Shown piece by piece: positions 1-64,000 of a stretch of 64,000 nucleotides of DNA; the stretch's first letter is position 1; every line of letters begins with the position of its first letter. The notes under the pieces are model-generated. The model was not told the DNA's origin. It made no database searches and saw only the letters and a program-made list of their open reading frames with translations. The DNA lies in NCBI RefSeq assembly GCF_026420145.1, contig NZ_JAPMLV010000001.1, positions 2,108,001 to 2,172,000 on the forward strand, written 5' to 3'. Source of the stretch: Enterobacter pseudoroggenkampii (lineage in GTDB: Bacteria; Pseudomonadota; Gammaproteobacteria; Enterobacterales; Enterobacteriaceae). The position numbers and the translations under genes were made by a program.

Positions 1-299
1 ACTTCGCGCGCGTTGCGGCGAACACTGCGCGGCACCCAGTCGCGGCTGCGCAGCTCGTCCAGCATCGCACCACGAATACGCTGAACTGCGTAAGTCGTAA
101 ATGCCGTTCCTTGCAGAGCGTCGTATCGGTCAACTGCATTCAATAACCCGATACCGCCCGCCTGTAGCAGATCGTCGAGTTCCACGCTCGCCGGCAAGCG
201 CACCTGGAGGCGCAATGCTTCGTGACGCACCAGCGGGACATAACGCTGCCACAGCGAGTGTTTATCCATTACACCTTCAGCGGTATAGAGTGAATTCAC
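1..299 (-). CDS. fliA: RNA polymerase sigma factor FliA (sigma-28), N-terminal part
   Basis: Alternative sigma factor that directs RNA polymerase to late flagellar and chemotaxis promoters. Only the first 99 or so codons lie in the window; the gene runs off the left edge. The reverse strand reads V-N-S-L-Y-T-A-E-G-V-M-D-K-H-S-L-W-Q-R-Y, which matches the known FliA start including the GTG initiation codon (297-299) and the alternative ATG ten codons later (267-269). The visible part covers sigma region 2 (DELRSRDWVPRSVRR). It is followed upstream by a sigma-28-like promoter, as in E. coli and Salmonella. Activity is known to be held back by the anti-sigma factor FlgM until the hook is complete. 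Confidence 0.97.
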   Translation of the reverse strand, partial: MNSLYTAEGVMDKHSLWQRYVPLVRHEALRLQVRLPASVELDDLLQAGGIGLLNAVDRYDALQGTAFTTYAVQRIRGAMLDELRSRDWVPRSVRRNARE

Positions 300-324
300 G
301 ATAAACAGCCCTGCGTTAGTTGAG

Positions 325-351
325 TTATCGGCATGATTATCCGATTCTGCA
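325..351 (-). promoter_or_regulatory. sigma-28-type promoter of fliA
   Basis: On the minus strand a perfect -10 element GCCGATAA (325-332) lies 11 nt downstream of TGCAGAAT (344-351), a weak match to the TAAAGTTT -35 element. The -10 matches the sigma-28 consensus exactly, and the spacing is canonical. Autoregulation of fliA by its own product is established in enterics. An FlhDC-dependent promoter probably overlaps but was not resolved. Confidence 0.6.
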
Positions 352-399
352 GGGCGTTCAATTGGATGAAAAAGGGGGATAAAATGAGGTTATTCTGAG

Positions 400-424
400 G
401 TTGCCCACAACAGGGGCAACTTTT
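400..424. terminator. hairpin downstream of fliB
   Basis: GTTGCCC (400-406) and GGGCAAC (414-420) form a 7-bp stem followed on the plus strand by TTTT. It lies just beyond the fliB stop codon. The U-tract faces the plus strand, away from fliB, so its use as a fliB terminator is uncertain; it may protect fliA from antisense reading or simply be an mRNA 3' hairpin. Confidence 0.35.
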
Positions 425-428
425 CTGC

Positions 429-1634
429 CTAAATTAACAGTTGTAACAATGAAAGATCGTCGCCCAGTTTGACGCTATCTATATGTTGATGAAAGAGCTT
501 TCCCGCTTCCTGATTATGCTGGCTAAGGGAGTGGAAGCTGTAAATAACATCAATAATATTATCTTGTTCAATTTTTCCCGCCACGAGAGCCTGACCGGCA
601 AGTAACGTTTTCAGGAAATAGAACTCCGCAACGATTAAATAAAGATTATTCAACATGCTGCGGCCATTGTTCTGTGGGAAGCCCTGCTCCCAGAGTTTGT
701 ATTTAAAAAAGTTCTTAAATAAATGGTCATTGGTCGCCAGGTAACTGCCCGCCACATCGCGCCAGACGGACTCGATGTTCTCCATGACCTTCTCTGCCGG
801 TACGGCATCACCGACAGATTCGAACTGTTGATAAAGCTGAGTAAAATAGCGGTTTAATACCGCGCCGCCGCGAGCGGTCGCTTTCTTCGTAAAGTAGCTC
901 TGAATAAGCGAAATTAACGCGAATTTCAGGCTGTAGTTCTGATTAAACCCGCCCAGTTCCGTTTTGATTTTACCGCTCACCAGTTCGTTAACCAGCGAGA
1001 AATAAACCGTTTCAAGCGTGCCGATATTCTCTTCGAGATTCTCGAGCTTTTCAGCCACCATGAGGAATTTCACCACGGCGTAAACCTGCTCTTCAACGCA
1101 GACCGCTTCAACGCTGAAAAGGTTCTGGCAGAAGAGATTGATGACCTTTGCTTTTAAATCAATCATTGGCGCAGTATTGACGTCCTGCTGGACAATGACA
1201 GATTCCATCATCGACATAGACTCCCGATCGTTCAACAGAAGTCGGGTCACTTCCGGACACGAGAGGTTCAGCGATTTTTCGATTTCATTTTTATAGACCC
1301 GGTTTGTTCGTGGAAACGACGAACAGGTTGGGCTTAACGCCTGCGCGCCCATGGCGCTATGAATAGAACAGAGTTTTTCAGTATCCATAAACGGGCAGTT
1401 TTTACTTTCCGTATGGAAAATCACTTCGCCCCAGTTGCCATACTGTTTTTTGGTAACTTTTATCGCCGTTTTCGCCGTATGACGAATGGCGGCATTTTTG
1501 CTGTTCAGGTAACGGTTAACGGAGGATTTATCAAACGCGATGGTCCAGCCCTGACAACAATGTTCACGGCATTCCCCACCGACACATGAAAAATCTGCGA
1601 CCAGCTTTGGTTGAGTGACACTGATTTGTTTCAC
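429..1634 (-). CDS. fliB: FliB, flagellin lysine N-methylase
   Basis: Methylates lysine side chains of flagellin before or during export. The protein has 401 residues from the GTG at 1632-1634 (M-K-Q-I-S-V-T-Q-P). A longer reading frame starting at 1688 is rejected because its first residues are encoded by the fliC terminator hairpin. Cysteines near residues 17, 22, 26, 27, 80, 89, 104 and 126 form the Cys-rich CxxxxCxxxCC and CPF...C patterns of this family, which is reported to bind an iron-sulfur cluster. The gene lies between fliA and fliC as in Salmonella; E. coli K-12 lacks it. No clear promoter of its own was found, so readthrough from fliC is possible. Confidence 0.92.
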   Translation of the reverse strand: MKQISVTQPKLVADFSCVGGECREHCCQGWTIAFDKSSVNRYLNSKNAAIRHTAKTAIKVTKKQYGNWGEVIFHTESKNCPFMDTEKLCSIHSAMGAQALSPTCSSFPRTNRVYKNEIEKSLNLSCPEVTRLLLNDRESMSMMESVIVQQDVNTAPMIDLKAKVINLFCQNLFSVEAVCVEEQVYAVVKFLMVAEKLENLEENIGTLETVYFSLVNELVSGKIKTELGGFNQNYSLKFALISLIQSYFTKKATARGGAVLNRYFTQLYQQFESVGDAVPAEKVMENIESVWRDVAGSYLATNDHLFKNFFKYKLWEQGFPQNNGRSMLNNLYLIVAEFYFLKTLLAGQALVAGKIEQDNIIDVIYSFHSLSQHNQEAGKLFHQHIDSVKLGDDLSLLQLLI

Positions 1635-1660
1635 AGGCGGATTCTCAAATAGCAGAGATA

Positions 1661-1685
1661 AAAAAACCCCGCCGAAGCGGGGTTT
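1661..1685 (-). terminator. rho-independent terminator of fliC
   Basis: On the minus strand AAACCCCGC-TTC-GGCGGGGTTT forms a GC-rich stem followed by a run of seven T. It lies 10-35 nt beyond the fliC stop and precedes the fliB start, so it separates abundant flagellin transcription from fliB. Confidence 0.85.
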
Positions 1686-1696
1686 CACGCGTAATA

Positions 1697-2521
1697 TTAA
1701 CGCAGCAGAGACAGAACGGTCTGTGGAACCTGGTTTGCCTGAGACAGAACAGAAGTACCAGCCTGCTGCAGGATCTGCGCGCGGGACATGTTGGAAACTT
1801 CAGTTGCGTAGTCAGCGTCCTGGATACGGGACTGAGCAGCAGACAGGTTGTTAGAGGTGTTGTTCAGGTTGTTGATTGCAGAAGTGAAGCGGTTCTGCAC
1901 AGCACCCAGACCAGAACGTGCTTTATCAACGGTAGCGATAGCTTTGTCGATGGTGTTCAGGTCAGTAGCGGTCATTGCTTTCAGGTCGATAGCGTTCACG
2001 CCCAGAGTAGTAGAGTCAGCTTTAGCGCCGCTCAGATCCAGGTTGATGGTGTCGCCGTCGTTAACGCCAACCTGAATTTTAACCACACCAGCAGTACCTG
2101 CAGTGCCGTCCAGCAGTTTGATGCCGTTGAAGTCAGTTTTGCCCGCAACACGGTCGATTTCAGCCAGACGAGCGGTAACTTCATCCTGCAGAGAAGCCAG
2201 GTCAGATGCGCTGTTGGTGCCGTTGCTTGCCTGAACAGCCAGTTCACGAACACGCTGCAAGTTGTTGTTGATTTCGTTCAGAGAACCTTCAGCAGTCTGC
2301 GCCATGGAGATACCGTCGTTGGCGTTACGTGCAGCCTGGGTCATCCCTTTGATCTGAGCGGTCATGCGGTTTGCAATCGCCTGGCCAGCAGCATCGTCTT
2401 TCGCGCTGTTAATACGCAGACCGGAAGACAGACGCTCGATAGCAGTGCCCAGAGAAGACTGAGATTTGTTCAGGTTGTTCTGAGTGGTCAGGGACAACAG
2501 GTTAGTATTGATAACTGCCAT
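1697..2521 (-). CDS. fliC: Flagellin FliC, short form
   Basis: Filament subunit, exported by the flagellar type III apparatus and capped by FliD. Residues 1-135 and about 190-274 are the conserved D0/D1 helices (start MAVINTNLLSL, end QTVLSLLR), including the TLR5-recognised QRVRELAV segment at about 89-96. The middle of the protein is only about 50 residues long, so the surface domains D2/D3 are almost absent; E. coli and Salmonella flagellins are about 495 residues. It has ten lysines (19, 41, 58, 128, 135, 148, 167, 181, 193, 200), the possible substrates of the adjacent FliB. Transcribed from a canonical sigma-28 promoter and ended by a strong terminator. Confidence 0.97.
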   Translation of the reverse strand: MAVINTNLLSLTTQNNLNKSQSSLGTAIERLSSGLRINSAKDDAAGQAIANRMTAQIKGMTQAARNANDGISMAQTAEGSLNEINNNLQRVRELAVQASNGTNSASDLASLQDEVTARLAEIDRVAGKTDFNGIKLLDGTAGTAGVVKIQVGVNDGDTINLDLSGAKADSTTLGVNAIDLKAMTATDLNTIDKAIATVDKARSGLGAVQNRFTSAINNLNNTSNNLSAAQSRIQDADYATEVSNMSRAQILQQAGTSVLSQANQVPQTVLSLLR

Positions 2522-2595
2522 AATTTTGTTTCCTTCAAAAATTGGGTTTTAGGTCCGGTGCCTAACACTCACAGCGTCTCTCACCGTCAACAAGG

Positions 2596-2622
2596 TTATC
2601 GACGGGTCCCCAAAAGACTTTA
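2596..2622 (-). promoter_or_regulatory. sigma-28 promoter of fliC
   Basis: Minus strand TAAAGTCT (2615-2622), an 11-nt spacer, then GTCGATAA (2596-2603). This departs from the consensus TAAAGTTT-N11-GCCGATAA at only two positions and has exact spacing. It is about 75 nt upstream of the fliC start. Confidence 0.88.
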
Positions 2623-2857
2623 GAATCAATTTTGAAAAAATTACAAGTAGATGATTATTAACGATTTTATTTTTAAAAAATCAATTAAGGTCCGCCAGAG
2701 GCTTATTATTTACGCTTTTTAAATGCACAAAGAGATGACAAAAAAGGCACACACTTATTCGTGTTTTCAATGCAATGATAATGACCCTAAAGTGCAATCC
2801 TTTCATTTACCCCGCCAGGACGCGTCTATTCTTTGGATTATTTTTTTCTCGCCATCG

Positions 2858-2884
2858 TAAACTTTTACCTTGAGAGGCCGATAA
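2858..2884 (+). promoter_or_regulatory. sigma-28 promoter of fliDST
   Basis: TAAACTTT (2858-2865), 11-nt spacer, GCCGATAA (2877-2884). Only one mismatch to the sigma-28 consensus. It drives fliD, fliS and fliT and fixes the fliD start downstream. Confidence 0.88.
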
Positions 2885-2922
2885 GAGTCCTGAACTACTT
2901 TCGTATTTTAAGGAAAATATGC

Positions 2923-4347
2923 ATGGCTACTATCAGTAACCTCGGGATAGGTTCTGCAGGACTCGGGGATTTATATAATCAGTTGGAAGCGGCAGAGAAA
3001 ACCAAGCTGACGACGATTACTTCCCAGCAATCAACGTATAACGCACAGCTAAGTGCTTACGGCAAGCTGCAGAGCGCCATGACATCGCTGCAGACTGCGA
3101 CCGCTGCACTGGGTAAAGCAACCACCTGGAACTCAACGTCCGTTAGCAGCACCAACACGGCCTTTACTGCCACCACAACGGCTGACGCGTCCGTGGGTTC
3201 CTTTGTTGTCAACGTCAACCAGGTTGCGAAAGCACAGGCACTCACTACCGGCTCCTATGCTAACAACACGGATCTGCTGGGCGATACGACAGGTACAACG
3301 CGTAAAATCACCATCACCCAGCCGGGTACCACAACGCCTTTAGAGGTCACCCTGGCAGATGGCGATACGTCGCTGGCCGGGATCGCGAGCGCCATTAATA
3401 AAGCGAACGGCAACGTCACCGCCAGCGTCATTAAAGCGAAAGACGGTGATTACCGCCTGATGCTGTCATCAAAAACCACCGGTACCGATGGTGCGATGAC
3501 GGTAAGCGTTACCGGCGACGCCAAGCTGCAAAGCGCCATTGGCTACGATTCAACCACCAAAACGGGCGCGCTGACGGTGAATACCGCCGCGCAGAACGCG
3601 ATTGTGGTGGTGAACAACATCTCGATCGAGCGCCAGTCAAATACCATTACCGATGCGCTGCCTGGGGTCACCTTCAGCGTGAAAGCGCAAAGCACGGCAG
3701 ACGAAACCCTTGAGGTTTCACGCGCAACGGATGCAAACCAGAAGGCGATCACGGACTGGGTCACAGCGTATAACTCGCTGCAGTCTACCATTAACAGCCT
3801 GACGAAGTATGTTCCGGTCGATGCAGGCTCTGGCAGCCAGTCTACCAGCAACGGCGCGTTGGTCGGTGATGCGAACGTGCGCGGGGTTCAGTCTCAGCTG
3901 CGCGGCCTGCTGACCGAAGTGCAGACCGGCTCAATTCAGATCATGGCCCAGTTGGGGATTACCCAGGACCCGGTGAAAGGCGCGGACGGTACCGTCGGTA
4001 ACCTGAAAGTCGACACCGATAAGCTGAAAAAAGCGCTGACCGACAACCCGAACGCCGTACAGCAGTATTTTGTCGGTGACGGAAAGAAAACCGGTATGGC
4101 GACCCAGATGAACAACACGCTGACCACCATGCTCAGCACCAGTACCGGCAGCGCCGGGGTGATCCAGAACGCGAAAGACGGGATCAACAAAACGCTGAAA
4201 ACGCTGGGCGAACGTTACGATGCCATGGATGCCCAAATTGAAGCCACCATGGCACGTTACAAAACCCAGTTCACCAGTCTGGACGTATTAGTCACCAAAA
4301 TGACCAGTACAGCCAACTACCTGACCCAACAGTTCTCACAAAAGTAG
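2923..4347 (+). CDS. fliD: FliD (HAP2), flagellar filament cap
   Basis: Forms the pentameric cap at the filament tip and guides insertion of flagellin monomers. The protein has 474 residues starting M-A-T-I-S-N-L-G-I-G-S, the normal FliD start; the 30-codon upstream extension covers the promoter and is rejected. N-terminal and C-terminal coiled-coil regions (about 30-70 and 430-470, ending TSTANYLTQQFSQK) flank a Thr/Ser/Ala-rich central part. It is the first gene of fliDST, with fliS beginning 21 nt after its stop. Confidence 0.96.
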   Translation: MATISNLGIGSAGLGDLYNQLEAAEKTKLTTITSQQSTYNAQLSAYGKLQSAMTSLQTATAALGKATTWNSTSVSSTNTAFTATTTADASVGSFVVNVNQVAKAQALTTGSYANNTDLLGDTTGTTRKITITQPGTTTPLEVTLADGDTSLAGIASAINKANGNVTASVIKAKDGDYRLMLSSKTTGTDGAMTVSVTGDAKLQSAIGYDSTTKTGALTVNTAAQNAIVVVNNISIERQSNTITDALPGVTFSVKAQSTADETLEVSRATDANQKAITDWVTAYNSLQSTINSLTKYVPVDAGSGSQSTSNGALVGDANVRGVQSQLRGLLTEVQTGSIQIMAQLGITQDPVKGADGTVGNLKVDTDKLKKALTDNPNAVQQYFVGDGKKTGMATQMNNTLTTMLSTSTGSAGVIQNAKDGINKTLKTLGERYDAMDAQIEATMARYKTQFTSLDVLVTKMTSTANYLTQQFSQK

Positions 4348-4368
4348 TCGTAGCCTTCAGGAGTGGAT

Positions 4369-4773
4369 ATGTATAAGACCTCTGGTGTTCAATCCTATCA
4401 GCAGATAGGAGTCGAAAGCGCAGTCATGAATGCCAGTCCACACCAGCTGATTGTCATGTTGTTCGACGGGGCGCATAGCGCCCTTGTTCGCGCGCGTTTG
4501 TTCATGGAAGCCGGACAAATTCGCGAAAAAGGCGAAGCCTTATCCAAAGCCATCAACATCATCGACAACGGTTTAAAAGCAGGACTGAACATGGAGGTTG
4601 AGAGCGAGTTGTCCGGTAACCTTGCCTCCTTGTACGAATATATGGTTCGACGTTTGTTGCTGGCGAATGTCAGTAATGACGTAGACGCAATTGTTGAAGT
4701 CGAGGGTTTATTAAACAACATTGCGGATGCGTGGAAGCAAATCGGCCCCAATGCGTCCTCTATATCAGGATAA
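4369..4773 (+). CDS. fliS: FliS, flagellin export chaperone
   Basis: Cytoplasmic chaperone that binds the flagellin C-terminus and prevents premature polymerisation. The protein has 134 residues starting MYKTSGVQSY at the ATG at 4369, which lies 5 nt after an AGGAG ribosome site (4359-4363). A GTG two codons upstream overlaps that site and is rejected. The conserved core ESAVMNASPHQLIVMLFDGA is present at about residues 15-34. It lies between fliD and fliT in the usual operon. Confidence 0.95.
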   Translation: MYKTSGVQSYQQIGVESAVMNASPHQLIVMLFDGAHSALVRARLFMEAGQIREKGEALSKAINIIDNGLKAGLNMEVESELSGNLASLYEYMVRRLLLANVSNDVDAIVEVEGLLNNIADAWKQIGPNASSISG

Positions 4774-4779
4774 TTTTTG

Positions 4780-5154
4780 ATGAATAATCCCAGCGCAGCG
4801 CTTAGCCACTGGCAGGCGCTACATGCTCAGAGCATTGCTATGCTAAATCTCGCACATTCTGGTCAATGGGATGCGCTTATCGAGCAGGAAATGCATTACG
4901 TTCAACTGGTGGAAAAGATTTCGCAAACGCCCATCATGTCATGCCCTCCGGCTCAGGTTGAGCAAGCGCGTGCGCTGCTGGAAATGATCCTTGAAAATGA
5001 GAATGCGCTAAAGGCACTGTTGAAAGTCCGCATGGACGAACTGCGCAGTCTGATTGATCAAACCGGTAAACAGCAATCCATCACTTCTACCTATGGAAAG
5101 CTGTCAGGGAATATTCTTTATCCAGAAAGTTTTACCCGCGACACACAACTATGA
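4780..5154 (+). CDS. fliT: FliT, export chaperone and FlhDC antagonist
   Basis: Chaperone for FliD; in Salmonella free FliT also binds FlhDC and damps class 2 transcription. The protein is an all-helical 124 residues from the ATG at 4780. A TTG directly upstream is not used in this assignment. The sequence is diverged from E. coli FliT but keeps its length, the WDALIEQEM region, the [13 protein letters not shown] helix and the fliDST position. Last gene of the operon. Confidence 0.88.
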
Positions 5155-5168
5155 TTTCTTCATCCATA

Positions 5169-5198
5169 CTCCAGAAGTCTGCCAACCGGCTTCTGGAG
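5169..5198 (+). promoter_or_regulatory. hairpin covering the amyA ribosome-binding site
   Basis: CTCCAGAAG (5169-5177) and CTTCTGGAG (5190-5198) are a perfect 9-bp inverted repeat with a 12-nt loop. The GGAG Shine-Dalgarno of amyA (5195-5198) is inside the right arm. No U-tract follows, so it is not a standard terminator. It could lower amyA translation on fliDST readthrough transcripts or mark the 3' end of fliT mRNA. Confidence 0.55.
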
Positions 5199-5203
5199 CA
5201 AGG

Positions 5204-6694
5204 ATGATGAAAAACCCCACCCTGTTACAATGTTTTCACTGGTATTACCCTGCTGGCGGTGAATTGTGGCGAGAGGTCACGGCGTTAGCTCCCAATCTTA
5301 ACGAAATCGGCATCAACATGATCTGGCTGCCACCCGCCTACAAAGGTGCGTCCGGCGGGTATTCTGTCGGCTATGACTCTTACGACCTGTTCGATCTCGG
5401 CGAGTTTGACCAGAAAGGCAGTATTGCCACGAAATACGGCGACAAAGCGCAGCTGCTGGAGGCCATTAACGCCCTCAAAAGCAACGACATTGCCGTGCTG
5501 CTGGACGTGGTGGTCAACCACAAAATGGGTGCCGATGAGAAAGAATCTGTCCGCGTTCAGCGTGTGAATGAACAGGACCGCACGCAAATCGATGACGAGG
5601 TCATCGAGTGTGAAGCCTGGACCCGCTATACCTTCCCTGCCCGCGCCGGGCAATATTCCCGGTTTATCTGGGACTACAAATGCTTCAGCGGCGTCGACCA
5701 CATTGAAAACCCCGATGAAGACGGCATCTTTAAAATCGTCAACGACTACACCGGCGAAGGCTGGAACGATCAGGTTGATGATGAGATGGGTAACTTCGAT
5801 TACCTGATGGGCGAAAATATCGACTTTCGCAATCACGCCGTGACCGAGGAGATCAAATACTGGGCCCGCTGGGTCATGGAACAGACGCGCTGCGACGGTT
5901 TTCGTCTGGACGCCGTTAAGCATATTCCCGCCTGGTTTTACAAAGAGTGGATTGAGCACGTCCAGGAAGTCGCCGACCAGCCGCTGTTTATCGTGGCGGA
6001 ATACTGGTCCCACGAGGTGGATAAACTTCAGGCCTATATTGACCAGGTCGAAGGCAAAACCATGCTGTTTGATGCTCCCCTGCAGATGAAATTCCACGAG
6101 GCGTCACGTCAGGGTCGGGATTACGACATGAGCCAAATCTTCACCGGTACCCTGGTGGAAGCCGATCCATTTCATGCGGTGACCCTCGTCGCGAACCATG
6201 ACACCCAGCCTTTACAGGCACTCGAAGCGCCGGTCGAAGCCTGGTTCAAGCCGCTGGCCTACGCGCTAATCCTGCTGCGGGAAAATGGCGTGCCGAGCGT
6301 CTTTTATCCGGATCTCTTCGGCGCCAGCTATGACGACACGGGAGGAGACGGTGAAACGTACCATATTGATATGCCGGTCATTGAGCAGCTTCACGAGCTG
6401 ATCCTCGCGCGTCAGCGTTTTGCCCACGGCGTGCAGACGCTGTTTTTCGACCATCCTAACTGCATTGCCTTCAGCCGCAGCGGCACGGATGACGATCCCG
6501 GCTGCGTGGTGGTGATGTCAAACGGGGACGACGGTGAAAAAGTGATTTGTCTTGGGGAAAACTACGGCAACAAAACGTGGCGGGATTTTCTCGGCAATCG
6601 CGAAGAAACCATCACTACGGCGGCGGATGGCGAAGGCACTTTTACCTGCAAAGGCGGAAGCGTGAGCGTGTGGGTAATAGAGGATGCGCTTTAG
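5204..6694 (+). CDS. amyA: Cytoplasmic alpha-amylase AmyA
   Basis: Hydrolyses alpha-1,4-glucan bonds in the cytoplasm (glycoside hydrolase family 13). No signal peptide. Starts at one of two tandem ATG codons (5204 or 5207); the second gives 495 residues, the exact E. coli length. Family motifs are all seen: [18 protein letters not shown] with the nucleophile Asp, VAEYW with the acid/base Glu, and VANHDTQP. A reading frame open back to 5054 overlaps fliT and is not the start. It lies directly after fliT, as in E. coli, with a 49-nt gap that contains a hairpin over the ribosome site. Confidence 0.97.
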
Positions 6695-6729
6695 AACAGG
6701 AAACGTGCGGCCTGATGCCCTCACCCCGT

Positions 6730-6750
6730 CCCTCTCCCACAGGGAGAGGG
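6730..6750. repeat. palindromic element CCCTCTCCC-ACA-GGGAGAGGG
   Basis: Perfect 9-bp stem with a 3-nt loop, preceded by a C-rich stretch. This looks like a dispersed intergenic palindrome common in enterobacterial genomes, located after amyA. Copy number cannot be judged from this window. Confidence 0.45.
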
Positions 6751-6761
6751 CGCAAACACCA

Positions 6762-6786
6762 AAAACGGCAACGAGGTTGCCGTTTT
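6762..6786. terminator. bidirectional terminator between amyA and yedD
   Basis: AAAACGGCAAC (6762-6772), loop GAG, GTTGCCGTTTT (6776-6786). A perfect 11-bp stem gives a T-run on both strands, fitting the two convergent genes. Confidence 0.85.
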
Positions 6787-6796
6787 GCGTTTACCT

Positions 6797-7213
6797 TTAG
6801 GGCAGTTTACTCGCCAGCGGATTCTTGCTCAGGTAATCGGCACACTCAACCGTTGGACGATCGACCTTCTGCAGCTCCAGCCCGTCGTACTCAAGCGTCA
6901 AGCCATCGCGCTCCAGCGGATAGATATCGAGCTTACGCGTCACGTTGTAATAACTGTCTGAACGCAGCATGATTTTACCCGGCACGGCAATCACGCGCTG
7001 CCACTGACGGCAGTCCAGCGTATCGCCCTCCTCCGTCACCACCAGCGTGGCAATCGCATTCGGGCTGACCATGTTGCTCTGCGGCCCTTTCGACTGCCAG
7101 TATCCCGCCAGATGCGCCGGGACAGGATGCTTAATCACGTCGTTATAGTTATCGACCTGAACGCACCCGGTCAGTGCCAGCAGCGCGCCAGCAATTGCTA
7201 TTTTTTTCATCAT
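6797..7213 (-). CDS. yedD: YedD lipoprotein
   Basis: Small lipoprotein of unknown function. The first residues M-M-K-K-I-A-I-A-G-A-L-L-A-L-T-G-C form a signal peptide with lipobox LTGC, so the Cys near residue 17 would be lipidated. The mature part keeps the E. coli YedD block GDTLDCRQWQRVIAVPGK. The protein has 138 residues from the first of two tandem ATG codons; the second is equally possible. Convergent to amyA; in E. coli the gene sits in the same neighbourhood. Confidence 0.9.
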   Translation of the reverse strand: MMKKIAIAGALLALTGCVQVDNYNDVIKHPVPAHLAGYWQSKGPQSNMVSPNAIATLVVTEEGDTLDCRQWQRVIAVPGKIMLRSDSYYNVTRKLDIYPLERDGLTLEYDGLELQKVDRPTVECADYLSKNPLASKLP

Positions 7214-7284
7214 CTTTCCTGCATTCGAAGAAAAAAATATTGTGGCATTAAAGCGCTGCGGCTGCCAGCGAAGATCGACAGGTC

Positions 7285-7599
7285 TTAAACCTGCATTCCC
7301 ATGACCTCTTGATAGGCCGACACCAGCTTGTTACGCACCTGGATCCCCATCTGCAGGGAAACCGAGGCTTTTTGCAAATCGGTCATCACATCATTCAGCG
7401 CCACGCCCGGCTCACCGAGGGTGAACTTTTCTGCCTGAGTGCGCGCTGCGGTCTGGGTATCACTGATACGGTCAAGAGCGGCATGCAGTTGCCCTGCGAA
7501 GCTGATGCTCGGCTGCTGATCTGCCACATTCTGATTACGGGCCGTCATCGCCGTTGCCTGCAACTGACTGATTACCCCTTCAATGCCCTGTATAGCCAT
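7285..7599 (-). CDS. fliE: FliE, hook-basal body protein
   Basis: Links the MS ring to the proximal rod and is exported early. The protein has 104 residues, starting [13 protein letters not shown] and ending [12 protein letters not shown], as in other enterics. Transcribed alone, divergent from fliF. The intergenic region carries an FlhDC operator. Confidence 0.96.
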
Positions 7600-7655
7600 G
7601 ACTTTCCCCTGGATGGTTTTTTACGCGGTCAAGACTAACAGCTTGTCAATAAGAT

Positions 7656-7699
7656 AATGGCGGTAAATAGCATGAAAAAACCAGGTTATTTGACCCATA
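7656..7699. promoter_or_regulatory. FlhDC operator between fliE and fliF
   Basis: A box AATGGCGGTAAATAGCA (7656-7672) is followed after 11 nt by an inverted box GGTTATTTGACCCATA (7684-7699). Both resemble the 17-18 bp FlhDC half-sites with the known 10-12 bp spacer. The position serves both divergent class 2 genes, fliE and fliF. Assigned by eye against the published consensus. Confidence 0.65.
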
Positions 7700-7827
7700 G
7701 AAAATCACGAATCATCAAATAATGGCAGGGCCATCAATATGGAACTTTTGTCGTGTTTGCCGACCCGGGAGTCAGTTTTGTTTCTCTACACGAATAACGT
7801 AAACCACCAGGATTTAAGAGGTGCGCA

Positions 7828-11197
<3,370 letters not shown>

Positions 11198-11198
<1 letters not shown>

Positions 11199-12568
11199 TG
11201 ACTGCGCGCCTCACCCGCTGGCTCACCACGCTCGACAACTTTGAGACGAAGATGGCGCAACTGCCATCTGTTCGTCGTTATGGGCGACTGACGCGCGCCA
11301 CCGGTCTGGTACTGGAGGCCACCGGCCTGCAGCTGCCGCTGGGCGCGACCTGCGTGATCGAGCGTCAGGACGGTCTGGAAACGCGTGAAGTGGAAAGCGA
11401 AGTAGTCGGGTTCAACGGCCAGCGCCTGTTCCTGATGCCGCTTGAAGAGGTGGAAGGCATTCTGCCCGGCGCGCGCGTGTATGCCAAAAACACGTCTGGC
11501 GACGGGCTGCAAAGCGGGAAGCAGCTGCCGCTTGGCCCTGCCCTGCTGGGCCGCGTGCTGGACGGCAGCGGGAAGCCGCTCGACGGACTGCCCTCCCCGG
11601 ACACCACCGAAACCGGCGCGCTGATCACCCAACCGTTTAACCCCCTGCAGCGAACCCCTATCGAGCATGTGCTCGACACCGGCGTGCGCCCGATTAACGC
11701 CCTGCTGACCGTGGGACGCGGACAACGTATGGGCCTGTTCGCCGGGTCAGGCGTGGGTAAATCCGTCCTGCTCGGCATGATGGCGCGCTACACGCAGGCT
11801 GATGTGATCGTTGTAGGTCTGATTGGCGAACGTGGTCGTGAAGTAAAAGACTTTATTGAAAACATTCTGGGAGCGGAAGGCCGCGCCCGCTCGGTGGTCA
11901 TCGCCGCGCCGGCGGACGTGTCGCCGCTGCTGCGTATGCAGGGTGCCGCGTATGCCACCCGTATTGCCGAAGATTTCCGCGACCGCGGCAAGCACGTGCT
12001 GCTGATCATGGATTCCCTGACCCGCTACGCGATGGCACAGCGTGAAATCGCGCTGGCCATCGGTGAGCCACCGGCGACCAAAGGCTATCCGCCTTCGGTC
12101 TTCGCCAAACTCCCTGCCCTCGTTGAGCGCGCGGGGAACGGCATCAGCGGCGGCGGTTCCATCACCGCGTTCTATACGGTACTGACCGAAGGCGATGACC
12201 AGCAGGACCCGATTGCCGACTCCGCGCGCGCGATCCTTGACGGCCATATTGTGCTGTCGCGTCGTCTCGCCGAAGCCGGACACTATCCGGCCATTGATAT
12301 TGAAGCCTCTATCAGCCGCGCAATGACGGCGCTGATAACCGAGAAGCACTACGCCCGCGTGCGTAACTTTAAACAACTCCTCTCCAGCTTCCAGCGCAAC
12401 CGCGATCTGGTCAGCGTGGGGGCGTATGCCAAAGGCAGCGACCCGATGCTCGACAAAGCGATTACCCTGTGGCCGCAGCTGGAGGCATTTTTGCAACAAG
12501 GCATTTTTGAACGCGCCGACTGGGAAGATTCAATTCAGGCACTGGAGCTGATTTTCCCGCAGGTGTAA
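11198..12568 (+). CDS. fliI: FliI, flagellar type III export ATPase
   Basis: Hexameric ATPase related to F1 beta that unloads export substrates. The protein has 456 residues from the ATG overlapping the fliH stop; a 10-codon longer reading is rejected on homology. Walker A GSGVGKS is at about residues 183-189, the Walker B region is [11 protein letters not shown], and the P-loop ATPase signature is at the SRAM/ERAGNG region. Very close to E. coli FliI throughout. Confidence 0.97.
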
Positions 12569-12589
12569 CACAGGTGGAGGGCGAAGGTC

Positions 12590-13033
12590 ATGGCGCAAAA
12601 CAGCGCGTTATCAACGCTGAAAGATCTGGCTGAAAAAGAAGTTGATGATGCCGCATTGCAGCTTGGCGCAATGCGACGCGGGTGCCAGCAGGCTGAAGAA
12701 CAGTTGAAGATGTTGATCGACTATCAGCATGAATATCGCACCAACCTCAATACCGATATGACACAGGGCATTGGAAGCCAGCGCTGGATTAACTATCAGC
12801 AGTTTATCCAGACGCTGGAGAAGGCGATAGATCAGCATCGCCAGCAGCTTAACCAGTGGACCCAGAAAGTCGATACCGCGCTGAATTTCTGGCGTGAGAA
12901 GAAGCAGCGGCTGCAGGCCTGGCAGACTTTACAGGACCGACAGATCGCGGCAACTACCCTGGCGGAAAACCGTCTGGATCAGAAGAAAATGGATGAGTTT
13001 GCCCAGCGCGCATCAATGAGGAAACCGGAATGA
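12590..13033 (+). CDS. fliJ: FliJ, export chaperone
   Basis: Coiled-coil protein of the export apparatus, related to the gamma subunit stalk of F1, which helps FliI activate the FlhA gate. The protein has 147 residues, almost entirely heptad-rich helix with many Gln, Lys and Glu. Its stop overlaps the fliK start by 4 nt (ATGA). Confidence 0.95.
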
Positions 13034-14262
13034 TCACACTGCAACAACTGCTGATGAGCGACAGCGACCTGTCAGGCGGCACGCAGACAGGGAAAGGCAC
13101 CGACGGTGCACAGGACTTTCTCTCTCTGCTGGCGGGCGCCCTATCGGACGCAACGGGCAAGGGCAAAGATGCGCCGCTGACCCTGGCTGACCTGAAAGCC
13201 GCCGGCAGTAAGCTGTCAAAAGTGGCTCAGGACGCCAAAGGGGATACCACCCTGCAGGACAAAATTGCCGACCTGCTCTCGCGCCAAACCGCGTTGAATG
13301 GCAATGAAACGTCGCCCATCAACTCGCTTGATACGCTGGTTTCCGGGCTGGTTCCGCTGTCTAAAGGTGACGCACTGAAGACGCTCAATGCGGCAAACAG
13401 CAAGGATGACGGTAAAAGCGAGCTGAGCGAAGAAGAACTGGCCGGATTGAGCGCCCTGATGGCGATGCTGCCGCACCAGCAAACTACCGCCTCTCGCGTG
13501 GCGGGCAGTGACGGCGTTTCGGTCACCGCAACGCTGAATTCCGCGACGCTTTCGCACAATGGTGCGGACCAACCGTCCCTGAACGCGCCTGCAGGAAGCC
13601 ATGATAAAGCGCAGAATTCTACGCCTTATCAGAGCCAGGTTAAAAATCACGAACCTGCCCTGTCGGGCAACGCGCCGACAACCCCGGCCCTGGCCGCAGC
13701 GGCAGAGAAGCAGGAGCTCGCCAGTTCCTCCTCCTCAGCCTCCCCAACGGCTACCCTGGCACCGATTATGTCCAGCCATGTGACCAGTCAGACGGCCGCC
13801 ACCGTCGCCACCGCGCCGGTGTTAAGCCAGCCTCTGGGCACCCACGAATGGCAGCAATCCCTGAGCCAGCACATCACCCTGTTCACTAAGCAGGGCCAGC
13901 AGACAGCCGAGCTGCGTCTGCACCCGGAAGATCTGGGTCAGGTGCAAATTTCGCTTAAGCTGGATGATAACCAGGCGCAGCTGCAGATGGTCTCTGCGCA
14001 CAGCCATGTTCGTGCGGCGCTGGAAGCCGCGCTGCCGGTACTGCGGACCTCACTGGCGGAGAACGGCATTCAGCTTGCGCAGAGCAGCGTCAGCAGCGAG
14101 AGCTTTGCCGGGCAGCAGCAGTCCTCATCCCAGCAGCAGCACCAGGCTTCGCGTTCCGGCAACGCCGGCGGTTTTAATGAAGAGAGCGATGAACTACTGC
14201 CTGTTCCTGCTGCCCTGCAATCCGCCGCACGCGGTAACAGTGCCGTAGACATCTTCGCCTAA
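13030..14262 (+). CDS. fliK: FliK, hook-length control protein
   Basis: Molecular ruler that is secreted and switches export specificity when the hook reaches its length. The protein has 410 residues with a low-complexity Ser/Thr/Ala/Gln-rich N-terminal and middle part, then the conserved C-terminal switch domain ([21 protein letters not shown], residues about 296-316). E. coli FliK is about 375 residues, so this one is somewhat longer in the ruler part. Confidence 0.93.
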
Positions 14263-14276
14263 ACGCCAGAGGTAGC

Positions 14277-14331
14277 GTGATTATCCCCGTCTTTTCCACG
14301 CTTTGACGACAGCAGGACACGGGATAATCAC
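14277..14331 (+). promoter_or_regulatory. long-loop inverted repeat between fliK and fliL
   Basis: GTGATTATCCC (14277-14287) and GGGATAATCAC (14321-14331) form a perfect 11-bp inverted repeat with a 33-nt loop in the 106-nt fliK-fliL gap. No U-run follows. It could be an mRNA processing or stability element, or an operator for the second transcription unit. Confidence 0.45.
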
Positions 14332-14368
14332 CTTATTAAGCTGTACCGAAACAGGAAGCTCGTATCAG

Positions 14369-14839
14369 ATGACTGACTCCGCTATCACCAAAAAAAGTAA
14401 GCGCTCCATCTGGATCCCGCTGCTGGTGTTGATTACGCTCGCCGCCTGCGCCACCGCGGGCTATAGTTACTGGCGTATGCAGCAGAAACCTACCACCGCT
14501 GCAGCCAAAGCTGAAGCGCCTCCTCCGCCGGCTCCAGTTTTCTTCCCGCTGGATACCTTCACCGTCAATCTGGGTGATGCGGATCGTGTGCTTTATGTTG
14601 GCATTACGCTGCGCCTGAAAGATGAAGCCACTCGTTCACGTCTGAACGATTACCTTCCGGAAGTGCGCAGCCGCCTTCTGCTGCTGTTCTCTCGTCAGGA
14701 CGCTTCGACGCTGGCCACCGATGTGGGTAAGCAAAAGCTGGTCGACGCCATTAAACAAACGCTGGCGACCCCGCTGGTAAACGGCCAACCTAAGCAGGAA
14801 GTCACTGACGTTCTGTATACAGCATTCATTCTGCGGTAA
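14369..14839 (+). CDS. fliL: FliL, stator-associated basal body protein
   Basis: Single-pass inner-membrane protein around the stator units. The protein has 156 residues from [12 protein letters not shown] longer frame from 14303 crosses the intergenic hairpin and is rejected. The transmembrane helix is at about residues 17-37 ([20 protein letters not shown]), followed by a Pro/Ala linker and the periplasmic SPFH-like domain ending [13 protein letters not shown]. First gene of the fliLMNOPQR unit. Confidence 0.94.
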
Positions 14840-14843
14840 CGAC

Positions 14844-15848
14844 ATGGGCGACAGTATTCTTTCTCAGGCAGAAATCGATGCGCTGCTCAACGGCGACAGC
14901 GATAACAATGATGATCCTAAACCGGGTATTGGCGGCGATAGCGATATTCGTCCCTATGACCCGAATACCCAGCGTCGCGTGGTACGTGAACGTCTGCAGG
15001 CGCTGGAGATCATTAACGAACGTTTTGCACGTCAGTTCCGTATGGGGCTGTTTAACCTGCTGCGTCGTAGCCCGGATATCACGGTCGGTGCGATCCGCAT
15101 TCAGCCGTATCATGAGTTTGCCCGCAACCTGCCGGTGCCAACCAACCTTAACCTGATTCATCTGAAGCCGCTGCGCGGCACCGGTCTGGTGGTGTTTTCC
15201 CCAAGCCTGGTGTTCATCGCGGTGGATAACCTGTTCGGCGGCGACGGGCGTTTCCCGACCAAAGTAGAAGGTCGTGAATTCACCCACACCGAACAGCGCG
15301 TCATTAACCGCATGCTGAAGCTGGCGCTGGAGTCTTACAGCGACGCGTGGAAAGCGATTAACCCGCTGGAAGTGGAGTACGTCCGTTCTGAGATGCAGGT
15401 GAAATTTACCAATATCACCACCTCCCCGAACGATATCGTCGTTAACACCCCGTTCCACGTGGAGATCGGTAACCTGACCGGCGAGTTCAACATCTGCCTG
15501 CCGTTCAGCATGATCGAACCGCTGCGCGAGCTGCTGGTTAACCCGCCGCTGGAGAACTCCCGCAACGAGGACCAGAACTGGCGTGAGAACCTGGTCCGCC
15601 AGGTCCAGCATTCGCAGCTTGAGCTGGTGGCGAGCTTCGCCGATATCCCGCTGCGGTTATCTCAGATCCTGAAATTACAACCCGGTGATGTTTTGCCGAT
15701 AGAAAAACCCGACCGCATTATTGCCCATGTGGATGGTGTCCCCGTGCTGACAAGCCAGTACGGCACGATTAACGGTCAGTATGCGTTACGCGTTGAGCAC
15801 TTGATCAACCCGATTTTGAATTCGCTGAATGAGGAACAGCCCAAATGA
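14844..15848 (+). CDS. fliM: FliM, switch protein
   Basis: C-ring component that binds phosphorylated CheY and links FliG to FliN. The protein has 334 residues. The N-terminal CheY-binding peptide GDSILSQAEIDALLNG is present at about residues 2-17. A middle CheC-like domain and a C-terminal SpoA domain (LSQILKLQPGDVLPIEKPD) follow. Overlaps fliN by 4 nt. Confidence 0.97.
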   Translation: MGDSILSQAEIDALLNGDSDNNDDPKPGIGGDSDIRPYDPNTQRRVVRERLQALEIINERFARQFRMGLFNLLRRSPDITVGAIRIQPYHEFARNLPVPTNLNLIHLKPLRGTGLVVFSPSLVFIAVDNLFGGDGRFPTKVEGREFTHTEQRVINRMLKLALESYSDAWKAINPLEVEYVRSEMQVKFTNITTSPNDIVVNTPFHVEIGNLTGEFNICLPFSMIEPLRELLVNPPLENSRNEDQNWRENLVRQVQHSQLELVASFADIPLRLSQILKLQPGDVLPIEKPDRIIAHVDGVPVLTSQYGTINGQYALRVEHLINPILNSLNEEQPK

Positions 15849-16258
15849 GTGACATGAACAATCCGTCCGATGAAAACAGCGGAGCACTGGACGATCTGTG
15901 GGCTGACGCGTTAAACGAGCAAAAAGCGACCCCGGCCAAAAGCGCAGCGGATGCCGTATTCCAGCAGCTCGGCGGCGGTGATGTCAGCGGCACGCTGCAG
16001 GACATCGACCTGATTATGGATATCCCGGTTAAGCTGACCGTTGAACTGGGACGCACCCGCATGACCATTAAAGAGCTGCTGCGCCTGACGCAGGGCTCCG
16101 TGGTAGCCCTTGACGGTCTGGCCGGTGAGCCGCTGGATATTCTGATCAACGGCTATCTGATTGCTCAGGGTGAAGTGGTGGTGGTGGCCGATAAATACGG
16201 CGTACGTATCACCGATATCATTACCCCGTCTGAACGTATGCGTCGTCTGAGCCGTTAA
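15845..16258 (+). CDS. fliN: FliN, switch protein
   Basis: Small SpoA-domain protein of the C ring that also docks FliH. The protein has 137 residues; the last 90 or so (from GTLQDIDLIMDIPVKLTVELGR) appear identical to E. coli FliN, while the acidic N-terminus is variable. The start overlaps the fliM stop. Confidence 0.97.
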   Translation: MSDMNNPSDENSGALDDLWADALNEQKATPAKSAADAVFQQLGGGDVSGTLQDIDLIMDIPVKLTVELGRTRMTIKELLRLTQGSVVALDGLAGEPLDILINGYLIAQGEVVVVADKYGVRITDIITPSERMRRLSR

Positions 16259-16260
16259 GC

Positions 16261-16635
16261 ATGAAAACCCAGGCAACACTATCGCAACCTTCTGCCGTTC
16301 CCGGCTCGCCTCTGCTCCAGGTGAGCGGGGCGTTGTTCGGTATTATTGCCTTTATTCTCATCGCCGCCTGGCTGGCGAAGCGCTTTGGCCTGGCGGGTAA
16401 AACCGCCGGTGCCCGCGGTCTGAAGGTCAGCGCCAGCACCACGCTGGGGCCACGCGAACGCGTGGTCATCGTCGAGGTGGACGACGCGCGTCTGGTTCTG
16501 GGCGTAACGGCCTCAAACATCAGCGTATTACATAAACTGCCGCCCGCCCCTGCTGTGGTGGACGAGCGCGCAGACGCCCCTGCGGATTTTCAGTCCGTCA
16601 TGAAGAGTTTGCTTAAGCGTTCCGGGAGATCCTGA
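16261..16635 (+). CDS. fliO: FliO, export gate assembly protein
   Basis: Assists assembly and stability of the FliPQR core. The protein has 124 residues with one transmembrane helix at about 21-41 ([20 protein letters not shown]) and a basic cytoplasmic domain containing [20 protein letters not shown]. Its stop overlaps the fliP start by one base. Confidence 0.93.
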
Positions 16636-17372
16636 TGCGCCGTTTGTTATCCCTGACGCTTGCGGGCGTTGGCCTGTTTGCTCCCGCGGTTTATGCACAG
16701 CTGCCCGGTCTGGTCTCCACCCCTCTCGCGGGCGGCGGACAAAGCTGGTCCCTTCCGGTCCAGACGCTGGTATTCATCACCTCGCTGACGTTTATTCCGG
16801 CCATCCTGCTGATGATGACCAGCTTCACCCGCATTATCATCGTCTTTGGTCTGCTGCGAAACGCGCTGGGCACCCCTTCCGCACCGCCAAACCAGGTTCT
16901 GCTTGGGCTGGCACTGTTTTTGACCTTCTTCATTATGTCGCCGGTGATCGATAAGATTTATACCGACGCCTACCAGCCGTTCAGCGAAGATAAAATATCC
17001 ATGCAGGAGGCGCTGGATAAAGGCGCGCAGCCGCTGCGAGAATTTATGCTGCGCCAGACGCGCGAAGCCGACCTGGCCCTCTTTGCCCGCCTGTCCAACA
17101 CCGGTGAGCTGCAGGGACCGGAATCAGTGCCAATGCGTATTCTTCTGCCTGCCTATGTCACCAGCGAGCTGAAAACCGCGTTCCAGATTGGCTTTACCAT
17201 CTTTATTCCGTTCCTGATTATCGACCTGGTGATCGCCAGCGTCCTGATGGCGCTCGGGATGATGATGGTGCCGCCCGCGACCATTGCCCTGCCCTTTAAG
17301 ATCATGCTTTTTGTACTGGTCGACGGCTGGCAGCTTTTGGTCAGCTCGCTGGCGCAGAGTTTCTACAGTTAA
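16635..17372 (+). CDS. fliP: FliP, export gate protein
   Basis: Core subunit of the type III export channel. The protein has 245 residues with a cleavable signal peptide ([21 protein letters not shown]) and four transmembrane helices. The conserved blocks [20 protein letters not shown] and the C-terminal [13 protein letters not shown] are present. Confidence 0.97.
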
Positions 17373-17381
17373 GGAACGGCA

Positions 17382-17651
17382 ATGACACCCGAATCGGTCA
17401 TGATGATGGGCACGGAGGCGATGAAAATCGCGATTGCCGTTGCCGCTCCGCTGCTGCTTGTCGCGCTGGTTACCGGTCTGATTATCAGTATTCTGCAGGC
17501 CGCCACGCAGATTAACGAAATGACGCTGTCGTTCATCCCGAAAATCATCGCCGTGTTCGTGGCGATTATCGTGGCCGGACCGTGGATGCTGAACCTGCTG
17601 CTGGACTATATGCGCAACCTGTTTACCAATCTGCCGTACATCATCGGCTGA
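17382..17651 (+). CDS. fliQ: FliQ, export gate protein
   Basis: Two-helix membrane subunit of the FliPQR gate. The protein has 89 residues; the conserved [19 protein letters not shown] loop sits between the helices at about 13-40 and 55-75. It lies 9 nt after fliP and 7 nt before fliR. Confidence 0.97.
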
Positions 17652-17658
17652 CCTGACG

Positions 17659-18444
17659 ATGCTGCACTTCACCAGCGACCAGTGGGTTCAGTGGCTCGGC
17701 GTCTATTTCTGGCCGATGCTGCGCATCATGGCACTGATCTCTACCGCCCCCATTCTTAGCGAGAAATCGATACCCAAGCGCGTCAAGGTGGGGCTGGGCA
17801 TTATCATCTCCATTATCGTCGCGCCCTCTCTCCCCCCTGTGGATATTCCGATCTTCTCGGCGAACGCGGTGTGGGTCGCCCTGCAGCAGGTGATGATTGG
17901 CGTCGCCGTCGGCTTTACCATGCAGCTCGCCTTCGCCGCGGTGCGTACCGCAGGGGAACTGATCGGTCTGCAGATGGGGTTATCGTTCGCCACGTTTGTT
18001 GATCCCGGTAGTCATCTCAACATGCCCGTGCTGGCGCGCATTATCGATCTGCTCGCCATGCTGCTGTTCCTGTCGTTCAACGGCCATCTGTGGCTTATCT
18101 CCATGCTGGTGGATACGTTCCATACGCTGCCGATTGGCGAAAATCCGGTGAACAGCAACGCTTTCCTGGCGCTCACCCGCGCGGCGGGGCTGATCTTCCT
18201 GAACGGGCTGATGCTGGCGCTGCCGATCATCACCCTGCTGCTGACCGTCAACCTGGCATTAGGTTTACTGAACCGAATGGCGCCGCAGCTTTCGGTGTTT
18301 GTCATTGGTTTTCCGCTGACGCTGACGGTTGGAATTTTATTAATGTCATTACTGATGCCACTTATCGCTCCCTTCTGTGAACATTTATTCGGCGAGATAT
18401 TCAACTTGTTAGCGGATATTGTCAGCGAACTGCCTCGTAAATAA
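17659..18444 (+). CDS. fliR: FliR, export gate protein
   Basis: Single-copy subunit that caps the FliPQR helical assembly. The protein has 261 residues with about six hydrophobic segments and the conserved [16 protein letters not shown] block near residues 104-119. Last gene of the flagellar operon; a roughly 290-bp regulatory region to rcsA follows. Confidence 0.96.
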
Positions 18445-18471
18445 TAGCCCGCACTGTTGCTACTGTCTTTC

Positions 18472-18485
18472 TGAGGATATTCCTA
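18472..18485 (+). promoter_or_regulatory. RcsAB-box-like site 1
   Basis: TGAGGATATTCCTA differs from the RcsAB consensus TAAGAATATTCCTA at two positions. It lies 28 nt after fliR and about 250 nt upstream of rcsA, so it could act on rcsA or on the 3' end of the flagellar operon. Confidence 0.45.
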
Positions 18486-18575
18486 AAATAAAACACGAAA
18501 AACATCTTCCAGGATATATCTGACGCGGTTTAATTGTTTCTAACCATCTCACAATACTTAATATTTACTTTACTT

Positions 18576-18589
18576 TAAGAAGATTCCTG
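18576..18589 (+). promoter_or_regulatory. RcsAB-box-like site 2, rcsA autoregulation
   Basis: TAAGAAGATTCCTG differs from the RcsAB consensus TAAGAATATTCCTA at two positions. It lies about 150 nt upstream of the rcsA start, where the autoregulatory RcsAB box is known in E. coli. Confidence 0.65.
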
Positions 18590-18738
18590 GCAAATTATAC
18601 GTAACTTTACGGGATAGTGAGTCCGCCTGAAAGTCTTTGTCATGCTCACAGGTTTATTATTTTTTTCCATCCCGTATGGCTGTTTTGAGCTCTCAGGCAG
18701 ATGGTGAATTATCGTTACGCATTGAGTGAGGGTATGCC

Positions 18739-19362
18739 ATGTCAACGATCATTATGGATTTATGCAGCTACACCCGGCTAGGGTTAACCGGGTACCTGGC
18801 AAGCAGAGGGGTAAGAAAGAGAGACATCAACGATGCACACACCGTTGACGAACTCGCAGCCGCTTGTGACGAACTAAAACCAGGCGTGGTGTTTATTAAT
18901 GAGGACTGTTTCATTCACGATCCAGCCAACAGTCAGCACATTAAGCAAATCATTAATCAGCATCCTAAAACCCTGTTTATTGTTTTTATGGCGATCGCGA
19001 ATATCCATTTCGATGAGTATTTGTTGGTCCGTAAAAATTTATTGATCAGTTCTAAATCGATTAAACCCGAGTCGCTGGATGACATTCTGGGTGATTATTT
19101 GAATAAAGAAGTTAAGAATGTAGGAGCGGTTAACTTACCCACCCTATCATTAAGCAGGACTGAATCAAGTATGCTGCGAATGTGGATGGCGGGACAAGGA
19201 ACTATTCAGATCTCGGACCAGATGAATATTAAAGCGAAAACCGTTTCGTCACACAAAGGAAATATTAAACGGAAAATTAAAACGCATAATAAGCAAGTGA
19301 TCTACCACGTGGTACGCCTGACCGATAATGTGACGAACGGGATTTTCGTCAACATGCGTTAG
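18739..19362 (+). CDS. rcsA: RcsA, capsule synthesis co-regulator
   Basis: LuxR-family partner of RcsB that activates colanic acid or other capsule genes and represses flhDC. The protein has 207 residues, with an N-terminal receiver-like part lacking the phosphorylation Asp pattern and a C-terminal helix-turn-helix at about 137-190 ([19 protein letters not shown]... [14 protein letters not shown]). E. coli RcsA is also 207 residues and is a Lon substrate. A strong terminator follows. Confidence 0.96.
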
Positions 19363-19392
19363 TCGCTTAAGACCCTGTGCACCCTACCTTTG

Positions 19393-19418
19393 ATCTCTGG
19401 CCTGGCCAGAGATTTTTG
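19393..19418 (+). terminator. rho-independent terminator of rcsA
   Basis: ATCTCTGGCC and GGCCAGAGAT form a perfect stem (19393-19413, pairing around a central T) followed by TTTTTG. It lies 30 nt beyond the rcsA stop. Confidence 0.88.
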
Positions 19419-19463
19419 CTTCTATGAGGTTGTCGGGCACGCGCTGTGCTACCCGACGCCGTG

Positions 19464-19733
<270 letters not shown>

Positions 19734-19781
19734 CTACAGTCTATACTTAGCGATGGACCCGGCTGAATGAGGAACCCCGCA

Positions 19782-20009
19782 ATGAAGACCGATAAAGAGT
19801 ACAGCGACACCATCAAGCGCGAAGTCGAGGTGGATGTCGATGCCCTGCTGGCCGCCATCAATGAGATCAGTGAGTCAGAAGTCCGCAGGACGGACGACAA
19901 TTCGGACCACGTCATTGTTAACGGAAGGGATTATCACACCTATCGTGAGCTGGCCGAGGCCTTCGAGCTTGATATTCACGACTTTAGCGTGTCTGAAGCC
20001 AATCGGTAA
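19782..20009 (+). CDS. yodD: YodD, stress-induced small protein
   Basis: A 75-residue acidic protein of unknown molecular function; in E. coli its mutant is linked to peroxide and acid stress sensitivity. Starts MKTDKEYSD with a TGAGGA site upstream; a five-codon extension is not supported. Ends DIHDFSVSEANR, as in E. coli. It is convergent with dsrA, whose terminator begins 5 nt later. Confidence 0.94.
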   Translation: MKTDKEYSDTIKREVEVDVDALLAAINEISESEVRRTDDNSDHVIVNGRDYHTYRELAEAFELDIHDFSVSEANR

Positions 20010-20013
20010 GGCG

Positions 20014-20105
20014 AAAAAAATCCCGGTCATGGGGATGACCGGGATCAAAACTTGCTTATGCAAGAAGCACTTGAAAATTCGTTACACCAGGAAATCTGAT
20101 GTACA
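20014..20105 (-). ncRNA. dsrA: DsrA small regulatory RNA
   Basis: Hfq-dependent sRNA that activates rpoS translation and represses hns in E. coli. The minus strand reads ACATCAGATTTCCTGGTGTA, then ACGAATTTTCAAGTGCTTCT, TGCATAAGCAAG and a terminator stem TCCCGGTCAT-GGGG-ATGACCGGGA with seven U. The 5' third and the rpoS-pairing region match E. coli DsrA; the terminator stem has changed sequence but keeps pairing. A candidate promoter TTGTCA-N17-TAGTGT lies just upstream. The 5' end is placed by alignment from memory and could be off by a few bases. Confidence 0.9.
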
Positions 20106-20309
20106 CGCCACACTATCCCCAACGAATTTGTCTGACAAGCATATATTCTTATGATGAATATAATATTTTTAACATAATGCTTTTTGTTATGAGCAATAAC
20201 ATACGCCGAATGCGGGTTTGCCAGGGACTGTTCCCATTTCTCCTGTTAACACTTCGGTCATTTTTTAGGAATTTTCTTAGAGCGCAACGCAGCTATCACG
20301 GGAGTCACT

Positions 20310-21110
20310 ATGCCTTCACTGCGGGATACCTTGCTGATTTTTTCTGACCTGGATGGCTCGTTGCTGGATATTCATACCTATGAGTGGCAGCCAGCAATGC
20401 CCTGGCTGGACAGGCTACTGGATGATCAGATACCGGTTATTCTCTGCAGCAGCAAGACCGCGGCAGAGATGCTGGATATCCAGCAGGATCTGGGCCTGGA
20501 AGGCTTGCCGTTTATTGCCGAGAACGGCGCGGTAATTCAGCCTGACGTGCGTTGGGAGAAGGTTCAGCGCCAGATCAGGGGGATGACGCACCGGGATATT
20601 CGCCCGCGGGTCGAACACATTCGCCTGCAGACGGGCTTTAAGTTCACCACCTTTGACGACGTGGACGATCGCGTTATTAGCGAGTGGACCGGACTGACGC
20701 GCTACCGTTCGGCGCTTGCCCGCAAGCATGAAGCATCCGTCACGCTCATCTGGCGCGATACCGACGAGAAACTGGTTCAGTTTGAAGAGCAGCTGGCGCA
20801 CAGCGGTCTGAAATGTCTGCAGGGAGCGCGCTTCTGGCATATTCTGGACGCCCGCTGCGGTAAGGACGTGGCGGTTAACTGGCTGATTGCGCAGTACCGC
20901 GAGCAGGAAGAGATCGAACCCACCACGCTGGGGCTCGGCGACGGCCCTAATGATGCACCGTTGCTCGACAGCGTTGACTTCGCGGTGGTCATCAAGGGTA
21001 TTAACCGCCAGGGCATCACGCTACGGGACGATAACCCCGGGCGGGTTTATCACACCCGGCAGCCCGGCCCCGCGGGCTGGCAGGAGGGACTGGATCACTT
21101 CCTGTCCTAA
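20310..21110 (+). CDS. yedP: Mannosyl-3-phosphoglycerate phosphatase family protein (YedP)
   Basis: HAD-superfamily phosphatase, Cof/MPGP subfamily. The protein has 266 residues. Motif I DLDGSLLD is at about 14-21 with the nucleophile Asp, motif II is CSSKT, and motif IV is [12 protein letters not shown] with the Mg-binding Asp pair. E. coli YedP (also named MpgP) has 271 residues. No mannosyl-3-phosphoglycerate synthase gene is nearby, so the true substrate in this organism is open. Preceded by GGGAG six nucleotides before the ATG. Confidence 0.92.
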
Positions 21111-22795
21111 TCCCGCCAGACGACCCGGTTACGGCCGCACTGTTTGGCCTGATACAGCCGGGCATCCGCCACGGACTGCAGCTGTTCGAACTCGTAGTTA
21201 CCCGCTTCATCCGCGCTGCTGACCCCCAGCGATGCGCTGATGCGCAGAGTCGTGCTCTTCTTCACCAGGATCTCCTTGCTGTCGATCCGGCAGCGAATGC
21301 GCTCGGCGACGCCTCTCGCCTCTTCCAGACCAATCCCTGGCAGGACGATGCAAAACTCTTCCCCGCCTACACGCCCTGCCACATCATTTTTGCGTAGCGC
21401 GCTGGCAATCAGTCCTGCTGTATGCGATAGCACCTTATCACCGGCCTGATGGCCGAAACGGTCGTTGATGTTCTTAAAATGGTCGAGATCGATCTGAATC
21501 ACCGAGAACGGCAGCGACTGCTGGCGACAGGTTTCCGCCAGCAATTTGGCGCGATCGAACAGCGCGCCGCGGTTATTCAGCCGGGTAAGCGGGTCATGCC
21601 AGGCCTGCCACTGGAGCGAGTGCTGAAGCGTGTACATGTTACTCACCATCCGACGGATCACCAGCCATGAGATCAACAGCATGGCGGTAAAGAGCGCCCA
21701 CAGCAGCGCCAGAACAATACTGATGCTGCCGAAGTCGTCCTGCACTCCTTCGTGCAGGGTGTGGATCCGCAGGACAACGCCATCGAAGTGATCGAGCCGC
21801 TCCCAGCTAACGAAACGGCTTCCGAGGCGGATCCCGCCGCCGGTAGCGTGCTCAATCGCCTGCGCAATCTGCGCCGTTTCGCGTTCGTCAAAATGGTTAA
21901 CCGCGTTTTCCGCGTGGGCTGAGGTGGCAATCATATTGAGCCGGGTATCGTACAGCTGATACTCCCCCTCCGTTCGATCTTCCGTCGCATCGGCCAGCAG
22001 ACGCTGCATCGTGCTCAACGTAAAATCCATCGCCACGACGCCATACCAGTAATGATCGAAATAGATGGGAACGCTGGCGGTGATCGTACGTTCATCATTG
22101 GTCCAGGATGAAGGGGTAGAGATAAACCAGCGCACCGCGCGAGTGCGATTGTTCCGTTCCGACTGCTGGGTAAACCAGGACTGCGTGACCAGATGATAAT
22201 AGCGGGAGGTGATATCACCCGCCTGGTCAGGTGTATCCGTGGAAACGAAAAATCCGGCGCGGGACACGTAGATCACGCGCGCTTCCGTTTGCGCTCTCGA
22301 TGACGCCAGCCTGAGCAGATACCCCACTTCGAGCGCGGCAGAAATTTCGTGGCTGAGGCGCTCGGCGTCACGATTCAGAAGCGTGGTTTTTTCGACGAAC
22401 GCGTCCGAAACGCCATTAATGGGAAGGGTGCGTTTTTTATCAACGGCAAGCTGCCAGGTAGGGAGCGTGCGGACGGTGTTAAAGCGTGACACCGCGTTCT
22501 GTAATGCATCAAATGCCAGCGGCGTCTGGATTGCATCACGCATGCCCTGACGGAACAACAGCATCCTGTCCACGCTGTTCTGTAACTGCCTGTCCAGCGA
22601 ACTGGCCACCGTATCCAGATGGTTGCGTTGGCTGGAGATATACGCCTCTTCGAGGACCACCACCTCACGCCAGGTCAGAAGCGTGGAAAACACCAAAACG
22701 ACCAGAAAACAGAGATTAACAATCAACCCCGGATTGCTACGCTTATGCAGCCATTGCAAAAATGATTGTCTTACAACAAAGGTATCGCGCTGCAC
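21107..22795 (-). CDS. dgcQ: Diguanylate cyclase DgcQ (YedQ)
   Basis: Makes cyclic-di-GMP; in E. coli it supports cellulose synthesis and slows motility. N-terminal transmembrane helix at about residues 22-42, a long periplasmic sensory region, a second helix near 355-378, then a GGDEF-family domain with active-site GGEEF at about residue 477. The start is placed at the GTG at 22795 because GGAG lies five nucleotides before it; a GTG two codons earlier overlaps that site. The gene ends 4 nt into the convergent yedP. No full inhibitory RxxD site was identified. Confidence 0.93.
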
Positions 22796-22836
22796 ACACA
22801 CTCCATGATGACGGCCTTACACCCGGTACGTGAGAT

Positions 22837-22861
22837 AAAAACGCCCGGCAAAGCCGGGCGT
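22837..22861 (-). terminator. terminator of yodC
   Basis: ACGCCCGGC (22841-22849) and GCCGGGCGT (22853-22861) with loop AAA; on the minus strand the stem is followed by TTTT. It sits 8 nt after the yodC stop and upstream of dgcQ, separating them. Confidence 0.8.
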
Positions 22862-22868
22862 TATGTGA

Positions 22869-23051
22869 TTAAGCCTTGTCCCGCTGGTGCTGCCCGTCCC
22901 CCGGCTGAAGCTCATCTTCACGAAATGCTTCCCGCTTGATGCTATAGCCATCGTGCCACCGACATTCCACCATTCCGCTGGAATACCCGGTGACAATCAT
23001 ACGTGGGCCGCCCTTCTTAGGCTTAACTTCATCACTGACCAAAAAGACCAT
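22869..23051 (-). CDS. yodC: YodC, conserved small protein
   Basis: A 60-residue protein of the DUF2158 family, function unknown. The conserved core GGPRMIVTGYSSGMVECRW at residues 14-32 is shared with E. coli YodC. The preceding sequence carries CAGGAGGC, a strong ribosome site. Confidence 0.93.
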   Translation of the reverse strand: MVFLVSDEVKPKKGGPRMIVTGYSSGMVECRWHDGYSIKREAFREDELQPGDGQHQRDKA

Positions 23052-23129
23052 ACCTGCCTCCTGTATCAGGGTGAAACTGTTTCAATTTAGACGAGGAATG
23101 GTCTTTTTGCATCCCACAACGGGTAACAA

Positions 23130-24041
23130 TTAGTGCGATGTGCCGCGTATTTTTTCAACCAGCTTCACCGCCGCGACCACGATAGCGCCAATGATAAAGC
23201 CCAGCACCAGATTCAGCAGCGTGGGCAGAATCGCCGCGACAACGGCACCCTGCGTCGAGGAAAAATGTTCGATAGCATGGTGCAGCGGCGCAATGCCGTG
23301 AACCACGATCCCGCCGCCCACGAGGAACATCGCCAGCGTGCCCACTACCGACAAACTCTTCATCAGCCACGGAGCCAGCACCAGCAGGCTTTTGCCGATG
23401 CCTCTTGCCACCGCGCTCGATTTCTCCTCCAGCCAGTAGCCGATATCGTCCAGCTTCACGATCAGTCCCACCAGGCCGTACACGCCTACGGTGACCAGAA
23501 TGGCGATGCCGGAAAGGATAAGAACCTGATTCAGGAGCGGAGCGTCGGACACGATGCCCAGCGTAATGGCGACAATCTCCGCGGACAGGATAAAGTCGGT
23601 CCGAATGGCGCCTTTGACCTTATCGCGTTCGAAGGTTTTCGGATCCTGCGCGGCCAGCGCTTCAAGACGCTGCTGGCGCACCTCCGGCGTATCGCTCTGC
23701 TTGCGCGCGCTAAAGGAGTGCAGAACCTTCTCAACGCCCTCGAAGCAGAGAAATGCCCCGCCAATCATCAGTAACGGCGTGATGGCCCAGGGAATGAATG
23801 CGCTGATCAGCAGCGCCAGCGGCACCAGAATCACCTTATTCAGGAAGGAGCCTTTTGCTACGCCCCACACCACCGGCAGTTCACGGTTTGCCCTTACCCC
23901 ACTCACCTGCTGGGCGTTAAGCGATAAATCATCTCCCAGCACGCCTGCGGTTTTCTTCGCCGCCAGTTTTCCCATCACTGAAATGTCATCCAGTAAGGTG
24001 GCAATATCATCCAGCAATGTTAATAAGCTACTTCCTGCCAA
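23130..24041 (-). CDS. yedI: YedI, DUF808 inner membrane protein
   Basis: Predicted multi-pass inner-membrane protein of unknown function. The protein has 303 residues. It begins at a TTG codon ([13 protein letters not shown]), preceded by AAGGA eight bases upstream, and E. coli YedI starts with the same residues. Hydrophobic segments lie at about 70-100, 150-190 and 215-290. Conserved blocks include [19 protein letters not shown]. Confidence 0.92.
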
Positions 24042-24219
24042 AATCTTAATCCTTCATTTTTTGGTAATTAAGTGAATAGTATGGAGCAAAAGCGCCAACC
24101 CGGAAACAGGCACCTGACGTCAACAAAAAATTCACATCCGCTACACAATTAAAGGGCTCGCCAGCGCGATAGTTTTCGCGTTTACTATCAGCGAACTTTT
24201 TATTTCGTCGTGAGGGATT

Positions 24220-25134
24220 ATGCGTTTCCGGCAACTGCTACCGCTCATCGGGGCACTCTTTTCGCTGTACATCATCTGGGGTTCAACCTACTTTGTCATT
24301 CGCATCGGCGTGGAAAGCTGGCCGCCGCTGATGATGGCGGGCATTCGCTTCCTCTCGGCGGGCATCCTGCTGCTGGCCTTCCTGCTGCTGCGCGGGCATA
24401 AGCTTCCCCCGCTGCGCCCGATGCTGAACGCCGCCCTGATCGGCCTGCTGCTGCTGGCGGTGGGTAACGGGTTTGTGACGATTGCCGAGCACCAGAAGGT
24501 CCCGTCCGGGATCGCCGCCGTGGTCGTTGCCACCGTACCGCTGTTTACCCTCTGCTTTAGCCGCCTTTTCGGTATCCGCACCCGCAAGCTGGAATGGCTG
24601 GGGATCGGTATTGGCCTGGCCGGCATTGTTCTGCTCAACAGCGGCGGTAACCTGAGCGGGAATCCGTGGGGCGCGGTGATTATCCTGATTGGCTCGATGA
24701 GCTGGGCGTTTGGTTCCGTCTACGGTTCGCGTATCGAACTGCCGACCGGCATGATGGCAGGCGCGATAGAGATGCTCGCCGCGGGGATTGTCCTGCTGCT
24801 AGCCTCCGCGCTGACGGGAGAAACGCTGACCGCGCTGCCGGACCTGTCGGGCTTTCTCGCGGTAGGGTATCTGGCGCTGTTTGGCTCTATCATCGCCATT
24901 AATGCCTATATGTTCCTGATCCGCAACGTCTCCCCGGCTGTCGCCACCAGCTACGCCTACGTCAACCCGGTCGTGGCCGTGCTGCTCGGGACAGGACTGG
25001 GGGGAGAAACGCTCTCACCTGTGGAATGGATTGCTCTTGGGATCATCGTGTTTGCCGTCGTGCTGGTCACGCTGGGCAAATATCTGCTGCCGGCAAAACC
25101 GGTCGTCACCCCTTGCGGGGTGGATAAACCGTAA
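24220..25134 (+). CDS. yedA: YedA, EamA-family transporter
   Basis: Ten-helix inner-membrane drug/metabolite transporter with two EamA repeats (about residues 5-140 and 150-290). The protein has 304 residues, close to E. coli YedA (306). The opening IGALFSLYIIWGSTYFVIRI is typical of the family. Substrate unknown. Its 3' end overlaps the convergent vsr gene by 29 nt, and it is divergent from yedI. Confidence 0.93.
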   Translation: MRFRQLLPLIGALFSLYIIWGSTYFVIRIGVESWPPLMMAGIRFLSAGILLLAFLLLRGHKLPPLRPMLNAALIGLLLLAVGNGFVTIAEHQKVPSGIAAVVVATVPLFTLCFSRLFGIRTRKLEWLGIGIGLAGIVLLNSGGNLSGNPWGAVIILIGSMSWAFGSVYGSRIELPTGMMAGAIEMLAAGIVLLLASALTGETLTALPDLSGFLAVGYLALFGSIIAINAYMFLIRNVSPAVATSYAYVNPVVAVLLGTGLGGETLSPVEWIALGIIVFAVVLVTLGKYLLPAKPVVTPCGVDKP

Positions 25135-25597
25135 GCAGGTGAATGCCCTGCGTGTCGATCTGCGCGGTCTGGCCGCCGCCGCAGATCCACTCTTCCAGCC
25201 GTTCGCTCAGATCGGCATCGTTCAGCTTTAATCTGCCTCTCAGCGCACACTCCCAGACGATCAGCACCCGCCAGCCCTGCGCCAGCAGCGTGGTCAGATC
25301 CCGCCTGTCGCGCTCGACGTTCTTGCCAATCTTATCCAGCCAGAAATCAGTGCGCGTCGCGGGGACTTTAAACAGGTAGCAGTCGTGGTGGTGCCAGAAA
25401 CAGCCGTGGGTAAAGATGATGCACTGCCAGGCGTCGATGACGAAATCCGGCCGGCCCGCAAGCGCGGGATCCTGCACGCGGAAATCAAACCCCGCCTGCG
25501 TCAGCAGCCCGGCCAGTCGCTTTTCGATGGCGGTGTCACGCGTGCCGATGGCACGCATGTTTTTGCTGCGCGTCGCCTTATCGTGAACATCCGTCAT
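25106..25597 (-). CDS. vsr: Vsr, very-short-patch repair endonuclease
   Basis: Nicks DNA 5' of the T in T:G mismatches that arise when Dcm-methylated cytosine deaminates. The protein has 163 residues from [11 protein letters not shown], and contains the nuclease core [10 protein letters not shown] and [13 protein letters not shown] with the catalytic Asp and His and zinc-binding Cys/His residues. The frame stays open to 25759 inside dcm, but that extension is not homologous. The start overlaps the dcm end by 20 nt, as in E. coli, so translation is probably coupled. Confidence 0.95.
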
Positions 25598-27011
25598 TGA
25601 CGGCCTCACCCTGACGGAGCGCCACCGCCTGTCTGATGCGCGAGGCCAGCAGTTTGGCCACAGCGGCGAACGCGGGAACCACCACCGAATTACCAAACTG
25701 GCGGTACGCCTGGGTATCCGAGACCGGAATGCGGAAGCGATAACCCTGCGGCGTTTCAAAGCCCATCAGCCGGGCGCATTCGCGGGGCGTTAAGCGTCGC
25801 GGACGGTGACGCTGATTATGCGGATCGTCAAAATCTTTTTCACCCAGCGCCTTGTCCCACCCTCTGTCGATCAGGATTTCCGCGCCGTCTTTGTAGTAGC
25901 GAGCAGACAGCGTGCGGGTCACGCTGTGCGGATCGTTCGGGTTTACCATCCCAAAACCGAAGCCGTTACCCTTTGCCTGATGTTTCTTGGCATAGCGGTA
26001 GAGGTATTTCCACAGCACCGGGGTGAGGATAAATTTCGCGTCAACGGCGGGTTCCAGCAGGTCGGCCACGGTAGGACGCCGCTCGGGATACAAAGACGGG
26101 ATATCCCGCAGGGTGAAATCCCCCTTGAGATTGAGATCGCGGCGGAAACCCACCAGCACGATACGTTCGCGGTGCTGGGGCAGGAAATGTTTCCCATCAA
26201 TGATTTTGGGATCGTCCGCGCCCATGTCCTGTGAATCGGCCACGTCATAACCCAGCTCATCCAGCGTTTGCATGATAATGCGGAAGGTTTTCCCGCCGTC
26301 GTGGCTTTTTAAGTTTTTGACGTTTTCCAGTACAAAAATGGCCGGACGACGGGCGTCAATAATGCGCGCCACGTCAAAAAACAGCGTTCCCTGGGTATCA
26401 CAGGCGAAACCGTGGGCGCGTCCAAGCGCATTCTTTTTGGAGACGCCGGCCAGCGAGAACGGCTGACACGGGAAGCCCGCCAGCAGCACGTCATGCGCCG
26501 GGATCGTCTGGCGAATGTGCTCGGCGGCCTGCTCATCGCTCACGCCGCTTTTATGGCTCAGGGTGACATCGCGGATATCCGCGTTGAAGTGATGCTCGTG
26601 CGGATCGCAGTACCAGTTTGCCTTGTAGGTGCGCACGGCGTGCTTGTTCCACTCGCTGGTAAACACGCACTGTCCACCGATGGCTTCAAAACCGTGTCGG
26701 ATGCCGCCGATACCGGCAAACAGATCGATAAACCGGAAGGCATAGTTCGGGTGCGCGGCAGAAGGACGCGGAAGCAGGTTTTGCAGATAACGAAATTCGC
26801 CTTCACTCAGGCGACGCCCTGCGCGGTCGCTGGTCAGCAGACGTTTAAGGATCGCCGGGCTCCAGTGGCTCTCGCCGTGCGCCACCAGCAGACTGGCCAG
26901 CGTTTTAGCATCATAGATATCCAACAGCTGGCGCAGTAAGGCCTGCACCGTTGCCGTTGATTTCTCAGCCTGCGCGGGCGCGGGCTCTGTCACTGATCGA
27001 TTTTCCTGCAT
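25578..27011 (-). CDS. dcm: Dcm, DNA cytosine-C5 methyltransferase
   Basis: Methylates the inner cytosine of CCWGG. The protein has 477 residues. SAM-binding motif [10 protein letters not shown] is at residues 94-103, the catalytic PCQ is at 181-183 ([11 protein letters not shown]), motif VI is ENV, and the C-terminal [12 protein letters not shown] is motif X. Forms an operon with vsr. There is no restriction gene nearby, consistent with an orphan methylase. Confidence 0.96.
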
Positions 27012-27054
27012 TCTTTTAACCGGAGAATAAAGACTGGGAACAGATTACCACAGT

Positions 27055-27756
27055 TCAGTTGCGCAAACTGCGACGGAAGCGGTTCAACACCTGGCTATCC
27101 AGCCCGATGCAGTCGCCGTGTAATTCGGCGCTGAGTTTCGCCATAAACTGGATCAGGAAATCGGCATTGTGACGTGCCAGCTCGCGGCCCATTTCCGTTT
27201 GCATTGTATCAGGCAATCTCAACAGCTTGGTCTGAAAATGGTCGAGGGCAAACGCACGGTCGTCGAGGGGACGCGCATCGGCAAAGGGATCGTCGGCGTA
27301 AAAAAGCGGCACGCCCAGCGCGCCCGAGACGGCAAAGACGCGCGCCAGGCCAATAGCGCCTAACGCTTCCAGCCGGTCAGCATCCTGCACAATTTTGGCT
27401 TCCATACTCTGCGGCGCAATCCCGGCGCTGAAGCTGTGTGCCTCAATCGCGTGCGCAACGGCGGCAGCGTGCTCTGGCGGAAAGTCCGGGAAGTCGCGGC
27501 GCAGAATGTCACCCGTCTTGCGTGCTGCCAGCTCTGATGACCGGCTGCGTTCGGGATGGTTTTTCGGCAGGCTGACAATATCGTGAAAATAGCATGCGGT
27601 CAGGATCACCAGCGGCTCCACCGTGTGGTGAACCATGATTTTTTGCGCCGTCATCCAGACCCGTCGAAAATGCGAAATGTCATGTGCGGTATCGTCGGTG
27701 CTGTGGTTTTCCTCGAGCCAGCGCTCAAATCTGTGCTGCCACCGGGCAAGTTCCAT
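27055..27756 (-). CDS. yedJ: YedJ, HD-domain phosphohydrolase
   Basis: Predicted metal-dependent phosphohydrolase. The protein has 233 residues from M-E-L-A-R-W; an ATG two codons earlier is too close to the AGGA site. The HD motif CYFHDIVSL is at about residue 58, and the HD partners are [10 protein letters not shown] (near 26) and [15 protein letters not shown] (near 124). The E. coli homologue is 231 residues. Substrate not established. Confidence 0.91.
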
Positions 27757-28040
27757 CGTCATGTCCTGTTTGTTTAATGAGAATGAAATATAAAATAGCT
27801 GAATTAAAACAATTTAAAAATAGAATTCCGAAATACTTAACAATAATTACACCATATAAATTCAATGAATTAATTCACTTGAATAATAAAGAGATTAATA
27901 GAAATATTTAGCAATATTTCATCGAATTTAATTACATTTATTTTTGAAACTAAATAACATCTTCTGGAATAGTATCGACCCTGTAATTACGGAGAGTGAT
28001 TACATATATTCATATAAATTATCTTTTAAGGGAATATATA
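27757..28040. other. AT-rich leader between yedJ and the porin gene
   Basis: About 284 bp, strongly A+T-rich from 27778 to 27960 compared with its neighbours. Short open frames here lack ribosome sites and look non-coding. In Salmonella the corresponding ompS1 promoter region is long and bound by H-NS, OmpR and LeuO; equivalent sites here were not identified by eye. Confidence 0.5.
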
Positions 28041-29204
28041 ATGAAAAGAAAAGTTCTGGCAATTCTGGTACCCGCGTTATTAATGGCAGGCGCAGCAAAT
28101 GCGGCTGAGATGTACAACAAAAACGGCAACAAAGTTGACCTGTACGGCAAAGTCGATGCGCGTCACACCTTCTCTGACAACCCTGGCGACGACGGTGACG
28201 AAACCTATGTGCAGATTGGTTTCAAAGGCGAAACCCAGATCGCTAACGACCTGATCGGTTACGGCCAGTGGGAATACAAAACCTACGCTAACGATACCGA
28301 AGGCGCGGGTGACAAATCCTTTAACCGTCTGGCATACGCTGGCCTGAAATATGGCGAATACGGTTCATTTGATTATGGCCGTAATTACGGCGTCGTGTAC
28401 GACGTTGAAGCCTGGACCGATATGCTGCCTGTATTTGGCGGTGACTCTTACACATGGACCGATAACTTTATGAACGGTCGTGCGAACGGTCTGGCAACTT
28501 ACCGTAACCAGGATTTCTTCGGCCTGGTTGAGGGGCTGAATTTCGCGCTGCAGTATCAGGGCGCGAACGAAGGCCAGGATGCAACAGAAGATCAGGAAGG
28601 CACGAAAAACGGTCATAAAGACGTACGCTTCCAGAACGGCGACGGCTTCGGCATGTCTACCTCTTATGACTTCTCTGGCGATCTCTCCGGCCTGAGCCTG
28701 GGTGCTGCGTACTCGTCTTCTGACCGTACTAACGCACAAGAAGCTGCGGGGGTGAATAATGCGCGCTTTGCCAGCGGTAAAACAGCAGAAGCATGGACCA
28801 TTGGTGCGAAATATGATGCCAATAACGTCTACCTGGCGATGATGTATGCTGAAACCCGCAACATGACGCCATACGGTGATTATGGTATTGCAGATCAGAC
28901 TCAGAACTTCGAAGCGGTAGCACAGTACCAGTTCGACTTCGGCCTGCGTCCATCCCTGGCATGGGTTTACTCCAGGGGCAAGGACATGACTTATCCAGGC
29001 AACGCCAGCAACCCTCAGGGTCAACATGGCGACATGGACCTGGTTAACTATATCGACCTGGGTATGACCTACAGCTTTAACAAGAATTTCTCTACCTATG
29101 TTGACTACAAAATCAACATGCTGGACAACGATGATAGCTTCTACGAAGCCAATGGTATTTCCACCGATGACATCGTTGGCGTAGGCATGACCTACCAGTT
29201 CTAA
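28041..29204 (+). CDS. Outer-membrane porin, OmpS1/YedS type
   Basis: General trimeric porin of the OmpC/OmpF/PhoE family. The protein has 387 residues from [10 protein letters not shown]; a 15-codon upstream extension is rejected. The signal peptide ends [23 protein letters not shown] 16-strand barrel with a PEFGG-like variant in loop 3 ([11 protein letters not shown]) is expected, and it ends with the Phe needed for Bam recognition (GMTYQF). Position after yedJ equals E. coli yedS (broken in K-12) and Salmonella ompS1. Here the gene is intact. Confidence 0.9.
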
Positions 29205-29218
29205 TCTCCAAAAATATC

Positions 29219-29243
29219 AAAGGCCGCAATTGCGGCCTTTTTT
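29219..29243 (+). terminator. terminator of the porin gene
   Basis: AAAGGCCGCAA (29219-29229) and TTGCGGCCTTT (29230-29240) form a perfect palindrome ending in a T-run. It lies 15 nt after the porin stop and 16 nt before the convergent MurQ-like gene, and could serve both strands. Confidence 0.85.
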
Positions 29244-29259
29244 ATATCTTCACTTTATA

Positions 29260-30123
29260 TTACGGCGCTTCCTGCAGCGCCACGCGGATAAACCCGTTAT
29301 TCTGCGCCAGCAGTTCATGGGCTTTCCACGCATCCAGCCCAGTCAGCACCATCAATACCGCCGTTTTACAGTGATGGTTACAGCTCTCCAGCGCGGCTTT
29401 TGCCTCCGTCCTGCTGCATCCCCCCGCTTCCATCACAATCGCGATTTGTCGTTCAGCCCATTTGGTTGTGCCTGCCTCAAGATCCACCCGCAAGTTGCTG
29501 TAAACCCGTCCGGTTCGGACGGCCAGCCCGGTGGCGATCATCGAGAGGATCATTTTCTGCGCAATCCCCGCTTTGGTGTTGAGATAGCCTGCGACGACGT
29601 CGGCCCCCAGCTCCGGAGCGATAACCATGCTCGCCAGCTGTGCAGCTTCACTTTGCGCATCACCGGTAATAATGGCGACCGGTGAACCCAGCGACCACGC
29701 ATGGCGCATTGCCCCCCAGACCCACGGCGTTTTTCCGCTGACGGTCACGGCCAGCATCATATCGTGTTCACCAAACTTGATGGCCTGCAAATCGGCAACG
29801 CCGCGCTCGTAGCTCCCTTCACCTTCTTGTGCCGTAACGGCCACCACCGGGGTTTTGCCCGGCGCATAATCATCGGCAACCTGTTGCGCAATGCGCCCTG
29901 ACGGCCCAGCGCCAACGATGACCAGTCGACCGCCGTGGCTGAGCGTCGCGGCGGCGTTGTCCACCACGCGGGTGAGAGTAGGTAAACAGGGGGTAATCGC
30001 AGCAGAAATGAGTGCATCATCCTGGTGAATGACTTTCAGCATGTCCAGCGTGGACAATCTATCAATATTCATCGTGCTGGCGTGCCGTCTTTCCTTGACC
30101 GAACCGGTAAGCATAATGCTCAT
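29260..30123 (-). CDS. MurQ-like SIS-domain protein (N-acetylmuramic acid 6-phosphate etherase family)
   Basis: The protein has 287 residues from the ATG at 30121-30123, which follows AAGGAGG by seven bases. MurQ cleaves the lactyl ether of MurNAc-6-phosphate. The SIS sugar-phosphate site is seen as VGAGPSGR (70-77) and the family end GFIRVALQ is kept. Aligned with E. coli MurQ, the second catalytic Glu is kept (Glu102, for Glu114), but the first (Glu83) becomes Asp85, and the surrounding SECPPTYG is replaced. No murP PTS gene or murR lies beside it. Either a diverged etherase or a regulator-like SIS paralogue. Confidence 0.75.
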   Translation of the reverse strand: MSIMLTGSVKERRHASTMNIDRLSTLDMLKVIHQDDALISAAITPCLPTLTRVVDNAAATLSHGGRLVIVGAGPSGRIAQQVADDYAPGKTPVVAVTAQEGEGSYERGVADLQAIKFGEHDMMLAVTVSGKTPWVWGAMRHAWSLGSPVAIITGDAQSEAAQLASMVIAPELGADVVAGYLNTKAGIAQKMILSMIATGLAVRTGRVYSNLRVDLEAGTTKWAERQIAIVMEAGGCSRTEAKAALESCNHHCKTAVLMVLTGLDAWKAHELLAQNNGFIRVALQEAP

Positions 30124-30151
30124 AAACAGCCTCCTTATTATGAGTACCCAC

Positions 30152-30165
30152 ACACTATAAAGTGT
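30152..30165. promoter_or_regulatory. palindrome in the MurQ-like gene promoter
   Basis: ACACT-ATAA-AGTGT, a perfect 5-bp inverted repeat about 30 nt upstream of the MurQ-like start and close to its probable -10 region. A possible operator; no cognate regulator is evident. Confidence 0.3.
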
Positions 30166-30287
30166 TTTATATAGATGACCTGCGAGGAGGGTCACGAAAA
30201 GAGGACCAAATCCACGCCTTTACATGGCTTTAAGAAAAGCGCGTCATCGGCGATAATTACCCCTTTCTTAATCATCGCGGAGTGTTG

Positions 30288-31904
30288 ATGAGCGATTTGC
30301 AGCCTTTCCTTTCGACGCGCAAGCGCCCCATGAAACTGAACACGCTGGTCACGTTGATGGTGTGCGCGATTATTGCCTCTGTGCTGCTGGTGGTCTTTGC
30401 GCTCTACTCCGTACAAATCACCCGGGCGACCCGCGATGATGTTAAAGACACTGCGCTCGGCATTGCCCGCACCCTCGCCGACAGCCCCGAGATACAGCGC
30501 GGCCTGATGCAGGCACCGCAGGAGAATATTATTCAGCCCATCGCCCAGGCGGTGACAAAACGAAACGATCTGCTGTTCACCGTGGTCACCGATATGCGCG
30601 GGATCCGCTATTCACACCCGAACGAGGCGCTGCTGGGGCTGCATTTTATCGGCGATGATTTAACCCCCGCGCTGGAAGGCAAAGAGAACGTATCGGTTAA
30701 CCGGGGCGCGCTCGCCGAAGCGCTGCGCGTTTTTACGCCCGTCTACGACGGCCAGCACGAGCAGATCGGCGTGGTGGTGGTCGGTATCTCCCTGAATAAG
30801 GTTGAAGAGCAAATTGCCCGCGGGCGGCTAAACGCCGTCTGGACCATTTTATTCAGTATTTTTATGAGCTCCATGGCAATTTGGGGCCTGGTGCGGGTAC
30901 TGAAACGCATCCTGTTCGGACTCGAACCTTACGAAATTTCCGCCCTGTTCGAACAACGTCAGGCGATGCTACAGTCGCTTCGGGAGGGGGTGCTGGCCGT
31001 CGATATTCACGGACGGGTGACGATGATCAACCAGACCGCCAGAGAAATATTGCTTCTCCCCTCCGGCAAGCAGACCGAAAACGCCAGCGCGCCCCTGCTG
31101 GCCAGCCTGCGTGAAGTCTCAAAGACGGGCGTCGCGCGCCAGGATCAGGAGATCAGCTGTAACGGGCGTCTGTTGCTGTGCAATATGGTGCCCGTTAAAA
31201 GTCAGGATCGGGTGATCGGCGCCATCACCACCTTCCGTGATAAAACGGAAATCAGCCAGCTGATGCAGCGTATTGATGGCATGGTCAACTACGTCGACGC
31301 CCTGCGCAGCCATACGCACGAGTTTATGAATAAACTGCATGTGATCCTGGGCCTGCTGCACATGAAGCGCTACGACAAGCTGGAAGAGTACATCCTGCAG
31401 ACGGCACAAAATTACCAGACGGATATCGGTACGATACAGAGCAAGGTAAAATCCCCGGTTATCGCCGGGTTCCTGCTGGGTAAAATCAACCGGGCGAAAG
31501 AAGCGGGCGTCACCCTGACGCTGGCAGATGAATGCCAGATACCGGATACAGCGAGTGAAGAGCAGGTCGCGGTGCTGATCACCGCGCTGGGTAACCTCAT
31601 TGAAAACGCGCTTGACGCGATGGAAGGACAGCAGGAAGGTGAGATCGGCCTGCTGCTGCATTATCAGAATGGCTGGCTAAGCTGTGAAGTCAGCGACGAT
31701 GGCCCCGGCATTGATCCCGCTCAGCTGGAGTCTATTTTTACCAAGGGCTTCTCAACAAAAGGTGAAAACCGCGGCGTTGGGCTGTTCCTTGCTCGCCAGC
31801 AAATCCAGAACCTCGGCGGCGATATCACCGTCGAGTCTGAGCCAGGCGTATTTACCCAATTTTTTGTTCACATCCCCTGGGATAGCGAGAGGAATATCGC
31901 GTGA
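30288..31904 (+). CDS. dcuS: DcuS-type C4-dicarboxylate sensor histidine kinase
   Basis: Membrane sensor of fumarate, malate and related acids that phosphorylates DcuR. The protein has 538 residues from the ATG at 30288 (GGAG five bases before). Transmembrane helix at about 20-40, periplasmic PAS domain, second helix near 182-202, cytoplasmic PAS, then kinase. The ligand residues of E. coli DcuS are kept in IRYSHP, LHF and LRVFTP (equivalents of R107, H110, F120, R147, F149). The phospho-His lies in SHTHEFMNKLH and the ATP site in NLIENALDAM and DDGPGI. It sits beside a fumarate-reductase module rather than dcuB, so it may be a paralogue of a dcuS elsewhere. Confidence 0.85.
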   Translation: MSDLQPFLSTRKRPMKLNTLVTLMVCAIIASVLLVVFALYSVQITRATRDDVKDTALGIARTLADSPEIQRGLMQAPQENIIQPIAQAVTKRNDLLFTVVTDMRGIRYSHPNEALLGLHFIGDDLTPALEGKENVSVNRGALAEALRVFTPVYDGQHEQIGVVVVGISLNKVEEQIARGRLNAVWTILFSIFMSSMAIWGLVRVLKRILFGLEPYEISALFEQRQAMLQSLREGVLAVDIHGRVTMINQTAREILLLPSGKQTENASAPLLASLREVSKTGVARQDQEISCNGRLLLCNMVPVKSQDRVIGAITTFRDKTEISQLMQRIDGMVNYVDALRSHTHEFMNKLHVILGLLHMKRYDKLEEYILQTAQNYQTDIGTIQSKVKSPVIAGFLLGKINRAKEAGVTLTLADECQIPDTASEEQVAVLITALGNLIENALDAMEGQQEGEIGLLLHYQNGWLSCEVSDDGPGIDPAQLESIFTKGFSTKGENRGVGLFLARQQIQNLGGDITVESEPGVFTQFFVHIPWDSERNIA

Positions 31905-32620
31905 TAAATGTATTAATTGTCGATGATGACGCCATGGTAGCCGACCTCAACCGTCTGTATGTCAACCGTGTTGAAGGTTTTAGCTGCTGCGGCGTCGCCT
32001 CCACGCTAAACCAGGCCGAGGCCATCATTAATAACCCCGGGCAGCCTGTCGATCTGGTGCTGCTGGATGTCTATATGCAGCAGGATAACGGTCTGGATCT
32101 GCTGCCCGTTATTCGCGCATCCGGTCGCCCAATCGATGTGATTATGATCTCGTCCGCTGCCGACGCCGCCACGATCCAGACCTCCATTCATTACGGCGTG
32201 GTGGATTATCTGATCAAGCCGTTCCAGTTCCCCCGCTTTGAAGAGGCGCTGAACGGCTGGAAGGCAAAGCACAATCTGATGGGTTCGCACCAGTATTATG
32301 AGCAGGCCGACGTCGACCGGCTGATCCACGGCGGGGCGCCGGAACTGGCCGACAGTAAAAAGCTGCCGAAGGGGTTAACGCCGCAAACGCTGCGCACGAT
32401 TTGCCAGTGGATTGACGCTCACCCGGAGACGGAGTTTTCTACCGATGACCTGGCAAACGCCGTCAATATTTCCCGCGTGTCCTGCCGTAAGTACCTGATT
32501 TGGCTCGCGCAAATCAATATTCTGTTCACCAGCATTCATTACGGCGCCACCGGCCGGCCGGTGTATCGCTACCGTCTCCAGCCGGAGCAAACCGGCCTGC
32601 TCAAGCAATACTGTCAGTAA
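31901..32620 (+). CDS. dcuR: DcuR-type response regulator
   Basis: Partner of the upstream kinase; the start overlaps its stop by 4 nt. The protein has 239 residues. The receiver domain has Asp9-Asp10, phospho-acceptor Asp in LLLDVYMQ (near 56) and Lys in YLIKPFQ. The C-terminal helix-turn-helix is FSTDDLANAVNISRVSCRKYL (near 182-202), ending LLKQYCQ as in E. coli DcuR. Likely target is the divergent fumarate-reductase/antiporter region and fumarase. Its 3' end overlaps convergent apbE by 20 nt. Confidence 0.85.
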   Translation: MINVLIVDDDAMVADLNRLYVNRVEGFSCCGVASTLNQAEAIINNPGQPVDLVLLDVYMQQDNGLDLLPVIRASGRPIDVIMISSAADAATIQTSIHYGVVDYLIKPFQFPRFEEALNGWKAKHNLMGSHQYYEQADVDRLIHGGAPELADSKKLPKGLTPQTLRTICQWIDAHPETEFSTDDLANAVNISRVSCRKYLIWLAQINILFTSIHYGATGRPVYRYRLQPEQTGLLKQYCQ

Positions 32621-33563
32621 CGCGGTAGTCGTTATCCAGCAGAGTAAAGCGGAAGTGGTGCATCGAGGAGATCACCACTTCTTTTGTTTTGGTCACAAAG
32701 ATGGCTTCAATATCGGGGCGCGCGCGCAGGACGGCACAGCCCTTCTCCACGCCCATGCCGTACATCAACGTGGTCCAGATATCACCGTCGATGGAGTCTT
32801 TCGAAATAATCGTCACGCTGTCCAGTTCGTTGTCCAGCGGATACCCGGTGCGCGGATCGAGAATGTGGTGATAGCGCCTGCCGTTTTGTTCGAAGTAGCG
32901 CTCGTACGTTCCCGACGTCACGACGGACAGGTTCTCTACGGTCATCGTGCCGATCAGCGCGTCACCGGCGAACGGTTTTTTCAGCCCCACGCCCCAGCCG
33001 CCTTCCGGCGAGCCTAACGTCTGGATGTTTCCGCCAAGGTTGATCAGCCCCAGCTCAGCCCCCTCTTTACGAAGGTAATCACGCACCCTGTCGGCGATAT
33101 AGCCTTTGGCGATGGCCCCCAGATCGATCTCCATCCCCGCCCGGGTCAGAAACACGCTGCTGCTGGCCTCATCAAGGAGAACATCCTCTGGGCGGGTCAT
33201 CGCCAGCAGCGACGCGATTTCATCGGCAGGCGGAACGCTGTCCCCCTGAAAACCAATCTTCCAGCGCTTCACCAGCGGACCGATCGCCAGATTAAAGGCG
33301 CTGTCCTTGAGCAGGCTTGCCGCTTTTGCACAGCGGATCAGCTCAAACACCGGTCGGCTGACGGTAACCGGATGCTGGCCGGCCGCGTGATTGATATCCA
33401 TCACCTGCGAGTGCGCGCGGTTAACGGTAAGCAGGTCTTCGTACTGTTTGATCAGGCGAAACACGCGGGACGCGAGGGCTTCGTCATGGGAGAAGAGCTT
33501 CAGGAGGATGGGTGAGCCCATCAGGACGGCGGAGTAGCTGTAAACGCGATGGCTATCAGGCAT
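32601..33563 (-). CDS. apbE: ApbE-family FAD:protein FMN transferase, cytoplasmic form
   Basis: Attaches FMN from FAD to a Thr or Ser of target flavoproteins. The protein has 320 residues from M-P-D-S-H-R-V-Y; a ten-codon extension starts in the REP region and is rejected. Family blocks are DLGAIAKGYIAD (147-158), NLGGNIQ (175-181) and the DPRTGYP site. There is no signal peptide or lipobox, unlike the periplasmic ApbE that serves Nqr/Rnf, so it should act in the cytoplasm. The neighbouring 926-residue flavoprotein carries an FMN-attachment motif and is the obvious target. Confidence 0.9.
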   Translation of the reverse strand: MPDSHRVYSYSAVLMGSPILLKLFSHDEALASRVFRLIKQYEDLLTVNRAHSQVMDINHAAGQHPVTVSRPVFELIRCAKAASLLKDSAFNLAIGPLVKRWKIGFQGDSVPPADEIASLLAMTRPEDVLLDEASSSVFLTRAGMEIDLGAIAKGYIADRVRDYLRKEGAELGLINLGGNIQTLGSPEGGWGVGLKKPFAGDALIGTMTVENLSVVTSGTYERYFEQNGRRYHHILDPRTGYPLDNELDSVTIISKDSIDGDIWTTLMYGMGVEKGCAVLRARPDIEAIFVTKTKEVVISSMHHFRFTLLDNDYRVTDSIA

Positions 33564-33579
33564 GGTATGAGTCCTCAGA

Positions 33580-33647
33580 TGTAGCCCCGGCAAGCACCGC
33601 GCCGCCGGGGAAAATGCCGGATAGCGCTGCGCGCATCCGGCCTACAT
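33580..33647. repeat. REP/BIME palindromic repeat pair
   Basis: Two inverted REP-like units: GTAGCCCCGGC...GCCGCCGGGG (from 33580) and TGCCGGATAGCG...CATCCGGCCTAC (33615-33645). The second is a typical enterobacterial REP. It lies in the 94-bp gap between the fumarate reductase gene and apbE and may stabilise the upstream mRNA or reduce apbE expression. Confidence 0.75.
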
Positions 33648-33657
33648 AGCAGGTGCC

Positions 33658-36438
33658 TTACCTCTTTTTCGAACGCAGAGCCGCCTGATGTCCTGCAAGG
33701 GTACCAAAAATAATGATATCTGCCACCGCGTTACCGCCGATACGGTTGCCGCCGTGGATCCCGCCGACCACTTCACCGGCCGCAAACGCCCCTGGCAGCA
33801 CGTTGTGGTTGCTGTCCAGCACGCAGGTTTCGGTGTTGATGGTCACGCCGCCCATGGTGTGGTGCACGCCCGGCGCAATCTGAATGGCGTAGAACGGCCC
33901 TTCGTTGATCGGTGCACGCAGTGCGGTGGTACGACCAAAATCGTCATCGTGCTGTTTCTCAACGAAACCGTTGTAACGTTCCAGGGTCGCGAGGAAAGCG
34001 TGGTAATCCATGCCGAGCGCTTCTGCCAGGGCTTTAGGCGAGCTGGCGCTGGTCACGAAGCCTTTGGCAATGTACTCATCCGCGGCTTTGTTTTTGGCGC
34101 GTACGTGCTCGTCAAAGACGATGTAAGCGTATTTCTCCGGCAGCGCGATGATTGATGCCGAGACTTTATCGCGGGTCGACATTTCGTTGTAGAAGCGCTC
34201 CCCTTTCTGATTGACCAGAATCGCCCCGCCGCCGCGGATGGATTCGGAAATCAGGTACGAGGTTTTCTGCTCGACGGTTGGGTGAATTTGGATTTCGCCC
34301 ATATCCACAGTGCCCGCCCCGATGCGTTCCAGCAGCGCGATGCCGCCGCCGGTAGCCCCTTTGTGGTTGGTGGTGACGAACCCTTCCAGATCCGGACGGT
34401 ATTTCACAACCATCTGGCTGTTGGCGCTGAAGCCGCCGGTTGCCACAATCACGCTTTTCGCTGCCACGGTGACGGTTTCGTTCTCTTCAGTGGTCAGACG
34501 TACGCCGGTCACTTCGCCGTTCTCGAAGAGAATGTCGCTGACGGAAGTATCCAGCATCACCTCGATGTTGCGTTTGTTGACGTTACGCACCAGGCCGCTA
34601 ATCAGGTAACCGCCCACCGCAGAACCGTCTTTTGGACGGTGAGTACGGTCGATGCTCATCCCGCCGGTGGTAGTGATGTCGTTCAGCATAATGCCGCGGG
34701 TTGCCAGCCACTCAATTGCCTGTGGCGCGTTCTCGACAAAGCGGCGCAGCAGTTCCGGGTTGTTCTTGTTGCCGCCGCCTTTCAGGCTTTCCTGGTAGAA
34801 CAGCTCTTTGCTGTCCTGAATGCCCTTCACGCGCTGGAAGCGGGTTTCGGCGGCATTCATACCGGCAGAGGCTTTAATGGTGTTCCCGCCGATGGTTGGC
34901 ATTTTCTCGACAATCAGCACGCTCGCGCCTTCGTCGTGCGCCTGAATCGCCGCCGCCAGACCGGCGCCGCCGCTGCCGACAACCACCACATCCACGCTGC
35001 GGGTTTCATTCGGGTCAACGCCCTCTTCCGCTGCCAGCGCCTTGCTGGACTTCAGCATCGCTTTAGAGACCGCTTTCTTCACCGCTTCACTCTGGCTGGT
35101 TGCACCGGTGATGGCATCCACGTGCGGGGTATTAGCGTCCAGAATGCGGGTACGGATCTCTTCAAAGCTGGTCACAAACTCAACGTCTTCACTCGGGCCA
35201 GAGGCCAGCTCGATGTCCGCAATACGGTCGGTTTCCAGGCTGACGTTAATCACCAGTTCGTTAGCGTCATCCTGCACTTTCTCAGCAAAGGTACCCGGTT
35301 TGAATTTGGATTCGCCCATGCTCATGTCGCGGATCATCGCTTCTACCAGCGAGAAGCGCCACAGCGGTTCAGGAATGTTCAGCGCCTCGCGTTTGGTGCT
35401 GTCCATAAACAGCTCAAGGCTTTCGCCAGCCGCGATGCGGTCTGTCCAGTCCGGATAAGCGATGGTGGCGCGGCCCACGGCAATCAGGTCGTAACCGTGG
35501 TCAAGCGCTTCATTCACGTCTGAAGCATTCACCACGCCGCCCACGCCCATGACCGGAACCTGCGCCAGCGTTTCAGAACGCATCGCGCAGTATTTTTCGA
35601 TAAGCGGCGTCGGGTCCTGGGTGTCGACAATGGAAGGACGCAGGGTCGCGCCGACGGAGAAGTGCAGGTAGTCCACGCCGCGTGCCGCCAGCTTTTCCAG
35701 CAGGTACATGGTGTCGTCAAAGCGGATGCCCGGGATTTCCATCTCTTCAGGGGAGAAGCGGTAGCCAATAATAAACGCGTCGTCCGCGTACTGGCGCACC
35801 ATCTTATGGGTGATATCCAGCACCGCCAGCGGGAACTTCGCGCGGTTATCGCGGCTGCCGCCCCACTCGTCATCGCGCTGGTTTGAATTCGGTGAGTAAA
35901 ACTGCTGAATCAGATAGGTATTCGCCCCGTGGATTTCCACGCCGTCGAAACCGGCCTGGATGGCGCGGCGCACGGCCTCACCAAACTTGCCGATCATGCC
36001 TTCCACTTCTTCAGCGGTCAGAGCTACTGGCGTTGCGGCACCTTCACGCGGCGCAGCTACGGCGCTCGGGCCAACCGGGGTACGGCCACCAATCAGTTTC
36101 GGGTCAACCATGCGGCCGCCGTGGTAGATCTGCAGCAGCGCCTTAGAGCCTTTGGACTTAATGGCCTCTGCGATTTTCGCCAGCCCGGCAATTTTCTCGT
36201 CATTATCAATACCGATTGCGCCCGGGAAGGCAAGGCCGAGATCGTCGACGAAGCAGCACTCCACAATGATGGTGCCGATACTGCCGGAACGGGCACGATA
36301 GTACTCCACCAGTTCACTGGTAACGGTGCCGTCGTAATAGCCGGTACAGGTGGTCATAGGGGCCATTAACAAACGGTTTTTCAGTTCAGTACCATTCGGT
36401 AATGTGAAGGGGCTAAGAATGCGTTCGTTAGTGCTCAT
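33658..36438 (-). CDS. Three-domain flavoprotein, probable soluble NADH:fumarate oxidoreductase
   Basis: The protein has 926 residues and no signal peptide. Residues 1-370 are an OYE-like NADH:flavin oxidoreductase (MAPMTT, HGANTYLIQQFYSP, NQRDDEWGGSRDNR). Residues about 385-460 are an FMN_bind domain with the flavinylation motif DAITGAT (441-447, FMN on Thr447). Residues 480-926 are a fumarate-reductase FAD domain with GSGGAG (488-493), HPT (719-721), TRDK (Arg756), HHTMGG (859-864) and RIGGNA (899-904), matching the substrate residues of Shewanella flavocytochrome c3. A fused enzyme of this kind is described in Klebsiella as a cytoplasmic NADH:fumarate oxidoreductase. Electrons would pass NADH, FMN, covalent FMN, FAD, fumarate. 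Acrylate-type substrates are an alternative. Confidence 0.85.
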   Translation of the reverse strand: MSTNERILSPFTLPNGTELKNRLLMAPMTTCTGYYDGTVTSELVEYYRARSGSIGTIIVECCFVDDLGLAFPGAIGIDNDEKIAGLAKIAEAIKSKGSKALLQIYHGGRMVDPKLIGGRTPVGPSAVAAPREGAATPVALTAEEVEGMIGKFGEAVRRAIQAGFDGVEIHGANTYLIQQFYSPNSNQRDDEWGGSRDNRAKFPLAVLDITHKMVRQYADDAFIIGYRFSPEEMEIPGIRFDDTMYLLEKLAARGVDYLHFSVGATLRPSIVDTQDPTPLIEKYCAMRSETLAQVPVMGVGGVVNASDVNEALDHGYDLIAVGRATIAYPDWTDRIAAGESLELFMDSTKREALNIPEPLWRFSLVEAMIRDMSMGESKFKPGTFAEKVQDDANELVINVSLETDRIADIELASGPSEDVEFVTSFEEIRTRILDANTPHVDAITGATSQSEAVKKAVSKAMLKSSKALAAEEGVDPNETRSVDVVVVGSGGAGLAAAIQAHDEGASVLIVEKMPTIGGNTIKASAGMNAAETRFQRVKGIQDSKELFYQESLKGGGNKNNPELLRRFVENAPQAIEWLATRGIMLNDITTTGGMSIDRTHRPKDGSAVGGYLISGLVRNVNKRNIEVMLDTSVSDILFENGEVTGVRLTTEENETVTVAAKSVIVATGGFSANSQMVVKYRPDLEGFVTTNHKGATGGGIALLERIGAGTVDMGEIQIHPTVEQKTSYLISESIRGGGAILVNQKGERFYNEMSTRDKVSASIIALPEKYAYIVFDEHVRAKNKAADEYIAKGFVTSASSPKALAEALGMDYHAFLATLERYNGFVEKQHDDDFGRTTALRAPINEGPFYAIQIAPGVHHTMGGVTINTETCVLDSNHNVLPGAFAAGEVVGGIHGGNRIGGNAVADIIIFGTLAGHQAALRSKKR

Positions 36439-37047
36439 AATAGAAACTCCAAACTTTAAAAATTAAGAATTCGTTATCGGATTGGTTTTTTAGTTCGTCG
36501 TTATTTGCCGATGTCATGATATTAATATAATGATTTTTTTAGTTTCTAAAGTTATTACGTTAGTTAAAAAACTATTTAATCCCTGCAATAACACAAATAA
36601 CACATTGGTGTTAGCGGATGTAATTCAGTCATTCACAATAATTTAAAATTCGTTAAATAATCAATGGTAAAACCATTTCACCGAAACACATTAAAATCAT
36701 TTAAAATCAATACAATAGAAAATAACAAAAGGTAAAAATGTTACAAGAATGATAAAATTTACTCATAAAATACGCAATACCCACATACGCCTGAGTGGTT
36801 ATTAATAAAAGCATAAAAATAACGCTGCAATTCTGTTTTTTTGATCCCGATCAATAGTTATGGCATCCAAAAGCGCAATATAAAAACATCATCATTTTTT
36901 AATTTAGCGCCTCAATAAAAGCGTTAAATTGCTATTACTGAAAATACAAAACAGCATCTTTAATAACTAAAAAAAGCAAAGAAACTTAAGAAAGTGATTT
37001 TGTTTTTTCAGTACGACCGAATCTTTGACAACTTAAGACGTGAAACT
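36439..37047. other. AT-rich divergent regulatory region
   Basis: About 609 bp without a gene between the divergent flavoprotein and antiporter genes, rich in A+T. It contains a perfect FNR box (listed separately) and a TATAAA -10-like element. Small open frames lack ribosome sites. DcuR sites are expected here but have no consensus strong enough to call by eye. Confidence 0.6.
36841..36854. promoter_or_regulatory. FNR box
   Basis: TTGAT-CCCG-ATCAA is an exact match to the FNR consensus TTGAT-N4-ATCAA. A -10-like TATAAA lies at 36879-36884 on the plus strand, which would place the box centre near -43, close to the class II activator position (-41.5) for the antiporter gene. Perfect symmetry means it could also serve the divergent flavoprotein gene from a distance. 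Confidence 0.8.
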
Positions 37048-38556
37048 ATGAATACAAAAACTGCTGTAACGCCCCCTGTGGCGAACCAGGCATCAAATGG
37101 AAACGCAAAACGATTGCTGATGATGGCGTTACCCATCATCGTCGCCGTACTGCTGCTGTTTGTTCCGGTACCGGAAGGACTGCCTCCTTACGCATGGCAC
37201 TACTTCGCCATCTTCGTCGGCGTGATCGTCGGTCTGATCTTCGAACCGCTGCCGGGCGCGGTGATCGGTCTGACCGGCGTGGTCGCCATTGCCCTGTGCA
37301 GCCAGTGGGTGCTGTTCAGCCCTGAGCAGCTGGCTGATCCGAAATTCAAGCTGGCAGGCGCCTCCTTTAAGTGGGCGGTGAGCGGGTTTGGTAACTCGAC
37401 CGTCTGGCTGATTTTCGGTGCCTTCATGTTCGCCGCAGGCTATGACAAAACCCGCTTCGGCCGCCGTCTGGCGCTGATTCTGGTGAAATACCTTGGCCGT
37501 CGCAGCCTGACGCTCGGTTACGCGATTACGTTTGCTGACCTGCTGCTGGCACCGTTCACCCCATCCAACACCGCGCGCAGCGGCGGGACCATCTACCCGA
37601 TTATCGCTAACCTGCCGCCGCTGTACGGTTCAAAACCGAACGACCCAAGCGCGCGTAAGATTGGTTCTTACCTGATGTGGGTGGCGATCACCGCGGCCTG
37701 TATCACCAGTTCAATGTTCCTCTCCGCCCTCGCGCCAAACCTGCTGGCTCTGGCACTGGTGAAAAGTACGGTTGGTATCGACATCTCCTGGGGCACCTGG
37801 TTCCTCGCCTTCCTGCCGCTGGGTATCCTGCTGATTCTGGCCATGCCGCTGCTGGCCTACTGGTTCTACCCACCAGAAGTGAAGGTGAACAACGAAGTGC
37901 CGCTGTGGGCGACCCGTGAGCTGGAAAAACTGGGCAAACTGTCCCGCAATGAAATCCTGCTGTTGGTGTTCGTGTGCTGCGCGCTGCTGATGTGGATCTT
38001 CGCCGCTGCGTGGATTGAACCCGCTATGGCTGCCCTGCTCATCGTGGGCCTGATGCTGTGGACCGGCGTGCTGGAGTGGAACGATATCACCGGTAACAAA
38101 GCCGCATGGAACACCTTCGTCTGGTTCGCGACCCTGGTTGCGCTGGCGGATGGCCTCTCCTCTACCGGCTTTATCAGCTGGTTAGGCAAAGAAGGCGGTC
38201 TGTTGATGAGCGGTATCTCTCCGGGCGTGGCGACCATCGTCCTGCTGCTGGCGTTCTACCTGCTGCACTACCTGTTTGCCAGCACCACCGCGCACACCAC
38301 GGCGCTGCTGCCAGCGATGCTGACCATCGCCTCCACCATTCCGGGTATGAATATGGAAGTGTTTGTCCTGCTGATGGTCACCTCGCTGGGCGTGATGGGG
38401 ATCATCACCCCGTACGGTACTGGCCCAAGCCCGATTTACTATGGTAGCGGCTACCTGCCAACCAAAGACTACTGGCGCCTCGGCACCATCTTCGGTGCCA
38501 TCTTCCTGGCGGCCCTGCTGCTGATTGGTTATCCGTGGATGTCCATGATGTTCTGA
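37048..38556 (+). CDS. DASS-family dicarboxylate antiporter (TtdT/CitT type)
   Basis: Inner-membrane divalent anion carrier. The protein has 502 residues from M-N-T-K-T-A-V; 18 upstream codons in frame lack a ribosome site. About 12 hydrophobic segments; the two conserved substrate-loop motifs are seen as LAPFTPSNTARSGGTIYPI (near 175-193) and ITPYGTGPSPIYYGSGYLPT (near 452-471). E. coli TtdT (tartrate/succinate) and CitT (citrate/succinate) are 487 residues and share these blocks. Together with the fumarase and fumarate reductase, exchange of external tartrate, malate or fumarate for succinate is the likely job. Confidence 0.87.
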   Translation: MNTKTAVTPPVANQASNGNAKRLLMMALPIIVAVLLLFVPVPEGLPPYAWHYFAIFVGVIVGLIFEPLPGAVIGLTGVVAIALCSQWVLFSPEQLADPKFKLAGASFKWAVSGFGNSTVWLIFGAFMFAAGYDKTRFGRRLALILVKYLGRRSLTLGYAITFADLLLAPFTPSNTARSGGTIYPIIANLPPLYGSKPNDPSARKIGSYLMWVAITAACITSSMFLSALAPNLLALALVKSTVGIDISWGTWFLAFLPLGILLILAMPLLAYWFYPPEVKVNNEVPLWATRELEKLGKLSRNEILLLVFVCCALLMWIFAAAWIEPAMAALLIVGLMLWTGVLEWNDITGNKAAWNTFVWFATLVALADGLSSTGFISWLGKEGGLLMSGISPGVATIVLLLAFYLLHYLFASTTAHTTALLPAMLTIASTIPGMNMEVFVLLMVTSLGVMGIITPYGTGPSPIYYGSGYLPTKDYWRLGTIFGAIFLAALLLIGYPWMSMMF

Positions 38557-38562
38557 TTCCTG

Positions 38563-38593
38563 ACCGCCGGACTTCTCCTCCGGCGGTTTTATT
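38563..38593 (+). terminator. hairpin between antiporter and fumarase genes
   Basis: ACCGCCGGA (38563-38571) and TCCGGCGGT (38579-38587) form a 9-bp stem followed by TTTATTTTT. It resembles a terminator or attenuator with partial readthrough into the fumarase gene 25 nt further on. Confidence 0.65.
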
Positions 38594-38611
38594 TTTGTGG
38601 AGCAATACGCT

Positions 38612-40261
<1,650 letters not shown>

Positions 40262-40270
40262 GTAAGAGAT

Positions 40271-40295
40271 GCCGGGCGGCGCAACGCTGCCCGGC
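40271..40295. repeat. REP-like palindrome after fumB
   Basis: GCCGGGC (40271-40277) and GCCCGGC (40289-40295) with a GCGGCGCAACGCT centre. Resembles a REP unit; no T-run follows. The rest of the 281-bp gap to the next gene (40296-40542) shows nothing else that could be identified and presumably holds the promoter of the MFS gene. Confidence 0.55.
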
Positions 40296-40542
40296 GGTAA
40301 CTGGTTACTCTGCGTCTGCGTTATGTCACAAAACCGAGATATCAGCCACTTAGCCACATTAGGTGAATAAAAAATCAATTAGTTGTTAAGTTATTGTTGC
40401 CATTAATTGTATTTGTCCGGCGAATAATATTCATGCACGAAATGCATCAGCCGATGCGGCATTTGCGCTTATCTATTTCCTCATCCTGATCCAGTTTTCA
40501 GAAACAGACGCGTAAAACGTCAACAATAAACTGGAGATAACC

Positions 40543-41856
40543 ATGTTTTCCTCAACCTCACCTGCAACCGTACGTTCGAAGGCGGGCGCGATACTTCGCG
40601 TGACGTCCGGCAACTTTCTTGAGCAGTTCGATTTCTTTCTGTTCGGCTTCTATGCCACCTACATCGCCCACACGTTCTTCCCGGCGAGCAGTGAATTTGC
40701 GTCGCTGATGATGACCTTCGCCGTCTTCGGCGCGGGATTTTTAATGCGTCCGATCGGTGCAATCGTGCTTGGCGCGTATATCGACAAGGTGGGGCGCAGA
40801 AAGGGGCTGATTGTCACGCTGTCCATCATGGCGGCGGGGACATTCCTGATTGTGCTTATCCCCTCTTATCAAAGCATCGGCCTGTGGGCGCCGCTGCTGG
40901 TGCTGACGGGGCGTCTGCTGCAGGGCTTTTCCGCCGGTGCCGAGCTTGGAGGCGTCTCAGTCTATCTGGCTGAAATCGCCACGCCGGGCCGCAAAGGGTT
41001 TTACACCAGCTGGCAGTCCGGTAGCCAGCAGGTCGCCATTATGGTCGCCGCGGCGATGGGCTTTGCCCTGAATGCCCTGATGGAGGAGAGTGCTATTCGC
41101 GAATGGGGCTGGCGCATCCCGTTCCTGTTCGGCTGTTTAATTGTGCCGTTTATCTTCTTCCTGCGCCGCAAGCTGGAAGAGACGGAAGAGTTCAGCGCGC
41201 GCCGCCATCATCTGGAGATGCGTCAGGTCTTTAAAACGCTGCTTGGCAACTGGCAGGTGGTGGTCGCGGGCATGCTGATGGTGGCGATGACCACCACCGC
41301 GTTCTATCTGATCACCGTCTACGCACCCACCTTTGGCAAAAAGGTGCTGATGCTGAGCGCCTCGGACAGCCTGCTGGTCACGCTGCTGGTGGCAATCTCT
41401 AACTTCATCTGGCTGCCGGTGGGCGGTGCCCTGTCGGACCGTTTCGGGCGCAAGCCGGTGCTGATTGCCATGACCCTGCTGGCGCTGGCGACCAGCTACC
41501 CGGCCCTGACGCTGCTGGCGAGCGCACCCAGCTTCTCGATGATGCTGAGCGTGCTGCTGTGGCTCTCCTTCCTCTACGGCCTCTATAACGGCGCAATGAT
41601 CCCGGCTCTGACGGAAATTATGCCGGCTGAAGTGCGCGTGGCGGGCTTCTCGCTGGCTTACAGCCTGGCAACGGCGGTCTTTGGCGGCTTTACCCCGGTC
41701 ATGTCCACCGCGCTGATTGAATACACCGGTGACAAAGCCTCGCCGGGCTACTGGATGAGCTTCGCTGCGGTATGTGCCCTGCTGGCAACGCTCTACCTCT
41801 ACCGCCGCCGCGCGGTATCGCTGCAAAACACCGTCAAGTCAGAGGGGGCAGTATGA
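40543..41856 (+). CDS. MFS tricarboxylate:H+ symporter (CitA/TcuC type)
   Basis: Twelve-helix MFS transporter. The protein has 437 residues. The opening [34 protein letters not shown] block, [12 protein letters not shown] loop 2-3 motif, and [30 protein letters not shown] are shared with citrate carrier CitA and tricarballylate carrier TcuC. No tcuAB genes are present, so substrate choice between citrate, tricarballylate and a relative is open. Its stop overlaps the start of a periplasmic binding protein (ATGA). Confidence 0.85.
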
Positions 41857-42641
41857 AACGCACTTATCGCTATACCGCCAGCGCGCTGGCGCTGACGTTC
41901 CTGAGCGTCAATGCCTTTGCCCAAGACGTGAAGGTGATGATCTCAGGCGGTTTTAAAGCCGCCCTTGAAAAGCTGGCCCCGGAATATGAACACCGGACCG
42001 GGGATAAAATCGTGATCATCCCCGGCCCCTCAATGGGCAATACGCCGCAGGCGATCCCAAACCGACTGGCGCGCGGCGAGAAGGCCGACGTGGTGATTAT
42101 GGTGGGCGATGCGCTGGAGAAGCTCGAAAAAGCCGGCCAGACCCAGCCGGGTTCGCGAACGGAACTCGCGGATTCTCCCGTTGGCATGGTGGTAAAAAAA
42201 GGAGCGAAAGTACCGGATATCAGCAGCGACGCGAAACTGCGTGAAACGCTGCTGCAGGCCAGCTCCATCGCCTACTCTGACAGCGCCAGCGGCAGGTACG
42301 TCAGCCAGGCATTATTCAAAAAGTTGGGAATAGAAAAAGAGGTGGCGGGTAAAGCGACAAAGGTCGAGCGTATTCCGGTCGCCTCAGAAGTGGCGAAAGG
42401 AAAATACGCCGTGGGCTTCCAGCAGGTCAGCGAGCTGCTGCCGGTTCAGGGCGTCACCTTTATCGGCAAAATCCCTGATAGTCTGCAATACATCACGCGC
42501 TTCGCGGGCGCGGTTACCCGCCATGCAGAACATCCCGAGGAGGGGAAAGCGCTGTTGACCTATCTTGCCTCACCGCCCTCAAGGGCCGTCATCACGGAGA
42601 CGGGGATGATCCCCGTTACGTCCGGCGATACTGCTCGGTGA
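41853..42641 (+). CDS. ModA-like periplasmic substrate-binding protein
   Basis: The protein has 262 residues from the ATG overlapping the MFS stop. Signal peptide of about 23 residues (ending [15 protein letters not shown]), then a type II solute-binding fold as in ModA (SBP_bac_11). There are no ABC permease or ATPase genes nearby. Translational coupling to an MFS symporter suggests a joint role in tri- or dicarboxylate uptake, but this is inference. The 3' end overlaps the convergent LysR gene by 26 nt. Confidence 0.8.
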
Positions 42642-43515
42642 TCTGCTTTTCCAGTTCAGCCGCAATGTAAGACTGGATGCGCCCCCGGCGCCGGATAAGC
42701 CCCACGGTGCGTTTCACTTCCGGCGCCATCAGCGGCAGATGCGTCAGCAGCGTGTGCTCTGAGGTCGGCATCGACATGGCGGGAACGGCAGCGATGCCGA
42801 TCCCCGCCTCTACCATACCGAGCATCGTGGTGACGTGGCGTGTTTCGCAGACGCTGGGGCGCTCGGGAACGATATCCCCCAGCATCCGATCGAGCAGATT
42901 GCGGTTGCCTGACGTTTTATCGAGGGAGATATAATCCTGCTGGTAAAACGTCTTCCACGTCAGGTGACTCTTCTGCGCCAGAGGATGATCCTTTCTGCAC
43001 GCCGCAACGTAGACATCCTCCACCAGCGGGAAAAATTCGATTTCAGACGGCAGGTTTCCTGCAAAGCAGATACCAAAATCCGCCTGGCCGCGGGCCACGG
43101 CGTCAATCACATTGCCCGCACTGCTGTCGATGAGCTTAATGCGAACGCGCGGATAGCGAGACTGAAAACGCCGGATCACGTCAGGCATAAAGTAACAGGC
43201 CGCGGAAGGGACCGTGGCAACCGTGATCAGCCCCGTCCGCTCTTCGCTGGCCTTATCGACATCCGCCAGCATTGACTCAACGCTGTCGAGCAGCTGCGCG
43301 GAGCGCTCGGCAAAGTTTTGTCCGTAGAGCGTCAGCGCCACGCGGCGGGTGGTGCGATCGAACAGCCTGTTTCCCAGCGCGGCTTCCAGCTTTTCAATCC
43401 TGCGGCTCAGCGCCGACTGGGATAAACAGATAGATTCAGCGGCGACACGGAAGTTACCGTATTCCACTAACGCTCTGAAAGCATAAAGATCGTTAAGGTC
43501 AAAATTCACGGGCAT
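42616..43515 (-). CDS. LysR-family transcriptional regulator
   Basis: The protein has 299 residues. Helix-turn-helix at about 18-45 (FRVAAESICLSQSALSRRIEKLEAALG), then a LysR substrate-binding domain. Convergent with the MFS/binding-protein pair, which it probably controls in response to the transported acid. The specific ligand is unknown. Confidence 0.85.
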   Translation of the reverse strand: MPVNFDLNDLYAFRALVEYGNFRVAAESICLSQSALSRRIEKLEAALGNRLFDRTTRRVALTLYGQNFAERSAQLLDSVESMLADVDKASEERTGLITVATVPSAACYFMPDVIRRFQSRYPRVRIKLIDSSAGNVIDAVARGQADFGICFAGNLPSEIEFFPLVEDVYVAACRKDHPLAQKSHLTWKTFYQQDYISLDKTSGNRNLLDRMLGDIVPERPSVCETRHVTTMLGMVEAGIGIAAVPAMSMPTSEHTLLTHLPLMAPEVKRTVGLIRRRGRIQSYIAAELEKQITEQYRRT

Positions 43516-43609
43516 AGCGTCTGGATGTCCTGTCAGGGAATACGCAACAAAGTCAAAAATAATAGCGTCTTATTGACCTGCCGCAACCGCCCAGGCGTTG
43601 AAATACCAA

Positions 43610-45139
43610 TCAGAGGTCGTTGAGATGCAGGCGGACGTACCCGGCGCGGTCTGCAATGGCCTGCCGATCCTCTTCCGTCATGTCCGCTAGCTGTTTAAAG
43701 ACAATGCCCAGGCGGGGATTGTTACCGAGACGCGCCTTATTGCGCGCAAAGAAGTCCCAGTAAAGGGCATTGAAGGGGCAGGCCTGCTCTCCGGTACGCT
43801 GGTTGTGTTGATACCGGCACCCCTGACAGTAATTACTCATCTTATGAATATATGACGCGCTCGAGATGTAGGGTTTACTCGCCAGTAACCCGCCATCGCC
43901 AAACTGGCTCATGCCGAGGGTGTTGGGCAGCTCCACCCACTCAAAGGCATCAATATAGACTCCCAGATACCATTCATGGACCGCCTGCGGCGACAGGCCG
44001 CTGAGCAGGCTAAAGTTGCCAATGACCATCAGGCGCTGGATATGGTGGGCGTAAGCCTCGGTGAGCGACTGCCCAACGGCATGCGCCAGGCAGCGCATCT
44101 GCGTCTTGCCCGTCCAGAACCAGTCCGGCAGCGGGGCATGCTGGTCTAAGGCATTCAGCTCCCGATAGCCCGGCATCTGCGACCAGTAGATCCCACGCAC
44201 ATACTCCCGCCAGCCGAGAATTTGTCGGATAAACCCTTCAACGGCAGGCAGCGGCGCGTGGCCCGAACGCCACGCCTGCTGGGCGGCCGCGACCACTTCC
44301 CGCGGATTCAGCATTTTAGCGTTCAGCGCAAATGAAATTAACGAGTGGAAAAGAAAAGGTTTCTCCGCGTGCATCGCGTCCTGCCAGTTTCCAAACTGCG
44401 GGAGCACGTGCGCGATAAAATCATCCAGCCTGGCTTTGGCTTCCGCACGGTTGAGCGGCCAGCGAAAATTGTCGGCCTGCGGTTCGCCGAAGGTCTTTAC
44501 GCCGCAGCGTTGGATCTCAGCCCATAAGGCGGAACGATCGTGGCAGGGACGCGCGTCCACCGGCGCGGGAGGCTCGCCGGACCAGCGCTTGCGGTTTTCA
44601 GCATCGAAATTCCATTTCCCCCCTTCCGGCTCGCCTGCTGAGGTCAGCAGTACGCCGTGCTGACGACGCATTTCCCGGTAAAAGTACTCCATTCGCCAGC
44701 TTTTGCGTGACGCAAAGAACGCGCTGACCTGTTCCCGAGTGGTGAAAAAATGCTCGCTGCTGACGCAGGCCGTTTCAACGGAGACCGTTTTCGCCCACGC
44801 CTGCAGCTGCGTATCAAGACGCCATTCGTCGGGCTCCTGCCATGTCACTCTGCCAGCGCCGTAATGCGCGACAAGCGCGTTGAGATTGTCTTCCAGCGCG
44901 CCGCGGTTTGAGCTGTCAGAAAGTCGGACATACCTCACCCGATGCCCCTTCTCCTTTAATGCAGAGGCAAACGCGCGCATGGCGGCGAAGATAGCGATAA
45001 CTTTCTGGGCGTGATGAAGCACATAGGCGGTTTCGGCCCGGAGTTCCAGCATCACGTAAATGATGTTCGGACTGGAGGTATCAAACCAGCTGTGATGCGG
45101 ATTAAGCTGATCGCCCAGGATCAGACGCAGCTCGGTCAA
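43610..45139 (-). CDS. FeS-type photolyase/cryptochrome (PhrB/CryPro family)
   Basis: Light-driven repair enzyme of the bacterial (6-4) photolyase group. The protein has 509 residues. It starts at a TTG (45137-45139) preceded by CAGGAG with six-base spacing and overlapping the DUF2256 stop as TTGA; a TTG six codons earlier has poorer support. The N-terminus TELRLILGDQLN is typical. Four cysteines in MRCLAH, NYCQGC and QACPF are those that bind the [4Fe-4S] cluster. It has the FAD-binding region and the WYLGVYIDAFEWVELPNTLGMSQFGDGG block. Distinct from the common CPD photolyase PhrB of E. coli. Confidence 0.9.
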   Translation of the reverse strand: MTELRLILGDQLNPHHSWFDTSSPNIIYVMLELRAETAYVLHHAQKVIAIFAAMRAFASALKEKGHRVRYVRLSDSSNRGALEDNLNALVAHYGAGRVTWQEPDEWRLDTQLQAWAKTVSVETACVSSEHFFTTREQVSAFFASRKSWRMEYFYREMRRQHGVLLTSAGEPEGGKWNFDAENRKRWSGEPPAPVDARPCHDRSALWAEIQRCGVKTFGEPQADNFRWPLNRAEAKARLDDFIAHVLPQFGNWQDAMHAEKPFLFHSLISFALNAKMLNPREVVAAAQQAWRSGHAPLPAVEGFIRQILGWREYVRGIYWSQMPGYRELNALDQHAPLPDWFWTGKTQMRCLAHAVGQSLTEAYAHHIQRLMVIGNFSLLSGLSPQAVHEWYLGVYIDAFEWVELPNTLGMSQFGDGGLLASKPYISSASYIHKMSNYCQGCRYQHNQRTGEQACPFNALYWDFFARNKARLGNNPRLGIVFKQLADMTEEDRQAIADRAGYVRLHLNDL

Positions 45140-45282
45140 CGGTGGCTCCTGCGGCAACGCTCAGAACAGTATTTAACCTCATTCCAGCATTTCGCCCATT
45201 TCTTGCGCCACGTCATGGGCCGCTGGCAGTGCACACACAGTCGACTGGGCAGGTCCTGCTTGTTACCTTTGAAATCGCTCAT
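45136..45282 (-). CDS. DUF2256 zinc-finger-like small protein
   Basis: The protein has 48 residues: starts M-S-D-F-K-G-N-K-Q-D-L-P and ends CSERCRRSHR. Two CxxC-type pairs (CVHC near 16-19 and CSERC near 39-43) could bind zinc, with a WRKKWAKCW segment between them. The family is usually found next to, or fused to, FeS photolyases, and here it overlaps the photolyase start by 4 nt. The gene is short and easily missed. Confidence 0.85.
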   Translation of the reverse strand: MSDFKGNKQDLPSRLCVHCQRPMTWRKKWAKCWNEVKYCSERCRRSHR

Positions 45283-45498
45283 CTTTTCAATACCGCACTG
45301 ATTAATTCACCCCACCTGCGGATAAAGGCCACGACAGACTTCACAAAATGAAGGTGATGCCCGCAAACCGCTACCCACCGCTACGTACGAAATGATAGTT
45401 TATTCAGGCTGGATTTGTCGCAGTGAGCGATTTTCTGGCATCTTAACCGAACCTGACTTTCCCATTTTTGTTCAAGTGACGAGTTTGCGAGCAAAGCG

Positions 45499-46296
45499 AT
45501 GATAAAGTGGCCCTGGAAAACGAATGAGGCTGGCCGGGATGTGGCGCTGCCATGGGATGACGCGCTGACGATCCCTGTTCTGGCTAATCTAAACCCGGAT
45601 GAACAATCGAAACTGGTTCAACTGGCGGATCGTTTTTTGCAGCAAAAACGCCTGGTGCCACTGCAGGGGTTTGAACTCGATCCCCTGAAAAACGCCCGCA
45701 TCGCCCTGCTGTTCTGTCTGCCGGTGCTTGCACTCGGCATTGAGTGGCTGGACGGTTTCCACGAAGTGCTTATCTATCCCGCACCGTTCGTGGTGGATGA
45801 CGAATGGCAGGACGATATCGGGCTGGTGCACAACCAGCGCGTGGTGCAGTCCGGACAAAGCTGGCAGCAAGGGCCGATAATCCTCAACTGGCTCGATATT
45901 CAGGACTCGTTCGACGCCTCCGGTTTTAATCTGATTATCCATGAGGTGGCGCACAAGCTGGATACCCGCAACGGAGATCGCGCCAGCGGCGTACCGCTGA
46001 TCCCGCTTCGCGAGGTGGCGGGCTGGGAGCACGACCTGCACGCGGCGATGGATAACATCCAGGATGAAATAGACCTGGTCGGCGAAAGCGCGGCCAGCAT
46101 TGACGCCTATGCGGCAACCGACCCGGCCGAATGCTTCGCGGTGCTCTCGGAGTATTTCTTCAGCGCGCCCGAGCTTTTCGCGCCCCGCTTCCCGGCGCTG
46201 TGGCAGCGTTTCTGCCAGTTTTATCAGCAGGATCCCCTGCAGCGTCTGCGGCAACATGCGGAGTCTGGCGGCCATGCCTCCCGCCAGATCCATTAA
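45499..46296 (+). CDS. mtfA: MtfA, Mlc titration factor
   Basis: Zinc peptidase-like protein that binds and inactivates the glucose repressor Mlc, raising ptsG expression. The protein has 265 residues, the E. coli length. The metal site HEVAH is at residues 148-152, with a further Glu in the [11 protein letters not shown] helix. In E. coli mtfA lies beside a tRNA-Asn gene; here the aerobactin locus separates them. Overlaps convergent shiF by 4 nt. Confidence 0.95.
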
Positions 46297-47504
46297 GGTT
46301 TTTCAGCAGGGGGACGCTCGGTTGACCGTACCCCTATGCTCAGGGCTAAAAACAGCACCGCCATTCCCCATGCGGCCACCGTTAAAGACTGCTCCCCGTA
46401 AAAACGCGTCACCACAGGCACCAGCAGCGCGCTGACGCCGTAACCTAACGTGTGGCTGGTGGCGATGACGCCCGCCCCTTTCCCGGTGGTCAGCCTGTCG
46501 TTCAGCAGCAGCTGGTAGCCCGGCGTGGCCATCGCCGCCCCGAGTGACGTGATAACAATCCCTACGTAGAACAACGCTAAACCGGAGACAGACATCAGCC
46601 CAAGCCCGGCCACCATCAGCACCGCCGCGATACAGAGCAACGTCACCGGGCTGAAATGCTGCGGGCGGACCACCAGAAACTGCGCCGCGAGCGTGGCCAG
46701 CGCGGCCAGGCTCAGCAGGAGCGCGACATGATGGCTGATCTCCCGGGCGTTACCGTCCAGCAACGGGCTAAGATGCGGTGACAGGCCAATCTGCATCAGG
46801 CTCACCAGCGCCGCCAGCAGCAGCGCCAGCAGCAGGAACGGCAGCATGGAGGCCTGCAGGCGGGTTGCCTGGTGGGCTACCGGCGGCAGCGGCGGGTCAG
46901 CGACTTCGCGAAGCACCAGCAGCAGAGCGATAAGCGGCGCAACCGCCATCAGCCAGAGCGGCGCAACCGGATTAACGCTGAGCATCAGCGCCGCCAGCGG
47001 TGGGCCGAGCAAACGCCCGCAGCTGAGGCCGGAGCTTATCGTCGCCAGCGCCGCCATTCTTTTCTCCAGTCCCGCACGCTGAATCGCCCACGTCTGGGCC
47101 GCAGGCACCAGCCCCGAGACCGTCAGTCCATAGAGCAGGCGCGAGAAAATAAGCCCCGCCAGCCCCCAGACCGTATCCAGCCTTCCGGCCGCCATCGCCC
47201 AGACCACCAGCGCCATCACGGCAAAACTGGCCAGATAGCCGCTCAGTGAGGCCACCATGACGGCCTTACACCCCCGCCGCTCGCTCTGGCGTCCCCACCA
47301 GGGCGATGCCGGTAAAAAGAGCATGGATCCAAACATCAACAGTCCGGCCCAGACCGAGAGCGACAGCCCGGTCTGGGTGACCAGCTGCGGGAGCATCACC
47401 AGCAGGCCGTTTTGACCGATGCCCAGTAAACCCGCAGATAGCGCCAGGGGCCAGTTAGCTTTTGAGGTGACGTTTTCGGTCAATATTTCAGAGTCAGTGC
47501 GCAT
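46293..47504 (-). CDS. shiF: ShiF, MFS transporter of the aerobactin locus
   Basis: Twelve-helix MFS protein, 403 residues. ShiF genes lie divergently upstream of iucA in aerobactin loci of Shigella and ColV plasmids and are thought to take part in siderophore export; the position here is the same. The loop 2-3 motif is [14 protein letters not shown]. Shares the divergent, Fur-controlled promoter region with iucA. Confidence 0.87.
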
Positions 47505-47601
47505 GAGAATGTGAACATAGTGTCAATAAATGTGTGGAAATTATGAAGTTTATGAAAACAAATATTGCAAAAATGGTTGCGACTGTAAACAGAATGAATA
47601 T

Positions 47602-47620
47602 CATAACGAGAATTATTATC
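47602..47620. promoter_or_regulatory. Fur box of the aerobactin operon
   Basis: CATAACGAGAATTATTATC matches the 19-bp consensus GATAATGATAATCATTATC at 15 positions. It lies 22 nt upstream of the iucA start in the shiF-iucA divergent region. Iron-loaded Fur is expected to repress both directions. A second overlapping half-site may extend to about 47592. Confidence 0.8.
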
Positions 47621-47642
47621 AATCATGGAATGAGGTACATCT

Positions 47643-49385
47643 ATGCGTGCTCTGCTCCGCGCCGCCGGTACAGACGTTGCAGCCCAGTGTTTTTTAAACG
47701 CCCTGTTGCGCGAAACGAAGGACTGGCGCTATCTCCCCGCTACCGATGCGGATGCGCTATCTGAGATCCATATCCCGCTTTCCCAAACCCAGGCGCTTCG
47801 GGTGCCGGTACGCTATTTCTCTCCCACCCAGCATCATCAGTACCGTTTCCCGGCAACGCTTATTCAGAGCAATAGTGATAACGGTGACGCCGTCACATTC
47901 TGTCAACTGGTTGATTTAATTCTTAAAAAACCGTCCGTAAAAGGCTCGCTGGATGCCGATACGCTGGCGCGTTTTAAGCAGCGCGTTCTCGAAAGCCATG
48001 TCCACACCTGGCAGGCGATCGATCTGCGTCACAGCTGGGCAACCCTGCGCGATAAGCCGCTGACGTTTGCCGACGCGGAACAGGCGCTGCTGGTCGGCCA
48101 TGCGTTTCACCCGGCACCGAAGTCGCACGAGCCGTTCAACGAAACCGAGGCGCGTCGCTATCTGCCCGATTTCGCCTCCCGCTTCCCGCTGCGCTGGTTT
48201 GCCGTTGAGAGCACGCTCGTTGCCGGCGACAGCCTGAACGTCTCCCTGCGTGAACGTCTGCTGCGCTTTGCGGCCCAGAGCGCGCCCGAGCTGCTCGGCC
48301 ACTTCACCGACACCCGTTGGCTGCTGCCGATGCACCCGTGGCAAGCCGACTATCTGCTGGAGCAGAACTGGTGCCAGCGTCTGGCGAAAGACGGTTCACT
48401 GCAGGATCTGGGTGAAGCGGGCGCACAGTGGCTGCCCACCAGCTCCTCCCGCTCGCTGTACAGCGAGACCAACAGCGACATGATTAAGTTCTCCCTCAGC
48501 GTGCGCCTGACCAACTCCGTGCGCACGCTGTCGGTGAAGGAAGTTAAGCGCGGCATGCGCCTGGCGCGCCTTGCGAAAACGGAACGCTGGCAAGATTTGC
48601 AGGCGCGCTACCCGACCATGCGCGTGATGCAGGAAGACGGCTGGGCGGGACTGCGCGATGACAGCGGCGTCGTTCAGGAAGAGAGCCTGATGGCCCTGCG
48701 CGTTAATCTGCTGTTCGATACGCCAGACACCCAGACCAACGTGCTGGTGAGCCTGACGCAGGCCGCGCCGGACGGCGGTGACAGCCTGCTCGCCGCGGCA
48801 GTGCGCCGTCTGAGTCAGCGTCTTGATTTACCGCTCGCCCAGGCCGCCCGCTGCTGGCTGGACGCCTACTGCAACCGCGTATTGCTTCCGCTGTTCAGCG
48901 CCGAGGCGGACTACGGTCTGGTCCTGCTGGCGCACCAGCAAAATATCCTCGTTGAGATGCAGCAGGATTTCCCGGTCGGGCTGATCTATCGCGACTGCCA
49001 GGGCAGCGCGTGGACCGAAGGCGCCGACGCGTGGCTGAAAGAGGCGGGTGAAACTGAGGTGGAAAACCGCTTCGGTGAGAGCCAGCTGCTGCGCTACTTC
49101 CCTTATTACCTGCTGCTGAATTCTACCTTTGCCGTTACCGCCGCCCTTGCTGCCGCCGGCTTTGACAGCGAGGAGAGCCTGATGTCCCGGGTGCGCGACG
49201 CGCTGGCCGAACTGCGCAAGACGGTAGCGCAGACCCGCTGCCTCGACTACGTGCTCGACAGCCCGATCTGGAACTGCAAAGGCAACTTCTTCTGCTACCT
49301 GCACGATCGCAATGAAAACACCATCGCCGATCCGGCGGTGATCTATTTCGACTTTAGCAACCCGTTCTACAAGGAGAAGGCGTGA
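47643..49385 (+). CDS. iucA: IucA, aerobactin synthetase subunit
   Basis: NIS synthetase that joins N6-acetyl-N6-hydroxylysine to citrate, the first of two condensations in aerobactin synthesis. The protein has 580 residues, start M-R-A-L-L-R-A-A-G-T-D-V-A-A-Q. ATP and citrate region blocks GHAFHPAPKSHEPF and PTSSSRSLYSETNSDMIKFSLSVRLTNSVRTLS match family members. TGAGG precedes the ATG. Overlaps iucB by one base. Confidence 0.95.
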   Translation: MRALLRAAGTDVAAQCFLNALLRETKDWRYLPATDADALSEIHIPLSQTQALRVPVRYFSPTQHHQYRFPATLIQSNSDNGDAVTFCQLVDLILKKPSVKGSLDADTLARFKQRVLESHVHTWQAIDLRHSWATLRDKPLTFADAEQALLVGHAFHPAPKSHEPFNETEARRYLPDFASRFPLRWFAVESTLVAGDSLNVSLRERLLRFAAQSAPELLGHFTDTRWLLPMHPWQADYLLEQNWCQRLAKDGSLQDLGEAGAQWLPTSSSRSLYSETNSDMIKFSLSVRLTNSVRTLSVKEVKRGMRLARLAKTERWQDLQARYPTMRVMQEDGWAGLRDDSGVVQEESLMALRVNLLFDTPDTQTNVLVSLTQAAPDGGDSLLAAAVRRLSQRLDLPLAQAARCWLDAYCNRVLLPLFSAEADYGLVLLAHQQNILVEMQQDFPVGLIYRDCQGSAWTEGADAWLKEAGETEVENRFGESQLLRYFPYYLLLNSTFAVTAALAAAGFDSEESLMSRVRDALAELRKTVAQTRCLDYVLDSPIWNCKGNFFCYLHDRNENTIADPAVIYFDFSNPFYKEKA

Positions 49386-50332
49386 TGGCTATCGCGAATA
49401 TCGTCCATTCCGGCTACGGCTTTCACTGCACCGCAACGGATAGCACCCTGCCGCTGGCGTTGGGTCTCGACGGCAGCGCGGTGCTGGAGCGTCTGAAGGG
49501 GTTCCCGGACGGCTGGCTGGTGGAAGCCCTGGATCAGCTGTTTGTGGCCGCCCCCGCGCTGACCGGCATTACGTTACCCTGGGCGACCTGGCAGGATGAA
49601 CCCCAGGCGCAGGCGCTGTTTCGTCTGGCAAGCGGGGATTATCTGGCGCGTGAAACCTTCTGGCAGCTGCCGCTGTGGCTGAAAGGCGAACGTCCGCAGG
49701 CCAGCGGCGGGATGCAGTATAACGAGAGCCGTCAGCTGTACTTCCCGCTGCGCCCTCGCCGTCCGCAGGGCGAAGTGTACCGCCGTTACGATCCGCAAAT
49801 TAAGCGCACCCTCAGCTTCCGCGTCGCCGACGTGGCGCTGGACGGCGAACGTTTTACCCGCTGGATGAACAACCCGCGCGTAAACGCCTTCTGGGAGATG
49901 GCGGGCCCGCAGGCCGAGCAGGAAAACTACCTGCGCCGTCAGCTCGACTCGACCTACTGCTACCCGGTTATCGGCTGCTTCGACGACCAGCCGTTCGGCT
50001 ATTTTGAACTCTACTGGGCGGCGGAAGACCGTATTGGCCGCCACTACCGCTGGCAGCCGTTTGACCGCGGGCTACACATGCTGGTGGGCGAAGAAAACTG
50101 GCGCGGTGCGCAGTATATCCGCAGCTGGCTGCGCGGTCTGAGCCACTACCTGTATCTGGATGAACCGCGCACCACGCGGATTGTCGCCGAGCCGCGCTTC
50201 GATAACCAGCGCCTGTTCCGCCATCTGGACTCTGCCGGTTTCGACACGGTGAAAGAGTTCGACTTCCCGCACAAGCGCTCGCGCCTCATCATGAGCCAGC
50301 GTCACCGCTTCTTCAGCGAGGTGGGCCTGTGA
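49385..50332 (+). CDS. iucB: IucB, N6-hydroxylysine O-acetyltransferase
   Basis: Acetylates N6-hydroxylysine with acetyl-CoA in aerobactin synthesis. The protein has 315 residues from M-A-I-A-N-I-V-H-S-G-Y-G, after AAGGAG. A GTG one codon upstream is less likely. The GNAT-type C-terminal half contains FGYFELYWAAEDRIGRHY and ends RHRFFSEVGL, as in E. coli IucB. Confidence 0.95.
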   Translation: MAIANIVHSGYGFHCTATDSTLPLALGLDGSAVLERLKGFPDGWLVEALDQLFVAAPALTGITLPWATWQDEPQAQALFRLASGDYLARETFWQLPLWLKGERPQASGGMQYNESRQLYFPLRPRRPQGEVYRRYDPQIKRTLSFRVADVALDGERFTRWMNNPRVNAFWEMAGPQAEQENYLRRQLDSTYCYPVIGCFDDQPFGYFELYWAAEDRIGRHYRWQPFDRGLHMLVGEENWRGAQYIRSWLRGLSHYLYLDEPRTTRIVAEPRFDNQRLFRHLDSAGFDTVKEFDFPHKRSRLIMSQRHRFFSEVGL

Positions 50333-52071
50333 ACGCGCAGTGGGAAAAAGTGAACCGCGAGATGGTGGCGAAGATCCTCGCCGAGCTGGAGTATGAACGC
50401 ACCCTGCGCGCCGAGCCGCTTGCGTCTGACGCCTGGCGCATCACCATGGGCAACGAGTCCTGGCAGTTTAGCGCCACGCGCGGGATCTGGGGCTGGTTGC
50501 ATATCGACCCGGACAGCCTGACCACCGCCAGCGGTGCCGCCGTGGAGGCGGAGCGCGCGCTGCTGCAGCTGGCGAAGGTGCTGGAGATGAGCGACGCGCA
50601 GACGGCGGAGCACATGGAAGATCTCTACGCCACGCTGCGCGGCGACATACAGCTGCTGCAGGCGCGTGAAGCGCTGGACGCGGACGCGCTGATCCACCTC
50701 GACCCGGACGAATTACAGTGCCTGATGCGCGGTCACCCGAAGTTTATTTTCAACAAAGGCCGCCGCGGCTGGGGTCTGGACGCGCTGCGTCAGTACGCGC
50801 CTGAGTATCGCGGACGTTTTCGTCTGCACTGGGTTGCCGTTCAGCGGGAGCATCTGGTCTGGAGCAGCGACGTCGATTGCGATATCAGCGCCCTGCTGGC
50901 CAGCGCCATGGACAACACCGAGCGCGCCCGCTTTGACGCCCGCTGGCAGGCGCTGGGTCTCGACGACAGCTGGCTGCCCGTGCCGCTGCACCCGTGGCAG
51001 TGGCAGCAGAAGATCGCCATTCATTTCCTGGCGCAGCTGGCGCGCGGTGAGATGGTTGAGCTGGGCGAGTTTGGCGATGAGTACCTGGCGCAGCAGTCTC
51101 TGCGCACGCTCACCAACGCCAGCCGTCGCGCGCCGTTTGACATCAAGCTCCCGCTGACCATCTACAACACATCCTGCTATCGCGGTATTCCGGGCAAGTA
51201 CATTGCCGCCGGACCGCTGGCCTCGCGCTGGCTGCAGCAGCAGTTCGCCACCGACGCCACGCTTGCCCGCTCTGGCGCACAGGTGCTTGGCGAACCCGCC
51301 GCCGGATATCTGTCGCATCCCGGCTATGCGGCGCTGCCGAAAGCGCCCTACCGCTATCAGGAGATGCTGGGGGTGATCTGGCGCGAGAACCCGTCCTGTT
51401 ATTTAGAAGACGGTGAACAGGCGGTGCTGATGGCGGCGCTGATGGAAACCGACAACGCCGGGCGCCCGCTGATCGACGCGTGGATTAAACGCTCGGGCTT
51501 AAGCGCCGAAGCGTGGCTGGAAAAGCTGTTTGAGGCATCGGTGATCCCGTTCTATCACCTGCTCTGCCGCTACGGCGTGGCGCTGATCGCCCACGGCCAG
51601 AACGTGACGCTGGTGATGAAGGACTCTATTCCGCAGCGCATTCTGCTGAAAGATTTCCAGGGCGATATGCGCCTGGTGGATGAAGATTTCCCGCAGGCCC
51701 AGAGCCTGCCGGAGCAGGTGAAGGCCGTCACGGCGCGCCTGAGCGCGGATTACATTATTCACGACCTGCAAACCGGTAACTTTGTGACGGTGCTGCGTTT
51801 TATCTCACGCCTCACGCTGCAAAGCGGCGTCAGCGAAACGCGTTTCTATCAGATCCTCGCCGGAGTGCTGCACCGCTATATGGCCGCGCACCCCGAGCTT
51901 GCCGATCGCTTCGCGAAGTTCGACCTGTTTAAGCCGCAAATTATTCGCGTGATCCTCAACCCGGTCAAACTGACCTTCTCCGAACACGACGGCGGCAGCC
52001 GCATGCTGCCGAACTACGTCACCGACCTTGATAACCCTCTTTTTCTGGCCTCCCGGGAGTCAGCGCAATGA
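50329..52071 (+). CDS. iucC: IucC, aerobactin synthase
   Basis: Second NIS synthetase, which adds the second hydroxylysine arm to citryl-hydroxylysine. The protein has 580 residues and begins at a GTG overlapping the iucB stop (GTGA). Family blocks are GHPKFIFNKGRRGWG, HPWQWQQKIA, LPLTIYNTSCYRGIPG and HGQNVTLVMKD. Confidence 0.95.
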   Translation: MNAQWEKVNREMVAKILAELEYERTLRAEPLASDAWRITMGNESWQFSATRGIWGWLHIDPDSLTTASGAAVEAERALLQLAKVLEMSDAQTAEHMEDLYATLRGDIQLLQAREALDADALIHLDPDELQCLMRGHPKFIFNKGRRGWGLDALRQYAPEYRGRFRLHWVAVQREHLVWSSDVDCDISALLASAMDNTERARFDARWQALGLDDSWLPVPLHPWQWQQKIAIHFLAQLARGEMVELGEFGDEYLAQQSLRTLTNASRRAPFDIKLPLTIYNTSCYRGIPGKYIAAGPLASRWLQQQFATDATLARSGAQVLGEPAAGYLSHPGYAALPKAPYRYQEMLGVIWRENPSCYLEDGEQAVLMAALMETDNAGRPLIDAWIKRSGLSAEAWLEKLFEASVIPFYHLLCRYGVALIAHGQNVTLVMKDSIPQRILLKDFQGDMRLVDEDFPQAQSLPEQVKAVTARLSADYIIHDLQTGNFVTVLRFISRLTLQSGVSETRFYQILAGVLHRYMAAHPELADRFAKFDLFKPQIIRVILNPVKLTFSEHDGGSRMLPNYVTDLDNPLFLASRESAQ

Positions 52072-53393
52072 AAACCTATGATTTCATCGGCATTGGTATC
52101 GGCCCGTTTAACCTCAGCATAGCCGCGCTGGCGGAAGGGCTGGACGGCTTTAGCTCGCTGTTTCTTGAGCGTAAACCGCACTTCTCCTGGCACCCCGGCA
52201 TGATGGTGCCGGACTGCCACATGCAGACCAGCTTCCTGAAGGATCTGGTCAGCGCCGTGGAGCCGACCAACCGCCACAGCTTCCTGAACTACCTGGTGCA
52301 GCGCAAAAAATTCTATCGCTTCCTGACCACCGAGCAGCGCACCGTTTCGCGGGAAGAGTTTGCCGATTACCTGTGCTGGGCGGCGGACAACCTCACTAAC
52401 CTGTCCTTTAGCCAGCAGGTGCAGCAGGTGAGCTTTGATGAGAAAAACGGCCTGTTTGAGGTGGTGACCCAGCGCGACCGCATCCTGGCGCGGCACGTCT
52501 GCGTAGGGATCGGTAAGCAGGTCAACCTGCCCGACTGCGTCACGACGCAGGACGATACCTGCTTCCACGCCAGCGAGATGATGCTGCGCACGCCGGATCT
52601 TACGGGCAAGCGCGTCACCGTCGTCGGCGGCGGCCAGAGCGGCGCCGACCTGTTCCTGAATATCTTCCGCGGTGAATGGGGCCAGCCGCTGAGCCTGAAC
52701 TGGGTCTCGCGCCGCAACAACTACAACGCGCTGGATGAAGCCGCCTTTGCTAACGAGTATTTCACGCCGGAGTACGTGGACAGCTTCTCCACGCTGGATG
52801 AAGAGGCCCGTCGTCAGATGCTGCACGAGCAGAAGATGACCTCCGACGGTATCACCACCGAGTCCCTGCTGGCGATTTACCGCGCCATGTATCACCGCTT
52901 CGAAGTGCTGCGTGAAAAACCCTGGGCGCATCTCCTGCCGTCCCGCTCGGTGACGTCCCTGACGCGCCAGGAAAACGGGCATCGTCTGAGCGTTCAGCAT
53001 CACCTCGACGGCGGTCGCGAGCAGCTGGAGAGCGACGTGACGATCTTTGCCACCGGCTATCGCGCCGTGCAGCCTGCGTTCCTGGCGCCGCTGTCTCACC
53101 GCCTGCATCTGGATACGGACGAAGCCTTCTGCATCAACAACGATTTCACCCTCGAATGGGACGGCCCGCAGAGCAACCGCCTGTTTGCCGTGAATGCCGG
53201 GATGCACCGTCTCGGCATTGCCGAACCCCAGCTCAGCCTGATGGCCTGGCGTGCGGCGCGCATTCTGAATCGCGCGCATGCCGACGAGCCGTTTGAGCTG
53301 GCTACCACCCCTGGCGTTATCCACTGGCGAAGCACCACCAGCCCGGAGAACAGTCAGGTTTTTAAATCATTAGCAAAAACCACCGAGTACTGA
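52068..53393 (+). CDS. iucD: IucD, L-lysine N6-monooxygenase
   Basis: FAD- and NADPH-dependent hydroxylase that starts aerobactin synthesis from lysine. The protein has 441 residues. N-terminal FAD site GIGIGPFNLSIAAL, NADPH site VVGGGQSGAD (near 187-196) and C-terminal FATGYR motif. Overlaps iucC by 4 nt (ATGA). Confidence 0.96.
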   Translation: MKTYDFIGIGIGPFNLSIAALAEGLDGFSSLFLERKPHFSWHPGMMVPDCHMQTSFLKDLVSAVEPTNRHSFLNYLVQRKKFYRFLTTEQRTVSREEFADYLCWAADNLTNLSFSQQVQQVSFDEKNGLFEVVTQRDRILARHVCVGIGKQVNLPDCVTTQDDTCFHASEMMLRTPDLTGKRVTVVGGGQSGADLFLNIFRGEWGQPLSLNWVSRRNNYNALDEAAFANEYFTPEYVDSFSTLDEEARRQMLHEQKMTSDGITTESLLAIYRAMYHRFEVLREKPWAHLLPSRSVTSLTRQENGHRLSVQHHLDGGREQLESDVTIFATGYRAVQPAFLAPLSHRLHLDTDEAFCINNDFTLEWDGPQSNRLFAVNAGMHRLGIAEPQLSLMAWRAARILNRAHADEPFELATTPGVIHWRSTTSPENSQVFKSLAKTTEY

Positions 53394-53419
53394 CACACAC
53401 AATCAGGGTCAATATAACA

Positions 53420-55609
53420 ATGAAACGTTCTCATCTTTGGGTTTTAAATCCTTGTTTGCTTGCAATGCTTTCTACCTCTGCGTGGGCGGAAGAACAAAAG
53501 GAAGAAAATATCGTGGTCTCCGCCAGCCGCGCGCACCGCAGCGTGGCGGAGATGGCGCAGACTACCTGGGTCATTGAGCGGGCTGAAATTGAGCAGCAGG
53601 TTCAGGGCGGGAAAGAGATTAAAGAAGTGCTGGCGCAGCTGATCCCGGGCATGGACGTCAGCAGCCAGGGACGTACCAACTACGGCATGAACCTGCGCGG
53701 CCGCTCCATGATGGTGATGGTGGACGGCGTGCGCCTGAACTCGTCCCGCAGCGACAGCCGCCAGCTCGACTCTATCGATCCGTTCAACATTGACCGTATC
53801 GAAGTCATCTCCGGTGCCACCTCACTCTACGGCGGCGGCAGCACCGGCGGCCTGGTGAACATCGTCACCAAAAAGGGCCAGCCTGAGACCGAAGTCGAGT
53901 TCCAGACGGGTGCTAAAAGCGGGTTCAACAGCCACAACGACCATGATGAGAACGTGTCGGCAGCGGTCAGCGGTGGCAACGATAACGCTTCCGGTCGTCT
54001 GTCGGTGTCGTATCAGCGCTACGGCGGCTGGTATGACGGCAACGGCGACGAGGTGATCATTGATAACACCCAGACCGGCCTCCAGTATTCCGACCGTATC
54101 GATGTGATGGGCACAGGCACCATCAACATTGACGATCATCAGCAGCTGCAGCTGACGACGCAGTACTACAAGAGCGAGTCCGACGGCAAGCATGGGCTGT
54201 ATCTCGGGAAAAACTTCTCGGCGGTAACGGGGGATGCGACCGCCTACAACAAAGGTAACCTCGATTCTGACCGCGTGCCGGGTACCGAGCGCCATCTGAT
54301 CAACCTGCAATACTCCAATACCGACTTCTGGGGCCAGGATCTGGTCGCGCAGATTTACTATCGCGACGAGAGCCTGACCTACTATCCGTTCCCGACCCTG
54401 ACCAAAGGCGTGGTGAGCAGCATCGGCGCGTCGCAGCAGAAAACCGATTTCTACGGCGGCAAGCTGACGCTGAACAGCAAGCCGGTGGACGATTTAACGC
54501 TGACCTGGGGTATGGATGCCGACCACGAAACCTTCGACGCCAACCAGCAGTTCTTTAACCTGAGCAAAGCCGCGGCGAGCGGCGGCATGGAGCTGGATAA
54601 CGCCTACAACGTGGGCCGCTACCCGGGCTACAGCATCACCAACCTCGCCCCGTTCCTGCAGGCCAGCTACGATATTGACGCCATCACCCTGAGCGGCGGC
54701 GTGCGCTACCAGTACACCGAGAACAAGGTAGACGATTTTGTCGGCTACACCCAGCAGCAGGCCATCGCCACCGGGAAAGCCACCTCCGCCGACGCGGTGC
54801 CGGGTGGGAAAACCGATTACAACAACTTCCTGTTTAACGCCGGGATCCTTGGTCGCCTGACCGAACAGCAGCAGGTATGGTTTAACTTCTCCCAGGGCTT
54901 CGAAATTCCGGACCTGGCGAAGTACTACGGCTCTGGCACCTATCAGCTCAGCAACGGTCACTATCGCCTGCTGAACAGCGTCAACGTGAACGACTCGAAG
55001 CTGGACGGTATCAAGGTCAACGCTTATGAGCTGGGCTGGCGCTACACCGGGGATAACCTGCGCACGCAGGTTGCGGCGTATTACTCGCTCTCGGATAAAA
55101 CCATCACCATCAACAAGACGGACATGACCATCAATCTGGAAGACGACAAGCGTCGTATCTACGGGGTGGAAGGTCAGGTGGACTATTTCTTCACCGACAG
55201 CGACTGGAGCACCGGGGCGAACTTTAACGCCATTAAGTCGGAAACCCGCGAAAACGGGAAATGGGAGAAGCTGACGGTCGACAGCGCCAGCCCGTCGAAA
55301 GCCAGCGCGTGGGTCAACTGGGCGCCGGGCGACTGGACCCTGCGCGTGCAGAGCACGCAGACCTTTGACGTGTCAGACTCCGACGGCAAGAAGATCGATG
55401 GCTATAACACGGTCGACTTCCTGGGCAGCTACGCCCTGCCGGTGGGTAAAGTCAGCTTCAGCGTGGAAAACCTGCTGGACAAAGACTACACCACCGCCTG
55501 GGGCCAGCGCGCGCCGGGGCTGTATAGCCCAACCTACGGTGCACCGGGTCTGTATACCTATAAAGGGCGCGGACGGACGTTTGGTCTGAACTACTCCGTA
55601 CTGTTCTGA
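53420..55609 (+). CDS. iutA: IutA, ferric aerobactin outer-membrane receptor
   Basis: TonB-dependent receptor for ferri-aerobactin and cloacin DF13. The protein has 729 residues. Signal peptide ends STSAWA near residue 23, followed by a TonB box-like ENIVVSA, a plug domain and a 22-strand barrel ending LNYSVLF. Last gene of the operon, 26 nt after iucD, and followed by a strong terminator. Confidence 0.96.
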   Translation: MKRSHLWVLNPCLLAMLSTSAWAEEQKEENIVVSASRAHRSVAEMAQTTWVIERAEIEQQVQGGKEIKEVLAQLIPGMDVSSQGRTNYGMNLRGRSMMVMVDGVRLNSSRSDSRQLDSIDPFNIDRIEVISGATSLYGGGSTGGLVNIVTKKGQPETEVEFQTGAKSGFNSHNDHDENVSAAVSGGNDNASGRLSVSYQRYGGWYDGNGDEVIIDNTQTGLQYSDRIDVMGTGTINIDDHQQLQLTTQYYKSESDGKHGLYLGKNFSAVTGDATAYNKGNLDSDRVPGTERHLINLQYSNTDFWGQDLVAQIYYRDESLTYYPFPTLTKGVVSSIGASQQKTDFYGGKLTLNSKPVDDLTLTWGMDADHETFDANQQFFNLSKAAASGGMELDNAYNVGRYPGYSITNLAPFLQASYDIDAITLSGGVRYQYTENKVDDFVGYTQQQAIATGKATSADAVPGGKTDYNNFLFNAGILGRLTEQQQVWFNFSQGFEIPDLAKYYGSGTYQLSNGHYRLLNSVNVNDSKLDGIKVNAYELGWRYTGDNLRTQVAAYYSLSDKTITINKTDMTINLEDDKRRIYGVEGQVDYFFTDSDWSTGANFNAIKSETRENGKWEKLTVDSASPSKASAWVNWAPGDWTLRVQSTQTFDVSDSDGKKIDGYNTVDFLGSYALPVGKVSFSVENLLDKDYTTAWGQRAPGLYSPTYGAPGLYTYKGRGRTFGLNYSVLF

Positions 55610-55615
55610 TCCTGC

Positions 55616-55640
55616 GCGCCGCCTGCGGGCGGCGCATTTT
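55616..55640 (+). terminator. terminator of the aerobactin operon
   Basis: GCGCCGCC (55616-55623), loop TGCG, GGCGGCGC (55628-55635), then ATTTT. It lies 7 nt after the iutA stop. Confidence 0.85.
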
Positions 55641-55773
55641 GTTGTGTAATTTCAACGCGAATTTGCTATAAAATCAGCGATTTGCTGAAATTGTCGGCAA
55701 ACGAACGAAAAGTGCGTTTTCACCCTTTGACAAGGCGTACCGAGGTCGCTACTATGCGCCTCGTTCACACGAT

Positions 55774-55849
55774 TCCTCTGTAGTTCAGTCGGTAGAACGG
55801 CGGACTGTTAATCCGTATGTCACTGGTTCGAGTCCAGTCAGAGGAGCCA
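55774..55849 (+). tRNA. tRNA-Asn (anticodon GTT)
   Basis: A 76-nt cloverleaf with acceptor stem TCCTCTG/CAGAGGA, anticodon loop CTGTTAA, TpsiC arm GGTTCGAGTCC and encoded CCA. Identical to E. coli tRNA-Asn as recalled. Tandem copies exist in enterics, so the exact name (asnT, U, V, W) is not assigned; the mtfA neighbourhood suggests asnT. Confidence 0.97.
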
Positions 55850-55883
55850 AATTTGAAAAGCCTGCTTTTGAAGCAGGCTTTTT
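55834..55883 (+). repeat. left direct repeat (attL-like), tRNA-Asn 3' end plus terminator
   Basis: The last 16 bases of tRNA-Asn and its terminator. The 36 bases from 55848 recur identically at 59776, and the 14 bases before them recur with three mismatches. Together with the right copy it bounds the helicase-nuclease gene, as expected for integration at a tRNA 3' end. Confidence 0.8.
55856..55883 (+). terminator. tRNA-Asn terminator
   Basis: AAAGCCTGCTT and AAGCAGGCTTT pair around a TTG centre, followed by T-rich sequence. It belongs to the left repeat. Confidence 0.85.
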
Positions 55884-56137
55884 GCTTTTCATTATTCCCA
55901 TGCTAGCTCAAGATAGCTTCTCGTCAGGCAGGCCCTTCATTTGCAGCACCATAAGAATGCGTTCCAGTTGTTTGAACGCTAATTCCTCTCAGTAAAACTG
56001 GAAAACATATTAGCCGCTGTTACTCATATTGTATTTCCATACAAAGATGCCCCCTTTGGTAGGGTTAAAATATCTGCCTCTGTGTTATTCTCTAACCATT
56101 AATTTCAGGGAGATACTCAGGTTAAGGCTCTTTTAGC
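55884..56137. other. non-coding left part of the tRNA-Asn element
   Basis: About 250 bp, more A+T-rich than the flanks, between the tRNA terminator and the helicase gene. No integrase, no convincing small gene and no repeat array was seen. The helicase promoter should lie near 56060-56120. Confidence 0.5.
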
Positions 56138-59100
56138 ATGATGCAAAACTCGTCTAAAGATATCCTTTCAGCGTGGCATGATTATGTGAAATTCAGTGGC
56201 GCAGAAAAGAGTAAAATACCGGCCAGCAAGGTGCATGAGCACCAACAACTCATGCTCGGTATAAATAACTGTGAAGAAAACCAGAGCGGCGTAATACTCC
56301 GTGTTACGCCTGAAATGCGCAACCACTGGCGCCAGCGTTTCGTCGAATATGACGAAAAGGGTAGAATTACCCATATTGAGCCTGTTAACCTGCTTTTTCC
56401 GGTACTGCGCTGTATCGAAAACGAGCGAGGTAAGGCCAATGTAAAATACCTTCCGCTGTTCTCTTTCCCCCTCCCCAAATCATTTTTTGAACAGAACGAA
56501 AACACCCTGCTAGTTCCCGTCAAAGATGGACAACTTGTTAGCGCATTCCCCTTCGCTTTTCGCGAAATGTTTGGTATTCAGCTGGATGAGCTCGGTGAAA
56601 ACCGTCATATGATGAGTATCGTTAGCGCGCTCACGGGATGTAAATATGACACGTTCCTTGAGGCGTTTAAGGCTCTTCAGAAATGGGTCACTCAGCAATC
56701 AAACAGTAAATATCAGGGGCTGGAAACTGCGTTTAATGCCCTGGTGGCTCCGCTGCATAATGAGGATTACAACCTCAAGCGTGATGCGGAAGATTTCACC
56801 TGGCTGTGTAATAACGCAGTTGGTGATTTCCCGTTACTGGAGCAGTATCTCAGCCATATCCATAGTGACGAGAAGGCCCCACATATTCACGAAGTGGTGA
56901 CTGGCGGTTTGTTTGAAACACAATATCCTCTGGGCCATGGGCAGATGGCGGCAATACAGGCGATTAATCAGGATGAGCGCCTGGTTGCTGTACAAGGCGC
57001 GCCTGGTACGGGTAAAACCACGCTATTCAAGTCACTCATCGCACAACAACTGGTTGCCAGAGCACTGGCGATTGCTGATGGAAAGGACCAGAATTTCGGC
57101 ATGCTGGTCACGTCCACGGCAATAAAAGCGGTGGAGAATATCATTGACGATCTGCGCAGTGACCCTGCAACTGAGGATCTAGACTGGTTATGGTTTCATA
57201 GCGGCTCGAACGAACAGGTTCAGCATGAGCTTACCCGGCTTGAGAAACTGATTGGTCGTTGGCGACAGGAAAGCTATGACCAACAGCAGCAGCACGATTT
57301 TTTAGCGGTTTTACTCAAGCATCGTGACGAGATGAACGCTTGTTACCGGGCGTATCTGAATGAAAAGGCAGTAGCGATACAATCTGTTGTGGATTGTGGT
57401 CTGGACACCCAACTAGCAAAAGAGCTACCAGCTCGTTTCATGGAAAAAATTCCCTCGCTCGCCGCTCATGCACAGGTACTCGGAATTGATGTTTCGCTTC
57501 ATCGCCCCGACGACCTGGATACCTTAGCCTGTCAGTTAGAACAGCGCCTGCAGGAAATTAGGGAGATAAAAACGCAGCGTCTACAGGCCAGCAGAATTTA
57601 CCAGACGTTGCAGGCGACATGGCCGCAGCAGCATAGTCTGGAGCAGATACTTAGCTGGATGGATTCACCGCTACGCCCAGCCCTGGAGCTGCATTACCGC
57701 GACTACCCGCGTAAAGGGATAAAGCGTTATCTGGCTCGTTTTTTCGAGAGGAAATATCCAGCAAGGTTGCAACAGATGAGCCTGGCTGCACCGGAGGACT
57801 TTCTCAAATTCAGTCTTTCTTCCCTTCCCCATCGTCAGCTGGCTGCTCTGGCTGATGCTGGGGAAATGCTTTCACAGCAGTTAGATAGCCTGGCGCTACT
57901 GGCGCTGCTCCTGCATGCGGAACCCGAAGCTCAACAGGAAGTTGACCTGCTGACTCTTAATACTGAAGTAGAAGAATTGCAGGCACAATGGCGTCAGGTC
58001 ATCCGGGCGCAACAGCTAACGGCACAGTATCAACAGCGTTATCCGGAAGGTAACTGGTGCGACATTTTGCGTAAACGCTTTATCAGGCAACACCGGGAAA
58101 TGTTCGAAGCCGCTATCGGTTATCTCTGGCAGGAACAACTGAAACGGAAAATTGAGCTTGAAGAGGTGCTGACCCACTGGCGGGCCCTGATGAGTAAGCG
58201 TCGCAGTGCGGGCTACTATCGCTGGCTGGATAAGCTAGATGATTTCTATCGCGCACTGTCTCTTGTATATCCAGTAATGGCGACCACGCTGGTTTCCGCG
58301 TGGAAGGTTGCTGGTTATCGTAAGCTCGATGAACTCAAGGGGCATAAACCATGGCACCTGGCACTGTGCGACGAAGCGGGCATGATTTCGCTTGAATCCC
58401 TCGTGCCCCTTTTGAGTCGCAGTGAGAAAGCGATGATTGTTGGCGATCCTCTGCAAATTGAACCCATTAGAAACCTGTCAGAAAACATGCAAACACAGTT
58501 GCGTGAGCGTCATTTCGCCAGCAACAATACGTTGTATGAGCGTGTTTCACCTGCAAGCGTCACGGGCTGGCACCGTGCTGCTGGTACGCTTTCCGGCAAG
58601 GTAGACGATACGGGTAATGGCATCATTCTCGATGAGCATCGCCGGTGCCAGCAAGCTATTGCCGACCTTTTCATCCGACTGGCGAACTACCATGGCGTCA
58701 GCGTGGAAACTGCCCCCCCTTCCAGCCGTATTGCCAGCGCGTTTGAGAAATCAGGCGGGCATCATTTGATGTTCTACAGCGTAGAAGGCCAGAAAGGCGA
58801 TACGGTTAACACTAATCTGGATGAAGTTGATGCTATCGAGCTATTGCTGGATAAGCTGGAAGAAGCTGGTTACGATCTGACTGCCGATGTTGGCATCGTC
58901 ACTCCCTATAGCAATCAGAAGTCATTGTTGATTAAACGTCTTGCGCAACGAATGAATCACTGGCAGAAAAACTGCATTGGTACAGTGCATCAGTTTCAGG
59001 GCGTAGGCTTTGAGGTCATCATTTATAGTCCGGTTATTTTTCATCCTCTTGATAATCCGAATTTTCAAAACGACGCACCAAACATGCTGAATGTCGCGGT

Positions 59101-59743
59101 TTCACGCGCAAAGCAGCAATTTATCGTCGTAGGTAACCATCATCGATTGCGGCAAGCAGGTGGATACCTGAAAGTCCTTGCAGATAGCGTTGCCGAAAGC
59201 TTCCTGCTTGAACAGGGTAGCCAGCATCCGAATTTTGCCAGTCTAAGCCAGACTCCCCGTCTACAGCGTTATTATCGCGACTGCGAACATATTGCCGCAT
59301 TTAGCGCTCTGGCCAGCCAGTGTGAACAGGAGCTGGTTATCATCGCTCCGTGGATCCGTCGAGGAGGTAAGAATTATCAGAGGCCGGAGCTGGCGCAGTT
59401 GGTAGCCACGCAGCGGCGTGGTGTCAGGGTTAAAGTTTATTACGGCTACTATCACCAGTGCGTGGATCGTGCGGAAGATAATGATGAGACTCTGGTTGCC
59501 GAGTACCGCGAACAACTAGGAAAAGAGAATATTATCCGGTTGACGGAAGGGACACATGAAAAGGTAATGATGATCGATGGCCGCTACATTGTTCTCGGGA
59601 GTTGGAACTGGCTATCTCATGGTTATCACCATAGCTGCGAGCGCAGTAAACAGTTCACTAATGCGATTCGTCATGAGATCAGTGCAGAGCTGGATGATGC
59701 ATCGCTGGTGAGGGAGCTTAGGGAGAGGTTGCGGCTGGAATAA
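56138..59743 (+). CDS. SF1 helicase-PLD nuclease fusion, candidate Mokosh type II (MkoC-like) defence protein
   Basis: The protein has 1201 residues. After an N-terminal part of about 250 residues lies an SF1 (UPF1-like, COG1112) helicase: Walker A GAPGTGKT (287-294), a long helical insertion (about 360-730), DEAG (745-748), GDPLQIEP (769-776), and motif VI VSRAKQQF (988-995). The C-terminus holds one phospholipase-D nuclease motif, HEK at 1140-1142, Asp1147 and GSWN at 1154-1157. A single large helicase-PLD protein is the hallmark of Mokosh type II anti-phage systems; identity with that family is inferred from architecture. It is the only gene of an element inserted at tRNA-Asn. Codon use is less GC-rich than the flanks. 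Two tandem ATGs start it; the ribosome site is weak. Confidence 0.8.
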   Translation: MMQNSSKDILSAWHDYVKFSGAEKSKIPASKVHEHQQLMLGINNCEENQSGVILRVTPEMRNHWRQRFVEYDEKGRITHIEPVNLLFPVLRCIENERGKANVKYLPLFSFPLPKSFFEQNENTLLVPVKDGQLVSAFPFAFREMFGIQLDELGENRHMMSIVSALTGCKYDTFLEAFKALQKWVTQQSNSKYQGLETAFNALVAPLHNEDYNLKRDAEDFTWLCNNAVGDFPLLEQYLSHIHSDEKAPHIHEVVTGGLFETQYPLGHGQMAAIQAINQDERLVAVQGAPGTGKTTLFKSLIAQQLVARALAIADGKDQNFGMLVTSTAIKAVENIIDDLRSDPATEDLDWLWFHSGSNEQVQHELTRLEKLIGRWRQESYDQQQQHDFLAVLLKHRDEMNACYRAYLNEKAVAIQSVVDCGLDTQLAKELPARFMEKIPSLAAHAQVLGIDVSLHRPDDLDTLACQLEQRLQEIREIKTQRLQASRIYQTLQATWPQQHSLEQILSWMDSPLRPALELHYRDYPRKGIKRYLARFFERKYPARLQQMSLAAPEDFLKFSLSSLPHRQLAALADAGEMLSQQLDSLALLALLLHAEPEAQQEVDLLTLNTEVEELQAQWRQVIRAQQLTAQYQQRYPEGNWCDILRKRFIRQHREMFEAAIGYLWQEQLKRKIELEEVLTHWRALMSKRRSAGYYRWLDKLDDFYRALSLVYPVMATTLVSAWKVAGYRKLDELKGHKPWHLALCDEAGMISLESLVPLLSRSEKAMIVGDPLQIEPIRNLSENMQTQLRERHFASNNTLYERVSPASVTGWHRAAGTLSGKVDDTGNGIILDEHRRCQQAIADLFIRLANYHGVSVETAPPSSRIASAFEKSGGHHLMFYSVEGQKGDTVNTNLDEVDAIELLLDKLEEAGYDLTADVGIVTPYSNQKSLLIKRLAQRMNHWQKNCIGTVHQFQGVGFEVIIYSPVIFHPLDNPNFQNDAPNMLNVAVSRAKQQFIVVGNHHRLRQAGGYLKVLADSVAESFLLEQGSQHPNFASLSQTPRLQRYYRDCEHIAAFSALASQCEQELVIIAPWIRRGGKNYQRPELAQLVATQRRGVRVKVYYGYYHQCVDRAEDNDETLVAEYREQLGKENIIRLTEGTHEKVMMIDGRYIVLGSWNWLSHGYHHSCERSKQFTNAIRHEISAELDDASLVRELRERLRLE

Positions 59744-59761
59744 CAGACTCATTGAATGCTC

Positions 59762-59811
59762 CCAGTCTGATGAGACAAATTTGAAAAGCCTGCTTTTGAA
59801 GCAGGCTTTTT
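59762..59811 (+). repeat. right direct repeat (attR-like)
   Basis: Copy of the tRNA-Asn 3' end and terminator: 36 identical bases from 59776, preceded by 14 bases with three mismatches to the tRNA end. It starts 18 nt after the helicase stop, and its hairpin can terminate the helicase mRNA. Confidence 0.8.
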
Positions 59812-59864
59812 TATTTTTCTCCTCCACATCAAAAGAATTACGAAGTCATGATGAGGTCCCCCGT

Positions 59865-60824
59865 TCATGGCTTCATAACGATACGACCAAGCGGTTTCGC
59901 TGTCTCAGCGTATTCATGGGCCGCGGCGGCGTTAGCCAGGGGGAAGACACGGTCAATGACAACCCTGATGTGCCCTGCAGCCACAGCCTGCAACATGTCG
60001 TCCACGCTTGTCCGAACGCCAGGCCTTTCAAAAAGTGGCCCCATAAATACCCCCATGAGGGTCTGGTTAGACTGCATTGGCGGCCACAGGTCGACGGTCA
60101 GGCTGCCACCGCCCGCATTACCGACGAAGACGAGACGTCCTTCCGGAGCGAGTGCAGAAAGCGAAGCTGGCAACGTCGTCCCTACCGGATCGATGACGAG
60201 GTCAACCCCGGCGCCATGGGTGTACTCTCGTACACTGTCCACGACGTCATGCTGTGCACGATCCACGACATGATCGGCACCAAGTTCCAGCAGCCGGTTT
60301 ATTCGCTGCGTTCCGCTTGCCACGGCGATGACCGTCGCGCCTGCCTGTGAGGCAAGCTGAACGGCCGCGAGCCCCACGCCCCCCGCTGCTGCCTGAATCA
60401 GGACGGTTTCTCCGTGCCGGAGCATGCCTCGTATGAACAGGCAATGATGTGCGGTTCCAAAAGAGATCGGTACCACCGCCGCTTCTGCTGCATCCACCCT
60501 GTCCGGTATAAGCCAGGTACGTTCCGCGAGCACGGCCCAACTTTCCGCATGCGATCCCTGCATGCTAAAAGCAGCCACTCTGTCTCCAACCTTACGGCTA
60601 CGGACTTTCGATCCGACGGCAACCACTGTGCCCGCGGCCGCGTAGCCGACGACCCATGAAGGGCCAGGCGGCGGAGTTGAGCGGCGGTTGATCAAATCTC
60701 CCCCTTCAATCGAGATAGCCTCGACAGAAATCAGGACATCGTCAGGCCCTGCGACCGGATCCGGGACATCGATATATCGCAGGACGCCGGGAGCGCCTTC
60801 CACGTCATAAACCGCTGCTTTCAT
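59865..60824 (-). CDS. Zinc-independent MDR quinone oxidoreductase
   Basis: NADPH-dependent medium-chain reductase of the quinone oxidoreductase (QOR) type. The protein has 319 residues from the ATG at 60824; a TTG one codon upstream is less likely. The cofactor motif AAAGGVGLAAVQLA is near residue 145 and the catalytic-domain GD is in RSRKVGDRVAAF. No zinc-binding Cys cluster is seen. The start overlaps the ridA-family stop by one base, so the two form an operon. Confidence 0.85.
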   Translation of the reverse strand: MKAAVYDVEGAPGVLRYIDVPDPVAGPDDVLISVEAISIEGGDLINRRSTPPPGPSWVVGYAAAGTVVAVGSKVRSRKVGDRVAAFSMQGSHAESWAVLAERTWLIPDRVDAAEAAVVPISFGTAHHCLFIRGMLRHGETVLIQAAAGGVGLAAVQLASQAGATVIAVASGTQRINRLLELGADHVVDRAQHDVVDSVREYTHGAGVDLVIDPVGTTLPASLSALAPEGRLVFVGNAGGGSLTVDLWPPMQSNQTLMGVFMGPLFERPGVRTSVDDMLQAVAAGHIRVVIDRVFPLANAAAAHEYAETAKPLGRIVMKP

Positions 60825-61240
60825 CAATTTACCTCTGTCTTATCATGACTCGTGGGCAGCCGGGCAATCACCTTAATCTCAAACTGGAATCCGTACAGCC
60901 ACGTCACGCCGATCCCCGTCAACGTCGGGTAAGGCGCTTCCCCCCAATATTCTGGCAGGATACTCCAGATAGCGTCGAGGTTTGACTCGGGATCGACGAC
61001 AAAGAGGGTCACGTCAACCACGTCACTGAACGTGCAGCCCGCAGCCGTGAGCACAGCATTAAGGTTATCGAATGCCAGCCGGACCTGCGCATTGAGATCC
61101 TCTTCAGGCGAACCATCCTCCCGGCTACCCACCTGCCCCGAAACAAACAGGAAGCCGTTAGATTTGATGGCGGGTGAATACCGATTGCGCTCATAGAGCG
61201 CCTGGCGTCCGAAGGGAAAAACGGCTTCGCGTGTTGTCAT
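60824..61240 (-). CDS. RidA/YjgF-family protein
   Basis: The protein has 138 residues. Rid proteins hydrolyse reactive enamine/imine intermediates; subgroups without the catalytic Arg may do other chemistry. Typical segments here are FLFVSGQVG, QVRLAFDNLNAVLTAAG and the DVTLFVVD strand. The usual IPxR-type Arg near position 105 is not obvious. First gene of an operon with the quinone reductase, divergent from a LysR gene. Confidence 0.85.
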   Translation of the reverse strand: MTTREAVFPFGRQALYERNRYSPAIKSNGFLFVSGQVGSREDGSPEEDLNAQVRLAFDNLNAVLTAAGCTFSDVVDVTLFVVDPESNLDAIWSILPEYWGEAPYPTLTGIGVTWLYGFQFEIKVIARLPTSHDKTEVN

Positions 61241-61336
61241 GTTTGTACCTTTGCAATAAGGCGAAATCTGCCCGGTGAATATAAAGACACTTTACAGGCG
61301 CCACATCGGACGGATAAACAAGCGACTTTGTCCATC

Positions 61337-61359
61337 ATTGTTTGTAATATCCAAACAAT
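61337..61359. promoter_or_regulatory. probable LysR operator
   Basis: ATTGTTTG-TAATATC-CAAACAAT is a perfect 8-bp inverted repeat with a 7-bp spacer, and contains a T-N11-A core. It lies 22 nt upstream of the LysR gene and about 100 nt upstream of the divergent RidA gene, the standard arrangement for autoregulation and target control. Confidence 0.7.
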
Positions 61360-61381
61360 CGGTGAAAAGAGAGGACAAGGG

Positions 61382-62320
61382 ATGGATCGTTTCGATGCGA
61401 TGCGCGCCTTTGCTCGCGTGGTGGAAGCAGGCAGTTTCACAAAGGCTGCCCAAACGCTTCATATGAGCAAAACCACGGTGACGCAGCTTATTCAGCAGCT
61501 GGAAGCGCGCCTGCGCGTCAGGCTGCTCCATCGCACTACCCGCAGGCTCGGTGTGACTCCTGATGGCGCGGTCTACTACGAGCGCGTAATCCGTCTGCTG
61601 GCGGACATGGAGGATGCTGAAAACAGCCTCTCCAGTGCGACGATGACCCCCAGGGGACGCCTGCGGATAGATGTGCCCACTCCGCTCGCTCGCCTGTTGC
61701 TGGTGCCCGCGCTACCGGCTTTTCATGCACGCTACCCTGATATCCAGTTCGACATGGGCGTGAGCGACCGGGTGGTGGATCTGATCGGCGACAATGTGGA
61801 TTGCGTCCTGCGCGGTGGCGAAATCAACGACCAGTCCCTGATCGCACGCCATGTCGGCGATTTGCAAATCGGTGTTTACGTCGCCCCGAGTTATGTGGAA
61901 CGCCTCGGCGCCCCTGCGCACCCGCAAGAGCTGGAAAACACCAACCATCGCATAGTGGGATTCTTGTCCTCACGCACCGGTAAGGTTGATCCTCTGGTAC
62001 TGCGCAGTGAGAGTGAACATATTGAAATCACTGGCAGCTATGTGCTTGCCGTGGATGATGGCAATGCTTACCTCGAAGCTGGATTAGCCGGGCTAGGCGT
62101 GATTGCGCTACCCGCCTATATGGCGGCAGCACATCAGGCTTGTGGCTCCTTGATTCCGCTATTTGAACAATGGCGGATTAAGCCAATGCCCCTGTACCTG
62201 GCGTTTCCGCCGAACCGCCATGTCAACGCCAGACAGCGCGTTTTTATTGATTGGATCGTTGAATTGATGCAGCAGCATGTCCCTATTTCCAATAATAAGT
62301 CACTCCCTCCCAGCCCCTGA
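61382..62320 (+). CDS. LysR-family regulator (divergent to RidA/quinone reductase)
   Basis: The protein has 312 residues from M-D-R-F-D-A-M-R-A-F-A-R-V; 18 codons upstream in frame cover the operator and are rejected. Helix-turn-helix at about 18-45 (FTKAAQTLHMSKTTVTQLIQQLEARL). Probably senses a quinone, electrophile or similar compound and controls the divergent operon; the ligand is not known. Confidence 0.88.
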   Translation: MDRFDAMRAFARVVEAGSFTKAAQTLHMSKTTVTQLIQQLEARLRVRLLHRTTRRLGVTPDGAVYYERVIRLLADMEDAENSLSSATMTPRGRLRIDVPTPLARLLLVPALPAFHARYPDIQFDMGVSDRVVDLIGDNVDCVLRGGEINDQSLIARHVGDLQIGVYVAPSYVERLGAPAHPQELENTNHRIVGFLSSRTGKVDPLVLRSESEHIEITGSYVLAVDDGNAYLEAGLAGLGVIALPAYMAAAHQACGSLIPLFEQWRIKPMPLYLAFPPNRHVNARQRVFIDWIVELMQQHVPISNNKSLPPSP

Positions 62321-62328
62321 TTCGCTCA

Positions 62329-63240
62329 TTAGGGTTGGTTACTTTCCACAGCACTCACCGCTCGCCGCCAGGCCGCCACTTCCTCCTCCAGCCATGCCTT
62401 AAAGAGTGTCACCTCCGGCTTCACCTCCGTAGACTGCGCCGTTACCAACCAGTAAGGCCAGGGATATGGTGCGGTGATGGAGGTTAGCTGGACCAGTTCA
62501 CCTCGGGTGATGGCATCCTGAACCAGAGAGCGACGCTCCAGCGCGATACCTTTCCCGAGTCGAACGGCTTCGATAATGATATTGGAGTCGTTAACGCATA
62601 AACCGTCAGGCACGATCTCTTTCTCAAGACCCGCATTCATGCACCACGTTTTCCACGACTCCATAGAGAAAATAATATGACTCTTTGCAATCTCCGCTGG
62701 CGTAGCGGGCAGCACGCCCCCGTTAAAGCCCGGTGCGGCCACCACAATAAGCTCATCGGAAAAAAGGTAATGGCTTTCACTCCCTTCCCAGTTCCCCTGC
62801 CCCATCCGTATCGCGATGTCTATCCCTTCCTGCTGCAGGCTGGTGACCGTCAGGCTGGCCTGGATCCGCAGGGTGATAAGCGGATATTTCGCCCGAAAAC
62901 GAGCCAGACGCGGTAATAACCAGTGGCATCCAAATGACGGCACCATCGCCAGCGTCAGCTCCTGCTTTCTCGGCTTCACCTGTACGAGTCGGGTGGCATC
63001 CGCAATATGGTTCAACGCCTCGCGTACCTGTAAGGCATAGAGCCGCCCTTCTTCGTTGATCTGCACTCCTCGCCCCTGACGGATAAAGAGCTTAACGCCC
63101 ACCATCTCCTCCAGCGTTTTGATCTGCTGGCTGATAGCGGAATGGGTAACGTGGAGTTCTTTCGCCGCCAGCGTCACGCTGCCGAGACGGGCGACGGCTT
63201 CAAAGCTTCGCAAACTGGCAATGGGTGGAAAATCCGACAT
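62329..63240 (-). CDS. LysR-family regulator, GcvA-like
   Basis: The protein has 303 residues, start M-S-D-F-P-P-I-A-S-L-R-S-F-E-A-V-A-R. Helix-turn-helix near 21-48 (VTLAAKELHVTHSAISQQIKTLEEMVG). The N-terminal PPxxxLRxFEAVAR and the overall pattern resemble the GcvA/AmpR group. Divergent from the glutathione S-transferase gene, which it probably regulates. Confidence 0.87.
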   Translation of the reverse strand: MSDFPPIASLRSFEAVARLGSVTLAAKELHVTHSAISQQIKTLEEMVGVKLFIRQGRGVQINEEGRLYALQVREALNHIADATRLVQVKPRKQELTLAMVPSFGCHWLLPRLARFRAKYPLITLRIQASLTVTSLQQEGIDIAIRMGQGNWEGSESHYLFSDELIVVAAPGFNGGVLPATPAEIAKSHIIFSMESWKTWCMNAGLEKEIVPDGLCVNDSNIIIEAVRLGKGIALERRSLVQDAITRGELVQLTSITAPYPWPYWLVTAQSTEVKPEVTLFKAWLEEEVAAWRRAVSAVESNQP

Positions 63241-63410
63241 GAAAGCACTTCCTTATCTGCGCTGGATATACAGCGGCAACCTGACCATATGTCAGTAATA
63301 CTAACCCTTACGGTAAGATACTGAAGATATTCGCTATGCAAATTGTATTGTAATGTCTGGTCATCCTCTTCAATGACGCGTTATTTCACAGAGACAGGAA
63401 AACGGGAACG

Positions 63411-64000
63411 ATGATTAAGCTTGTTGGCATGATGGATTCACCTTATGTACGGCGCGTGGCGATCTCCCTTGAGCTTTATGGCGTTGAGTTTGAAAGCCAG
63501 CCGCTGTCAGTCTTTAGCACCTTCGACGCGTTCTCCCGGATCAACCCCGCGGTAAAAGCCCCGACGCTGGTTCTGGATAACGGAATACGGCTGATGGACT
63601 CCTCGCTGATACTGAATTATTTTGAGGCTCAGGCTGCCCCCGAGCGGAAACTCCTGCCCGTCGCGCCGGATGCGCTGACAAAGGATCTTCAGACGCTGGG
63701 CTTTATCCTCGCCGCCGCTGAAAAAGCGGTGCAAAATGTGTATGAACACAACCAGCGTCCGGCGGAAAAGCAGCACGCTTTATGGGTCGAACGCATTACA
63801 ATTCAGCTGCTGGCGGCCTGCAGGGTATGGAATGCCTTACTGGAGACACGTCCGGCGACTGCAACTCCCGATCAGGTTGCCGTCACGAGCACGGTTGTCT
63901 GGACGTTTATTCAGTCGATGATCCCGCACGTCGTTAACGCAGCGGATTTTAGAGAGATTCAGGCGTTTGCCGAATCATTCGAATCACAGGCGGTCTTCAG
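63411..64000 (+). CDS. Glutathione S-transferase, N-terminal part
   Basis: The gene runs off the right edge; about 196 codons are visible. It starts M-I-K-L-V-G-M-M-D-S-P-Y-V-R-R-V-A-I-S-L-E after an AGGA-containing leader. The thioredoxin-like N-domain (1-80) has the MDSPYVRRV active-site loop and the MDSSLILNYFE glutathione-binding segment; a helical C-domain follows. Divergent from a LysR gene. Resembles the YibF/YfcF type; the exact subgroup is not settled. Confidence 0.88.
   Translation, partial: MIKLVGMMDSPYVRRVAISLELYGVEFESQPLSVFSTFDAFSRINPAVKAPTLVLDNGIRLMDSSLILNYFEAQAAPERKLLPVAPDALTKDLQTLGFILAAAEKAVQNVYEHNQRPAEKQHALWVERITIQLLAACRVWNALLETRPATATPDQVAVTSTVVWTFIQSMIPHVVNAADFREIQAFAESFESQAVF

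Follow-up and report, generated by a model that had tools for sequence, protein, structure and literature searches.

The Yersinia high-pathogenicity island (HPI) is a tRNA-Asn island that carries its own P4-type integrase. The tRNA-Asn 3' end is also the target of GIE492 of Klebsiella, which has a P4-type integrase (PMC4891358). In CIMEs the integration and transfer genes have been lost while attL and attR are kept, and an incoming element can join at the site (PMC5704250). The H47 island of E. coli is integrase-less, and it excises and integrates in recombination-deficient K-12 (PMC3191183). A 2023 survey of defence islands in E. coli calls it unclear by what route defence genes that lack mobility genes travel between genomes at hotspots (PMC10121019). 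Among the matches listed in a search of the open-licence literature, covering titles and abstract openings, there was no description of terminator-capped, integrase-less defence cassettes at tRNA-Asn.

Here we analyse a segment inserted at tRNA-Asn in a stretch of 64,000 nucleotides from Enterobacter pseudoroggenkampii (the window). It shares with the asn-tRNA islands its insertion at the tRNA-Asn 3' end, as seen in the tRNA, the core and the empty sites. GIE492 and the HPI have integrases of their own, whereas no integrase lies beside the tRNA in the window segment, and membership in the HPI-like integrase islands is ruled out for this reason. The segment resembles H47 in being small and without an integrase, in its extensive imperfect direct repeats and in recombination functions that would be supplied by the cell. 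H47 differs in its 12.6 kb of microcin cargo and in its tested mobility. CIMEs are known from the decay of ICEs and IMEs. Like them, the segment has no integration genes (no integrase relative and no other sizeable ORF), attL and attR are kept in relatives, with intact cores at both ends in G003 and G007 (G numbers are our handles for genomes), and such cassettes probably occur in tandem with an integrase island at the site. The window itself departs from the CIME pattern, its left core being intact while its right core matches at 14 of 17 positions and the adjoining arm is missing; since attR has not been kept, the window holds at most a decayed CIME derivative. The cargo here consists of single defence systems, and on the left the cassettes end in a tRNA terminator, which several hosts do not have as their native type, rather than in an integrase arm. 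As to descent from an ICE or IME, integrase-bearing islands have the same arm, but the terminator on the left does not correspond to a shortened integrase end.

We propose, with a probability of about 0.7, that 55851-59778 is what trimming has left of a defence cassette without an integrase, that this cassette entered the tRNA-Asn 3' end site-specifically and its remainder is probably immobile, and that its relatives are cis-mobilised.

The repeat pair and the features of the locus

The features to which the text refers are, in order:

53420..55609, + strand: gene for an iutA-like TonB-dependent siderophore receptor, left flank (Pfam Plug, TonB_dep_Rec_b-barrel)
55774..55849, + strand: tRNA-Asn (GTT), the insertion site (ARAGORN)
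55834..55850, + strand: left attachment core, the final 16 bases of the tRNA plus one (17-mer recurring in relatives)
55851..55885, + strand: tRNA-proximal terminator hairpin, left end of the cassette (fold -18.8 kcal/mol)
55900..55967, - strand: 68-nt relic of a mazF/pemK 3' end (DNA alignment with shuffles)
56080..56137, + strand: mkoC leader (alignments to L001 and L049 start at 56080)
56138..59743, + strand: mkoC, a helicase-PLD fusion of 1201 aa (PADLOC, Pfam)
59747..59764, + strand: putative deletion scar, an 18-mer (recurs in G131 beyond Gabija, L056 17774)
59762..59778, + strand: right attachment core, damaged (3 of 17 positions mismatched), with no arm to its left
59779..59813, + strand: second terminator, originally resident behind the tRNA and moved aside when the segment inserted (repeat and empty-site comparison)
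59865..60827, - strand: qor (the name used here), right flank (Pfam), with a zinc-type alcohol dehydrogenase/quinone oxidoreductase-like product

The direct repeats of about 50 bp that a first-pass annotation had placed at tRNA-Asn are present, with 47 of 50 bases identical, and the pair can be extended to 55834-55889 and 59762-59817, where 51 of 56 bases agree. The other direct-repeat families within 54000-61500 are 18-24 nt long with 74-89% identity between copies, which makes this pair an outlier. The annotation had counted 36 identical bases and three mismatches, correctly, but had put the mismatches after the identical run; they fall within the first 14 bases, that is, in the tRNA 3' end. 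Most of the identical run of 36 bases is terminator hairpin, and the mismatches lie inside a 17-nt stretch that is probably the integrase core. The 17-mer of the left core is found, identical, at both ends of the cassettes in G003 and G007 and of an E. coli island. Between the copies there is one long ORF, 56138-59743, which the remaining listed ORFs of at least 80 aa overlap, and there is no room for a recombinase gene of another type; relatives of three asn-type tyrosine integrases were not found in window positions 50000-64000 (tblastn, E<=1e-4). The earlier description of a single gene with no integrase between the repeats agrees with this. The GC content of the element is 49.5% against 56.0% for the window, and equally low values occur in 7 of 302 windows of mkoC length.

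The cargo gene

The reading of the gene as a helicase-PLD fusion is borne out by both PADLOC and Pfam: the MkoC profile is matched at 2e-96 (residues 82-1169 to profile positions 68-1109 of 1136), and AAA_11, AAA_12 and PLDc_2 score above cut-off. The product has the motifs GAPGTGKTT at 287, LCDEAGM at 743 and HEKVMMID at 1140, which we take to be Walker A, Walker B and HKD motifs. One protein thus combines a helicase with a PLD-like nuclease, the composition of Mokosh type II. The latter is described as an RNA helicase plus a PLD nuclease (PMC10013915), and the arrangement of a single gene with a helicase and a PLD domain is the same (PMC10013915, PMC10952713); comparison of the sequences shows no difference. 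From the family alone we infer that the mkoC product is a Mokosh type II anti-phage protein, with the helicase as putative sensor and the PLD domain as putative nuclease effector. The dN/dS values (0.141 against G038, 0.128 against G131, 0.079 against Leclercia and 0.086 against E. coli) indicate that mkoC is under purifying selection.

The gene is rare, being present in 2 of 61 genomes of the genus, 3 of 392 of the family and 14 of 5426 of E. coli. At seven of the nine loci that were read it lies at or behind tRNA-Asn: the window, G038, G131, G032 (Leclercia sp. 29361), G211, Erwinia sp. S63 and E. coli, the last read in 3 of its 14 carrier genomes. The two loci not seen at tRNA-Asn are G356 and that of Citrobacter sp. 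wls619, where an integrase fragment adjoins mkoC. The window and E. coli genes are 84% identical in DNA, and in both E. coli and Citrobacter the leader is conserved together with mkoC. Carriage of mkoC by known phages or plasmids was considered and rejected, the best matches having 27.9% identity among phage records (5 records) and 37.9% among plasmids. In viral contigs three stretches matched a pattern, and none was confirmed.

Empty sites and alternative cargo

Our genus set comprises 61 genomes, one of them Leclercia. The iutA-tRNA query matched in 52 of these, and the 22 full-length matches were surveyed, the 30 partial ones (shorter, and some at contig ends) being set aside. Three of the 22 have a clean empty site (G004, G021, G022), in which there is a single core, a terminator of the 59779..59813 type directly follows the tRNA, and qor comes next. 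Four carry an integrase-less cassette with a second boundary (G038, G003, G019, G011). In one, a 461-aa RCC1-like gene stands ahead of a core-like site (G045), and in one there is an integrase island whose right end was not reached (G051). The next genes after the junction are mazEF in three (G009, G025, G055), rid in four (G001, G013, G018, G040), lysR in one (G014) and others in five (G002, G027, G034, G042, G049). The first-pass annotation had proposed comparing genomes for empty sites with one repeat copy or for other cargo between the same repeats, and had named the lack of any empty site as what would speak against it. Both were found, the empty sites in the three genomes above and the other cargo as described below, and its view of tRNA-Asn as an integration hotspot holds at the iutA-tRNA-Asn site, where unlike cargo lies between the repeats.

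The cargo differs between these genomes. G038 has mkoC at the junction with 96% identity; it shares with the window 97.0% identity in iutA, 96.3% in mkoC and 91.9% in qor, and most of its right core is missing too. The 8.1 kb between the sites of G003 hold mazEF, a 269-aa ORF without a Pfam or PADLOC match, and QatABCD (E-values 0, 7e-141, 9.6e-210 and 2.7e-124). G019 and G011 carry one gene of 1344 aa each, and the proteins have a sub-threshold Pfam NACHT match and no PADLOC match at E<=0.001. No integrase relatives were found between the sites of G038, G003, G019 and G011. At another tRNA-Asn, in G007, a 2.4-kb cassette consists of a 381-aa gene, whose product has a weak TIR-effector match (2.7e-05), and a 159-aa HTH ORF.

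The right end of the segment and its larger relative

In G131, which belongs to another genus, the left end of the window segment, the mazF relic and mkoC are found at 95.2% identity over 4028 bp. There mkoC is followed by GajA and GajB (Gabija) and then by an arm and a core. The 18-mer at 59747..59764, just beyond the end of mkoC in the window, recurs in G131 108 nt to the left of the attachment core. The longest match in 2000 shuffles was 13, and in 500 shuffles with a different seed there was one of 17 and none of 18. The simplest account would be that Gabija was lost by one deletion and the right arm by another. These observations support the reading of 55851-59778 as the trimmed remainder of a larger integrase-less cassette with a predicted defence role. 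Since its right arm is missing and its right core has three mismatches, the segment is probably immobile today. The first-pass annotation had offered two readings, a minimal defence cargo element or a decayed remainder; the empty sites, the other cargo and the mkoC-Gabija scar favour the remainder, and the absent arm and damaged core tell against a present-day mobile unit.

The mazF relic at the left end was detected by DNA alignment: none of 1000 shuffles scored as high against the intact gene of G003, and one of 1000 did against that of G055. It is undetectable against the more distant copies of G211 and Leclercia (248 and 371 of 1000 shuffles as high), and tblastn with intact MazF at E<=0.01 gave no match. 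The G011 cassette also opens with a mazF relic. Elsewhere the order of a cassette is core, tRNA-type terminator, sometimes a mazF gene or relic, cargo, right arm and core.

Attachment arms shared with integrase islands

The left ends of integrase-bearing and integrase-less elements differ. In a chosen set of left ends, which leaves out the integrase islands of G006, G029 and G031, all five integrase-bearing ones (E. coli, G051, G015, G035, G001) have a GATTCA-type arm to the right of the core and fold at -3.5 to -10.5 kcal/mol, and all eight integrase-less ones have a terminator hairpin after the core and fold at -17.8 to -26.2 kcal/mol. G045, with its 461-aa gene and no integrase detected, belongs to neither kind: its left end is without the window-type terminator and the arm is not exact.

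The E. coli island with mkoC encodes two tyrosine integrases, which we take to be of the P4 type, and also carries Septu genes and a Tmn-like gene. One further E. coli strain was compared, and there cbl directly follows the corresponding tRNA-Asn. The right arms of the cassettes in G131, G003, G019 and G011 and of an orphan site in G018 resemble the arm of this island (0 of 1000 shuffles as high in each case), and the right end of the window does not (771 of 1000). When the 61 genus genomes were searched with the attR of the E. coli island, 12 of them yielded a total of 14 sites: five in genomes with an asn-type integrase on the same contig, four at integrase-less cassettes (G003, G007, G011, G019), three orphans (a second G003 site, G008, G018) and two in G001. 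Asn-type integrases occur in 7 of the 61 genomes, and in five of the seven the arm and core are on the same contig. The genomes with integrase-less cassettes have other integrases, 31-57% identical to the E. coli one, none of them tied to tRNA-Asn. It is plausible that the missing recombinase was provided by the tyrosine integrases of islands that share the tRNA-Asn attachment arm.

Foreign terminators and tandem cassettes

The 95.2% identity of the element in G131, relic included, may be set against a 3.2-kb core locus at which G131 and eight g1 genomes agree at no more than 73-75%. The integrase-less left end therefore moved between genera, and the integrase-less state predates that move. 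The terminator match spans 55852-55883, and the same sequence in G131 is foreign to that host, which has the window type behind its mkoC-bearing tRNA-Asn and another type at its three remaining tRNA-Asn genes. In G211 the terminator of the mkoC-bearing tRNA-Asn is likewise foreign by comparison with the three other copies. In G019 and G011 the terminator on the left side of the cassette is foreign, whereas the native type stands on the right side and behind three further tRNA-Asn copies in each genome, and G007 agrees, with one other tRNA-Asn copy seen. In the window, G038 and G003 the two terminators of a locus do not differ in type, and these loci are therefore uninformative on terminator travel. 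Terminator types also differ somewhat among the copies inside one genome (G038b, G003b, G011c). No second core with up to four mismatches was found in the stretch covered of the Leclercia, G211 and Erwinia mkoC loci; Leclercia nonetheless carries a second terminator copy.

Cassettes also stand in tandem. G131 has three attachment sites, with the mkoC-Gabija cassette followed by one of 1.66 kb that holds a 293-aa gene, there in two frames; the terminator to the right of the first site belongs to the second cassette, and a native-type one follows the third site. The 293-aa protein has no Pfam or PADLOC match at E<=0.1. This second cassette recurs in G001 with 93.2% identity over 1829 bp. The right flank of the G001 cassette contig is 93-96% identical to the downstream flank of one tRNA-Asn in G038, G019 and G003, and the corresponding tRNA-Asn of G001, assigned by its partner 1.8 kb away, bears an integrase island. 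From flank orthology across the contig gap we infer that G001 has a cassette behind an integrase island, the composite that accretion would predict.

Origin of the segment

The comparison shows an insertion and its empty site, and a larger version with mkoC and Gabija in another genus, linked to the window by the scar. One way in which such cassettes might move is cis-mobilisation by islands that encode a tyrosine integrase. An integrase-bearing island would insert at the tRNA core adjoining a cassette, the composite would excise between its outermost sites and integrate at another place, and the island would later depart, the donor terminator and the cargo remaining. The residue would then be core, donor terminator, cargo, arm, core and resident terminator, which is the order seen in G007, G019, G011 and G131. 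The pattern fits CIME-like accretion and cis-mobilisation, and the relatives are probably a family of integrase-less defence cassettes that borrow an integrase from other islands.

An integrase-bearing island with mkoC may instead have landed at this tRNA-Asn and then, in place, shed the integrase along with the bulk of its cargo. The E. coli gene, 84% identical in DNA, does lie within a two-integrase island at tRNA-Asn, the Citrobacter gene adjoins an integrase fragment and the right end of the window is clearly decayed; as the E. coli mkoC island has integrases, in-place loss could have occurred in some cases. For the window we consider this unlikely, since the left end and relic in G131, at 95.2% against 73-75% for the core locus, place the integrase-less state before the transfer, and since a terminator follows the core in eight of eight integrase-less left ends of the chosen set, which loss of an integrase by deletion would not bring about.

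More doubtful still is that homologous recombination among tRNA-Asn copies, terminators or flanking core genes placed the segment without any integrase. About four identical tRNA-Asn genes per genome, with common upstream and terminator sequence, would offer substrates, such spread has been proposed for Pseudomonas hotspots (PMC10250203), and the sharing between G038 and the window could have come about through the flanks (iutA 97.0, mkoC 96.3, qor 91.9%). Flank exchange may still be a route of spread inside the genus. The order core, foreign terminator, cargo, arm, core and resident terminator is however the outcome of a site-specific insertion, the right-hand homology of the cassettes is limited to core and terminator, and integrase islands have a matching right arm.

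That the window segment is a complete minimal mobile element, with its integrase supplied in trans, we regard as very improbable: it is bounded by repeats, its one intact gene is under purifying selection and integrase-less H47, with its long imperfect repeats, excises in K-12 (PMC3191183), but the segment has no right arm (771 of 1000 shuffles as high) and a right core with 3 of 17 mismatches, most of which is gone in G038. That there was no insertion at all, the second repeat being a conserved terminator of unrelated origin, is ruled out in practice by the empty sites of G004, G021 and G022 with their single copy, by the core-like bases to the left of the second terminator, by the identical layout with unrelated cargo and by the scarcity of mkoC (2 of 61 genus and 3 of 392 family genomes), even though a terminator hairpin makes up the 36 bases that are conserved best.

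Significance for the tRNA-Asn hotspot

Site-specific entry followed by trimming is our preferred reading of the segment. A wider one, which we put forward tentatively and at slightly less than even odds, is that enterobacterial tRNA-Asn genes may be docks for tandem, terminator-capped, integrase-less immune cassettes that are shuffled between genera by P4-type islands, the window holding a fossil of one. The unit would be one or a few genes, bounded to the left by the tRNA core with its terminator and to the right by an integrase arm followed by a core. Such cassettes could be likened to those of integrons in that the recombinase of another element is used. Variable defence cargo at tRNA-linked sites has been described for hotspots in E. 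coli (PMC10121019) and Pseudomonas (PMC10250203); the boundaries, arms, foreign terminators and tandem cassettes seen here suggest, beyond this, how such a site fills.

With exact boundaries and a candidate helper integrase, the tRNA-Asn cassette loci make movement at hotspots testable, and the left terminator would be a record of where a cassette came from. The cassette signature may be usable elsewhere to find undescribed defence genes, and the cassettes analysed here already give three candidates, the genes for the 1344-aa NACHT-like, the 381-aa and the 293-aa proteins.

Cargo of the integrase-less cassettes

Genes carried by integrase-less cassettes at tRNA-Asn are located as follows, on stretches of DNA (L numbers) read from the genomes of relatives (G numbers).

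L061 894-4928 and L066 14744-18778: gene for a 1344-aa protein, sole gene of the cassette in two genomes
L113 3473-4618: gene for a 381-aa protein, inside a 2.4-kb cassette of G007
L117 7358-8239 and L122 1125-2002: gene for a 293-aa protein, cargo of the second cassette common to G001 and G131 (the latter of another genus)

The 1344-aa protein has a NACHT match, which lies below threshold, and no match in PADLOC; its gene is a candidate new defence gene. Close to the C-terminus a D...EVK stretch was seen by eye, which could be a PD-(D/E)xK nuclease. The 381-aa protein, also a candidate defence gene product, has matches to a TIR effector and to a nucleoside deoxyribosyltransferase, both of them weak. 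The 293-aa protein matched nothing in Pfam or PADLOC, and in G131 its gene is broken across two frames.

Other tRNA-Asn loci and orphan sites

L063 300-19901: integrase island of G051 at the window's tRNA-Asn site, its right end beyond the stretch read
L116 9168-18604: integrase island of G035 at tRNA-Asn
L060 554-1939: G045 gene for a 461-aa RCC1-repeat protein at the window's tRNA-Asn site, followed by core-like sequence
L072 2069-2110, L036 15005 and L114 8135: orphan arm+core (right-end attachment) sites with no adjoining cassette

The G035 island includes genes with matches to the PADLOC candidates PDC-M54A and PDC-M54B. By eye, the ORFs of the G051 island resemble a type VI secretion cluster, and the siderophore-type ORFs that adjoin tRNA-Asn in the window (49382-55609) resemble the aerobactin set; the receptor among the latter is backed by Pfam. 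At the G045 locus no integrase was detected, and its left end matches neither the integrase-type nor the integrase-less kind. Orphan arm+core lies downstream of lysR in G018 and G003, and that of G008 has no tRNA-Asn within the 18 kb read. The orphan sites suggest traces of older insertions.
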